Translations under genes and position numbers: made by a program
Origin: an uncultured Geobacter sp.
Lineage (GTDB): Bacteria > Desulfobacterota > Desulfuromonadia > Geobacterales > DSM-12255
DNA: 45,309 nt
Reading direction: 5' to 3'
Assembly: GCA_937871715.1 (NCBI GenBank)
Contig: CALMOE010000263.1
Coordinates: 1 to 45,309, forward strand
In this document: in pieces, positions 1 to 45,309 of the stretch
How the letters are laid out: every line of letters starts with the position of its first letter
Position numbering within the stretch: the first letter of the stretch is position 1
The notes under the pieces: model-generated
Seen by the model: the letters and a program-made list of their open reading frames with translations, nothing else
Told to the model about the DNA's origin: nothing
The model's database searches: none

Positions 1-3000
1 AGGGTCATGGGGCTGAAGGCGTACTGGACGAAGTTCCCCAGGGCAGCCCCCCCCTGGGTGCCGCTCAGGGTGTTGCGGTAGGGGGAGACGAAGCCGGGAG
101 CGGCCGTCTTGTTGCCGACTCCGGCCGCCTGGCCGCGGTAAGGGCCGGTACGGGTGAGGATGGAGTAGTTGGGGACCAGCACCGCATCGGCGATGCCGTA
201 GACCCCCAGATCCCAGTCTGGGCTGACGTTCGGCTCCCTGATGGCGCTGCCGTCCCAGTAGTGAGCACGGTTATCGTGAATGATGCTGTTGTAGATCACC
301 GGGTTGGCCGAGTAGTCGGCATAGCCCCCCCTTATGCCGGCGCCGACAACGGCCAGAAGCGGCCCGCTTGTTGGGGCGACCCCGATGCCGGCAGGGAGCG
401 GCACGGTCACCGCTGTCGGCGGCAGGACCGCACCCTCGGTGATCCAGGGTATGTTGCCGAATGCCAGCTCACCAGTGGAGGTGGTGTCGTTGTTGGCAAC
501 GGTATTATGCAGCACCTTGACCTTCAGGGCATCTGCCAGGGCGATGCCGCCGCCGTAGCCGCCGGAGAGGTTGTTGACGATCAGGTTGTTGGCAATGAAC
601 GCCTCGTACCAGCTGGCGTCGCTGTCCGGGCTGGCGACCACGTCCACGCCGTTCATGCGCATGATGGCGATGCCGCCACCCAGGTCGCCGGCCTTGTTCC
701 CCTGGAAGAGGTTGCCAGTGACTGTGACGCTACCCGCACCCTCGCTCACCAGGGGGACGGCGTTGGCGACGGGGAACTCGCCGGCGATAAACAGGCCGGC
801 CCCCTCGTCGAAGGCCTCGTTGAAGAGGATTTTGTTGTTCTTGATGACCCCGCCGCTGCTCACCCCTTGATGGCCGATGCCTGAGCCGGCCAGGAATGAG
901 TAGTTGCCGCAGATCCAGTTATCGGCGACCGCATAGCCGTCCGATCCCTTGAACAGGCCGATGCCGGCGCCGCTGGCGATGGCCAGGCCGGTTGCACCGT
1001 TGCTTATCACCTGGTTGTGGGCGATATAAACCCCCTCGTTGGCCGACCCCTCGAAGCCGGTGGGAGGTTCGCTTAAGACGCTGGGGGTGCCGACGCGGAT
1101 GCCGCCGCCGAAGGTCCCCTGGTTGGAGATCAGACGATTGTTGGTGATTCGCATGCCATGGGCATAGGCATTGACGAAGATGCCGCTCCCCTGGATTGCA
1201 CCCTCCACCTGCAGGCCGTCGATGGAGCCGTGGGTGATTACGTGACTGGAGGAGGCGTAGCTGTCGCTGGCCAGCACCAGGATGCCGGAGCCTGCCTCCC
1301 GGTTGACGAAGAAGTCGGGCTGTTCGCCGGGGATCAGATAACCGCCGTTGGCGATGATGGCGTTGAACTTGGCGGTCCACTGGGCCTCCTCCGGAGGGCC
1401 GAAGAACGGTGCCTTGATGATGGAGGCCGCTGGGCCGTAACCCTGCAGGTTGACCGGCTTCCACATGATGATGTTTTCCGGGTAGACCCCCGGGGTTACC
1501 AGTACCAGGTCTCCCGGGTTGGCCGCGTCGATCGCCTGCTGGATCGGACCGAGGCCGTCACCGTTTTTCGGGCCGGGAACGACCTTGCGGACATTGGCCG
1601 CCGGCACCCCCACGTGGAGGGTGATGCCGGTCTGGCTGAGCATGCCGCTGTCCCCCCTCAGCACCAGGATCTGCCATGGGCCGGGGGTCAGGGGGGTGCC
1701 ATCCGCCACGGGGGTGAAGGTGATGCTTGCCGGGGTCCAGTTGACAACGCTCAGCTCCGTGGGAGGGAGAGCCTGGTCGATGGATGTGCCGGCCGGAATG
1801 GCAAAGAGCTTGCCGGGAGGAGAGCCGAAGCCGTAGTCGCGGGTGATGAGCGCCCCCCCTACCACTGTCGGGTTCTGCACCTGCTTCTTGCCCACCGCGG
1901 TCAAGGTCACACGGCCATAGGGGGCGGTATCCGGGGTGTATGGGCCGCCGTTTGATCCGTTGATCTCCTTGATGGCCGGGACCCTGTCTGGCAGGTCGCA
2001 GTCCAGGGGGGACGCGGCCACGCTGGGTCGGATAGGGATGATGGGGGTGTCCACGTAGGTTATCTTGCCCGGCCAGATGTCGAACTGCCACACGGTCTGG
2101 GTTACGTAATTGGGGTTGTACCAGGGATCAGGCGCATCCGGGGTGCCGGGGTAGTTGAGCACGACACGTACCATGTGTGGGCTGATGCCGCTGGGGCTGG
2201 GGATGTTGTTGGTGTAGGTGGAGGGCACCAGGGCGTTGTACTGGCCCCATTCGTCCGTATAGGTCCTAACCAGCTCCCTGCCGGAGAAGTCCTGCACCGA
2301 GATCGGCATGAAGGAGGGGCCGATCTTGTCTGATAGGCGCGGGTTGCCGGGGCGGAACTCCAGGGCCAGGTCGTCGGTCACCAGGCCGACGATACGACCG
2401 GCAATCGGCACCTGGCTGAAGACGAAGAAGTCGGCGGCGGCGTTCTGCCCCTCCTGGAGGCGCACCAGCTTGGCGTCGCACAGGGGAACATTCGTACCAA
2501 CCGAGGCGAAAAGCTGCGGTGTGGTGGAGTCTATGGGGGTGCCGTCGAAGGAGAAGGTGGCCGGCACCACGTGGTCTGCCCCGGCGCAGGTGGGGAGCAG
2601 GGCAGCGGGAGTAGGCTGGGGTACGGACGGGACATAGCTCTCGCCGAAGATGACGTTGTAGTCCTCCGGCTTGACGATCTCATGGCCGAATGGCGGGGTC
2701 ACCTTGACCACGTAGTCACCCGGTGGGAGAGGCTTGCGGGTGTTGGTGGCCGGATCCAGGTAGTCGGTGAAGATGTAGCCGCCGTCGAAGGCCGCCACCT
2801 TCACCTGGTTCCAGACAGGCATCACCTCGGCGCAGTCGACATACTTTTCGAGAGGGATGCCGCCGGCATTGATATCGATACCGGCAGCCTGCATTGTCGC
2901 CAGGCAGCCGCTCGGCTTGTTGTTTGCCCAGGCGTCGCTGTAGGTGGTGGCGACGGGGGTGGCTTCGACGATAGGCTTGCCGGCAGTGTCGTAGCCGGTC

Positions 3001-4820
3001 ACCCGGTAGAGATCCAGCTGCACAGTGGGGACGCCGGGCATGAGGCCTGTGGCCACGGTGTTGCGCGCATCCTCGTGGGTGCGCTGGGCAGCGTAGTAGA
3101 CCACCCCTGATATGCCGCCGTTCTCGCCGGCAGCGTAGGGCTGACGGAGGAAGTCTATCCGGTTGGTGAACCCCATGTAGAGCATCATCCCCTCAAGGAG
3201 GGTGCCGGCCGGGTCCTTGCGGGTCTCGAGCAGGGGGATCTGGGGGTTGCTAACCGGCGGGCCGGGCCAGAAGCTTGGACCGGTTGCCGCAGTGCCGTTG
3301 GCCAGCGCTCCCCCCTTGTCCACGTAGGACATGGCGCCGCTCGGCTTGTAGTTGGCATAGTCGCTGTCCACCACCAGCCACTTGAAGAAGGGGAATACCT
3401 CGTTGAAGGCGTAGTTCCCCATCATGTCGGTGGTAGTGCTGGCATAGATGGCGCCGTCGCGGAAGCGGAGGTTGACCACCTGCTGCTGGAGGGGGGTCTC
3501 CCCCGCATCCTGCACGCCGTTGTCGTTAAGGTCGGTGAAGAAGGTCCCCTCAAGGGTGCCGAACCAGCGGAACACCGGGATCTGCCCCATGTCGATCTCC
3601 CCGCCGGTTGGCGGGACGACAACGGTGCGGAAGTCTATGATGTTGTCCAGGGGCTCGTCCCACATGGTGAGGGTGTAGGTGCCGGGGGGTACGCCGGTGA
3701 TATTGAAGCCGCCGTCCATGCTGCTCACCTTGCCGGCGTAAACCTGGCGATTACCCAGCCCCAGGTCGCTCAGCCCCACGAGGGCATTGGTGACCGCCTC
3801 GCCTGGGTTGAACCCCCAGTTGGCCGGGGGGCGGTTGAAGCGGTTGTTGACCACCCACCCCTTTACTGAGCCGGCCGTCTCTCCTAGTGCCAATGGGCGG
3901 AACTGGTTGGTGGTGGTGTCGCCGATGGACTGGTAGTAGGAGGTGGGGAGGACGAAGCCGATGAAGGCGTGCACGTTGAAGAAGCCTGCCTCCGTGAAAA
4001 CCGGAGGCTCACCGGCGATGACCCAGACATCGATCCCCGGGGTCCCCTCGATGGTCGAGGTCTGGATCCAGGGGAGCCCATCCTGGGGGATGGCGCGAAT
4101 GCCGTACTTGCCAGGGGCCAGGTTGGGGATGAGGGCGTTGCCCACCAGGTTGTCGCCGCCGTCGTTGGTCATGATGTACCCCGGCCCCATCTGCACCACG
4201 TTGCTGCCGGTGGCGTCGTAGATGGTGCCGATGGGGTTCCCCTGGTAGTCCCTGGACATCTGGCCGGCCTGGTCGTAGACCATCAGCTTGAAGTTGGGGA
4301 GGGGGCGTTCGCCGGGGAGGTCGGGGGCGCCGTTTATCGGCATGTTGTCCTCGAAGACGAAGACCGACACCTGGGCAGCCTTGATGGGAAGCTTGTGCAG
4401 GGTCACATTGACGGATGTCTGGCCGGGGAGGACCACTGCTCCGTTCATGGTGTACCCCTCGGTGCTCAGAACGGAAACCATGTAGCGCTTGTTGGTAGGG
4501 AGGCCTGTGGCCACAGCCGGAGTGCCGGCCACTGCCGTGCCGCTGGCAACCACCTTGGCATTGCTCTCGTGGATGCTCACGGAGAGGCTGTTGTAGTTGT
4601 TGAGCTGCCCCAACACCGGCTGATTGGTGTTATCCTCCTGCACCAGCCATCTGAAGTTGGCCAAAGGCGCCCGGGTGGGCGGGACAACCGAATCGTCCTG
4701 GCCAGTCACGTTGATGGTGATGTCGGCGCTGGCCATTACCGGGAGCGCCAGCAGTATGACGAGGATACAGAGCCGACCCAACCAGATCCTTCCGGACTTT
4801 GCCGGTATATCCTGCTTCAT
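1..4820 (-). CDS. Giant secreted surface protein with beta-helix region (partial, C-terminus outside window)
   Basis: An open frame runs from an ATG at 4820 to the window edge, about 1606 codons with no stop, so the C-terminus is missing. The start has an excellent GAGGAGGG site a few bases upstream. Residues 1-33 form a signal peptide (basic start, hydrophobic core, VMASA cleavage region). The next ~900 residues look like a chain of Ig-like, carboxypeptidase-regulatory or SdrD-B-type modules, for example the calcium-site-like stretch DLNDNGVQDAGE near residue 430 and repeated PPGTYTLTMWDEP-like strands. Around residues 950-1080 there is an IPT/TIG-like module, and from about residue 1090 a NosD/pectate-lyase-like right-handed beta-helix (QAIDAANPGDLVLVTPG, followed by many N-rich GGG/GAGI turns). 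This is inferred to be an exported, probably cell-surface, adhesin-like or matrix protein. The substrate is unknown. It is the only gene between the trpE terminator and the edge. Confidence 0.85.
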   Translation of the reverse strand, partial: MKQDIPAKSGRIWLGRLCILVILLALPVMASADITINVTGQDDSVVPPTRAPLANFRWLVQEDNTNQPVLGQLNNYNSLSVSIHESNAKVVASGTAVAGTPAVATGLPTNKRYMVSVLSTEGYTMNGAVVLPGQTSVNVTLHKLPIKAAQVSVFVFEDNMPINGAPDLPGERPLPNFKLMVYDQAGQMSRDYQGNPIGTIYDATGSNVVQMGPGYIMTNDGGDNLVGNALIPNLAPGKYGIRAIPQDGLPWIQTSTIEGTPGIDVWVIAGEPPVFTEAGFFNVHAFIGFVLPTSYYQSIGDTTTNQFRPLALGETAGSVKGWVVNNRFNRPPANWGFNPGEAVTNALVGLSDLGLGNRQVYAGKVSSMDGGFNITGVPPGTYTLTMWDEPLDNIIDFRTVVVPPTGGEIDMGQIPVFRWFGTLEGTFFTDLNDNGVQDAGETPLQQQVVNLRFRDGAIYASTTTDMMGNYAFNEVFPFFKWLVVDSDYANYKPSGAMSYVDKGGALANGTAATGPSFWPGPPVSNPQIPLLETRKDPAGTLLEGMMLYMGFTNRIDFLRQPYAAGENGGISGVVYYAAQRTHEDARNTVATGLMPGVPTVQLDLYRVTGYDTAGKPIVEATPVATTYSDAWANNKPSGCLATMQAAGIDINAGGIPLEKYVDCAEVMPVWNQVKVAAFDGGYIFTDYLDPATNTRKPLPPGDYVVKVTPPFGHEIVKPEDYNVIFGESYVPSVPQPTPAALLPTCAGADHVVPATFSFDGTPIDSTTPQLFASVGTNVPLCDAKLVRLQEGQNAAADFFVFSQVPIAGRIVGLVTDDLALEFRPGNPRLSDKIGPSFMPISVQDFSGRELVRTYTDEWGQYNALVPSTYTNNIPSPSGISPHMVRVVLNYPGTPDAPDPWYNPNYVTQTVWQFDIWPGKITYVDTPIIPIRPSVAASPLDCDLPDRVPAIKEINGSNGGPYTPDTAPYGRVTLTAVGKKQVQNPTVVGGALITRDYGFGSPPGKLFAIPAGTSIDQALPPTELSVVNWTPASITFTPVADGTPLTPGPWQILVLRGDSGMLSQTGITLHVGVPAANVRKVVPGPKNGDGLGPIQQAIDAANPGDLVLVTPGVYPENIIMWKPVNLQGYGPAASIIKAPFFGPPEEAQWTAKFNAIIANGGYLIPGEQPDFFVNREAGSGILVLASDSYASSSHVITHGSIDGLQVEGAIQGSGIFVNAYAHGMRITNNRLISNQGTFGGGIRVGTPSVLSEPPTGFEGSANEGVYIAHNQVISNGATGLAIASGAGIGLFKGSDGYAVADNWICGNYSFLAGSGIGHQGVSSGGVIKNNKILFNEAFDEGAGLFIAGEFPVANAVPLVSEGAGSVTVTGNLFQGNKAGDLGGGIAIMRMNGVDVVASPDSDASWYEAFIANNLIVNNLSGGYGGGIALADALKVKVLHNTVANNDTTSTGELAFGNIPWITEGAVLPPTAVTVPLPAGIGVAPTSGPLLAVVGAGIRGGYADYSANPVIYNSIIHDNRAHYWDGSAIREPNVSPDWDLGVYGIADAVLVPNYSILTRTGPYRGQAAGVGNKTAAPGFVSPYRNTLSGTQGGAALGNFVQYAFSPMT

Positions 4821-4911
4821 CGTTCATCCCTCCTCTAATTGTCCTGCAACTCTAACCGCTAAGCGCAAATCTTGCGGACTATATCCTAACCCTGCCAAGA
4901 GATTTATGTAC

Positions 4912-4938
4912 ATTATACCACCTGCAATAATATTGCAA
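4912..4938 (-). promoter_or_regulatory. Candidate sigma-70 promoter with palindromic operator for the surface protein
   Basis: On the minus strand a perfect TATAAT (4917-4912) lies 15 bp downstream of TTGCAA (4938-4933), which would give a leader of about 85 nt before the ATG at 4820. The spacer is short for sigma-70. A perfect palindrome TGCAATA-A-TATTGCA (4923-4937) covers the spacer and the -35 region, where a repressor dimer could block polymerase. The boxes and palindrome are seen directly; their function is inferred. Confidence 0.45.
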
Positions 4939-4988
4939 GTCCACCCGGTTAATTAAGCCGGCTTTTTGCTGATTCCTGAAGAAAAGGG

Positions 4989-5026
4989 AAAAAAGCGACC
5001 GGCCGGTCATGCTGGCGACCGGCCGG
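4989..5026 (-). terminator. Rho-independent terminator of trpE
   Basis: Read on the minus strand, CCGGCCGGTC (5026-5017) pairs perfectly with GACCGGCCGG (5008-4999) around an 8-nt loop, and six T residues follow at 4994-4989. It lies about 95 nt after the trpE stop, so it should isolate trpE from the surface-protein gene downstream. The arm GACCGGCCGGTC is also self-palindromic. Confidence 0.8.
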
Positions 5027-5119
5027 AAACATCTAGACATCGCTGAGAGTGTCGCTTGAGGAGAAGGTTAACCGATAAGGTTTAAATGTCAAATAGGAGG
5101 GGAGGGATTTTTCCCTGGT

Positions 5120-6601
5120 TTAATGCAGGCCGCGCTCGGCGGTTTCGATGGCCTTGACCACGGCCATCGCCTTGTTGACCGTCTCCTGGTACTCGGCCTC
5201 GGGGTCGGAGTCGGCCACCAGCCCTGCCCCGGCCTGGAGATGGATCCTGCCGTCCTTCACCACCAGGGTGCGGATGGCGATGGCCAGGTCCATGTTGCCG
5301 GAGAAGGAGAAATAGCCGACCGCACCGCCGTAGATCTCCCGGCGGCAGGGCTCCAGCTCGTCGATGATCTCCATGGCCCTCACCTTGGGGGCTCCGGAGA
5401 GGGTCCCGGCGGGGAAGGTGGCCTTTACCAGGTCGAAGGCGTCCCTGTCAGGCAGCAGCTCCCCCTGGACATTGGAGACGATGTGCATCACGTGTGAGTA
5501 GCGCTCCACCACCATCAGCTCGGAGACCCTCACGCTCCCGGTGCGGCAGACCCGGCCAAGATCATTGCGCCCCAGATCCACCAGCATGACGTGCTCGGCC
5601 CGCTCCTTGGGATCGGCGAGGAGGTCCAGCTCAAGCCGACTGTCCTCTTCAGGCGTCCTTCCACGGGGACGGGTGCCGGCTATGGGGCGCAGCTCCACCC
5701 TATCCACCTCCTTGCGCACCATCACCTCCGGAGAGGCGCCGAGAACCACGGTGTCGTCCAGGCGGAGGAAGAACATGTAGGGGGAGGGGTTGAGGGTGCG
5801 CAGCACCCGGTAGATATCCAGGGGGTCGAGGGTCAGCTCACCGGAGAAGCGCTGGGAGAGGACCACCTGGATTATGTCCCCGGCGCGGATGTACTCCTTC
5901 GCCTTCTCCACCGCTGCCATGAACTCCCCCTTCTCCATGTTGGAGCGGAAGGAGACCGGCCCGCCGCTCCCACCGGCCGGAGACGCTGCCGGCATGGGCC
6001 CTTTCAGACGGGCGATGAGGGCGTCTATCCTTGCTACCGCGTCAGCATAGGCTGCATCGGGTTCCGAGCCATCCTCGAGATGGGCATTGGCCACTACCTT
6101 GATCTTCTGGCGGACGTTGTCGAAGATGAGCAGGGTGTCTGTGATGAGGAAGCACGAATCCCAGGCACCGATCTGCGCCGGTTTTTCCGTTGGGAGCTCC
6201 TCGAAGAAGCGGACCATGTCGTATCCCAGGTAGCCGACGGCACCGCCGAAGAAGCGGGGGAGGCCGGGGGTCTCCACAGGCCGGAAGCGCTCCAGGTACC
6301 CCCTGACAGCTCCCAGGGGGTCGGAGGTCTCGATCACCTCCGCAGGGTCGCCGTTTCTGAGCAGTTCAACCCTCTCCCCCCTGGAGCGTATCACCACCGA
6401 GGGGGTGGCTCCCAGGAAGGTGTAGCGGGCCCACTTCTCCCCCCCCTCGATGCTCTCAAGGAGAAAGGCGTGTCGACCGTCGTCGATCTTCCTGAAAGCG
6501 GTTACCGGTGTATCCATATCCGCCATGATTTCGCGGAAGACGGGGATGAGGTTCCCCTTGGCGGCCAGGCGGGCAAAACTTTCTTTGTCGGGGGAATACA
6601 T
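5120..6601 (-). CDS. trpE: Anthranilate synthase component I
   Basis: This 493-residue protein converts chorismate to anthranilate, using ammonia or the glutamine-derived nitrogen supplied by TrpG, in the first committed step of tryptophan synthesis. The N-terminal half carries the LLES-type motif (AFLLESIEGGEKWARYTFLG, near residue 50) that binds tryptophan in feedback-inhibited enzymes. The C-terminal half is a typical chorismate-binding domain with PIAGTRPRG, DLLADPKERAEHVMLVDLGR and FPAGTLSGAPKVRAMEII. I chose the ATG at 6601 because GGAG sits just upstream; a TTG at 6628 would add nine residues that do not fit the family. A weak promoter (TTGCCT-N16-GATACT) lies in the short gap before it. 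No trpG or trpD adjoins, which is unusual, because these genes are commonly clustered; the glutaminase subunit must be elsewhere. Confidence 0.95.
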   Translation of the reverse strand: MYSPDKESFARLAAKGNLIPVFREIMADMDTPVTAFRKIDDGRHAFLLESIEGGEKWARYTFLGATPSVVIRSRGERVELLRNGDPAEVIETSDPLGAVRGYLERFRPVETPGLPRFFGGAVGYLGYDMVRFFEELPTEKPAQIGAWDSCFLITDTLLIFDNVRQKIKVVANAHLEDGSEPDAAYADAVARIDALIARLKGPMPAASPAGGSGGPVSFRSNMEKGEFMAAVEKAKEYIRAGDIIQVVLSQRFSGELTLDPLDIYRVLRTLNPSPYMFFLRLDDTVVLGASPEVMVRKEVDRVELRPIAGTRPRGRTPEEDSRLELDLLADPKERAEHVMLVDLGRNDLGRVCRTGSVRVSELMVVERYSHVMHIVSNVQGELLPDRDAFDLVKATFPAGTLSGAPKVRAMEIIDELEPCRREIYGGAVGYFSFSGNMDLAIAIRTLVVKDGRIHLQAGAGLVADSDPEAEYQETVNKAMAVVKAIETAERGLH

Positions 6602-6684
6602 GATCACTCCAGAGCGGAAAATTGACAAAAAGTATCACAGGGGGGAGCGGTTAGGCAAATGTTTCATCGGCAGGGGGAGCGGGA

Positions 6685-8925
6685 TCAGCCAAGGGTGAAG
6701 TAGAAGGTTGCCCCCTCCCCTTCGACGGAATCGGCCCAGATCTTTCCTCCGTGGCGGTGGATCACCCGCTGCACTATGGCCAGGCCGATGCCGGTTCCCT
6801 CGAACTCCTGTCCATGGAGCCTGCTGAAGGGGACGAACAGCTTGTCGGAGTAGCTCTTGTCGAAACCGGCACCGTTGTCCCTTACATAGAAGACCGGCTT
6901 GCCGGCTATCATCTGCATGCCGAAACGGATCAGAGCCCCCTCCTTGCGGGAGGTGTACTTCCAGGCGTTGTCCAGGAGGTTGGTCATCACTATCTCCAGG
7001 AGGCGTTCGTCCCCTTTGGCGACAATCCCCTCGTCGATCTCCACCTCCACCCCTCTCTCCGGGGAGATCTCCTGCAGTGAGGTGAGAATCCGCCGAGCAA
7101 TCCTGGAGAGGTCCACTTCCCCCCTCTTCAGCCCGTGGCGTGAGACATAGGAGAGCTCCAGCAGGTCGTCGATGAGGCGACCCATCTTCTCGCAGCCGGC
7201 GACAATCCTCCCCAGCAGGTGCTTTGCCTCGCCGCTCAGCCTGTCGCCGTGCTCGCTGCTGAGGATGCTGCTGAAGCTGCTGATGTGGCGCAGGGGGGCC
7301 CGCAGGTCGTGGGATACGGAGTAGCTGAACGACTCCAGCTCCCGGTTGGCGGCCTCCAGCTCCGAGGTCCTCTGGATGACCCGCGCCTCCAGCTCCTGGT
7401 TGAGGCGGAGGATCTCCTTCTCCGAGACGATCCTGCCGGTGACGTCGCGCACGATCTCTATGCCGCCGACGATCTCCCCGGAAGAGTCCTTCAGTGGGGA
7501 GGCGGTCACCTCCAGGTAGTGGATGGTCTCCCCCTTCATCACCTGGTGAAGGACCACATGGGTTGCGCCGTCCTTGAATGCAGCCAGCACCGGGCAGTTC
7601 ACGCAAGGCTCGTCGCTGCGGTCGTACATCTCGTAGCAGGATCTGCCGGTGAAGTCACCCACCATCTCCCGGTGGGCATTGTTCTGCAGCATCACCTTCA
7701 GATTCCTGTCCTGGATGCTCAGCCCCTCCCCCATGCAGGCGAGAATGGATTCAAGCTTCTTCTTCTCGGAGCGAAGCTCCTCCTGGGTGCGGAGATACTC
7801 GTCGACCTGGTGGCGCAGCTCCTCCTCGGCAACGGCCAGCTCCTCGTTGCGGTCCTGCAGCTCCCTCTCCCTCGATCTTACAGCCGTGGCCATTGACTGG
7901 AAGTTGTCGTAAAGGTCGTGTATCTCCAGGTAGGCGGAGAACTCCAACCTCTCCCGAACATCCTCACCCGCTGCCAGTTGCCGGCTCGATTCGGTCAGGG
8001 CCAGGAAAGGGGCGGTGATCTTGCCGATCCTTCGATAGACCAGAGCCATGGCGGTTAACAGAACCAGCAGAGTCAAGAGGGCAAGGAGCCTCTCCAGCTT
8101 CTGCAGGGGGGCGAAGGCCATCTCCTTGTCATGCACCGAGACGATTACCCAGCCGTTACTGGCGAAGGGGAGGACGCTGCCGATGACACTTCGCTCACCG
8201 AGGTTGAAGGAGTAAGTGCCGCTGGTGCCGTGCAAACCGGCGATGATCTGGGGGATGGAGATGAAGGCCTCCTTCTCCCCAAGCAGGGTCCTGTCGGGAT
8301 GGGCGATCAGCCTCCCTGCCGGGCTGACGATGAAGGCATATGCACCGGAGGAGGCACGGGTAGGCTCAACCAGCTTGCAGAAGTAGGAGAGGTTCATGAT
8401 CCCCATTATCACCCCCCCCTTCCAGGGCAGGGCAAGGGATATGACCGACTCGCCGCTCCTCAGGGAGACGTAGGGTTCGGACCAGAAGGCCCGCCCCTCC
8501 TGCCGCACCAGGCGGAACAGCTCTGATGATGAATAGTTCTGCCTGTGGGGATGATCATGGGCCATGGCCATTGGCCCTGCCGCCACCATGAGCTCGCCGT
8601 TTTCACCGAGGAAGAGCACGGACTCGAAGAGAGGGTCGTCTTCCAAGACGCTGTTGACAACCCCTTCCACCCTCTTCTCCTCGAAGCGGCCGATCCCCTC
8701 GGCCACGTCACGCACATGCTTGAGCATGACCAACGGCCGGACGAGGAAGAGCTCCACGGCCGAGGAGACGGTCTGGGCCACCCTCATGTTCTCGCTGCGG
8801 ATGCGCGAGGACGTCTCCATATGGAACAGCACCACGGAGACGGCCATGGCGATCAGCATCGGCACTAGGGTGAAGAAGGAGACGCTGGCAACGAGTGCCT
8901 TGCGAATCCGCATCGGCTTTTTCAT
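6685..8925 (-). CDS. Membrane sensor histidine kinase (Cache-HAMP-PAS-HisKA-HATPase)
   Basis: A 746-residue orphan sensor kinase. A transmembrane helix at about 10-33 is followed by a periplasmic double-Cache-type sensor domain, a second helix near 285-303 and a HAMP segment. A coiled coil and a PAS domain (about 390-510) come next; the PAS carries a C-x2-C-P motif in EPCVNCPVLAAF and could sense redox or bind a metal or cofactor. The HisKA H-box is SVSHDLRAPLRHISSF, and the ATPase domain has NLLDNAWKY, DNGAGFD and GTGIGLAIVQRVIHRHGG. The ATG at 8925 is preferred over a TTG one codon earlier. No response regulator is adjacent, so its partner is unknown. It is divergent from htpG. Confidence 0.9.
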   Translation of the reverse strand: MKKPMRIRKALVASVSFFTLVPMLIAMAVSVVLFHMETSSRIRSENMRVAQTVSSAVELFLVRPLVMLKHVRDVAEGIGRFEEKRVEGVVNSVLEDDPLFESVLFLGENGELMVAAGPMAMAHDHPHRQNYSSSELFRLVRQEGRAFWSEPYVSLRSGESVISLALPWKGGVIMGIMNLSYFCKLVEPTRASSGAYAFIVSPAGRLIAHPDRTLLGEKEAFISIPQIIAGLHGTSGTYSFNLGERSVIGSVLPFASNGWVIVSVHDKEMAFAPLQKLERLLALLTLLVLLTAMALVYRRIGKITAPFLALTESSRQLAAGEDVRERLEFSAYLEIHDLYDNFQSMATAVRSRERELQDRNEELAVAEEELRHQVDEYLRTQEELRSEKKKLESILACMGEGLSIQDRNLKVMLQNNAHREMVGDFTGRSCYEMYDRSDEPCVNCPVLAAFKDGATHVVLHQVMKGETIHYLEVTASPLKDSSGEIVGGIEIVRDVTGRIVSEKEILRLNQELEARVIQRTSELEAANRELESFSYSVSHDLRAPLRHISSFSSILSSEHGDRLSGEAKHLLGRIVAGCEKMGRLIDDLLELSYVSRHGLKRGEVDLSRIARRILTSLQEISPERGVEVEIDEGIVAKGDERLLEIVMTNLLDNAWKYTSRKEGALIRFGMQMIAGKPVFYVRDNGAGFDKSYSDKLFVPFSRLHGQEFEGTGIGLAIVQRVIHRHGGKIWADSVEGEGATFYFTLG

Positions 8926-9036
8926 CAATTACCCCGGAGTAGAGTTGGATCCCATGCAATATATCATGAAAAACTTTTCTAATAAACCAGATTCCGGCAA
9001 CAGAATGTTGCTTGTCATTTTTTTTCCGCAAAAGGG

Positions 9037-9065
9037 TTGAATTTGCCTGTGGGAGTGATTATTTT
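9037..9065 (+). promoter_or_regulatory. Candidate promoter of htpG
   Basis: TTGAAT (9037-9042) and TATTTT (9060-9065) are separated by 17 bp, placing a start site about 35 nt before the htpG ATG. The TTGAA core would also suit a heat-shock sigma -35 element, but I see no CCCCAT-type -10. Upstream, GCAACA-GAA-TGTTGC (8997-9011) is a short perfect inverted repeat in the divergent region and could be an operator. Confidence 0.45.
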
Positions 9066-9108
9066 CTCACCGTTCGCAGCATACAAAGCCAAAGGAGAAG
9101 AAACCACG

Positions 9109-11037
9109 ATGAAGACGACTAAACATTTCCAGACCGAAGTGCAGAAGCTCCTCGATCTGGTCATCCACTCCCTATACTCCAACAAGGACATCTTCCTGCG
9201 GGAGCTCATATCCAACGCCTCCGACGCCATCGACAAGGTCCGCTTCGAGGCCCACTCCAACGAGGCATTGCTAGAAGGGAACAGCGACTGGAAGATCAAG
9301 CTGGTTGCCGACAAAGAGGCCGGCACCCTGACCATCGTCGACAACGGCATCGGCATGGGGATATCCGAGGTGGAGGAGAACATCGGCACCATCGCCCGCT
9401 CCGGCACCAAGGCTTTCATGGAGGCCCTGAAGGAGGTCCAGTCCAGCAACAACCCGGAGCTGATCGGACAGTTCGGCGTCGGCTTTTACTCCTCCTTCAT
9501 GGTTGCCGACAAGGTAACACTCACCACCCGCAAGGGGGGTAGCCCGGAGGCCGGCTGCCGCTGGGAATCCACCGGCGACGGCACCTACACCATCGAGGAG
9601 TTCGAGAAGCCGACCAGGGGGACAGAGATAGTCCTGCATCTCAAGGAGGAGATGAAGGGGTACCTGGACGAGTGGAAGATCCGCTCCATCGTCAAGAAAT
9701 ACTCCGACTACGTCCAGTACCCGGTTGCCATGGACATCACCCGCACCGAGCCCGCCAAGGGGCTGGACGGCAAGGTGATCGAGGGTGGCGGAGAGATCGA
9801 GAAGACCAGCGAAGAGACCCTCAACTCCATGAAGGCCATCTGGACCAGGCCGAAAAACGACATCAGCGAAGAGGAGCACGAGGAGTTCTACAAACATATC
9901 TCCCACGACTTCGAAAAACCGTTCCGTTCCATCCACTACGCCGCCGAAGGGGTCAGCGAATTCAAGGCCCTCCTCTACCTCCCAGGCCACAAGCCCTTCG
10001 ACCTCTTCATGCAGGAGCGCAAGAAGGGGGTCCACCTCTACGTGAAGCGGGTCTTCATCACCGACAACTGCGAGGCGCTCCTCCCCGACTACCTCCGCTT
10101 CGTCAAGGGGGTGGTGGACTCCAGCGACTTGCCCCTCAACGTCTCCAGGGAGATCCTCCAGGAGGATGTGCAGATCAAGCGGATCCAGAAGAGCCTGGTG
10201 GGGAAGGTCCTCTCCTCCCTTGGGGAGATCAGGGACAAGGAGCCTGAGGAGTACCTCAAGTTCTACGCCGAGTTCGGCCCGGTACTGAAAGAGGGTCTCC
10301 ACTTCGACTACGCCAACAAGGAGAAGCTCCAGGAGCTGGTGCTCTTCGAAAGCACCGCCACAGAGGCGGGGAAACCTGTCTCCCTCAAGGAGTACGTGGC
10401 GAGGATGCCCGAGGGGCAGAAGGAGATCTATTTCATCACCGGCACCAGCCGGGAGATGGTCGCCAACTCACCCCACCTGGAGGCATTCCGCGGCAAGGGG
10501 TACGAGGTGCTATTCCTCACCGACCCGGTGGACGAATGGGTGGTGCAGTCCCTCAGCGAATACGACGGCAAGAAACTGAAGGCCGTCGACCGGGGGGATG
10601 TGGAACTGGAGAGCGAAGAGGAGAAGAAGGCCAGCGAGGAGAAGAAGAAGGAGCAGCAGGAGCAGTACAAGGGTCTGCTGGAGTTCATCAAGGGGAAGCT
10701 GGAGGAGAGCGTCAAGGAGGTCCGCTTCTCCAGCCGGCTGACCGAGAGCGCCTGCTGCCTGGTGGCCGACGAGTACGGACTGAACGCCAACATGGAGCGG
10801 ATCATGAAGGCCATGAACCAGGATGTCCCCAAGTCCAAGCGGATCCTGGAACTCAACCCGAATCACCCGATTGTCAAAGTCCTGGAGGAGATGTACGCCG
10901 CGGACAGCGGCAATCCCCGCCTGGCCGATTACTGCGGGCTGCTCCTTGACCAGGCCCTCCTCACCGAAGGCTCTCCGATCAAGGATCCGCTCAAATTTAC
11001 AAAACTGGTCTCCGAACTGATGGTCAAGGCAAAGTAA
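9109..11037 (+). CDS. htpG: Molecular chaperone HtpG (Hsp90 family)
   Basis: This cytosolic ATP-dependent Hsp90 chaperone has 642 residues, close to the usual bacterial length. The N-terminal GHKL nucleotide pocket is intact: [23 protein letters not shown], and [14 protein letters not shown] with the glycine-rich lid. The middle domain includes the conserved [11 protein letters not shown] segment (near residue 340), and the C-terminal dimerisation domain ends in a normal stop. A highly charged E/K-rich linker lies near residue 510. I placed the start at the ATG at 9109, which has AAAGGAGAA 9 bp upstream; the 24 extra residues of the longer frame read through the promoter region. A strong terminator follows, so it is likely monocistronic. 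Confidence 0.97.
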
Positions 11038-11067
11038 CCGCCAACAGCTCATAAGCTACACAAACAG

Positions 11068-11097
11068 AAGGGGGGATGCGGCCGCATCCCCCCTTTT
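11068..11097. terminator. Bidirectional terminator between htpG and the convergent oxidoreductase gene
   Basis: GGGGGGATGC (11070-11079) pairs perfectly with GCATCCCCCC (11084-11093) around a GGCC loop. It is flanked by AA on the left and TTTT on the right, so it can terminate htpG on the plus strand and perhaps the leftward operon on the minus strand. Confidence 0.85.
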
Positions 11098-11145
11098 CCA
11101 TTGCCCTAAACTTTTAGCCAGGCATGGCAACCAGCCTATCCCCGC

Positions 11146-12837
11146 TCAGGCATAATCAAGCTCCATCATCTCCCTTGCCGGCACGTCGAAGACGAGGCCA
11201 TTGTTGGGGAGCGGCTCGCTTCTGAAAAATGGGGGGAGATCGTTCTGGCTGGGGGAGAACCCGGCCCGGCGATTGAAGTCCGCCTCTACCAGGAGGATCT
11301 CCCTAGCCTGCCGCAAAAGCTCCTCCACCGGGATATCCCGGCCGAGGAACGCGGAGGTCAACCCGGCCAGGAACGGCATGGTCTCGACAACTGGTCCGAC
11401 GAAGACGCAGACCCCCACCATGTCGCAGACCATGGACATGACCTGGGTATCCCGGGAGAGCCTGACCTGGCCGTCGACACCGTGGCAGTCGACCCCCCCC
11501 CTGCCGGGAAGGCAGTTGCCTGTGGTATGGTCCGCCCCCATGGTGGAGGTGGCGTAGGTCACGCCGGTCCCCTTCAGCGCGCGGGGATCGTAGCCCGACA
11601 TGGACTGCCCCTTCACCGCCGGCACCCGCTCCACGCCGAGAATCCTGCCGGTGATCGTCGCCCCCTGGCCGAGTATCCTCCCCGTAGGGGTGCCGCTTGC
11701 CACGTCTTTTATGGCCTGCTCCATGGCATCCGCATCGCCGAAGGGGAGCAGTCTCCCCTCCATGGCCACCCCCAGGGTTACCCCCATCTCCATGGTATCG
11801 ATCCCCAGGTCGTCGCAGAGACGATCGAAACGGGCGATGCGGTCCAGGTCGTGCACACCGCAGTTTGAACCGAGGAGGGCGATGGTCTCGTACTCAAGCC
11901 CGGCGGTCACGTAGTTCCCCGCCTCGTCATGGAAGATGTTCGAGCAGCGGATGACGCAACCCCGGTGGCAGGGGTGGCCGGTGGCCCCCCCCCGCTCCTC
12001 GCATAGCTGCCTCAGCCGTTCGCCGTCGAAGCTGCCGGCCTCCTCGTTGCGGCCGGTGGAGAAGTTCCTGGTGGGGAGCCCACCCACCTCGTTGACCACG
12101 TTGACCAGCACCGCGGTCCCGTAGGTGGTGAGCGCCTTCTTGCCGTTAACCAGCACCTTGGAGAACTCCCGGACTCTCTCCCGGAAAAGCTCCCCATGCT
12201 CCGGCTGGATACGAGAGATGGAGGGCTTGGTGACAACTATGGCTTTAACCCCCTTGCTCGCCATCACCGCCCCCATCCCACCCCGCCCGGCATGGCGCGT
12301 GGGGCGTCCCTCGGTATCGCAGACCGCAACTGTTGCCAGGGCCGCCCCCCGCTCGCCGGCAGGGCCGACGGAGATCACGGCGCTCTCCTTTCCGTATTCC
12401 CCCTTAAGGAGCGTCACCGTGTCGTAGTTACCAAGCCCGGCCAGGTCCCTACGCGGTTCCAGCCTGACCCCGTCGGCAGCTATCACCAGAAGCCACCACC
12501 CCTCTTCGACTGGCTTCCCCTCCACCACGATTGCCCTGATGCCGTGGCCGGCAAGGTACTGGCCGGCAATCCCACCCACATTGCTCTCCTTGATTGTCCC
12601 GGTGAGTGGGCTTTTGGCGCCGATGGAGGTGCGCCCTGAACAGGGGGCAACCGTTCCGGTGAGTAGGCCGGGGGCGATTACCAGCCGATTATCCTTCCCC
12701 AGGGGGAAGCAGTGCGATGGCACCTCATCCGCCAGAAGGCTCGACGTGAGCCCCCGCCCCGCCAGCTCCCGGTAAACTTCCGGCAGGGGGAAGACGGTCA
12801 CCCCGCCGCTCCCCATGTTTACTCTGATCATCGTCAT
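11146..12837 (-). CDS. aor: Aldehyde:ferredoxin oxidoreductase family protein (tungsten enzyme)
   Basis: The 563-residue product belongs to the AOR family, which oxidises aldehydes to acids with a bis-pyranopterin tungsten cofactor and passes electrons through a [4Fe-4S] cluster to ferredoxin. Visible features: an N-terminal domain with the SGRTSIGAKSPLTGTIKESN pterin-binding segment; a cluster motif C-x3-C-x3-C in HPCHRGCVIRC near residue 285; GADHTTGN carrying the family histidine; and the distal DMVGVC, which provides the fourth cysteine. The first two cysteines are spaced x3 rather than the x2 of classical AOR. I chose the ATG at 12837 because GGAGGT sits 9 bp upstream; a GTG at 12855 would overlap that site. 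It is last in a gabT - TIGR04076-like - aor operon. This suggests that its substrate is succinate semialdehyde or a similar transamination product, but that is inference. Confidence 0.85.
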   Translation of the reverse strand: MTMIRVNMGSGGVTVFPLPEVYRELAGRGLTSSLLADEVPSHCFPLGKDNRLVIAPGLLTGTVAPCSGRTSIGAKSPLTGTIKESNVGGIAGQYLAGHGIRAIVVEGKPVEEGWWLLVIAADGVRLEPRRDLAGLGNYDTVTLLKGEYGKESAVISVGPAGERGAALATVAVCDTEGRPTRHAGRGGMGAVMASKGVKAIVVTKPSISRIQPEHGELFRERVREFSKVLVNGKKALTTYGTAVLVNVVNEVGGLPTRNFSTGRNEEAGSFDGERLRQLCEERGGATGHPCHRGCVIRCSNIFHDEAGNYVTAGLEYETIALLGSNCGVHDLDRIARFDRLCDDLGIDTMEMGVTLGVAMEGRLLPFGDADAMEQAIKDVASGTPTGRILGQGATITGRILGVERVPAVKGQSMSGYDPRALKGTGVTYATSTMGADHTTGNCLPGRGGVDCHGVDGQVRLSRDTQVMSMVCDMVGVCVFVGPVVETMPFLAGLTSAFLGRDIPVEELLRQAREILLVEADFNRRAGFSPSQNDLPPFFRSEPLPNNGLVFDVPAREMMELDYA

Positions 12838-12862
12838 AATGAAATTACCTCCCACTCAGCAG

Positions 12863-13195
12863 TCAGTTCAATTCCTCCCCCGACGGGGTATCCAGGGGTG
12901 AAGGTAGCGTCCCATCGTCCGCACAGGTGGAGACATGTAACTCCACCAAACGATCGGGACAAGAGAGCCGGTAGCCGTTATCGTGACCCAGAGAGTGTGA
13001 CGCAATACCGAAACGGGCAGCCATGATCCAGGGGTAGATCCCGACGACGGCCGATAGGCAGAGGGGGGCAGACCTTTCATAGTCGATTACCGGCCCCCTC
13101 AGATAGACCCTATCCCCCTCCTTCATCAGTGAGCACGCTGAAGCGACGACCTCGATCATTACCCCCTTGTCAGGCTCCAGATTCAGATTGGCCAT
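12863..13195 (-). CDS. TIGR04076-like small protein
   Basis: A 110-residue soluble protein. The arrangement of a C...GDR segment, APLCLSAVVGIYPWIMAAR and a late LSCPDRLVELHV strand resembles the TIGR04076 family of small conserved proteins, whose function is not established. Four or more cysteines (residues about 21, 46, 79 and 91) could bind a metal or cluster. It begins 2 bp after the gabT stop codon with only a weak ribosome site, implying translational coupling, and it ends 25 bp before aor. The position suggests an accessory role for one of those enzymes, for example cofactor or electron handling; this is inference only. Confidence 0.6.
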   Translation of the reverse strand: MANLNLEPDKGVMIEVVASACSLMKEGDRVYLRGPVIDYERSAPLCLSAVVGIYPWIMAARFGIASHSLGHDNGYRLSCPDRLVELHVSTCADDGTLPSPLDTPSGEELN

Positions 13196-13197
13196 GG

Positions 13198-14529
13198 CTA
13201 GGCGCTCTTGCGCTGGGGAGTGCGACGGGCGGCCAGCTCGAGGAGCGACTCCTCCAGGATGGCGCAGCCTCGCTCCAACTGGTCATCGCTTATGACCAGG
13301 GGCATCAGGAAGCGGATCACGTTGCCGTGGCTGCCACATGAGAGGATGACCAGCCCCTTCTCGTAGCATAGCTTGGTCAGCTCCTTGGCCTCATCAGCTG
13401 CCGGCTCCTTGGTCTCCCGGTCGCGTACCAGCTCCAGGGCCAGCATCGGCCCCTTGCCACGCACCTCGCCGATGATCTCATGATCGGCCTGCATGGAGTG
13501 GAACCGTTTCAAGAGTTTTTCACCCAGCTCCTCGGCCCGCTTGAGGAGGCCATCCTCAAGGAGTATCTCCAGCACCGCCAGGGCCGCCCTGCACGCCAGG
13601 GGGTTGCCGCTGTAGGTGCCGCCGAGACCACCCACGTGGGGCTGGTTCATCACCTCGGCGCGGCCGGTCACCGCCCCAAGGGGCATGCCGCCGGCCAGGC
13701 TCTTGGCGGTGGTGATGATATCCGGGGTTATCCCCCAGTGGTCGATGGCAAAGAGTTTGCCGGTCCTCCCCATGCCGGTCTGCACCTCGTCGATGACGAG
13801 AAGAATCCCGTACTTCTTGCAGATCTCCTGGAGCTTGGGGAAATACTCGGGTGGCGGGGTGACGAAGCCACCCTCCCCCTGGATCGGCTCGGCGATGATG
13901 GCCGCTGTCTGCTCCCCGGCCACGTTGGCGATGAAGAACTCCTCCAGGTAGTCGGCGCAGGCCGCCTTGCACCCCGGATAGGACATGCCGAAGGGGCAGC
14001 GGTAACAGTAGGCATAGGGAACCCGGTAGGTCTCCGGGGCAAACGGCCCGAACCCCAGCTTGTACGGCTTCACCTTGCTCGTCAGGGTCATCCCCAGAAG
14101 GGTCCTGCCGTGGAAGCTATTGTCAAAGGCGATGATCGCCTGCCGCTTGGTGGCGTAGCGGGCGATCTTGATGGCATTCTCATCAGCCTCGGCGCCTGAG
14201 TTGGTGAACATGGTCATCTTGTCGAAGTCCCCAGGCGCCAGCTCGTTCAGCCTGGCCGCCAGCTCTATGTACTGCTCATAGGGTGCGACATGGAAACAGG
14301 TGTGGATGAACTTGCCGGCCTGGTCCCTGATGGCCTCAACCACCTTTGGATGGCAGTGACCGACGTTGTTGACCCCGATGCCGCCGGCAAAGTCGATCAG
14401 CTCACGGCCATCGGCATCAATCATGATGGCCCCGCAGGCTTCGGTGATGAACGCGTTGGTGATATTGGCAAGCCCCTGGGGGACATGTTTGTTGCGCTGC
14501 TGAAGTAATACTTCGTTTCTGGTGGACAT
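13198..14529 (-). CDS. gabT: 4-Aminobutyrate (or related omega-amino acid) aminotransferase, class III
   Basis: A 443-residue PLP-dependent class-III aminotransferase that moves the terminal amino group of GABA (or 5-aminovalerate or a similar substrate) to 2-oxoglutarate, giving the semialdehyde and glutamate. Landmarks are GGIGVNNVGHCHPKVV near the N-terminus, NSGAEADENAIKIAR, the PLP-phosphate/ring region with VIDEVQTGMGRTG (conserved Asp), and the Schiff-base lysine in TTAKSLAGGMPLGAV near residue 275. The ATG at 14529 has AAGGAGT 7 bp upstream; a longer frame to 14568 lacks such a site. It is first in the leftward operon and is divergent from its presumed sigma-54 activator. Substrate choice among omega-amino acids cannot be decided from sequence alone. 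Confidence 0.88.
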   Translation of the reverse strand: MSTRNEVLLQQRNKHVPQGLANITNAFITEACGAIMIDADGRELIDFAGGIGVNNVGHCHPKVVEAIRDQAGKFIHTCFHVAPYEQYIELAARLNELAPGDFDKMTMFTNSGAEADENAIKIARYATKRQAIIAFDNSFHGRTLLGMTLTSKVKPYKLGFGPFAPETYRVPYAYCYRCPFGMSYPGCKAACADYLEEFFIANVAGEQTAAIIAEPIQGEGGFVTPPPEYFPKLQEICKKYGILLVIDEVQTGMGRTGKLFAIDHWGITPDIITTAKSLAGGMPLGAVTGRAEVMNQPHVGGLGGTYSGNPLACRAALAVLEILLEDGLLKRAEELGEKLLKRFHSMQADHEIIGEVRGKGPMLALELVRDRETKEPAADEAKELTKLCYEKGLVILSCGSHGNVIRFLMPLVISDDQLERGCAILEESLLELAARRTPQRKSA

Positions 14530-14629
14530 GGCAGACTCCTTTGTATTTGGTATGGGAGGTCGTTTCATTCACACCCGTTCGGCCGTCAATTTCGGCGACC
14601 TAGCGGTGCGCTTGCTGTAAGACTCGCTT

Positions 14630-14645
14630 ATCAAGGACCATACCA
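14630..14645 (-). promoter_or_regulatory. Weak candidate -24/-12 (sigma-54) promoter of the gabT operon
   Basis: On the minus strand TGGTATG-N4-TTGAT matches the sigma-54 consensus TGGCACR-N4-TTGCW with exactly 10 bp between GG and the -12 pair, but the -12 dinucleotide is GA instead of GC. It would start transcription about 90 nt before the gabT ATG. The neighbouring sigma-54 activator supports it; the -12 defect lowers confidence. Confidence 0.35.
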
Positions 14646-14761
14646 AAAAGACAACGCCCAACAATATCGACATGTTAGCAGCGCACGCATTTATATACGG
14701 GCCATTTACACCATTTTCCGCCCTTCATTGAAGCGAAAAAATATTCCCAGTTGCATATCTC

Positions 14762-14775
14762 ATGCATAAGTGCAT
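14762..14775. promoter_or_regulatory. Candidate enhancer site of the first sigma-54 activator (ATGCA-N4-TGCAT)
   Basis: A perfect 5-4-5 inverted repeat, ATGCA-TAAG-TGCAT, lies between gabT and the activator gene. It is about 140 bp upstream of the candidate gabT start site and about 75 bp before the activator start codon. A further TTGCAT half-site precedes it at 14751-14756. Its shape matches the repeats near the paralogous activator (36254-36267 and 38213-38226). Binding is inferred. Confidence 0.5.
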
Positions 14776-14848
14776 AATCAATAAAACACTATCCCGACAT
14801 CATGTTTATAGCCCCGGATTACTGCCGGCCCTCCAATGGAGACACAAT

Positions 14849-16630
14849 ATGCCCAATACTACCGACCCGTTCCCCTTCATCCCCCCACCTTTCGACACAA
14901 ACCCGCCACCTGCCGAGAGTTTCTACCAGGCGATGGTCAACTCCATGGAGGTGGGGCTCCTGGCGGTCAACACCTCCGGCATGACCATCCTGGCAAACAA
15001 GGTTGCCAGGGACAATTTCGGCATCTACCCAGGGATACACTTAAATGACGCGCTCCCCGAGCTCTGGCCCAAGGTGGCCAAGAGACTCCGGGGGAGGCCC
15101 CACAGCGTGGAAATCTCAGTGCGTGGCAACAGGGGGAACTACCTGGTCCAGATTAGCCCGATCCAGATGGAGACGGAGCAGCTCGGTGCGGTCTGCGTCT
15201 TCATGGAGAGCCTGGAGCTGGAGGAGATGGCCATGCAGATGAGGTTCTACCAGGAGCTGACTGGCGAGCTGGATACGATCATCGACTCCTCCTCCGACGG
15301 CCTCTGGATCTGCGACGCCAATGCCACGGTTCTGCGAATGAACCCGGCATCGGCCCGGATAAACAAGATCAGGCCGGAAGAGATCGTCGGTCGCAACATG
15401 CACAACCTGGTGGAAGAGGGATTCATCGACAAATCCGCCACCCTGGAGGTTATCAGGACTGGCGAGGTGGTAAACCTGCTCCAGCAGAGGGAGGGCCGCA
15501 AGCTGATCATAACCGGCACCCCGGTGTTCGACAGCGAGGGGAAGCTTCTCCGCATCGTGGTCAGCGAGCGGGACATCACCGAAATCGACACACTGCAGCG
15601 GGAACTGGAGCATCAGGAAACCATCAAAGACCAGTTCCGCAGCCACATGCTGGAGATGCAGCAGATAGAGCTGGAGTCGAGGCGGGTCATCGCCAGAAGC
15701 CCGGCCATGCTCAAGGCCCTGCGCCAGGCCCTCAAGGTGAGCGCGGTAGACTCGTCGGTGCTGATCCTCGGGGAGTCCGGGGTCGGCAAGGGGCTGCTCG
15801 CCGACCTGATCCACAACAACTCGCCCCGGGCACCCAGACCACTCATCAAGATCAACTGCGGTGCCATCCCCGAATCCCTGATCGAGTCGGAGCTCTTCGG
15901 CTACGAGAAGGGGGCCTTCACCGGCGCACAGGGGAGCGGCAAGGCAGGCTACTTCGAGCTTGCCGACGGCGGCACCCTCTTCCTGGACGAGATCGCCGAA
16001 CTCCCCCTCGGCTCCCAGGTGAAGCTCCTCCGCTTCCTGGAGGACGGCCGCATCACCCGCCTTGGGGGCACCAAGGGGCGGACCGTGGATGTCCGCATCC
16101 TGGCGGCAACCCACCGCAACCTGGATGAGATGGTGGAACAGGGGAGGTTCCGCCTCGATCTCTACTACCGGCTCAAGGTCATACCCATCTACGTCCCGGC
16201 GGTGCGTGAGCGGCGGGAGTGCATCCCCCCCCTCATCAGCCACTACATGGAGCTCTTCGGACAGAAGAACGGCATCAGAAAGAGGCTGACCAGGGCCGCT
16301 TCAGACGCCCTCCTCGCCTACCCCTACCCTGGGAACGTGCGGGAGCTGATCAACATCTGCGAGCGCCTGGTGGTAATGTCAGAGACGGAGCTGATTGACC
16401 TGCAGGACCTCCCGTTCGACATAGTCGGCCCAGCGGTCGATTCTCCCCAGGCCGACGGCATCTGGGCGGAGGGGGTAACCATGCAGCAGGCCATGGAGAG
16501 CGTGGAGCGGCAGATGCTCGCCAGGGCTTTCGAGCAGTACGGCAACCAGACCAGGATGGCGGACATGCTGGGGATAAACCAGTCGACCGTTGCCAGGAAG
16601 ATGAAAAAGTACGGCATCGGCAACAAATGA
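14849..16630 (+). CDS. PAS-PAS sigma-54-dependent transcriptional activator (first paralog)
   Basis: A 593-residue enhancer-binding protein. Two PAS-like sensor domains (about 25-125 and 140-255) are followed by a coiled linker, a sigma-54 AAA+ domain and a Fis-type helix-turn-helix at about 555-590. The AAA+ domain has Walker A GESGVGKG near 307, the sigma-54 contact loop GAFTGA near 355, Walker B GGTLFLDEIAEL and the PGNVREL segment. There is no receiver domain, so it probably responds to a small molecule or redox cue in the PAS domains. The ATG at 14849 has GGAG 7 bp upstream and leaves the inverted repeat at 14762 outside the gene. It sits between two operons that it probably controls: gabT-aor leftward and liv-gabD-gdh rightward. 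It is closely similar along its whole length to the product of 36377-38152. Confidence 0.93.
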   Translation: MPNTTDPFPFIPPPFDTNPPPAESFYQAMVNSMEVGLLAVNTSGMTILANKVARDNFGIYPGIHLNDALPELWPKVAKRLRGRPHSVEISVRGNRGNYLVQISPIQMETEQLGAVCVFMESLELEEMAMQMRFYQELTGELDTIIDSSSDGLWICDANATVLRMNPASARINKIRPEEIVGRNMHNLVEEGFIDKSATLEVIRTGEVVNLLQQREGRKLIITGTPVFDSEGKLLRIVVSERDITEIDTLQRELEHQETIKDQFRSHMLEMQQIELESRRVIARSPAMLKALRQALKVSAVDSSVLILGESGVGKGLLADLIHNNSPRAPRPLIKINCGAIPESLIESELFGYEKGAFTGAQGSGKAGYFELADGGTLFLDEIAELPLGSQVKLLRFLEDGRITRLGGTKGRTVDVRILAATHRNLDEMVEQGRFRLDLYYRLKVIPIYVPAVRERRECIPPLISHYMELFGQKNGIRKRLTRAASDALLAYPYPGNVRELINICERLVVMSETELIDLQDLPFDIVGPAVDSPQADGIWAEGVTMQQAMESVERQMLARAFEQYGNQTRMADMLGINQSTVARKMKKYGIGNK

Positions 16631-16642
16631 TACAGGACCAAT

Positions 16643-16656
16643 ATGCAGCAGCGCAT
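16643..16656. promoter_or_regulatory. Candidate imperfect enhancer site upstream of livK (ATGCA-N4-CGCAT)
   Basis: ATGCA-GCAG-CGCAT has the same 5-4-5 layout as the repeat at 14762-14775, with one mismatch in the right half. It lies about 235 bp upstream of the predicted sigma-54 start site of livK, a normal distance for an enhancer. It also falls just after the activator stop codon. Confidence 0.35.
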
Positions 16657-16778
16657 AAATCGTGGCGCCAAGCAATACATTGTTTCCAAACAACGTTTAC
16701 AGCCAGCCAGAATCTACTAACCACCAATGCCGGGCACGATTTTTCCGCATCGACACACACCGGCCAGCAACGCAAATA

Positions 16779-16803
16779 GTGCAAAAATCCCGCGGCGTTG
16801 CAC
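16779..16803. repeat. Inverted repeat GTGCAA-N13-TTGCAC upstream of livK
   Basis: GTGCAA (16779-16784) and TTGCAC (16798-16803) form a perfect inverted repeat about 100 bp upstream of the predicted livK transcription start. It could be a second activator site or an operator for another regulator. The rest of the 364-bp gap holds the enhancer candidate, the -24/-12 promoter and the livK leader, and I see no gene in it. Confidence 0.35.
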
Positions 16804-16863
16804 GAAGCACCCCAGTCGGGCCAAGAGCTTTTCCATCAAGACCACCCCTCTACCCACCACCCA

Positions 16864-16879
16864 TGGCACACCTTGTGCT
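16864..16879 (+). promoter_or_regulatory. Sigma-54 (-24/-12) promoter of the liv-gabD-gdh operon
   Basis: TGGCACA-CCTT-GTGCT matches the consensus TGGCACR-N4-TTGCW at all but one position. It has the invariant GG (16865-16866) and GC (16877-16878) with 10 bp between them. The start site should fall near 16890, about 105 nt before livK. A dedicated sigma-54 activator is encoded immediately upstream. Confidence 0.8.
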
Positions 16880-16994
16880 TATCCACAAAACATAAAAAAA
16901 TGTTCTACTGATCACAGACAAGAGTAAGCTGCCGCCAATTAAAATCACAATCCCGCACCAGCAACGTTGGCAACACCATAAAAGGAGGACGAAC

Positions 16995-18239
16995 ATGAAA
17001 AGTAGGATACGGACAGCCCTCGCAGTAATCGCCTCAACCCTGCTGGCCACTGCGGCTTATGCCGAGGAGGCCCGCAACTTCTTCAAGGTCGGTGTTGTCA
17101 CCGAACTCTCCGGCGACCTGGCCACCGGCGGCAACGTGACCAAGAGAGGGTACGACCTCTGGGCACAGGAGGTCAACGCCAAGGGGGGGATCGACATCAA
17201 GGGGAAGAAATACCAGGTTAAGCTCTTCTACGCCGATGCCCAGTCAAATCCGGCTGCTGGTGCCTCGGCTGCCGAGCGGCTCATCACCCAGGAGAAGGTC
17301 GACTTCATCCTCGGACCCTACTCCTCCGGGGTAACCCTGGCCGTGGCACCGATCACCGAGAAGTACAAGATCCCCATGATCACCGGCTCCGCCGAATCCC
17401 CCCTCATCTGGACCAACAAGTTCTACTACACATTCGGCACCGTGCCTCCGGTCAACTTTACCGGCGCGGCCCCCATCAAGACACTCTCCGAGATGAAACC
17501 GGCCCCCAAGACCGCGGTCATCCTCGGGACCAACGACACCTTCTCCAAGGCCACCGCGGAGGCATTCAAGGCTGCCGCAGAGGCTGCCAAGATCAAGATC
17601 CTCAAGTTCAACATAGTGCCAGCCGGCCAGGACCTGACCCCTCTCCTCTCCGCTGTACGTGGCATGAAGCCCGACCTGATCGCTTTCGGCGGCCACGACG
17701 AGGAGCTGATCAAGCTAGTGAAAGCGCTGCGCCAGATCAACTACACCCCAAAAGCCCTTCTAATGCACTACGGCGTGACCGAACCGGCCTTCATCCAGTC
17801 CCTGGGGAAGGATGCGGAGCAGGTTTTAGGCGCCTCCGTCTGGACCGCGGCGGTGCAGACCAAGGGGAAGATACTCTGGCCTAACGCCGCCAGCTACGCC
17901 GTAGCAGCCGAAAAGGCCTTCAAGACACCCGCCGACTATACCCAGGCAGGCTCCTCAGCAGCGGGGATAGCTTTCCAGGCCGCCCTGCAGAAGATCGGCG
18001 CCACCCCGGGAATGTCCGAGGATCAGCGCAAGAAGCTGGTCAAGGCCCTGGAGGAGATCGATGTGGAGACCTTCTACGGCAAGATCAAGTTCGCCACCAG
18101 CGGCCAGTACTACCATGCCAACGTCGGCATGACCCCCCTGACCATCCAGATCCAGAACGGCAAGGTGGTAGCCGTCGGCCCGGTCAAGAACCAGGAGGCC
18201 AAGCCCCAGTACCCGATGAAGGAGTGGAAGAACCGGTAG
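16995..18239 (+). CDS. livK: ABC transporter periplasmic substrate-binding protein (branched-chain amino acid/amide type)
   Basis: A 414-residue periplasmic binding protein of the LivK/J type (type I fold). Residues 1-23 are a signal peptide ending in AYAEE. The mature part begins with FKVGVVTELSGDLATGGNVT, the usual first strand of this family, and keeps SNPAAGASAAERLI and the hinge regions. Its ligand is not proven. LIV-type binding proteins also serve amides, GABA and other amino compounds, and the linked gabT and gabD argue for an omega-amino acid rather than leucine. A good AGGAGG site precedes the ATG, and the gene heads the operon behind the -24/-12 promoter. A strong hairpin follows the stop codon. 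Confidence 0.9.
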   Translation: MKSRIRTALAVIASTLLATAAYAEEARNFFKVGVVTELSGDLATGGNVTKRGYDLWAQEVNAKGGIDIKGKKYQVKLFYADAQSNPAAGASAAERLITQEKVDFILGPYSSGVTLAVAPITEKYKIPMITGSAESPLIWTNKFYYTFGTVPPVNFTGAAPIKTLSEMKPAPKTAVILGTNDTFSKATAEAFKAAAEAAKIKILKFNIVPAGQDLTPLLSAVRGMKPDLIAFGGHDEELIKLVKALRQINYTPKALLMHYGVTEPAFIQSLGKDAEQVLGASVWTAAVQTKGKILWPNAASYAVAAEKAFKTPADYTQAGSSAAGIAFQAALQKIGATPGMSEDQRKKLVKALEEIDVETFYGKIKFATSGQYYHANVGMTPLTIQIQNGKVVAVGPVKNQEAKPQYPMKEWKNR

Positions 18240-18249
18240 TCCAAAACCA

Positions 18250-18287
18250 CCCCCTCAGTCCCCCCTTGCCAGGTGGGACTGAGGGGG
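18250..18287 (+). terminator. Intercistronic hairpin after livK
   Basis: CCCCCTCAGTCCC (18250-18262) is perfectly complementary to GGGACTGAGGGGG (18275-18287), with a 12-nt loop. No T-run follows, so it is unlikely to be a full terminator. Between a binding-protein gene and its permease genes such a hairpin typically stabilises the upstream message or causes partial termination, raising the ratio of binding protein to membrane components. Confidence 0.6.
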
Positions 18288-18319
18288 ATCGTACTAAAAG
18301 CCTTTGCCGGAGGAACACC

Positions 18320-19204
18320 ATGGAACTGCTGCCCCAAGCCCTGATTGACGGAATACTGCTCGGCGGGATCTACATCACCATCGCCGTCGCCTTCTCCCTG
18401 ACTTACGGAGTGATGCACGTCATCGACTTCGCCGTCGGCGAGTGGATCATGTTCGGCGCCTTTGCCGGCTACTACCTCAACAAGTTGACCGGTCTCGACC
18501 CATTCATCCTCCTGCCGGCCGTGTTCTTGATCTTCGCCCTGGTAGGCTACCTGGTCCAGCCGGTGATCCACAGGGTGATGAGCGGCAACCGGGGGAACCC
18601 CCTCCTCATGGGGCTGGTGTTCACCTTCGCCCTGGCGCTGATGTTCCAGGGGGTGGCCCTGACAGTGTTCGGTTTCTACACCAACTCCATCCCCTCCACT
18701 TTTTCGGAGGGGTCGATCCTCATCGAGAAGCTCGGCCTGAGCATGACCATCCCCACCATCCGCCTGGCCGGTCTCTGCTACGCCCTGGGGATCACCGCCA
18801 TGCTCCACTACCTGCTGAAGAAGACCACCTTCGGCCTGGGGGTGCGGGCACTGGCCCAGCACAAGGATGCCGCCGGTCTGATGGGGGTCAACGGCAAGCG
18901 GACCGGCGCCTATGTCTATGCCATCTACGTGGGGATCAGCGCCATGACCGGGGTCCTGATCGGCTGCATCTTCTCCGTCAGCGCCCAGATGGGGGCCCAG
19001 TACACCATCTTCGCCTTCTTCGTGGTGGTATTGGCCGGCATGGGGTACCTGGCGGGGGTCCCTTGGGCGGCCCTGCTCCTCGGCATGGTCCAGTCGATCT
19101 TTCTGATCTACTTCGATCCAGGCCACACCCTCCTCGCCGTATTTGCAATTCTCTACACCATACTGCTGATTTCGCCGAAGGGTCTCTTCGGCAGGGGGGT
19201 CTGA
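18320..19204 (+). CDS. livH: ABC transporter permease (LivH family)
   Basis: A 294-residue inner-membrane permease of the branched-chain amino acid type, with about eight hydrophobic segments and the family opening ALIDGILLGGIYITIAVAFS. The EAA-like loop lies in the second half (LAQHKDAAGLMGVNGKR), where the ATPase docks. The ATG at 18320 has GGAGG 6 bp upstream; upstream in-frame codons run through the hairpin and are rejected. It ends 1 bp before livM. With LivM it should form the translocation channel for the ligand bound by LivK. Confidence 0.92.
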   Translation: MELLPQALIDGILLGGIYITIAVAFSLTYGVMHVIDFAVGEWIMFGAFAGYYLNKLTGLDPFILLPAVFLIFALVGYLVQPVIHRVMSGNRGNPLLMGLVFTFALALMFQGVALTVFGFYTNSIPSTFSEGSILIEKLGLSMTIPTIRLAGLCYALGITAMLHYLLKKTTFGLGVRALAQHKDAAGLMGVNGKRTGAYVYAIYVGISAMTGVLIGCIFSVSAQMGAQYTIFAFFVVVLAGMGYLAGVPWAALLLGMVQSIFLIYFDPGHTLLAVFAILYTILLISPKGLFGRGV

Positions 19205-19205
19205 C

Positions 19206-20192
19206 ATGAAAGGTCTCAACTTCCGCTGGGCCATACTGCTGCTGGCCATCCTCCTCGCGCTGCCAACGTTCGTCCACGACACTTTCGTCCTGCGGGTCAT
19301 TACCGAAGGGATCATGTGGATCGGACTGGCCGTCGCCTTCGACGTGATCGCCGGCTACACCGGCTACCTGAACTTCGGCCACGGCGCCTTCTTCGGCCTG
19401 GGGGCCTACACGGTGGCGATCCTGATGATGCGGGGCAACTGGCCCTTTGCCCTGGCCCTCCCCGCCGGGGGGGTAGTGGCCGCCATTGCCGCCTTCATCG
19501 CCGGCCTCCCCACCCTCCGCCTCAAGGGGCCCTACTTCGCCATCGCCACCTGGGCACTGGCTAGGGCGATCCAGCAGCTGGCGCTGATGATGGATATCAC
19601 CGGCGGTCCCGACGGTATGCGACTGCCAGCACTTCTCAACCCACAGTTCTTCTACTACCTCATGTTCGGAGTGGTCGCCGTCACCTTCACCCTCTTATGG
19701 TACCTGCTGGAGCGGGCCCCCTTCGGCCTGAAACTGAAGGCGATCCGGGAGGACGACCTGGGGGCCAAGGCCCTGGGCCTCAACCCCACCAAGCTGAAGA
19801 TGCAGTCATTCGTCCTCTCCTCCATCCCCACCGGGATACTCGGCGGCATCTATGCCTACTGGATCACCTTCATCGACCCCGCCTCAACCCTGGGTGACAT
19901 GATCAGCGACCAGGCCCTGGTGATGGTGGTCTTCGGCGGCATGGGGACCCTGCTGGGCCCGGTGATCGGCGCCATCGTCATCTTCTCCTTCAAGACCCTC
20001 TTCTGGGCCTACCTCTCCGACTACCAGGTGCTCTACCTGATCATCCTCGGCGCCCTGATAGCCCTGAGCGTGGTCTTCATGCCCAATGGCCTGTGGGGGA
20101 CCTACCTGGGGAAGAGGGCTACGCGGCGCAAGGAGAAGGAGTCGACAGGGGAATACATCGACCTCAGGGTCGCACAGAAGGAGGGGGAATAA
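19206..20192 (+). CDS. livM: ABC transporter permease (LivM family)
   Basis: The 328-residue second permease subunit has about eight to ten membrane segments. The family motif GYTGYLNFGHGAFFGLGAYT is near residue 55, and the ATPase-contact loop LKAIREDDLGAKALGLNPTK is near 185. The C-terminus is an unusually charged tail (RKEKESTGEYIDLRVAQKEG). The start codon follows the livH stop by one base and the gene ends 2 bp before livG, so translation of the block is probably coupled. Confidence 0.92.
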   Translation: MKGLNFRWAILLLAILLALPTFVHDTFVLRVITEGIMWIGLAVAFDVIAGYTGYLNFGHGAFFGLGAYTVAILMMRGNWPFALALPAGGVVAAIAAFIAGLPTLRLKGPYFAIATWALARAIQQLALMMDITGGPDGMRLPALLNPQFFYYLMFGVVAVTFTLLWYLLERAPFGLKLKAIREDDLGAKALGLNPTKLKMQSFVLSSIPTGILGGIYAYWITFIDPASTLGDMISDQALVMVVFGGMGTLLGPVIGAIVIFSFKTLFWAYLSDYQVLYLIILGALIALSVVFMPNGLWGTYLGKRATRRKEKESTGEYIDLRVAQKEGE

Positions 20193-20194
20193 CG

Positions 20195-20920
20195 ATGACA
20201 GCACCTCTTTTGCAAGTTGACGGTGTGACCAAATGCTTCGGGGGACTTACCGCGGTTAACAACGTCTCCTTCCAGGTCCAGGAGGGGGAGATCGTCGGCC
20301 TATTGGGTCCGAACGGCGCCGGCAAGACGACCCTGTTCAACGTCATCAGCGGATTCTATGCGCCAACCAAGGGAAACATCCTCTTCAAGGGGAGCGACAT
20401 CAGCGGCAAGCAGCCCTACGACCTGGCGGAAAAGGGGATCGGCCGGACCTTCCAGGTAGTCAAGCCGTTTGCCGGCCTGTCGGTGCTTGAGAACGTGGTG
20501 ATCGCCTCGTTTCTCCGCTACCCCAAACGTGGGGATGCGGAGAAACATGCCTGGCGGATCCTGGAGGTAACCGGCCTGGCGGACCGTGCCCACGTCTCCG
20601 CCGCCGGACTCACCCTGGCGGGGCGAAAGCGCCTGGAGATCGGCAAGGCCCTGGCCCTGGAGCCCTCCTTCCTCCTTCTTGACGAGGTGGTGGCAGGCCT
20701 GAACCCAACGGAGGCCGACCGTACCGTAGAACTGATCCTCAGGCTCAAGGAGCAGGGGATCACCATACTGATCGTGGAGCACATCATGCGGGTCATCATG
20801 AGCATCAGCGACCGCCTGGTAGTGCTGAATTTCGGGGAGAAGATAGCCGAGGGGGCCCCAGCGGACGTGGCCCGGGACCCGCTGGTTATCGAAGCCTATC
20901 TGGGAGAGGCAGCGGCATGA
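20195..20920 (+). CDS. livG: ABC transporter ATP-binding protein (LivG family)
   Basis: A 241-residue ATPase. Walker A is GPNGAGKTT near residue 40. The signature is the diverged LTLAGRKRLEIGKALAL, where LAGRK stands in place of LSGGQ, and Walker B is FLLLDEVVAGLNP. The switch histidine is in IVEHIMRVIM. The ATG at 20195 has AGGAGGGGG upstream. The gene overlaps livF by 4 bp (ATGA). With LivF it powers the permease pair. The glutamate next to Walker B is present, so it should be catalytically active despite the altered signature. Confidence 0.92.
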   Translation: MTAPLLQVDGVTKCFGGLTAVNNVSFQVQEGEIVGLLGPNGAGKTTLFNVISGFYAPTKGNILFKGSDISGKQPYDLAEKGIGRTFQVVKPFAGLSVLENVVIASFLRYPKRGDAEKHAWRILEVTGLADRAHVSAAGLTLAGRKRLEIGKALALEPSFLLLDEVVAGLNPTEADRTVELILRLKEQGITILIVEHIMRVIMSISDRLVVLNFGEKIAEGAPADVARDPLVIEAYLGEAAA

Positions 20921-21627
20921 AAATACTCGACGTTTCATCAATATCGGTAAAGTACGGCGACATCCAGGCGCTGTGGGACATCTCCTTCTCGGTGAGCAAG
21001 GGGCAGCTGGTGGCGCTGATCGGCGCCAACGGCGCCGGCAAGACGACCACCCTCAAGGCGATCTGCGGCCTGGTGGGGCTTGAGGCGGGGAAGATAGAGT
21101 ACGACGGCAAGGTCACCAGCGGCATGCCGGTTCACAAGGTGGTGGACCTGGGGATCACCCTGGTGCCGGAGGGGCGGCAGCTCTTCCCGAAGATGACGGT
21201 CGAGGAGAACCTGCTGGTGGGCGCCTACCTGAAGCGGGCCCAGGGGAAGAGGGCCCAGACCCTGAAGAAGGTCTACGAGATTTTCCCGAGGCTGGAGGAG
21301 CGGCGCTCCCAGACCGCCGAGACACTCTCCGGCGGGGAGCAGCAGATGGTGGCCATAGGCCGGGCCCTGATGCAGGACCCACAGGTGATCATGTTCGACG
21401 AGCCGAGCCTTGGGCTGGCGCCCATCATGGTGCGGGAGGTGTTCAACGTCATCCAGGAGCTGCACGGCCTGGGGCTGACCATCTTCCTGGTGGAGCAGAA
21501 CGTCCACCAGACCCTGAAGGTTGCCGACTACTGCTACGTCATGGAGAACGGCCGGATCGTCGGCCAGGGGACAGGGGCAGAGCTTGAGGCGGACCAGAGC
21601 ATACGCGAGGCCTACCTGGGGCTATAG
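20917..21627 (+). CDS. livF: ABC transporter ATP-binding protein (LivF family)
   Basis: This 236-residue ATPase is the second nucleotide-binding subunit. Walker A is GANGAGKTT near residue 37, the intact signature is LSGGEQQMVAIGRALM, Walker B is VIMFDEPSLGLAP and the switch histidine is present as EQNVHQT. The gene starts inside the last codons of livG. A gap of 43 bp with no terminator leads to gabD, so transport and catabolic genes are probably on one transcript. Confidence 0.93.
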   Translation: MKILDVSSISVKYGDIQALWDISFSVSKGQLVALIGANGAGKTTTLKAICGLVGLEAGKIEYDGKVTSGMPVHKVVDLGITLVPEGRQLFPKMTVEENLLVGAYLKRAQGKRAQTLKKVYEIFPRLEERRSQTAETLSGGEQQMVAIGRALMQDPQVIMFDEPSLGLAPIMVREVFNVIQELHGLGLTIFLVEQNVHQTLKVADYCYVMENGRIVGQGTGAELEADQSIREAYLGL

Positions 21628-21670
21628 ATATCCGCCACTTTTAAACAACTAATATCACAGGAGATACCGG

Positions 21671-23125
21671 ATGTTCACCTTGAAAGACCCAACCCTTTTC
21701 CGCCAGCAGTGCTTCATCGACGGCCAGTGGCTCTCGGCCGAGAGCGGCGCGACCATCGACGTCACCAACCCGGCCACCGGCGAAAATATCGGCGCCATCC
21801 CCAGGATGGGGGTCGAGGAGACCCGCATGGCAATCGGGGCGGCCAATGCCGCCTGGCCGGCCTGGCGGGTGAAGACCGCCGCAGAGCGCGGAGCTATTCT
21901 GCGCCGCTGGTTTGAGCTGATGCTGGAAAACCAGGAGGATCTGGCCCTGCTCATGACCGCCGAACAGGGGAAGCCACTTGGCGAATCCCGTTGGGAGATA
22001 ACCTATGCCGCCTCCTTCCTTGAGTGGTTCGCCGAAGAGGGGAAGAGGGCCTACGGCGACACCATCCCCCAGCACCAGCCTGACAAGCGAATAGTGGTGA
22101 CCAAAGAGCCGATCGGCGTCTGTGCTGCCATAACCCCCTGGAACTTCCCCTCGGCCATGATCACCAGGAAGGCCGGGCCGGCACTGGCCGCCGGCTGCAC
22201 CATGGTTGTCAAGCCGGCCACCCAGACACCCTACTCGGCACTGGCCCTGGCGGAACTGGCCCGGCGGGCGGGGGTCCCTGCCGGTGTTTTCAATGTGGTC
22301 ACCGGCTCATCCACGGCCATCGGCGGGGAGATGACCTCAAACCCCATCATCCGCAAGCTCACCTTTACCGGCTCCACCGAGATCGGCAAGCTCCTCATGG
22401 CGCAATGCGCCGCAACGGTGAAGAAGCTGGCCCTGGAGCTGGGTGGGAATGCCCCCTTCATCGTCTTCGAAGATGCCGACCTGGACGCGGCTGTGGAGGG
22501 GGCGATGGTCTCCAAGTACCGCAACACCGGCCAGACCTGTGTCTGCACCAACCGGATTCTGGTGCATGAAAAAGTCTACGACGCCTTTGCCGCTAAACTA
22601 GTACAGGCTGTTAACGGGCTAAAGGTAGGCAACGGCCTAGAGGGGGAGACACAGCAGGGACCCCTCATCGACATGGGGGCAATGGAAAAGGTAGAGGAGC
22701 ATATTGCCGACGCGGTAGCCAAGGGGGCCAGAATCCTCGCCGGAGGGAAGAGGCACGAACTGGGTGGGAGCTTCTTCCAGCCGACCGTCCTGGCGGATGT
22801 CACCCCGCGGATGGCGGTAGCCAGGGAAGAGACCTTCGGACCACTAGCCCCACTCTTCCGCTTCACCACCGACGAGGAGGCTATCCGGATGGCCAATGAC
22901 ACCGAATTCGGCCTCGCAGCCTACTTCTACAGCCGGGATATCGGCCGGGTCTGGCGGGTCGCCGAGGCACTGGAGTACGGCATCGTCGGCATCAACACCG
23001 GCCTCATCTCCACGTCGGTCGCCCCATTCGGCGGGGTGAAGGAGTCTGGATTCGGCCGTGAAGGGTCCAAATACGGCATCGATGACTTCCTGGAGATAAA
23101 ATACCTCTGTATGGGCGGCATCTAG
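21671..23125 (+). CDS. gabD: Succinate-semialdehyde dehydrogenase (aldehyde dehydrogenase superfamily)
   Basis: A 484-residue NAD(P)-dependent aldehyde dehydrogenase closely resembling GabD, which oxidises succinate semialdehyde to succinate. Visible elements: the cofactor-binding stretch FTGSTEIGKLL, the general-base glutamate in LELGGNAPF, and the catalytic cysteine in NTGQTCVCTNRI near residue 285; the cysteine two residues later resembles the pair seen in redox-regulated GabD enzymes. An APFGGVKESGFGREGS tail is typical of the GabD group. AGGAG precedes the ATG, and the following gdh starts 10 bp after the stop. The tungsten-type oxidoreductase across the activator gene may oxidise the same aldehyde with ferredoxin instead of NAD(P). 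Confidence 0.88.
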   Translation: MFTLKDPTLFRQQCFIDGQWLSAESGATIDVTNPATGENIGAIPRMGVEETRMAIGAANAAWPAWRVKTAAERGAILRRWFELMLENQEDLALLMTAEQGKPLGESRWEITYAASFLEWFAEEGKRAYGDTIPQHQPDKRIVVTKEPIGVCAAITPWNFPSAMITRKAGPALAAGCTMVVKPATQTPYSALALAELARRAGVPAGVFNVVTGSSTAIGGEMTSNPIIRKLTFTGSTEIGKLLMAQCAATVKKLALELGGNAPFIVFEDADLDAAVEGAMVSKYRNTGQTCVCTNRILVHEKVYDAFAAKLVQAVNGLKVGNGLEGETQQGPLIDMGAMEKVEEHIADAVAKGARILAGGKRHELGGSFFQPTVLADVTPRMAVAREETFGPLAPLFRFTTDEEAIRMANDTEFGLAAYFYSRDIGRVWRVAEALEYGIVGINTGLISTSVAPFGGVKESGFGREGSKYGIDDFLEIKYLCMGGI

Positions 23126-23135
23126 GAGAGAAGCC

Positions 23136-26129
23136 ATGCACTACCCAATGGAATGCGATCTCTACGAAAAAGTGGGAACTGAATTGGCCTCCATCGGCGG
23201 CCGCGCCGTGGAGAATCTCGGCTGGCTAGGGGAGCAGATGGACCCCTACTTCGCCGTCACCATGCAGGCCGAGGTCGCGGCGGTCACCAATCTGGCAGCA
23301 GGCATGCACACCCTTGGGGAGAACCAGCGTCTGCTGCTGGCCGACCGGGAGAAGACCCTGATCATCGCCCGCCTCAACTCTGCCGGCTCCCTCTACGAGA
23401 CCCTGAGGAGCCTGGAGGAGCGGGAGATCTCCTACGCCGAGTTCACCCACTCCGCAACGCCGCTCCCGGGGCTCTCCCAAGGGCTGGAGGTGCAACGTTT
23501 CGATTTCGAACGCAAGGGGCACGGGGAGATCGCCAGGGCAACGGCAACCGTCCCAGCCGACATAACCGGGAGGATCGCCGCCAGCCTGGAGAGCCACTAC
23601 CCGCAGTTCGACAATGGCGAACTGGAGAGGCTCCTGGGGATCCTCTGGCTGAACAACGAGCGCTATGTCCGCCTCTCCCCCCCCAAGCGGGTGGCCCAAC
23701 TCCTCTGGCTCTACCAGCAGTCCAACCGCCAGGGGGGGGTCTACCTGGATGCGGAGGAGGGGGACGACCTGGCAGCGAGGGGTGAGATCAGGGTGATGTT
23801 TGCCGTCGGCAACCCGCCACAGAAGGATTTCCTCATCCAGACCATGGAGATCTTCAACCGCCTCGGTCTGGGGGTCAACCGGGCCTACTGCCTCACCATC
23901 TCCAACGGGGTCCACCCCTACTTCCTCGGCACCTTCTACGTCCGCAAGAGGGGGCCGGGGGAGCTGACCAAGGGGTCGGAGCTCTTCGCAAGACTGCGGA
24001 TGGAGCTGTACAACTCCCAGATCCTCTCCACCGCCTCCCCCGCCTACCGTGATTTCGTCACCAGGGGGATCATGAGCGGCGAGGAGGGGTCCCTGGTGAA
24101 CGCCTTCATCTCCTTCTGCCACACCAACCTGGCCCACCATCACCCGGACCCCTTCGGCTACGAGGATGTGATGCGGGCATTCCACTCCCACCCCGACATT
24201 GCCCTGCAACTGGTGAGGCTCTTCCGCCACCGCTTCGATCCAGGGGTGGCCAACCGGGAGCCCCTCTACCGGCAAACCCTTGAGGAGACTGCCCGCTTCA
24301 TCGGCGAATACAACACCGGGCACCGCTACATCGACGACATCCGGCGGACGATCTTCAGGTGCTGCATCACCTTCATCCAGCACACCCTGAAGACCAACTT
24401 CTTCGTGGCGGAGAAGCACGCCCTGGCCTTTCGCCTCGATCCGGCCTACCTGGCGGAGCTCAACCCGGAGTACACCGCCGACCTCCCCAAGGAGACACCC
24501 TTCAGGATAACCTTCTTCTTCGGCCGCTACGGCGCCGGCTACCACATCGGCTTCTCCGACATCGCTCGCGGCGGCTGGCGCACCATCATCAGCGGCAACC
24601 GGGACGACTACGTCACCTGCGCCGGCACCCTCTTCCGGGAGAACTACGTCCTGGCCCACACCCAGCACCTGAAGAACAAGGACATCTACGAGGGTGGCTC
24701 CAAGATGGTGGTGCTGCTGGACGCCGCCGGCGTGGAGGACCGGGAGCTGGTCACCCAGCGGCTCTACAAGCTCCAGTTCGGCATGATCAGCGCATTCCTC
24801 GACATATTCATCACGGAAAACGGCAGGGCGCGGGATCCTCGGGTGGTGGACTACTACGGGGAGGACGAGCCGATCGAACTGGGTCCCGACGAGAACATGC
24901 ACGACGCCATGATCGAGACCATCGCCCGTCTCTCCGTCAAGCGCGGCTACATGCTCGGCAACGGCATCATGTCCAGCAAGAGGGTCGGCATCAACCACAA
25001 GGAGTATGGGGTCACCTCCACCGGGGTGGTGAAGTTCGCCGAAATCACCATGGCGGAGCTGGGGATCGACATCCTTAAGGAGCCGTTCACGGTCAAGTTC
25101 ACCGGCGGCCCCAACGGCGATGTGGCCGGCAACGCCATGCGGATCATGCTGGATCGCTCCCCGCAGATGAGGATCAAGCTGATCCTGGACGGCACCGGCG
25201 CCATCTTCGACTCAGAGGGGATCGATCATGGAGAGCTGAAACGGATCGTCCTCAGCGAGGACCTGGACGCCTTCGACCCGTCACGACTCCACCCAGGGGG
25301 GTTCATCCTCTACCGCCGCCAGCAGCGGACCGAGGGGCTGCGTGAGCTGTACAAGCGGGTGGTCTGCATCGATTCCGGCCCAGAAGAGCAGTGGGTCACC
25401 ATGGATGAATTCCACCGTGAGTTCAGCAGCCTGATCTTTTCGGTCCCAACCGACCTGTTCATCCCGGCCGGCGGCCGGCCGGAGACCATAGACAAAGACA
25501 ACTGGCAGCGGTTCTTCCGCGAAGACGGAAGCCCGACCACCCGGGCGATCGTGGAAGGTGCCAACTCGTTCATCACTCCAGAGGCGCGACGCCGGATGCA
25601 GGAGCGGGGGGTGGTCATCATGCGCGACGCCTCGGCCAACAAGTGCGGGGTGATCTCCTCCTCCTACGAGATCATCGCCAACCTCCTCCTGAGCGATGCC
25701 GAGTTCCTGGCCGACAAGGAGCGCTATGTGGCCGACGTCCTGCAGATCCTGGAAAAGAGGGCCGAGGACGAGGCCAGCCTCATCTTCCGCCGCAGGCGGG
25801 AACCCGGCTGCACCCTTCTCTGCACCGAGATATCCGAGGGGATCAGCATCGAGATCAATGCCCACTACGCCCGGCTGTTCAACTTCTTCCAGCGCAGGCC
25901 GGAGCTCTGCGCAGAGCCTCCATTCCGCGAGGCGATCCTGGCTCACCTGCCGCGCCTGCTGCGGGAAAATCCCCTTTACCGGGAGCGGGTCGGGGCACTG
26001 CCGGCAAAGTACCGCTTCGCCATCCTCGCCGCGGAGATCGGCTCGTCCCTGGTCTACTGCGGCGACCGGGAAGCGGACTTCGAGGAGATGCTCAAAGGGC
26101 ACCTGAGTAGAAAGATGGCTTTGCAATAA
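23136..26129 (+). CDS. gdh: NAD-specific glutamate dehydrogenase, large (~110 kDa) type
   Basis: A 997-residue oxidative glutamate dehydrogenase that returns glutamate to 2-oxoglutarate and ammonium. The catalytic half has GFSDIARGGWRTIISG, the substrate-binding region around KNKDIYEGGSKMVVLLD (near residue 510), the nucleotide fold FTGGPNGDVAGNAMR and VEGANSFITPEARR. The first ~400 residues are a regulatory extension typical of large GDHs. It is shorter than the ~1600-residue class (Bac_GDH) and roughly the size of the 115-kDa class. It starts with TAGGAGAG overlapping the gabD stop. In this operon it would regenerate the 2-oxoglutarate consumed by GabT. The last ~36 codons are repeated, with mostly silent changes, at 31940-32047. 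Confidence 0.9.
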   Translation: MHYPMECDLYEKVGTELASIGGRAVENLGWLGEQMDPYFAVTMQAEVAAVTNLAAGMHTLGENQRLLLADREKTLIIARLNSAGSLYETLRSLEEREISYAEFTHSATPLPGLSQGLEVQRFDFERKGHGEIARATATVPADITGRIAASLESHYPQFDNGELERLLGILWLNNERYVRLSPPKRVAQLLWLYQQSNRQGGVYLDAEEGDDLAARGEIRVMFAVGNPPQKDFLIQTMEIFNRLGLGVNRAYCLTISNGVHPYFLGTFYVRKRGPGELTKGSELFARLRMELYNSQILSTASPAYRDFVTRGIMSGEEGSLVNAFISFCHTNLAHHHPDPFGYEDVMRAFHSHPDIALQLVRLFRHRFDPGVANREPLYRQTLEETARFIGEYNTGHRYIDDIRRTIFRCCITFIQHTLKTNFFVAEKHALAFRLDPAYLAELNPEYTADLPKETPFRITFFFGRYGAGYHIGFSDIARGGWRTIISGNRDDYVTCAGTLFRENYVLAHTQHLKNKDIYEGGSKMVVLLDAAGVEDRELVTQRLYKLQFGMISAFLDIFITENGRARDPRVVDYYGEDEPIELGPDENMHDAMIETIARLSVKRGYMLGNGIMSSKRVGINHKEYGVTSTGVVKFAEITMAELGIDILKEPFTVKFTGGPNGDVAGNAMRIMLDRSPQMRIKLILDGTGAIFDSEGIDHGELKRIVLSEDLDAFDPSRLHPGGFILYRRQQRTEGLRELYKRVVCIDSGPEEQWVTMDEFHREFSSLIFSVPTDLFIPAGGRPETIDKDNWQRFFREDGSPTTRAIVEGANSFITPEARRRMQERGVVIMRDASANKCGVISSSYEIIANLLLSDAEFLADKERYVADVLQILEKRAEDEASLIFRRRREPGCTLLCTEISEGISIEINAHYARLFNFFQRRPELCAEPPFREAILAHLPRLLRENPLYRERVGALPAKYRFAILAAEIGSSLVYCGDREADFEEMLKGHLSRKMALQ

Positions 26130-26156
26130 CCGACAGATATCGAGGAGGGCTTGAGT

Positions 26157-26957
26157 ATGCCATTGAAGGAGATTCTCGTTGTTCTGGACAGTGCCGACCA
26201 CTGCGACGCCAGGCTGAAACTGGCGGTGGAGCTGGCCGCTCGGCACGGCGCAGACCTGGCGGGGCTGTACGTGGTCACCCATCAGTTTTACGTGCCGGCC
26301 CGTGACGACGCGGGGGAGACCGGGGAGAAGGTCCGCGCCATGTTCGAAGCGGTCGGCGCCGCGGCAGGGGTTGCCACCCGCTGGATCGGGGTGGAGTCGA
26401 ACGTGGTTGGGGTCAGCGCCGCGGAGATAGTCAACCTCCACGCCCACTACTTCGACCTGGTCATCGTCGGGCAGGACCTGCCGGAGGGGAAGGAGAGCAT
26501 ACTCCCCCAGGGGTTGCCAGAAAGGGTGATCATCGGCTCCGGCCGGCCGGTCCTCATCGTGCCATACGCCGGCGAGCACGGCAGGGCGTGGGAGCGGATC
26601 ATGGTCGCCTGGAAGGGTGGGCGTGAGTCGACCCGAGCCATGGCCGATGCCCTCCCCCTACTCAAGAAGGCCGATGATGTCTGCGTGCTGGAGATCGACC
26701 CCGGCAAAGGCGAAGAGCATTGCGGCGAACGGCTCCGTGGCTACCTTGCCGCCCACGGCATCGGCACAAGGGGGAAGAGCGTGGCAGCCACGGAGATCGG
26801 CATCGGCAACATTCTCCTGAACAGGATCGCCGTAGAGGGGAGCACCCTCCTGGTCATGGGAGGGTACGCCCCGATGCGCCTCGGCAGCCCGGCCCTGGGG
26901 GAGGTGGCGCGCCACATATTAAAGCATATGACCGTTCCGGTACTCATGTCCCATTAA
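26157..26957 (+). CDS. Tandem-domain universal stress protein
   Basis: A 266-residue cytosolic protein with two Usp folds: about residues 1-140 (LKEILVVLDSADHCDARLKL at the start) and 145-266 (WERIMVAWKGGRESTRAMAD). The nucleotide-binding glycine motif is recognisable only in the second half (GGYAPMRLGSP followed by ILKHMTVPVLM), so only that domain is likely to bind ATP. The ATG at 26157 is 7 bp after GAGGAGGG; a TTG at 26151 is too close to it. It follows gdh by 27 bp and is probably the last gene of the liv operon. A short hairpin (TCTCCC-GCAACC-GGGAGA, 26981-26998) lies after it. Confidence 0.85.
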   Translation: MPLKEILVVLDSADHCDARLKLAVELAARHGADLAGLYVVTHQFYVPARDDAGETGEKVRAMFEAVGAAAGVATRWIGVESNVVGVSAAEIVNLHAHYFDLVIVGQDLPEGKESILPQGLPERVIIGSGRPVLIVPYAGEHGRAWERIMVAWKGGRESTRAMADALPLLKKADDVCVLEIDPGKGEEHCGERLRGYLAAHGIGTRGKSVAATEIGIGNILLNRIAVEGSTLLVMGGYAPMRLGSPALGEVARHILKHMTVPVLMSH

Positions 26958-27015
26958 GGAGGAGGAGAGGAGCAGACAGCTCTCCCGCAACCGGGAGATA
27001 AATAGCAGTGATGCG

Positions 27016-27087
27016 CTGTGGCAACCACCCTTGTTGCAGCCTTCTTTGAACCGGACAGCTCCATTCGGGTGGGAGTGGAGCGTCCGG
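27016..27087 (+). ncRNA. Candidate structured leader RNA (kissing hairpins), copy A, upstream of the porin
   Basis: A 72-nt element. Hairpin 1 (27016-27039) has a nine-pair stem including G-U pairs (CTGTGGCAA with TTGTTGCAG) and the loop CCACCC. Hairpin 2 (27051-27087) has the stem CCGGAC-a-GCTCCA with TGGAGC-GTCCGG and a 12-nt loop, TTCGGGTGGGAG. Loop 1 CCACCC (27025-27030) is exactly complementary to GGGTGG (27067-27072) in loop 2, so the loops can kiss. The element ends 30 nt before the porin ATG and about 18 nt before its AAGGAGG site. A second copy at 44422-44493 has the same length, loops and spacing with compensating stem changes. I do not recognise a known riboswitch family; a role in translation or transcript stability is inferred. 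Confidence 0.6.
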
Positions 27088-27117
27088 CACCTAACAACAT
27101 ACATCAAGGAGGCGAAA

Positions 27118-28497
27118 ATGAGAGGTTTTAGAAGTGCAGCAGCGATTGCCGCTGCCTGTGGATTGGCAGTACTGGCGTCAACCCCGGTAATGGCAATGGA
27201 GAACGAATTCCACGGCGCCTACAGAATGAAGGCATTTGCCACCAACTTTGACGATGGCACTGTCAGTCAGTACGATCCGGCAGGAGAAGAGAAGAGCGCG
27301 CCGACCAACAACTACGTGGAGCAGAGGGTAAGGCTCAAGTACACAGCCAAGCTGAACGACGACTTCAAGCTGAAGACCGACTTCAAGATCGACTCCCGCT
27401 GGGGGAGCGGCGCCTACGACACCAAGCGCAAGCAGGGGGGGGAGATCGGCAGCGACACGGTCAACCTTGAGACAAGGGCCGCCTACTTCGACTTCAACCT
27501 CCCCGTTGGAGGGGTAAACATGAAGGTTGGCATCCAGCCATGGAGCGACGCCTACGACGGCATCTTCGTCGACACGCAGATGGCTGGCGCCCTGGCCTCG
27601 ACGAGCGCCGGCGACCTGGCACTCTCCCTGGGGTGGTTCAGGCTGGACGACGCCGCCTCGACCGCCTTCGGCCACGATCCCCGCGATCTTTTCGTCCTCG
27701 ACGGGAGTTACACCGTTAACAAGGAGCTCAATGTGGGGGCCAGCTACTACCTCCTCAGGGACCAGATCACCAGGGACACCAAGTACCTGGCCGGCGATCC
27801 GCGCACCATCCCCACCGAGACGGTCCATACCCTAGGGGTAAACTCCACCGCCAAGCTGGGGGTAACCACCCTGAACGGCTACTTCCTCTACCAGTTCGGC
27901 GACCTCACCGAACTGGGGAGCGGCAAGGAGCACAACATCAGCGCCTTTGCCGGCGGCCTTAATGCACGGGCAAAACTGAATTCCGGCACCATCAAGGGTT
28001 CATTCCTCTATGCCTCCGGCGACAAGGACTCCGGCGGAAGCAAGGCATTCCGCGACGTGCAGGACCTGGACGGCGGCACCGAAAGCGATTACTCCTCGGA
28101 CATGAGGATGCTGAGGAAGGACCAGTTCGCAGGCGCCTCGGGGAAAGCGATCATCGCCAGCATCAACAACCGCGACCAGGGGGTGATCTTCGCCTCGGCC
28201 GGGTATGACACCACCCTGAGCGACAAGGTGTTTGCCGGCGCCAACGTCGGCTTCGCCCTGGTTGCCGAGGAGAACGCCAACAAACCGGTTAACCTCTCCA
28301 CCGGGACGAGAAACTCCAGCAACTACCTGGGGACTGAGCTGAACGCCGCCATCGGCTACAAGTTCAACCCCAACGTCACCGCTACCCTGCGCGGCGCCTA
28401 CACGGTTCTCGGCGACTACTACAAGGGGGTTGCAGCGGGGGGAGAGACCCCGAACAACCCCTACTCCACCAGCCTGATGCTGGTCTACACCTTCTAG
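27118..28497 (+). CDS. Outer-membrane beta-barrel porin
   Basis: A 459-residue exported protein. The signal peptide (residues 1-26) ends VMAMEN. The mature chain alternates amphipathic strands such as YVEQRVRLKYTAKLN and FKLKTDFKIDSRWGSGAYD with short turns, and ends in an aromatic residue (SLMLVYTF), the classic signal for barrel assembly. It is probably a general or substrate-specific porin feeding the liv transporter; no close named family is recognisable. AAGGAGG precedes the ATG at 27118. The leader carries the 72-nt structured RNA element shared with the Tsx-like gene. A GC-rich hairpin follows the stop codon. Confidence 0.8.
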   Translation: MRGFRSAAAIAAACGLAVLASTPVMAMENEFHGAYRMKAFATNFDDGTVSQYDPAGEEKSAPTNNYVEQRVRLKYTAKLNDDFKLKTDFKIDSRWGSGAYDTKRKQGGEIGSDTVNLETRAAYFDFNLPVGGVNMKVGIQPWSDAYDGIFVDTQMAGALASTSAGDLALSLGWFRLDDAASTAFGHDPRDLFVLDGSYTVNKELNVGASYYLLRDQITRDTKYLAGDPRTIPTETVHTLGVNSTAKLGVTTLNGYFLYQFGDLTELGSGKEHNISAFAGGLNARAKLNSGTIKGSFLYASGDKDSGGSKAFRDVQDLDGGTESDYSSDMRMLRKDQFAGASGKAIIASINNRDQGVIFASAGYDTTLSDKVFAGANVGFALVAEENANKPVNLSTGTRNSSNYLGTELNAAIGYKFNPNVTATLRGAYTVLGDYYKGVAAGGETPNNPYSTSLMLVYTF

Positions 28498-28503
28498 CCC
28501 GGG

Positions 28504-28540
28504 GTCCGGCGTCTCCTGGTTAACCGCGGAGGCGCCGGAC
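28504..28540 (+). terminator. Hairpin after the porin gene
   Basis: GTCCGGCGTCTCC (28504-28516) pairs with GGAGGCGCCGGAC (28528-28540) along 13 positions with one G-U pair; the loop contains the palindrome GGTTAACC. There is no T-run, so it may be a message-stabilising hairpin or a partial terminator between the porin and the next gene. Confidence 0.55.
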
Positions 28541-28588
28541 GCACCATCCCAACATTGACTCGGCAGTCGAACATTGGCGGAGGCCGGC

Positions 28589-30046
28589 ATGAAAAAACTC
28601 ATCATCCCCATTATCCTGCTCCTCTTCACCCTTCTCGCGGCAATCTCCCACGCCGGCCAGATCCGTGCCTACGTGGCTGAGTTCAAGGTTTCGGGTGGAG
28701 AGCAGCCGGCCGACACGGCACAACTCCTCAAGGAGCTGCTCTCCTCACGCCTTAGCGGCGACAGCATCCTGGTCGTCGACTCGGCAAGCGAAGCCGACAT
28801 ATTGGTTAGCGGCCGCTACACCCTGGCAGGGGGGCAATTCAGCCTGGACAGCGTGGCACGGGAGAAGGGGGGGAAGGTCATTGCCCGTGACTTCGTCGAG
28901 GGGGAGAACCAGGGAGAGCTCCTCCGGGGGGTGGGGAGGCTGGCCGCAAGGCTCGCGGCACAGATAACCGCCAATGGGGGAAACGGTCCGGTCCTGCCAA
29001 AAACAGCGGATCGGCAAGCGTCCCCGGGGAGTAGAGAGTCTGGCGCTCTGCCACTTGAGAGTACCGCCACCCAGGGGGTACCTGGGTGGCGCAGCCAGCG
29101 CCTCAGCGGCAATTACCGCGGCATTGCCCGGGTCTCCCGCCTCCCCGGCGGGGAGAGGGAACTCATCCTGGCAGGGAGCCACGGGATCAAGCTTTTCAGG
29201 CAGGGGAAGGAGCTGCGCCAGGTGGCCGAGGTCTCCTTCAGGCCGGACGAGGATGTCCTGGGTGTGGAGAGTGCCGATCTGGATGGCGACGGCAGACCGG
29301 AAGCCTATGTCACCATCTTCAACGGCGATGCCCTGGTCTCCCAGGTATGGGGTGTGAAGGGGGACTCCCTGGTGCGCCTGGCGGAACGGCTCCCCTACTA
29401 CTTCCGCACGATCGCCATGGAGGATGGCAGCGAGAGGCTCCATGCCCAGGAGATGTCCCTGAAGAGCGATTTCTTCGGAGGGGTGAGGGAAGTCTCCCTG
29501 AACAATGGTTCCTACGTCCTGACCAACACTTTAAAACTCCCCAAAGGGGCCAACATCTACAACTTCAGCCGCTTCAGGGATAGCGAAGGAAGGCTGCTCT
29601 TCCTGCTTCTCGATGAGGACGGACACCTCCGGGTCATTGGCGAGGATGGGAATGAGCTCTGGCAGAGCAGGGAGAGGTACGGTGGCAGCGAACTCTTCTT
29701 CAAGCGTGTTGATCTCTCCGATACCAAGTTCGGCAGCGACCAGTTCCGCTGGATATTCCTCCAGCAGAGGATCTTCGTCAGCGGGGATGGGACGATCCTC
29801 ATCCCCCAGAACTCCGGGGCGTGGAATACCGGCCGCAGCCGCAGCTTCGACTCAAACCGGATGATTGCCCTCCGCTGGAACGGCTCCGCCCTGGAGAAGA
29901 GCTGGCAGAGCAAGGAGCGCGACAACTACCTGGCAGACTACTTCTATGACAGGACTTCCGGGGAGATGGTCACCCTGGAGATCGTAAAGCGCGAAGGGAT
30001 GTTCGACAAGGGGGCCAGCGTCGTCTCAGTAACCAGGGCCCACTAA
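28589..30046 (+). CDS. Secreted FG-GAP/VCBS-like repeat protein
   Basis: The 485-residue protein has a Sec signal peptide (residues 1-26: MKKL, hydrophobic core, SHAGQ). The N-terminal ~130 residues resemble the small periplasmic domain that scores expression of paired lipoprotein or CsgG/TolB-like proteins ([20 protein letters not shown], then [20 protein letters not shown]). The remainder is a beta-propeller-like region; a calcium-loop FG-GAP signature is clear in [18 protein letters not shown] near residue 230. GGAGG precedes the ATG at 28589. It may share a transcript with the porin 92 bp upstream, but the intervening hairpin makes this uncertain. Function is unknown; a role in envelope assembly or binding is inference. 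Confidence 0.7.
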
Positions 30047-30054
30047 CCGGGACA

Positions 30055-30477
30055 TATGGGAAAGGCTCGCCTCCCCCCTGCTCCGTCCGGCTAGCAGTGC
30101 GTGGGAAAATGACGGGAGCGCCAGGGTGCGGCTTACTGTGAAGCCGGCCATGAGCTGGCTGGGGAAGGGCCAGCACTGGCTCCCCACGTAGCGGACGTTC
30201 TCCACCATGATGCCGGTCTCCCCCAGCTGCCCCCCATGGCCGCGAGGTTAGCGCCGCAGATGGAGCAAAAAGCACGCTGCCGCTCACCGCCACGGCATGG
30301 ATCGGCACCCCAAGCCAGGTGCCGATGCAGATCGGCTCACTGTCAGCCGCGAGCCAAGGCGGCATCTCCCCGTTATGCAACCGGCAGCCCCCCCTCGGCC
30401 AGGACCACCAGGGAGCCCCCCTCCACCACCCGGGCCTTACGGGAGACTCTCTCAGGGAGTAAGCGGGGTGAAGCCAT
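30055..30477 (-). pseudogene. nudC: Remnant of an NADH pyrophosphatase (NudC, Nudix) gene
   Basis: Minus-strand frames carry pieces of NudC in the right order but in different frames. RKARVVEGGSLVVLAEGGLP comes first. Then, after a frameshift, MPPWLAADSEPICIGTW and HAVAVS appear. A zinc-ribbon start [17 protein letters not shown] is in another frame. Then comes a jump directly to the end of the Nudix box and beyond: [15 protein letters not shown] and [15 protein letters not shown]. Most of the ribbon and the core Nudix helix are deleted, and the 3' end decays into unrelated sequence. An intact NudC would be about 280 residues, so this is a dead gene. The boundaries are approximate. The stretch from 30478 to 30650 shows nothing I recognise. 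Confidence 0.75.
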
Positions 30478-30650
30478 GGCGGATTATCTCATGATTGAAG
30501 GGGAGGTTGACTGCTGCTGGATAACTCATCGGTCGGTTCCATTATCAAGGGGATTGAATGCCAAATCCATGGTAATCCGCCCAACTGGCCGATGCAAGCA
30601 ATGATTCTCCGCCGAAGCAGGGATTCAGTCACAGTGAGGATCTGAACGGG

Positions 30651-31938
30651 TCATGCGTCGAGGAGATCCCTGATCTTACGCAGGAGAGTTTGGGGCCGCA
30701 GCGGCTTGGTGACGTAAACCAGCCCGGCATCATCCAGCCCCTTCCTGGGGATGTTATCGTCGGCATAGCCCGTCATGAAGAGCGCCTTGCAGCCAGGGGA
30801 GATGCTCCTTATCGCGTCCCATGCCTCCTTGCCGTTCAGTTTAGGCATGACCACATCCAGAATGACCAGATCTATCTTCTCCCTGCTTTGGCGGAACTTT
30901 TCCAGGGCATCCCGGCCATCTTCGGCAGTCATGACCCTGTAGCCGCATGAGGTCAAGAGTTCAACCACTAGATTCCTCAGCGCGGCATCGTCATCGGCCA
31001 CGAGGATGGTCTCCGTCCCCCCGGGATAATGACCGTGGGTGGGGGCGAGCCTTTCTTCTCCCCCCCCTCCACCAGGGTGAGCAAGATCGTGAATGCGGTC
31101 CCCTCCCCGAGCTTGCTGCAGATGGTGATGAAGCCGCCATGCTGCTTGACTATGCCGTAGACGATGGCAAGCCCCAAGCCGGTGCCGTACCCCACCTCCT
31201 TGGCGATGAAGTTGGTTATCTCCCCCTCCCGGTTCATGATGGGGGAGATGGTCGCCGCTTCCCAGAAGAGCTCTCCGCTCTTTCTGCGGTTATGGAACAG
31301 ACCGAGCCAGACACTGCCGGAGAGTATGGTCTCCCAGAGGGAGCGGTACTCCTCCTTTGACGTCTCGCCAGACTTGAGGATGCGGGGATTCTCTCCCAGG
31401 GCCTCCTCCTGCGTGTAGCCGCTGATCTGGACAAACTTGGGGTTGACGAACTCTATGGTCCCCTCCTTGTCGGTGATGACGATGGCCGTCGGGCTCTGCT
31501 CCACCGCCTGGGAGAGCTTCACCAGGGTCTCCTCAGCCTCCTTTCGCCTGGCAAGGCTCTCCTCCAGCTCCCGGACCTTCTCTTCCAGCTTTGCCGCCAC
31601 GATGCCGCAGTGCTCGCGGAAGTACTTCATCTCTTCTGTCGCCATCGCTGTTGGTGGCGTTACTCTCCTGCCCGCGCCCCCACCCTCAAGTACGGCGCTG
31701 ATCTCTGCCCAGAACGCTTCCGGCTTCACCGGCTTGGGGATGAACGCCTCGGCGCCGAGACGCAGGACAAGCTCCTCGTCGTTCATCCCCGTATAGACCG
31801 AGGTGTGGATGACAACGGGGATGGAGCCGAGCTCCTTGTCGCTCTTCACCGCATGCAGGAACTCGAAGCCGTCCATTTCAGGCATGAGGGCATCGGAGAT
31901 GATCAGGTCGGGCCGGTGCACCCTGGCTGTTTCCATCC
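30651..31938 (-). pseudogene. Degraded hybrid sensor kinase (REC-PAS-...-HATPase-REC)
   Basis: Read leftwards, the remnant begins inside a receiver domain ([20 protein letters not shown]) that has lost its first strands. It continues through a coiled coil and a complete PAS domain ([20 protein letters not shown]), then jumps from NFIAKE straight to [20 protein letters not shown]. The HisKA helix, its histidine and most of the ATPase domain are therefore missing. A one-base shift near the G-run at 31019-31024 then puts the terminal receiver domain ([19 protein letters not shown] to the end at 30651) in another frame. The second receiver could only be made from an internal GTG at 31001. No kinase activity is possible. 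The 5' truncation abuts the gdh fragment at 31940. Confidence 0.8.
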
Positions 31939-31939
31939 C

Positions 31940-32089
31940 CTGCCGGCCAAGTACCGGTATGCAATCCTTGCCGCGGAAATCGGTTCCTCTCTAGTCTACT
32001 GCGGTGACCGCGAGGCCGATTTCGTGGAATTGCTCAAGGGACACCTGGCGAGGAATTTCCCCCTCCCTCCTCCGACCGGCAGCAACTGA
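31940..32089 (+). pseudogene. 3' fragment of a second NAD-glutamate dehydrogenase gene
   Basis: Forty-nine codons plus a stop encode [20 protein letters not shown] followed by CGDREADFVELLKGHLARN, which is the C-terminus of the glutamate dehydrogenase at 23136-26129. By hand count, 33 of the first 36 residues agree, while about 21 of 108 bases differ, mostly at third positions. It is therefore a diverged paralog or a homolog from a relative, not a recent copy. The upstream coding region is absent: the fragment starts where the truncated sensor kinase, on the other strand, begins. This marks a rearrangement junction. Confidence 0.8.
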
Positions 32090-32130
32090 ATCACCGGCAT
32101 CCGCGCAACAACAGAGATCTGGTGACCTAG

Positions 32131-32185
32131 CTCAAGGCCGCGGACGTGGCTTGCCGCACTCTCTCAAGACCCACGCGGCCTTGAG
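32131..32185. repeat. Long inverted repeat in the degraded region
   Basis: CTCAAGGCCGCG (32131-32142) and CGCGGCCTTGAG (32174-32185) are perfect inverted copies separated by 31 bp, with inner TGG/CCA pairing. It could be an old terminator of the lost gdh copy or a trace of a mobile element end. The rest of 32090-32357 contains no convincing gene; a short ATG frame at 32210 with a good ribosome site stops after 24 codons. Confidence 0.45.
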
Positions 32186-32357
32186 CCCCAACACGTCGAA
32201 GAGGAGGATGAATCAAGATAAAGGCCGAGCGAAGAGGGATCACTGCCGAAGCGGTGGCAGACACCGAACCGCTTGCTGCTAACTAGAAAGTTCCGGCATC
32301 AACGGCAGCAAGGAGGCATCCTGCGTATTGACTATGGGGACCTGGTGATGGGGATTC

Positions 32358-33506
32358 CTACACATCCTCCTTGCACCTCAATACCAGAACGGTCATATCG
32401 TCGGGCCGTGGCCTGTCCGGCGGCACGATTGCTGCCAGTCGGCTGACCGCTTCATCGGCGCTTGACGCGTTTTCGAGAAGCCTAACCAGAGCCCCGTTGT
32501 TGAGTTCTAGCTCCGGAACCGCATCAATCAATCCGTCGCTATAGAGGACAAGGGTGTCCCCCCCTTCCAGGGCAACCGTCCCCTCCTGATATTTTTCCTG
32601 GGCCGACACCCCCAAGGGAAGGCCACGAAGGTTGAGCTCTTCCGCTTTTCCGTCGGCGCGCATCAATAAGGCGTAACCGTGACCACAGTCTACGTAGGTC
32701 AATTTTCGATCCGTGACGTTTAGTTGCGCATGGAAAAGTGTCACGAAGCTGTCAGACCTGTCCAGATCGTGCTGAAGAGCATGCTGAGCCAATTGCAAGG
32801 CAGATGCCGGTGGATTTACCTGGACCACTGCCCGAAGAGTCGCCCGGACCGTCGCCATGAGTATGGCAGCGGCCATCCCCTTGCCCATGACGTCGCCCAA
32901 GGTCAGGGTGACAATACCTGGAGCCAATTCCAGCCAGTCATAGAAATCACCCCCGACATGACGCGCCGGCAAGCACCGGGCAGCTATTTCGAAGCCCGAT
33001 GCATCTGGCGGGACAACGGGTAACAGTTTTCTTTGCACCTCGGCGGCACAGCTTAATTCTGCCTGGAGCTGGAAGCGGTGCAGTTCACTTTGCCGCAACG
33101 CCTCTTCTGCCTCCTTGCGAGCGTTCCGCTCGGCAGTCTCACGTAGTTCGCGGTCTATGGCAGGGACGAGTCGAGCCAGGTTGTCTTTCCTGACAAAATC
33201 GTGGGCTCCGGCTTTTAACAGTTTCACCGCCTCCTCCTCGCCAATGGCCCCGGAGACTACGATAAATGGCTGGTCATCACCCGTCTTCAGCCAGATATCC
33301 AGAGCTCTTTCGACACTGAATTCAGGCATCTGGCAATCGCAAATTGCCAAGTCCCACTTCCCCCCGGCAATCGTCCCCATCATCGCCGTTGCAGTGTCGA
33401 CCCGTTTCCAATCAGCTTCTATTCCCTCCTTGCGCAGGGAATGGACCAGCAGAAGGGCATCACGCTCGGAATCATCAATGATCAGGACGCGAAGCGATCT
33501 GTTCAC
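32358..33506 (-). CDS. Receiver domain-PP2C phosphatase (RsbU/SpoIIE type) response regulator
   Basis: A 382-residue response regulator with an N-terminal receiver ([15 protein letters not shown]; phospho-acceptor Asp in [13 protein letters not shown] near residue 54; K in DFVRKDN). A coiled linker (about 125-160) joins it to a PP2C/SpoIIE phosphatase domain. That domain keeps the metal-binding aspartates in [25 protein letters not shown] and PDDMTVLVL, so it should dephosphorylate a serine or threonine on an anti-sigma antagonist or similar partner. No such partner is encoded nearby. The start is GTG at 33506, whose bases overlap the stop of the preceding gene (GTGA), with AGAGGGG upstream. 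It is last in the kinase - regulator - phosphatase operon. Confidence 0.9.
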
Positions 33507-33955
33507 TTTTTCCCCTCTTCTTTTGGCGGCGGTTCGTTGGTAATCAACCAGTATCGCCCCAGGTCGGAGACCGCCCTGCTGAAATCAGAAAATGCCACCG
33601 GTTTGCGTACATAGCTGTTGGCGCCCAACCTGTAACCTGCAATAATATCAACCTCTTCGTCCGAAGAGGTTAGAATCACCACCGGCAGCAACCGGGTCCG
33701 CTCATCTGCGCGGATCTGGGCCAGAACCTCTAGACCGTCGATCTTGGGCAGCTTGAGGTCCAGTAGAACCACCGTGGGAACATCTTCCATGTCACGACCG
33801 GCATACTCTCCCCTAGCGAAGAGGTAATCGAGGGCCTCGGCCCCGTCCCGCACGACGACAATATCGTTGGCAAGACGACACTTGTTGAGCGCCCGCAAGG
33901 TGAGCATCTCGTCTTTAGGGTTGTCTTCAACCAGTAGAATCGACCGGCTTGTCAT
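33503..33955 (-). CDS. CheY-like single-domain response regulator (Rcp1 type)
   Basis: A 150-residue stand-alone receiver. The acidic pair is in [13 protein letters not shown], the phospho-acceptor aspartate in [18 protein letters not shown] near residue 65, the switch threonine/serine in [10 protein letters not shown], and the lysine in SYVRKPVAF. The size and the inserted loop after strand 3 ([13 protein letters not shown]) are typical of Rcp1-type regulators that pair with PAS or phytochrome-class kinases. The ATG at 33955 has GGAGGAG upstream and lies within the last 29 bases of the kinase gene; the longer frame to 34000 is rejected. It overlaps the phosphatase gene by 4 bp and is probably the phosphate relay between the two. 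Confidence 0.92.
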
Positions 33956-35522
33956 CGTTTTTTTTCTCCTCCAAGGTGAAGAAAAAAGTTGCGCCTTCAC
34001 CTACGGCCGCCTCTGCCCAGATCCGACCGCCATGTCTATGGACAATTCGCTGTACCGTCGCCAGTCCGATGCCGGTCCCGGGAAACTCACCGGTTTTATG
34101 CAACCGATGGAAGGGCAAAAACAGTTTGTTAGCGTAGGCCATGTCGAAACCGGCGCCGTTGTCGCGCACAGCATAGATGGTTTCCTCCTGCTGCTCTACG
34201 ACGTAAAACTCTATGCTGGCTTCTTTGGTCTTTGCCGTATATTTCCAGGCATTGCCGATGAGGTTTTCCATGACCACCTTCAAGAGCCTGGGATCAGCGT
34301 CCAGATCCATTCCCGGGGCAATATTGACAGTTACCTGGCGTTTTGGTTCGCTCTGACGGAACTGCGCGACAATACCCCCAGCCATCGATGAAAGATCCAC
34401 ATGCTCCCGCTCCAGTTCTCCACGGGTGGACCGCGACAGCTTCAGAAGCCCGTCGATTAGGTCGCTCATCTCCTGGCTACTTTCCTGAAGGAAGCGCAGG
34501 TACCTCTTTCCCTCCTCGTCGAGGCGGTCCCCGTAATCTTCAAGTAGTGCATCGCTGAAACCGTTGATAGCGCGAAGGGGTGCCCGTATGTCGTGGGACA
34601 CGGAATAAGTGAAGGCCTCCAGTTCCCGGTTGGCGAACTCCAGTTCCCTGGTACGCTCAACAACCCTCGCCTCAAGTTCCTGGTTCAGTCGCCGCACCTC
34701 ATCCTCTGCCCGTTTCCGCACCGTGATATCCTGAAAAGTGGCAATGAACAGGTTGTTAGAGAACATGGGAATATCGGCATTAAGAACCTCCACTCGCTCC
34801 CCTGAAGCCCTGGTGATTGGAAATTCCCAGACCATCCGCGCCAGATCGCCACTGGCCCATCCTGCATCGAATCGCCCTAACAACTCCTTCCGCAATGCCG
34901 GGTCAGGGAATATGTGCTCCCAGCGGCTCCTGAAATCGCTCAGCATCTCCTTGGGCCAACCCAGTATTTCCTCATATTTCTTATTCGCATATTGAAGCGT
35001 GCGTTCATCGAAGGTAAAGACAGCAAGCCCGATCGGCAGATTGTCCAGAACGGTTTCGATGAATTTGTTTCTTTCCTTCAGGTCCTCCTCAGTCCGCCTG
35101 AGCTCGGTAGTATCCAGAAAGGTCACTACCGTTCCGATGACTTCCCCCATTTTTCGCATCGGAAAGGATCGATACTCCACATTAAAGCTTGTTCCATCCG
35201 GGCGCCAGAAAATCTCGTCACGAACATGAAACCCTTGATCGTCAAGGAAAGCCCGGCAGACTCTGCACTCCTCTATGGGGAAGGGCGATCCATCCGGCCG
35301 GGTATGATGGATTCGCTCATGCATGCTCTTGCCCAGCAACTCTTTTTCGTCTTCATATCCGAGCAGGTCCAGAGAGGCTCTATTGCAGAAGATGCAATTC
35401 CCTTTAAGGTCAAGGCCGAATATGCCTTCCGCCGTGGAGTTGAGGAGCAGCTTGACCAGCTCCTCGCCCTCACGCAGCCTCTCCCCATCCTTCTTATGCC
35501 TGGTAGAGCCTGGAGTCACCAT
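33927..35522 (-). CDS. Soluble PAS-PAS histidine kinase
   Basis: A 531-residue kinase with no membrane segment. PAS 1 (about 25-140) carries a C-x-V-C-R element in [19 protein letters not shown] 2 (about 150-275) follows, then a coiled coil and HisKA with the phosphorylated histidine in [20 protein letters not shown]. The ATPase domain has [27 protein letters not shown] and [18 protein letters not shown]. The catalytic part strongly resembles the kinase at 6685-8925. The ATG at 35522 has a modest GGGGAAAG site. It heads a three-gene overlapping operon with its regulator and a PP2C output protein, all transcribed leftward. Confidence 0.9.
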
Positions 35523-36235
35523 GACAAATCTTTCCCCGTGATTGCAGCTTTCCCATCAATTGGTACACCATCCCTCTTCCGTTACTGCCACTGAGACAAT
35601 TGCCATCCGCTCAGCAACAGCGGTTACTATTCATTGAAAATCCCATCCCTTCCGGAAGTACGCATTAAATATAAGTATATCAAGTTCGGCCCTGAAATCC
35701 GTGCCTAAATTACAAAACCAATCCCCACACTTATCACGCCTCGACTGCCCATTAACCAACCGCACTCCTTTCATCAATGCGTAACTGACAGCAATACCTT
35801 GGCAAAGCATGCTGCTTTCTTTTGACAGATCTCCCGCGCAATCCATTATCTGTAGAGTTCCAGCTTAGCTGCGCAAGCGAAAACCCAAGTTCAATCAGGG
35901 GGCGCTGGCCCGGCCCTACTTCTCAGTGGACGTCCCCTCTGATCGGGTCAAGCCGTCATGCTAGGCCATGCAAGAAACAGTTCGGCTCCCTAGACAGCCT
36001 CATACGACCTCACCCCTTCAAACTTGCAATCCGATAGATTTACAAAACAGCGTATGCTCGCAAGCCTTAAACCGACTCATGAAAAACCATGACAACGGGA
36101 TTATCGCCATCACAACCCGACCTACACACAGATGGATAGAACACCGTTAAAGAATTAACCGGTTCACACCCAACGGTCATGCAATGATTTTATCTGAACA
36201 TTTCAGTGGTTTTAGCGATCTGCAGCTGCAATTTA
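35523..36235. other. Long non-coding stretch between the signalling operon and the second activator
   Basis: About 710 bp with lower GC than its surroundings and no convincing gene on either strand. A 71-codon minus-strand frame at 35631-35846 shows no recognisable family or clear ribosome site. It should contain the promoter of the leftward kinase operon. Toward its right end it becomes AT-rich, with the palindromes AACCGGTT and TGCAGCTGCA, leading into the activator's tandem repeats. Confidence 0.5.
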
Positions 36236-36267
36236 ATTCATGCTTGCATTTAAATTCAAAGTTGAAT
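36236..36267. promoter_or_regulatory. Tandem candidate binding sites upstream of the second activator
   Basis: Two 5-4-5 inverted repeats stand 18 bp apart centre to centre: ATTCA-TGCT-TGCAT (36236-36249, one mismatch) and the perfect ATTCA-AAGT-TGAAT (36254-36267; the arms extend to AATTCAA/TTGAATT). The second recurs as ATTCA-ACAA-TGAAT at 38213-38226, before the sigma-54 promoter of hyuA. This suggests autoregulation by the product of 36377-38152. Binding is inferred. Confidence 0.5.
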
Positions 36268-36376
36268 TAAACTATCAATAACGGCTTTTTAAATTGCCCT
36301 CTACCATTTCATGCTACAATCACTCAACCCTGCTGCACAGAGGCAGAGTCAAATCCATTCGAACAGGGTAGCCGCC

Positions 36377-38152
36377 ATGTCACTGCACCACAAGCACCAG
36401 TTACTGGGCAACGCCTCCACCTACACTAAAAAGCATTTTTCCGAGGAATTCTACCAGTCCCTGATGAACTCCATGGACGTGTCGCTGCTGGTGGTCAACA
36501 ACACCGGCATGACCATTCTTGCCAACAGGGTTGCCCGCAAGAACTTCAGGGCCTACCCTGGCATCCACCTGAACGACGCGATCCCGGACCTCTGGACCAA
36601 GATAGCGCAAAGACTGCAGGGAGCCCCCCTCACCCTTGAAATTTCCGTGCGGGGCGGAGAGGCCAGCTACGTGGGAAGAATCAGCCCCATGGCTCTCGAA
36701 AATCGAGAGATCGGGGCCGTCTGTTTTTTCATTGAGAACTCCGGACCGGAATCAATGGCCATGCAAATGCGGATCTTTCAGGAGATGACCAGGGAATTGG
36801 ACGCCATCATCAACTCCTCATCGGTTGCACTCTGGATCTGCGACGGAGAAGCCAACGTGCTGCGGATGAACCCTGCCTCGGAGCGGCTCAACAAGATCGA
36901 AGCGGCCGACTATGTCGGCCGCAACATGCAAGAACTGGTTGAGGAGGGGTTTATCGACAAATCGGTCACCCTGGACGTCATCAAGACCGGAACCGTGACG
37001 AACCTCATTCAACACCGCCTGGATCGCACGCTGATCGTCACGGGGACCCCCGTTTTTGATGGGGCGGGAAGGCTTATCCGGGTGGTGATAAGCGAGCGGG
37101 ACGTGAGCGAAATCGACAACCTGCAGCGGGAACTTGCGGAGCAGGAGTCGATGAAGGACCAACTTCGCAATCAGATGCTGGAGATGCAGCAGATGGAGCT
37201 TGTTTCGCGCCAGGTCATCGCAAAAAGCCTATGCATGTTGAAGGCGCTGCATCAGGCCCTCAAGGTGAGTTCCGTTGACTCATCGGTGCTGATCCTCGGC
37301 GAGTCCGGCGTGGGAAAAGGGTTGTTCGCAGACCTGATCCATAAACACTCGAAGCGCGCGGAACATCCGCTGATCAAGATCAACTGCGGCGCCATCCCCG
37401 AAGCCCTGATCGAATCGGAGCTGTTTGGCTATGACAAGGGGGCCTTTACCGGCGCCCAGTCCGCCGGCAAACCGGGGTATTTTGAGATGGCAGACGGCGG
37501 CACCCTGTTCCTTGACGAGATCGCGGAACTGCCGCTCCCCTCGCAGGTGAAGCTGTTGCGTTTCCTGGAAGATGGACGCATCACCCGTCTCGGCGGGACA
37601 AAGAGTCGCAACGTTGATGTCCGCATCCTTGCAGCAACCCACCGGAATCTCGAGAAGATGGTCGAAGAGAAGAAATTCAGGCTCGACCTCTATTACCGGC
37701 TAAAAGTCATCCCGATCCAGGTCCCGGCAGTCAGGGAGCGAAGGGACTGCATTCTCCCCCTCATCCAACACTACATCAACCACTTCGGCGAAAAGAGCGG
37801 CAGCAAAAAGCGCCTTACGCGTGCCGCATCCGACGCCTTGCTGACCTACCCCTTCCCGGGCAACGTACGGGAACTGATGAATGTCTGCGAGCGCCTGGTG
37901 GTCATGTCGGAAACCGAACTGATTGACCTCCAGGACCTTCCGAGCGAGATTGTCGAACGGGCAGATGCACCCGTTCCCTCCCTGGCAACTCCTTCGGACG
38001 GAATGACCCTGCAACAGATCCTGGATAACGTGGAAAAGCAGGTACTCACACAAGCAATGGCGCGATACGGCAATCAGTACAGGGCAGCGGAATCCCTTGG
38101 CCTGAGCCAGCCCACAGTGAACAGGAGACTGAAGAAATTCGGCATGAATTAG
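36377..38152 (+). CDS. PAS-PAS sigma-54-dependent transcriptional activator (second paralog)
   Basis: A 591-residue enhancer-binding protein matching the activator at 14849-16630 domain for domain: two PAS-like domains, linker, AAA+ domain (GESGVGKG near 308, GAFTGA near 355, GGTLFLDEIAELPL, PGNVREL) and a Fis-type helix-turn-helix (MARYGNQYRAAESLGLSQPT). The central domain is nearly identical to its paralog, while the PAS domains and recognition helix (LSQPTVNRRL versus INQSTVARKM) differ, as expected for a new signal and site. The ATG at 36377 is preferred because it matches the paralog's length; the frame to 36311 has no ribosome site. It probably drives the hyuA promoter about 360 bp downstream of its stop codon. 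Confidence 0.93.
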   Translation: MSLHHKHQLLGNASTYTKKHFSEEFYQSLMNSMDVSLLVVNNTGMTILANRVARKNFRAYPGIHLNDAIPDLWTKIAQRLQGAPLTLEISVRGGEASYVGRISPMALENREIGAVCFFIENSGPESMAMQMRIFQEMTRELDAIINSSSVALWICDGEANVLRMNPASERLNKIEAADYVGRNMQELVEEGFIDKSVTLDVIKTGTVTNLIQHRLDRTLIVTGTPVFDGAGRLIRVVISERDVSEIDNLQRELAEQESMKDQLRNQMLEMQQMELVSRQVIAKSLCMLKALHQALKVSSVDSSVLILGESGVGKGLFADLIHKHSKRAEHPLIKINCGAIPEALIESELFGYDKGAFTGAQSAGKPGYFEMADGGTLFLDEIAELPLPSQVKLLRFLEDGRITRLGGTKSRNVDVRILAATHRNLEKMVEEKKFRLDLYYRLKVIPIQVPAVRERRDCILPLIQHYINHFGEKSGSKKRLTRAASDALLTYPFPGNVRELMNVCERLVVMSETELIDLQDLPSEIVERADAPVPSLATPSDGMTLQQILDNVEKQVLTQAMARYGNQYRAAESLGLSQPTVNRRLKKFGMN

Positions 38153-38212
38153 CAGGTCATCCGGACGGCTCGCCCTGGACCATGACGCCACGGGAACGGG
38201 TGAGCTGACTAG

Positions 38213-38226
38213 ATTCAACAATGAAT
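38213..38226. promoter_or_regulatory. Candidate enhancer site of the second activator (ATTCA-N4-TGAAT)
   Basis: ATTCA-ACAA-TGAAT is a perfect 5-4-5 inverted repeat (arms extend to GATTCA/TGAATC). It lies about 325 bp upstream of the predicted hyuA start site and has the same half-sites as 36254-36267. The remainder of the 500-bp gap to hyuA contains the -24/-12 promoter and the leader but no gene that I can support. Confidence 0.5.
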
Positions 38227-38512
38227 CGACGGACCGCCCCTCCCCCCGAAAACCCGCAAAACAATGTCTTATTTTTTTAGCGCCAATAAAATGCCGCCCG
38301 GAAAACCTGCGGACGACAACACGACTTGACACAAAACATCATCACCGTCACCACATGACTCCCCCCTATCATTCGCCCCCTCGCAAATAAAAGCAATAGC
38401 CATGTCGCCCCAAGCAACAGCTAACAGCCTGAATACAAACCACATTTAATCCCAACACCCCGCCTCGACCATCAGGCAGCTTGAGCAACACCCTTAATGG
38501 ACCGCTACCTCT

Positions 38513-38528
38513 TGGCATGCAAGCTGCA
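38513..38528 (+). promoter_or_regulatory. Sigma-54 (-24/-12) promoter of hyuA-hyuB
   Basis: TGGCATG-CAAG-CTGCA fits TGGCACR-N4-TTGCW with two mismatches, keeping GG (38514-38515) and GC (38526-38527) exactly 10 bp apart. Transcription would begin near 38539, about 115 nt before hyuA. A sigma-54 activator gene lies immediately upstream. Confidence 0.7.
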
Positions 38529-38652
38529 GTAAAAAAATGTTATAAAGCCAACATCCGGACGGAATATCAACAAGGCCGCACGGATGACTACCACTCAAAC
38601 TTCTTCTACGGCTACCCGCCGCACGAGAAAATCCATAGCAAAGGAGATCACC

Positions 38653-40698
38653 ATGAAGTATCGCATCGCAATTGACACGGGAGGAACCAACACCGATGCC
38701 TTTATCTTCAACGAAGAGACCCGCACCTCGTTTGTTGCCAAAGTCCCTTCAACACCCAAAAACCCGGCCATTGCCATTACCGACGCCATCAAGGCGGCAG
38801 GACTAAAGGCATCGGAAATCAAGCTGATTACCCACGGCACGACGGTAGCCACCAATGCCCTGATCGAACGTAATTTCCCGAAGACGGCCATGATTACCAC
38901 GGCCGGCTTCCGTGACGTGGTGGAGATCTGCGACGGCACCAAGGAAGAGCTGTGGGACGCCTACGTGGACAAGCCATCATCCTACATCCGCCGCCGTGAC
39001 CGCTTCGAGGTGAGCGAACGGATCGATTTCAACGGCAACGTCATCACCCCCCTCGACCGGGACCAGGCGCGCAGCCTGGCCGAAAAGATTGCCAAGCTTG
39101 GTTACCAGGCAGTCTGTATCTGCTTTATCAACTCTTATGTGAATGCAGACCACGAGCAGTCGATGAAAAGCATTCTCGAGGATTACATGCCGGACAGCAC
39201 ATTTATCTGTACCTCGAGCGAGACCATTCCCGAGATGTTCGAACACCCCCGTTTCAGTACCGCCATGATCAGTGCCGTTCTCGGGCCATGCATCGTCAAC
39301 TATATCCATGACCTCGATAGCCGACTGAAGGAGATGGGGTACAAGGGTGACCTGCTGATCCTTCATTCCGGTGGAGGGGTGCTGACCGCAAAAGGAACAC
39401 GCAAATACCCGGCGCGTCTGGCCAGTTCCGGCATCGTGGCCGGCGCCATTGCCGGAGCTCATATTGCAAAGCAGGCCGGCTTCCAGAACGCCATCAGCTT
39501 TGACATGGGTGGGACGAGCACCGATGTGGCACTTACCTATAAGGGTGAGCTGAAAACCGCCAACAGCTGGCAGGTTGAGTATGGCTACCCGATCATGTTC
39601 CCCAGCGTCGAAGTGCTTACCATTGGTGCCGGCGGAGGGAGCATTGCGTGGATCGATGCGGGCGGTTCGCTGCGCAACGGCCCGCAGAGTGCCGGCTCGG
39701 ATCCGGGGCCTGCCTGCTACGGCAGGGGGGGGGATGAGGCAACCAATACCGATGCCAACCTTGTTCTGGGGCGCCTGAGCAGTTCCCTGCTCGGGGGGCG
39801 TCTGCAACTCGATGTCAAGGCTTCGAAGCAGGTCATCAACGACAAGGTTGTCAAGCCCCTCAACATGGAACTCGCTGCTGCTGCCAGTGCCATGCTGAAG
39901 GTGGCCGAGGCCAACATGGCCAATGCCATCCGTTTGATTTCGGTCGGCCGCGGTTATGATCCGCGCGACTTTGCCCTGGTCGCCTTCGGTGGTGCCGGCC
40001 CGCTCCACGGAGCCTACCTTGCCCAGGAACTGGAGATCCCAACGGTCATCTTCCCCCGTTACCCCGGCATCGCCTCCGCCATGGGGTGCCTGCTGGTGGA
40101 TATCCGCCACGATTCCAGCCTGATGTATCTCGGCAAGACACAGGATGCCAACCTGATTCAATTGGCGCACAGCTTCGAGTCCATGGAGGAAGAGGCCAGG
40201 GACCATCTGGTTGAGGAGGGTGTGCCGCCCGAGAACATGCGCTTTATCCGCCAGATCGACATGCGCTATGTGGGTCAGTGGCGAACCCTGACCGTACCTG
40301 TGGACCTGTCAAATCCTGAAAGCACCCTTCAGGAGGCGCTGAAAAAATTCCATGCCGAACATGAACGATCCTACTCCTACAGTGACCCCTCCCGTGAGGT
40401 CGAGATCTTCGCACTCAAGCTGGTGACCCAGGGGATCATCCCCAAGCCGACCATGCCCAAGGTGCGGGAGACCGGTGATGCCGAGAGCGCCTTGACCGGC
40501 AGTCGGCAGGTCTATTTTGACGAGGCGGGGGGATTTGTCGAGACGCCGATCTACAACCGGGACAAGCTGCTCCCCGGTGCGCGCATCCAGGGTCCGGCAG
40601 TGGTGGAGCAGCTGGATTCGACGGTTGTCCTGCCACCCGAAACAGCGAGTGTCGTCGACCCTTACCTGAATATCATTACCAACTTTACACGGGCTTGA
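38653..40698 (+). CDS. hyuA: Hydantoinase/oxoprolinase family protein, subunit A
   Basis: A 681-residue HyuA-type subunit of an ATP-dependent amidohydrolase or related carboxylase. The ASKHA-fold ATP site is clear: IAIDTGGTNTDAF at the start, ITHGTTVATNALIER near 57, SFDMGGTSTDVAL near 285 and AFGGAGPLHG near 450. The family motif GPQSAGSDPGPACYGRGG is near 340. The family includes N-methylhydantoinase, 5-oxoprolinase and the acetone/acetophenone carboxylases. No acetone carboxylase gamma subunit is present, and an NCS1 permease follows, so a cyclic amide or ureide such as hydantoin is favoured. AAGGAG precedes the ATG at 38653; upstream in-frame codons lie in the leader. The gene ends 14 bp before hyuB. 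Confidence 0.85.
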   Translation: MKYRIAIDTGGTNTDAFIFNEETRTSFVAKVPSTPKNPAIAITDAIKAAGLKASEIKLITHGTTVATNALIERNFPKTAMITTAGFRDVVEICDGTKEELWDAYVDKPSSYIRRRDRFEVSERIDFNGNVITPLDRDQARSLAEKIAKLGYQAVCICFINSYVNADHEQSMKSILEDYMPDSTFICTSSETIPEMFEHPRFSTAMISAVLGPCIVNYIHDLDSRLKEMGYKGDLLILHSGGGVLTAKGTRKYPARLASSGIVAGAIAGAHIAKQAGFQNAISFDMGGTSTDVALTYKGELKTANSWQVEYGYPIMFPSVEVLTIGAGGGSIAWIDAGGSLRNGPQSAGSDPGPACYGRGGDEATNTDANLVLGRLSSSLLGGRLQLDVKASKQVINDKVVKPLNMELAAAASAMLKVAEANMANAIRLISVGRGYDPRDFALVAFGGAGPLHGAYLAQELEIPTVIFPRYPGIASAMGCLLVDIRHDSSLMYLGKTQDANLIQLAHSFESMEEEARDHLVEEGVPPENMRFIRQIDMRYVGQWRTLTVPVDLSNPESTLQEALKKFHAEHERSYSYSDPSREVEIFALKLVTQGIIPKPTMPKVRETGDAESALTGSRQVYFDEAGGFVETPIYNRDKLLPGARIQGPAVVEQLDSTVVLPPETASVVDPYLNIITNFTRA

Positions 40699-40712
40699 AA
40701 GGAGAACTCATC

Positions 40713-42704
40713 ATGAAGAGCACCGAGCAACAACAATTCAAGCAGGATGCACCGGCCAAGCTTGATCCGATTACCTTTGAGGTACTCAAAAACGCTTTCA
40801 TCAACCTGGTGGACCAGATGTCGGAGCAGTTGCTCCGCACCTGCTACTCGTTCGTCATCTACAGCCGCGATTTCAGTAACTGCATTTGCGACCGCCATGG
40901 CAATACCGTTGCCCAAGGGACCCAGGATATCGCCGTGCATGTCGGCACCCTTCATTTCAGCGTGAAATCGGTTATCGCGCAGTATGGAGACGATATTCAG
41001 CCCGGAGACATCTTCATCACCAATGACCCATACAACGGCGGCACCCACTTCAATGACGTCCGGATCATCCGCCCCATTTTTTACGACGATGAACTGGTAG
41101 CGTTCACCCAGTCCAACGGCCACTGGGCAGATATCGGCGGAAGCGTCCCCGGTTCGTTCGATATCACCGCCAAGGAACATTTCGGTGAGGGGCTGCGGAT
41201 AACGCCGGTTAAAATATGGAAGGCCGGGGTGTTCCAGGAAGATGTTGCCAGGATGATGGTTTCCAACATGCGGGCGCCCGACGACTCCCTCGGCGATCTC
41301 CGCGCCCAGTCAGAAGCCACGCTGTGCGGCGCCCGGCGTCTGCTATCCCTTATGGATAAATACGGCAAGGAGACGATTCTGCTGGCATTTGAAGAGGTCC
41401 AGAACTATGTCGAACGCTATGCCCGCGGCCAGTTGAAGAGTCTGCCCAAGGGGACATGGAGCGCAACGGACTTCATTGACCAGGACCCTTCAAAAGAGGA
41501 AGGGCTGATCCCGATCAAGGTCAGCATGACCATTGAGGATGACCGGGTATTCTACGACTTTACCGGCACCCACCCCTCCATCGGCTGCTTCCTGAACTCG
41601 ACCTACAGCGCCTCCTTCTCCGGGGTCGTAGCAGGCACCAAGACCTTCTTCCCGGAACTGCCGCTCAATTCCGGCTTCTACCGAATCATCGACGTGCATT
41701 TTCCTGAAGGGAGCGTCGTCAACGCCCCCTGGCCGGTAGCGGTCGCCGGCTACTGCTCGGGAAGCTATGAAAAAATCATGAACGCCATCTTCGCCCTATG
41801 GTCGAATATCATCCCGGAGCGGGCGCTGGCCTGCTCGTTCAACCTGGAGTACCTGCTGGTCGGCGGCTGGGACGGGCGGGATCAGGCAAACCGGCGCTAT
41901 TTCATGAATTATGACTGGATGGCCGGCGGATGGGGGGGGCGCAACGGAAGGGACGGCTCCAATGCCACCTCGCCCGTCTTTGGGGTCGGTCTGGCCATTC
42001 AATCGGTAGAGGCCCAGGAAAGGCTGAGTCCGGTGCTGACCAGTGAGCACCAGATCGAAACCGACTCCGGCGGTCCCGGCAAGCATCGCGGTGGCTGCGG
42101 TGTCCGCCGGGGCGGGCAGCTGACCAAGGTAGAAAAGGCCGTCATGTCGTACTGCTGCGACCGTTCCCGTTCCGTCACCTGGGGCATCTGGGGGGGGTTG
42201 CCGTCCCGCCCCCACGGGGTTTCGCTGCTTCGTCAAGGCGCCGATCAGCCGGAGTATCTCGGCGCGGTCTTCTCCAACGTACCGGTGAAGGAAGGGGATC
42301 TCTTCAGTCGCCCCTCCTCCGGGGGTGGAGGGCTGGGTGATCCGCTCGAACGGCCATCGCAGGCCGTGCTTGACGATGTGCTTGACGGCTACGTGAGCGT
42401 GGCAAGGGCCCGCAGCGATTACGGCGTGGTGATTGTCGCCATAAACCCCGAACTCAATGAATACGCCGTTGACCATGAGGCGACCGACAAGGCAAGGGCG
42501 GCTATCCGAGAGGTTCGTGACGGAATGCTGGAAACCGATCCCCTTGTTGTCGCCGCCAAGTACCAGGCGGGAGAGATCGACACCCTCGATGTGATTCGCC
42601 ACTATGGGGTCATCTGTGACTGGAACGACAGGACACTCCTGCCCAAAACGACCAGCCAGTTCCGCGAGGCTCTTCAGGCAAGACGAAAACCACCCAAGAT
42701 GTAA
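40713..42704 (+). CDS. hyuB: Hydantoinase/oxoprolinase family protein, subunit B
   Basis: This 663-residue HyuB-type partner of HyuA is somewhat longer than typical (~520-600) because of a C-terminal extension from about residue 560. Family marks are DPITFEVLKNAFINLVDQMS at the start, FITNDPYNGGTHFNDV with likely metal ligands near 105, HWADIGGSVPGS near 135, and GGPGKHRGGCGVRRG near 455. GGAG sits 9 bp before the ATG at 40713. The two subunits probably form one complex in the cytoplasm. The true substrate is unproven: hydantoins, oxoproline or another cyclic amide are candidates. Confidence 0.85.
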   Translation: MKSTEQQQFKQDAPAKLDPITFEVLKNAFINLVDQMSEQLLRTCYSFVIYSRDFSNCICDRHGNTVAQGTQDIAVHVGTLHFSVKSVIAQYGDDIQPGDIFITNDPYNGGTHFNDVRIIRPIFYDDELVAFTQSNGHWADIGGSVPGSFDITAKEHFGEGLRITPVKIWKAGVFQEDVARMMVSNMRAPDDSLGDLRAQSEATLCGARRLLSLMDKYGKETILLAFEEVQNYVERYARGQLKSLPKGTWSATDFIDQDPSKEEGLIPIKVSMTIEDDRVFYDFTGTHPSIGCFLNSTYSASFSGVVAGTKTFFPELPLNSGFYRIIDVHFPEGSVVNAPWPVAVAGYCSGSYEKIMNAIFALWSNIIPERALACSFNLEYLLVGGWDGRDQANRRYFMNYDWMAGGWGGRNGRDGSNATSPVFGVGLAIQSVEAQERLSPVLTSEHQIETDSGGPGKHRGGCGVRRGGQLTKVEKAVMSYCCDRSRSVTWGIWGGLPSRPHGVSLLRQGADQPEYLGAVFSNVPVKEGDLFSRPSSGGGGLGDPLERPSQAVLDDVLDGYVSVARARSDYGVVIVAINPELNEYAVDHEATDKARAAIREVRDGMLETDPLVVAAKYQAGEIDTLDVIRHYGVICDWNDRTLLPKTTSQFREALQARRKPPKM

Positions 42705-42745
42705 CCACTCCCCTTCCGCAAACCGCTTGCAGCAATCAAGGGCAA

Positions 42746-42793
42746 TGGGCATTCAAATCGATCAGTTACGACAACTATTGATTTGAATGCCCA
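42746..42793. repeat. 14-bp inverted repeat between hyuB and the permease gene
   Basis: TGGGCATTCAAATC (42746-42759) and GATTTGAATGCCCA (42780-42793) are perfect inverted copies around a 20-nt loop, which itself can form AGTT/AACT. There is no T-run, so it is a weak terminator candidate, or a processing or protein-binding site. It contains the ATTCA and TGAAT half-sites of the second activator, but not at the 4-bp spacing. The rest of 42705-42972 shows no gene. Confidence 0.5.
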
Positions 42794-42972
42794 GGCGACA
42801 CACTATCCTTGCGCCTTATTCCGGACAGGTTGAAATCAAGAAGTCCGTTACAGACCTCAACTGAAGCAACGGGACATGGCCGGTGAAATCTAAGGCAACA
42901 GAGAGGAGTGAAGGAAATTACGCTGAACAGTTGTGGGGCAGTCAAAAACGTTCGTTAATCAAGGAGGATGTC

Positions 42973-44328
42973 ATGGCTCAAAAAATTACAGAAGTTAGTG
43001 AAGCCGCATTGGATTATTCATGCAACCCGGTACCGGAAAGTGGGCGAATGTCCCCATTTGGCCTCACCATGGCGTGGTGGAGTTGCTGCAGCGCCATGTT
43101 TTACGTGGTAGTTGCCGCCACCCTTGCGGCAGGGTTCGGCACGGTCAACACGCTCATCGGCATCGGCCTTTCGGTTGTCACCTATGCGGCGGTAAACGCG
43201 GTCATCAGTCGCTACGCCATCCGTACCGGCTCCTCTGTGGCGATGTTCTCGCGCATCCTCTTCGGCAGGTCGGGCGCCGCCCTTGCCACGCTGATCTTTG
43301 CGGCGACAGCGGTCTACTATGCCGTGTTTGAAGGTTCGGTCATGGCCCTGGCAGCGACCTTTCTCTTTACCGGTTTAAGCTACAAGGTTGCGGCCCTGAT
43401 CGTTGTCCTCTACAGCGTGCCGCTTGTTTTCGGGAGCGTCCAGAACTGGCTCGACAAGTTCAACGGCGTCCTGTTACCCATCTACCTCCTGGGTCTCTCG
43501 GCCTGCGTAGGCTTGGCCATCAGCAAGTACGGTTACAGCAATGCATGGCTGACGGCAGTACCCAAAGGGGGCGCACCGGCAATGGGGTGGTGGCAGGTAT
43601 ATGTGGCCTACATGGGGGTCTGGATTCTCATGATGTACGTCTTCGATTACGCCCGCTTCGGCAAGAAAGCCGATGAGGTCTATCACTCTAAGTTCAACTT
43701 CGGCGCACCGTTCTTCATCGTCTCATTCCTGGTTGGCGGACTGGCAGGCATCTTCCTGGTGCAGACCATTCCGATCGAAGGCGCCCTTTCCGAGGTATCG
43801 GCTGTCAAAGCGATCATCATGATGATGGGCGGCTTCGGGCTGCTGTTCGTCTGGGCAACGCAAACCCGCATCAACACGGCCAACTTCTATCTGGCCACGG
43901 TCAACTTCGAAACGCTGGGTAAACTGACCATGGGGCGGCACCTGTCAAAATATTTCTGGGCAATCATGGTCGGCGCGATTGTCTATGCACTGATGCTCAT
44001 GGATGTCTTCAGCTACCTGCTCAAGGCCCTTGCCTACCAGGGGATCTTCGTGGTGGCCTGGGTGGCCATTGCCCTGGCCTACATGCTGAAGGATGCGAAA
44101 AACGAGCATCCCGAAGAAGCCTCCAAGGGTGACAGCGAATACCCGGCCTACAATTCGCGCGGACTGACCGCCTGGTTCGGGTCGGTGATCCTCGGCATAG
44201 TAATGATGAATATCCCGGCTGCAGCGTCCTTCTCTTCACCATGCAGCGCCATTGCCGGATTTGTCCTCTATCTGGCGCTAAGACCCAACGAGAATGACGT
44301 CCCTGTTACGGTATTGAACCAGGAATAG
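42973..44328 (+). CDS. NCS1-family cytosine/hydantoin-type permease
   Basis: A 451-residue inner-membrane symporter with about twelve hydrophobic segments, typical of nucleobase:cation symporter-1 proteins (CodB, Mhp1, allantoin carriers). The first helix follows MSPFGLTMAWWSCCSAMFYV and the second carries LAAGFGTVNTLIGIGL. GTGSSVAMF-type conserved glycines (RTGSSVAMFSRILFGRSGAA) precede helix 3, and the FDYARFGKK loop is near residue 225. AAGGAGG precedes the ATG at 42973. It follows hyuB by 268 bp, so it may have its own promoter or share the operon past the inverted repeat. It presumably brings in the HyuAB substrate. Confidence 0.88.
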   Translation: MAQKITEVSEAALDYSCNPVPESGRMSPFGLTMAWWSCCSAMFYVVVAATLAAGFGTVNTLIGIGLSVVTYAAVNAVISRYAIRTGSSVAMFSRILFGRSGAALATLIFAATAVYYAVFEGSVMALAATFLFTGLSYKVAALIVVLYSVPLVFGSVQNWLDKFNGVLLPIYLLGLSACVGLAISKYGYSNAWLTAVPKGGAPAMGWWQVYVAYMGVWILMMYVFDYARFGKKADEVYHSKFNFGAPFFIVSFLVGGLAGIFLVQTIPIEGALSEVSAVKAIIMMMGGFGLLFVWATQTRINTANFYLATVNFETLGKLTMGRHLSKYFWAIMVGAIVYALMLMDVFSYLLKALAYQGIFVVAWVAIALAYMLKDAKNEHPEEASKGDSEYPAYNSRGLTAWFGSVILGIVMMNIPAAASFSSPCSAIAGFVLYLALRPNENDVPVTVLNQE

Positions 44329-44421
44329 CCGGCCTGCGACGGCATGCTGTCAAGGGCAGGTAAAGCAAATGGCGTTTCGACCCCGATCAGCATAATTGAT
44401 GAAAAACTACGTCCCACAGCG

Positions 44422-44493
44422 TTGCAACAACCACCTTTGTTTCAGTCATTTCTGATGCCGGGGCTTTCATTCTGGTGGAGATGAAATTACCGG
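44422..44493 (+). ncRNA. Candidate structured leader RNA (kissing hairpins), copy B, upstream of the Tsx-like gene
   Basis: This 72-nt element is homologous to 27016-27087. Hairpin 1 (44422-44445) has AACAA pairing with TTGTT around the loop CCACCT, supported by outer TG/CA pairs. Hairpin 2 (44458-44493) has CCGG...CCGG and TTTCA...TGAAA around the 12-nt loop TTCTGGTGGAGA. Loop-loop complementarity CCACC (44431-44435) with GGTGG (44474-44478) is kept. Stem positions that are C-G in copy A are U-A here. It ends 28 nt before the ATG and about 17 nt before AGGAG. The downstream protein is unrelated to the porin, so the element is shared by regulation, not by gene duplication. Confidence 0.6.
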
Positions 44494-44521
44494 ACGGACA
44501 TATCACGATGAGGAGAGAGAA

Positions 44522-45307
44522 ATGAAAAAATATTTTCTGAGATCCGGATTATGGAGTTTTACTTTCTGGTGCATGATCAGTTCATTGTTGCTTGTGAGCG
44601 GTCCAAGTCATGCAGAAGAGTTTTCATCGACTGACCTGCAAGTTCTCTACACCCCTTTTTTGGACCGGGATGATCCGGATCTGGGTAACGGCATCTTCAC
44701 CGACAGCAACAGGCTTACCGCTGTCAGGCTTGAGCACTTCGGGACGTGGGAATACGGGGATAATTTCTTTTGCACCGACCTGACCGAGGGGAACGAGGTC
44801 GGGGGCAAAGGCTCGGGTTCATTTGGTGGCGATACGGAATCACATCTTTTTCTCGTCTACGTCCCCAGGCTCAGCATCACAAAGCTTGCGAATACCCCCC
44901 TCAAAGGTTTCGTCAAGGACGTTTACCTTGCTGGACGTTTGGAGCGAGCGAGTTACGGCAGCTACATGGCGGAAAACCTCGGCATATCATTCGATCTGAA
45001 GATCCCGGGTACAGCCTTCTTCGAACAGGACTTTTACGCCCGCAACACTAATTACGACAAGGGGGTTGAATTCCTTTCCAGAACCGTCTGGTTGGCACCG
45101 TTTTCAGCCGGTCCGGTGGGTATGCACTTCGATGGTCTCGCATTGGTCAAGACAACCGATAACGGCGTCAATGCATTCACCCAACTTGACCTTTTGGCAG
45201 ATGTCTTCAACAAAGGACGGCTTCAGGCAGGTGTCCGACTGGAGTCTGCTTATTACAAGGATTACGAGAGAAATACGCCATACTTCATGCTGAAGTGGGT
45301 ATTCTGA
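44522..45307 (+). CDS. Tsx-like outer-membrane channel protein
   Basis: A complete 261-residue protein; the TGA stop is at 45305-45307, just inside the window. The signal peptide spans about residues 1-33, ending PSHAEE. The mature protein begins with FSSTDLQVLYTPFLD, has RLEHFGTWEYGDNFFCTDL near residue 65 and ends in a beta strand with terminal Phe (YFMLKWVF). These features fit the Tsx/nucleoside-channel family of 12-stranded outer-membrane channels. With the NCS1 permease it would form an outer-to-inner path for a nucleobase- or hydantoin-like compound. AGGAG lies 6-7 bp before the ATG, and the leader carries the shared 72-nt RNA element. Confidence 0.8.
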   Translation: MKKYFLRSGLWSFTFWCMISSLLLVSGPSHAEEFSSTDLQVLYTPFLDRDDPDLGNGIFTDSNRLTAVRLEHFGTWEYGDNFFCTDLTEGNEVGGKGSGSFGGDTESHLFLVYVPRLSITKLANTPLKGFVKDVYLAGRLERASYGSYMAENLGISFDLKIPGTAFFEQDFYARNTNYDKGVEFLSRTVWLAPFSAGPVGMHFDGLALVKTTDNGVNAFTQLDLLADVFNKGRLQAGVRLESAYYKDYERNTPYFMLKWVF

Positions 45308-45309
45308 TC

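Follow-up and report, generated by a model that had tools for sequence, protein, structure and literature searches.

The window, a stretch of 45,309 nucleotides from an uncultured Geobacter sp., ends in a cassette that, on balance, we interpret as a system by which a small lactam free of ring strain is used, with 2-pyrrolidone (gamma-butyrolactam) as the likeliest candidate, feeding a 4-aminobutyrate (GABA) route. With respect to the parts of this reading, the opening of a lactam, delta-valerolactam included, to an omega-amino acid is probable, while 2-pyrrolidone itself as the substrate is plausible but falls short of that. We confirmed that consecutive genes encode a sigma-54 activator, HyuA and HyuB, followed by a permease distantly related to NCS1 and a protein with a very distant resemblance to Tsx. 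The original prediction had placed the last four behind a sigma-54 promoter and activator, and this layout was borne out by the open reading frames (ORFs), Pfam matches and a conserved promoter.

36311..38152, + strand: REG, a PAS / AAA+ / Fis-HTH sigma-54 activator (Pfam)
38212..38227, + strand: palindrome GATTCAACAATGAATC, presumed REG binding site (genome pattern scan, ortholog promoters)
38512..38528, + strand: sigma-54 -24/-12 promoter TTGGCATGCAAGCTGCA (kept in 4/4 orthologous promoters)
38653..40698, + strand: HyuA, ATPase subunit (Pfam Hydantoinase_A, Hydant_A_N, Hydant_A_C)
40713..42704 (ATG), + strand: HyuB, presumed metal-dependent ring-opening subunit (Pfam Hydantoinase_B)
42747..42792, + strand: conserved hairpin in the hyuB-permease gap, not followed by a T-run
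42973..44328 (ATG), + strand: NCS1-type permease, presumed lactam importer (PF02133)
44522..45307, + strand: Tsx-like protein, presumed outer-membrane channel, distant (family profile)

Cassette layout and control

The start of hyuA was set at 38653, where a ribosome site and the conservation among four orthologs begin, within an ORF that opens at 38584. The contig stops at 45309 and has a 55-base overlap with contig C1; among the C1 ORFs of at least 130 residues examined, there was no further gene of the cassette kind. The hyuB-permease hairpin, which like the operator and the upstream gab/Liv island with its paralogous activator went unremarked in the original prediction, occurs in a single place in each of the four carrier genomes, with fold z-scores of -4.85 to -5.98 in 4/4. 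It was rejected as an intrinsic terminator, as no T-run follows it and it is absent from the terminator scan; an Rfam search of the window returned no match.

REG matches Sigma54_activat (229.3 bits), PAS_4 and HTH_8 in Pfam, and its sequence carries the GAFTGA motif. An exact whole-genome scan for GATTCA-N4-TGAATC found one place each in three carriers (G000, G005 and G097) and two in the fourth (G099), and in every one of them one place lies above hyuA, upstream of the -24/-12 promoter. The palindrome is kept in 4/4 orthologous promoters, with the promoter 268 to 300 bases downstream of it. When one mismatch was allowed, the -24/-12 pattern matched 3 places in the window versus 3.45 expected from shuffles; since such matches are at chance level, the evidence for this promoter is its conservation rather than the match. 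The cassette thus has the AAA+ sigma-54 domain, the conserved -24/-12 element and the upstream palindrome of a sigma-54-activated system. Judging by the distribution of the palindrome, REG looks dedicated to the hyuA promoter; it would bind this palindrome and respond to a ligand, which may be the lactam.

HyuA and HyuB

HyuA matches the N-terminal, A and C-terminal Pfam domains with 168.5, 283.7 and 77.3 bits, and HyuB matches Hydantoinase_B with 534.8 bits; Hydantoinase_A, Hydant_A_N and Hydantoinase_B are all over cut-off. The candidate identification of the pair as the caprolactamase equivalog CapAB was rejected, with 539.4 bits for HyuA on the NCBIfam CapA model and 331.2 for HyuB on CapB against a cut-off of 1000 each. 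The solved chain nearest to HyuA is the N-methylhydantoinase 7hk5 (477 bits).

The window HyuA falls into a clade that forms one tree branch (support 1.0; 40 tree members) and includes Geobacter relatives, Bacillota, Pseudomonadota, Actinomycetota, a Chloroflexi metagenome-assembled genome (MAG) and archaea. The metal ligands of CapB (D41, H99, D102 and H124) correspond to HyuB D53, H112, D115 and H137, a tetrad conserved in 35/35 clade members compared. HyuB furthermore has larger residues (Y50, L378 and W402) at some CapB pocket positions, which may fit a smaller ring; single substitutions versus CapB are uncertain, as MAFFT and HMMER alignments place some pocket residues differently, but the invariance of these residues in 35/35 clade proteins is unaffected by this difference. 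The HyuB alignment was long enough for the pocket comparison in 35/37 clade and 42/52 control loci.

Permease and Tsx-like protein

The permease scores 30.6 bits on the NCS1 profile PF02133, over the cut-off of 23.5. It is 51% identical to the permease adjoining HyuAB in Halomonas and 58 to 60% identical to permeases adjoining CapBA-type or Pxp genes. The HyuA proteins next to these closer relatives passed the CapA cut-off in 3/3 scanned (1236, 1223 and 1219 versus 1000), and one HyuB adjoining a permease relative reached 1095 on CapB, again over the cut-off of 1000. A profile of the permease matched 7qoa at E 0.016 and Mhp1 only at E 2; an AlphaFold model from six sequences had a pLDDT of 36.3.

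The Tsx-like protein itself had no Pfam match at E 10, and hence none to PF03502. A profile of the 15 members of its family does hit Tsx (1tlw), with E 7e-4, and 13 of these members match Channel_Tsx, the window's not among them. Its N terminus reads by eye as signal-peptide-like, and an AlphaFold model from three sequences had a pLDDT of 31.7. Tsx-like genes are present in three of the four Geobacter cassettes (the window, L038 and L039; not L037) and in none of the other clade loci examined. The proposed pairing of a Tsx-like channel with HyuAB is therefore real in Geobacter but narrow, and the Tsx label is a distant one; no report of a hydantoinase/Tsx pairing was found in the open-licence literature searched. 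Genes for acyl-CoA, CoA-transferase and electron-transfer functions, read by eye, flank L038 and L039; as they differ between carriers, they were set aside as a clue.

Neighborhoods of HyuA relatives

The association of HyuAB with an NCS1 permease, put forward in the original prediction, recurs when the neighborhoods of HyuA homologs are compared: such a permease lies near HyuA in 8/37 clade versus 0/52 control loci. Three further groups are enriched, namely class-III aminotransferases (13/37 versus 1/52), aldehyde dehydrogenases (6/37 versus 0/52) and Pxp genes (6/37 versus 0/52). After loci were merged at 70% HyuA identity, the corresponding values were 4/11 versus 0/32 for NCS1, 7/11 versus 1/32 for the aminotransferases, 4/11 versus 0/32 for the dehydrogenases and 6/11 versus 0/32 for Pxp. 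The 52 control loci, picked, mostly topmost, among the matches listed, all belong to a single phylum, and short flanks are common among them; the clade/control contrast may therefore be partly taxonomic. Ten plasmid loci were picked among 40 listed of 1005 matching records, their neighbors unseen beforehand. One locus (L071, a duplicate of L047) was dropped, reducing the clade loci from 38 to 37; with it, the aminotransferase and aldehyde dehydrogenase counts would be 14 and 7. Two clade loci fetched after the count and excluded from it are without NCS1; L171 has no marker, and L172 has PxpB, PxpC and an activator. Branched-chain (Liv) transporter genes (3/37 versus 2/52) and sigma-54 activators (6/37 versus 5/52) showed no enrichment beside the clade and were, for this reason, not used as an argument.

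Individual loci give the associations substance. A Halomonas plasmid has, in order, a cytosine permease, HyuA, HyuB, an HTH regulator, a succinate-semialdehyde dehydrogenase (SSADH; over the TIGR01780 cut-off) and an aminotransferase; a Rhodococcus plasmid has a glutamate dehydrogenase (GDH), gabT, an aldehyde dehydrogenase, two regulators, HyuA and HyuB; and a Thermincola MAG has HyuAB, NCS1, a sigma-54 activator, a GDH-like ORF (by eye), GabT and an aldehyde ferredoxin oxidoreductase. The counted aldehyde dehydrogenases nevertheless prove to be of several kinds, and our explanation is held with less confidence for it: that of Halomonas is an SSADH, that of Rhodococcus is of an unnamed kind, that of Natronorubrum is annotated as the methylmalonate-semialdehyde type (with two more loci alike), and that of L042, the sole marker of its cluster, lies within a 1159-residue ORF, probably PutA. 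Also counting against it, 15/37 clade loci, 13 of them haloarchaeal, lack all four marker groups.

An upstream gab/Liv island

The window also holds a predicted GABA route, upstream of the cassette.

11146..12855, - strand: aldehyde ferredoxin oxidoreductase, with a presumed role in the island (Pfam AFOR_N, AFOR_C)
13198..14568, - strand: GabT, 4-aminobutyrate transaminase (TIGR00700, 551.6 bits, cut-off 506.65)
14762..16630, + strand: REG1, paralogous sigma-54 activator (Pfam; identity to REG)
16642..16657, + strand: presumed REG1 operator TATGCAGCAGCGCATA (TATGCA-N4-TGCATA-like palindrome)
16864..16879, + strand: sigma-54 promoter of livK, TGGCACACCTTGTGCT (kept in 4/4)
16995..21627, + strand: LivKHMGF ABC transporter (LivK by Peripla_BP_6; other four named by eye)
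21671..23125, + strand: GabD, succinate-semialdehyde dehydrogenase (NF008415, TIGR01780)
23136..26129, + strand: large NAD-glutamate dehydrogenase (Bac_GDH_CD, ELFV_dehydrog)

GabD scores 867 bits on NF008415 (cut-off 828) and 752.6 on TIGR01780 (cut-off 646.35), and REG1 and REG share 69.3% identity across 570 residues. The order gabT, REG1, LivKHMGF is identical in 4/4 carriers (the window and L086 to L088), and the TATGCA-N4-TGCATA-like palindrome is found upstream of livK in 4/4; the window copy is imperfect and that of L088 even less perfect. A gabT of at least 70% identity is present in 4/4 carriers versus 18/95 other relatives. In G. argillaceus and UBA698, gabT and HyuAB lie on different contigs, which counts against our explanation.

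The substrate

In the mechanism that we propose, the lactam would enter through the outer membrane via the Tsx-like channel and be carried inward by the NCS1 permease; both this direction of transport and the lactam as cargo of the two proteins are what we infer. HyuA would then activate the lactam using ATP, and HyuB, with its bound metal, would open the ring to yield an omega-amino acid (GABA), which GabT, GabD and the NAD-glutamate dehydrogenase of the upstream island may convert to succinate and ammonium. REG, as a paralog of the gab/Liv activator with a different presumed operator, would switch the hyuA promoter alone or nearly so. One report places the P. jessenii caprolactamase genes in a gab-like cluster with an omega-aminotransferase and an aldehyde dehydrogenase (PMC6061476). 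No neighboring gene names the lactam, which weighs against the proposal, and a Geobacter lactam pathway was not reported in the open-licence literature searched. Furthermore, an uncharged compound such as 2-pyrrolidone may do without two transporters, whereas 5-oxoproline would need them. Characterized OplAB is reported to have only trace activity on gamma-butyrolactam, which also counts against 2-pyrrolidone (PMC11033972).

That the cassette would serve a single cyclic nitrogen compound under what looks to be its own sigma-54 activator is a supported part of the original prediction, given the apparently dedicated REG with its palindrome and promoter. A hydantoin-type substrate, by contrast, finds no support: the neighboring genes (class-III aminotransferase, aldehyde dehydrogenase and Pxp) suit a lactam-to-amino-acid route, and no TIGR01879 carbamoylase exceeds its cut-off in the four Geobacter carriers.

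An unlikely alternative is 5-oxoproline (pyroglutamate), imported by the NCS1 permease and opened by HyuAB as an ATP-dependent 5-oxoprolinase, the glutamate passing to the NAD-glutamate dehydrogenase. Being charged, this compound would need transporters, and Pxp genes occur in the 6/37 clade loci mentioned above; a Phyllobacterium permease relative (60%) lies directly after PxpA, AccB/C-like genes, PxpB and PxpC, and one from Roseateles adjoins both HyuBA and Pxp genes. In L037 the permease is followed by a GDH ORF, and in L042 HyuAB is followed by the PutA-like ORF. Across the Geobacter family, the genomes that have Pxp also have the cassette (Pxp in 3/4 carriers, 0/11 others). However, the three carriers concerned (G000, G005 and G099; the fourth, G097, has no PxpA match) have a separate Pxp set accompanied by GDH and two membrane proteins, so a 5-oxoprolinase is already present, and glutamate as the product would make the aminotransferase and SSADH needless.

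Somewhat more doubtful still is a larger ring, delta-valerolactam or epsilon-caprolactam, opened to 5-aminovalerate or 6-aminohexanoate with GabT/GabD-type enzymes to follow, a reading that overlaps the broad form of ours. In Paracoccus ferrooxidans, HyuBA and the permease are accompanied by gabT, a CoA transferase and an acyl-CoA dehydrogenase, as one would expect of a route from 5-aminovalerate to glutarate, and the HyuA genes adjoining permease relatives exceed the CapA cut-off. CapAB and OplAB are reported to act on these lactams (PMC8453981, PMC11879879, PMC11033972). Against this, the window proteins are far under the CapA and CapB cut-offs, Y50, L378 and W402 may suit a smaller ring, subject to the alignment uncertainty there, and glutarate genes were not found beside the Geobacter cassettes among ORFs read by eye.

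A true hydantoinase, with hydantoin, N-methylhydantoin or dihydrouracil imported as by the NCS1 hydantoin permease Mhp1 and opened to an N-carbamoyl amino acid, is improbable. The nearest solved HyuA chain, the distant Mhp1 match, and a Zn-dependent hydrolase with the methylmalonate-semialdehyde dehydrogenase near the Natronorubrum locus would suit it. However, a TIGR01879 carbamoylase over cut-off was found in 0/4 carriers, with G000 and G099 giving weak matches, the GABA-type neighbors are left unexplained, and beside the Thermincola HyuAB lies a fused protein that resembles N-methylhydantoinase more closely (774 bits; 36% identical to the window HyuA).

Slightly less credible again is an N-methylpyrrolidone route in which HyuAB opens that compound or an oxidized form, as the amino-acid oxidase (NmpC) is absent among the cassette ORFs and an anaerobe would lack O2 for it. 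Its model is nmpABCDEF, where the nmpA and nmpB genes, designated N-methylhydantoin amidohydrolase, are followed by an amino-acid oxidase and SSADH, and where nmpB deletion is reported to abolish degradation (PMC12866759).

Returning to the small-lactam reading, we more speculatively propose that the HyuAB clade is dedicated to ATP-dependent gamma-lactam hydrolysis and supplies the missing 2-pyrrolidone enzyme, and that in part of the clade the substrate is brought in by an NCS1 subfamily whose cargo is lactams and not nucleobases; in Geobacter, the gab activator would have been duplicated and given a new operator, resulting in an envelope-to-TCA module. To our knowledge, few enzymes are known for such ring-shaped amides. 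A gamma-lactam role that can be tested for the clade, together with a candidate lactam permease, would aid work on lactam and N-methylpyrrolidone waste, REG, with apparently one target promoter, may serve as a lactam sensor, and lactam use by a Geobacter relative would be suggested.

Comparison with known systems

REG shares its PAS, AAA+ and Fis-HTH layout with PrdR-type activators, its best NCBIfam match, but at 408 bits does not reach the cut-off of 795. The N-methylhydantoinase 7hk5 and Mhp1 represent the same HyuA/HyuB and NCS1 families; 7hk5, however, is a fused single A-B chain, whereas the window has two genes and thus no such chain, and the four carriers have no TIGR01879 carbamoylase over cut-off. 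Like the proposed cassette, PxpABC combines ATP-driven lactam opening with its own transporter and regulator, and it sometimes adjoins the HyuAB clade, but it belongs to an unrelated enzyme family and three of the four carriers have both. The nmpABCDEF genes of Alicycliphilus and Paracoccus likewise lead through HyuAB-type ring opening to succinic semialdehyde and SSADH, with an amino-acid oxidase where the window has GabT. Finally, Pseudomonas CapAB / OplBA resembles the window in its separate HyuA/HyuB-family subunits, the same metal ligands and gab-like companions, and CapBA-type genes adjoin relatives of the window's permease. The window HyuA is 35 to 37% identical to those of four CapBA-type loci, and its cassette differs in the A-B rather than B-A gene order, other pocket residues, sigma-54 control and the Tsx-like partner.

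Cassette layout and orthologs

Our analysis confirmed the predicted run of consecutive HyuA, HyuB, NCS1-type and Tsx-like genes behind a sigma-54 activator (REG) and promoter. The five genes are unidirectional and lie at the right end of the window, whose source genome (G000; 3.43 Mb, 304 contigs) belongs to the same family as Geobacter argillaceus.

36311-38152, same direction as the other four cassette genes: REG, PAS/AAA+/Fis sigma-54 activator
38653-40698, same direction as REG: HyuA
40713-42704, same direction as REG: HyuB
42973-44328, same direction as REG: NCS1-type permease
44522-45307, same direction as REG: Tsx-like protein

HyuA and HyuB are 14 bases apart, HyuB and the permease 268, and the permease and the Tsx-like gene 193; the downstream contig C1, whose overlap with the window is 55 bases, has other genes. 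The whole order recurs, in different surroundings, in G. argillaceus (G005; L038) and Geobacter sp. UBA698 (L039). In the MAG STC_69 (L037), REG-HyuA-HyuB-NCS1 is followed by a glutamate dehydrogenase ORF, without a Tsx-like gene. At these three loci, HyuA, HyuB, and the permease are 87 to 95% identical to those of the window, and REG is 72 to 77% identical. HyuB of STC_69 (L037, 11043-13052) lies in two frames in that assembly, through either an assembly error or a broken gene. Among 97 genomes searched, a close HyuA is limited to G000 and G005 (next best, 41%); a 398-genome sample around genome G101 yielded clade-level HyuA in three genomes, G101 among them (56 to 59%; next best, 44%).

A -24/-12 element, TTGGCATGCAAGCTGCA in the window, lies upstream of hyuA and is kept in all four orthologous promoters, each of which has the palindrome GATTCA-N4-TGAATC 268 to 300 bases farther upstream. 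Since this palindrome occupies one place in the whole genomes of G000, G005, and G097 and two in G099, one of them always above hyuA, we infer that REG is an activator of one promoter. A consensus scan of 42600-45309 found no sigma-70-like promoter. A long conserved hairpin (42747-42792), found at a single place per genome in all four, separates hyuB from the permease gene; no T-run follows it, which makes a role in RNA processing or stability likelier than one in termination.

Neighbors of the HyuA clade

Forty clade members (37 sampled loci, the window, and loci L171 and L172) form one branch with support of 1.0 in a FastTree phylogeny. The 37 comprise 28 loci chosen by HyuA similarity and 10 plasmid loci hand-picked from 40 of the matching records, minus one duplicate; the controls are 52 other HyuA loci (35 to 43% identity), picked among the matches listed for genomes within the window's phylum.

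Markers of clade and control loci, within 8 kb of HyuA or, for 5-oxoprolinase (Pxp), anywhere in the locus; clusters are merged at 70% HyuA identity, Fisher p values take no account of relatedness beyond this merging, the controls come from one phylum, many with short flanks, and large clusters get more chances
Marker; clade loci; control loci; p; clade clusters; control clusters
NCS1; 8/37; 0/52; 0.0006; 4/11; 0/32
Class-III aminotransferase; 13/37; 1/52; 3e-5; 7/11; 1/32
Aldehyde dehydrogenase; 6/37; 0/52; 0.004; 4/11; 0/32
Pxp; 6/37; 0/52; 0.004; 6/11; 0/32
At least one of the four; 22/37; 1/52; not given; 11/11; 1/32

The association with NCS1 extends to other loci of the clade; L171 and L172, outside this count, lack NCS1. 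Among the clade loci, a Tsx-like gene accompanies HyuAB, besides the window, only in L038 and L039. Distant Tsx-like relatives (30 to 36%) occur in 16 other relative genomes searched, none of which has a close HyuA, and the Tsx-like/HyuAB link is thus seen in Geobacter only.

The aldehyde dehydrogenases are of mixed kinds: succinate-semialdehyde dehydrogenase (SSADH) in Halomonas, unnamed in Rhodococcus, and methylmalonate-semialdehyde type in Natronorubrum. In L042 (5364-8843), the sole marker of its cluster is an ORF of 1159 residues that lies directly after HyuAB, includes an aldehyde-dehydrogenase portion, and is probably PutA.

Other neighbors were also observed. In Bacillota loci, a fused HyuA-HyuB protein of about 1400 residues is encoded next to the separate HyuAB of the clade, so that two distinct ring openers are neighbors (L041, 69-4277; L050, 2179-6390; L040, 2-958, cut by the contig end); the best solved match of the L041 fusion is N-methylhydantoinase (774 bits). 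On a Rhizobium tumorigenes plasmid (L070, 14143-17817), the genes after clade HyuAB encode a xanthine-dehydrogenase-like hydroxylase of three subunits; this enzyme may make the lactam from an N-heterocycle. In Natronorubrum (L071, 13140-17244) and Ensifer (L075, 14031-15842), HyuAB is followed by genes for a GNAT acetyltransferase and a class-III aminotransferase, perhaps another downstream route.

A GABA island in the carriers

The window also encodes a GABA route, NAD-glutamate dehydrogenase, aldehyde ferredoxin oxidoreductase, and a LivKHMGF transporter.

13198-14568: GabT (TIGR00700, 551.6 bits; cut-off, 506.65)
14762-16630: REG1, second sigma-54 activator, adjoining gabT, 69% identical to REG
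21671-23125: GabD (NF008415, 867 bits; cut-off, 828)

The order gabT, REG1, LivKHMGF is common to all four carriers of the cassette, on the HyuAB contig in STC_69, as in the window, and on a separate contig in the other two. Beside REG1, the livK promoter has its own conserved -24/-12 element, TGGCACACCTTGTGCT, and a palindrome, TATGCA-N4-TGCATA, perfect in two of the four; the window and L088, another carrier's locus, have imperfect copies. With at least 70% identity, gabT occurs in 4/4 carriers and 18/95 other relatives; the GABA route thus extends beyond the genomes that have the cassette. A porin-like protein (by eye; no Pfam match) is encoded nearby at 27031-28494.

Substrate of the cassette

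GABA as the product, and hence 2-pyrrolidone as the substrate, is indicated by GabT and GabD, by the paralogous activator, and by the gene layouts in Halomonas, Rhodococcus, and Thermincola. The four CapB (caprolactamase) metal ligands are kept in the window HyuB, and eight HyuB positions (Y50, F149, L378, L381, W402, F423, G424, and Y480) are invariant in 35/35 clade proteins and variable in 42 controls, which suggests that clade HyuB proteins act on one substrate class; some larger HyuB residues may indicate a small-ring substrate.

Delta-valerolactam is a possible substrate as well, since the same GabT and GabD could take the 5-aminovalerate released from it.

Pxp and the cassette tend to co-occur, which can be read as favoring a role for HyuAB in 5-oxoproline use. 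PxpA is in G000, G005, and G099 but not in the carrier G097, and the 11 family members without the cassette (four of these only 78 to 81% complete) have none. Yet a separate 5-oxoprolinase, of a family unrelated to HyuAB, makes HyuAB unnecessary for this compound. The three Pxp loci (L174 on G000:C85, L175 on G005:C9, and L176 on G099:C1) combine Pxp genes, a large glutamate dehydrogenase 65 to 66% identical to the window's, and a pair of membrane proteins. Pfam identifies the pair as DUF969 and DUF979 in L174, and those of L175 and L176 look similar on inspection. This pair is a candidate 5-oxoproline transporter; uptake by NRAMP-like PxpT and TRAP systems has been described (PMC13274462).

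The permease is a weak NCS1 match (30.6 bits; cut-off, 23.5). Its closest relatives among 32 plasmid records are 58 to 60% identical, several being annotated as allantoin permease. HyuB-HyuA directly precede the relative in four of five neighborhoods (Shinella, two Paracoccus, and Roseateles, the last with Pxp genes also), and the fifth, in Phyllobacterium, holds PxpA, two acetyl-CoA-carboxylase-like genes, PxpB, and PxpC. Against the CapA equivalog (cut-off, 1000), the three adjacent HyuA proteins scanned (L161 to L163) reach 1236, 1223, and 1219 bits; against CapB, the L161 HyuB reaches 1095. This permease subgroup therefore accompanies lactam-opening enzymes of two unrelated kinds, our strongest ground for preferring a lactam to a hydantoin-type substrate, against which it also counts that no TIGR01879 carbamoylase over the cut-off was found in the four carriers. 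The original interpretation finds partial support: the cassette would take up a lactam, putatively 2-pyrrolidone, and open its ring under its own switch.

Comparison with known systems

Such a cassette would work like two systems as reported. In Pseudomonas jessenii, the caprolactamase genes lie within a gab-like cluster (PMC6061476), and the caprolactamase mechanism is treated in PMC8453981; in the nmpABCDEF system, N-methylpyrrolidone is degraded by NmpAB and SSADH (PMC12866759). Unlike the caprolactamase itself, the window HyuAB is not a CapAB equivalog (HyuA, 539 bits; HyuB, 331 bits; cut-off, 1000).
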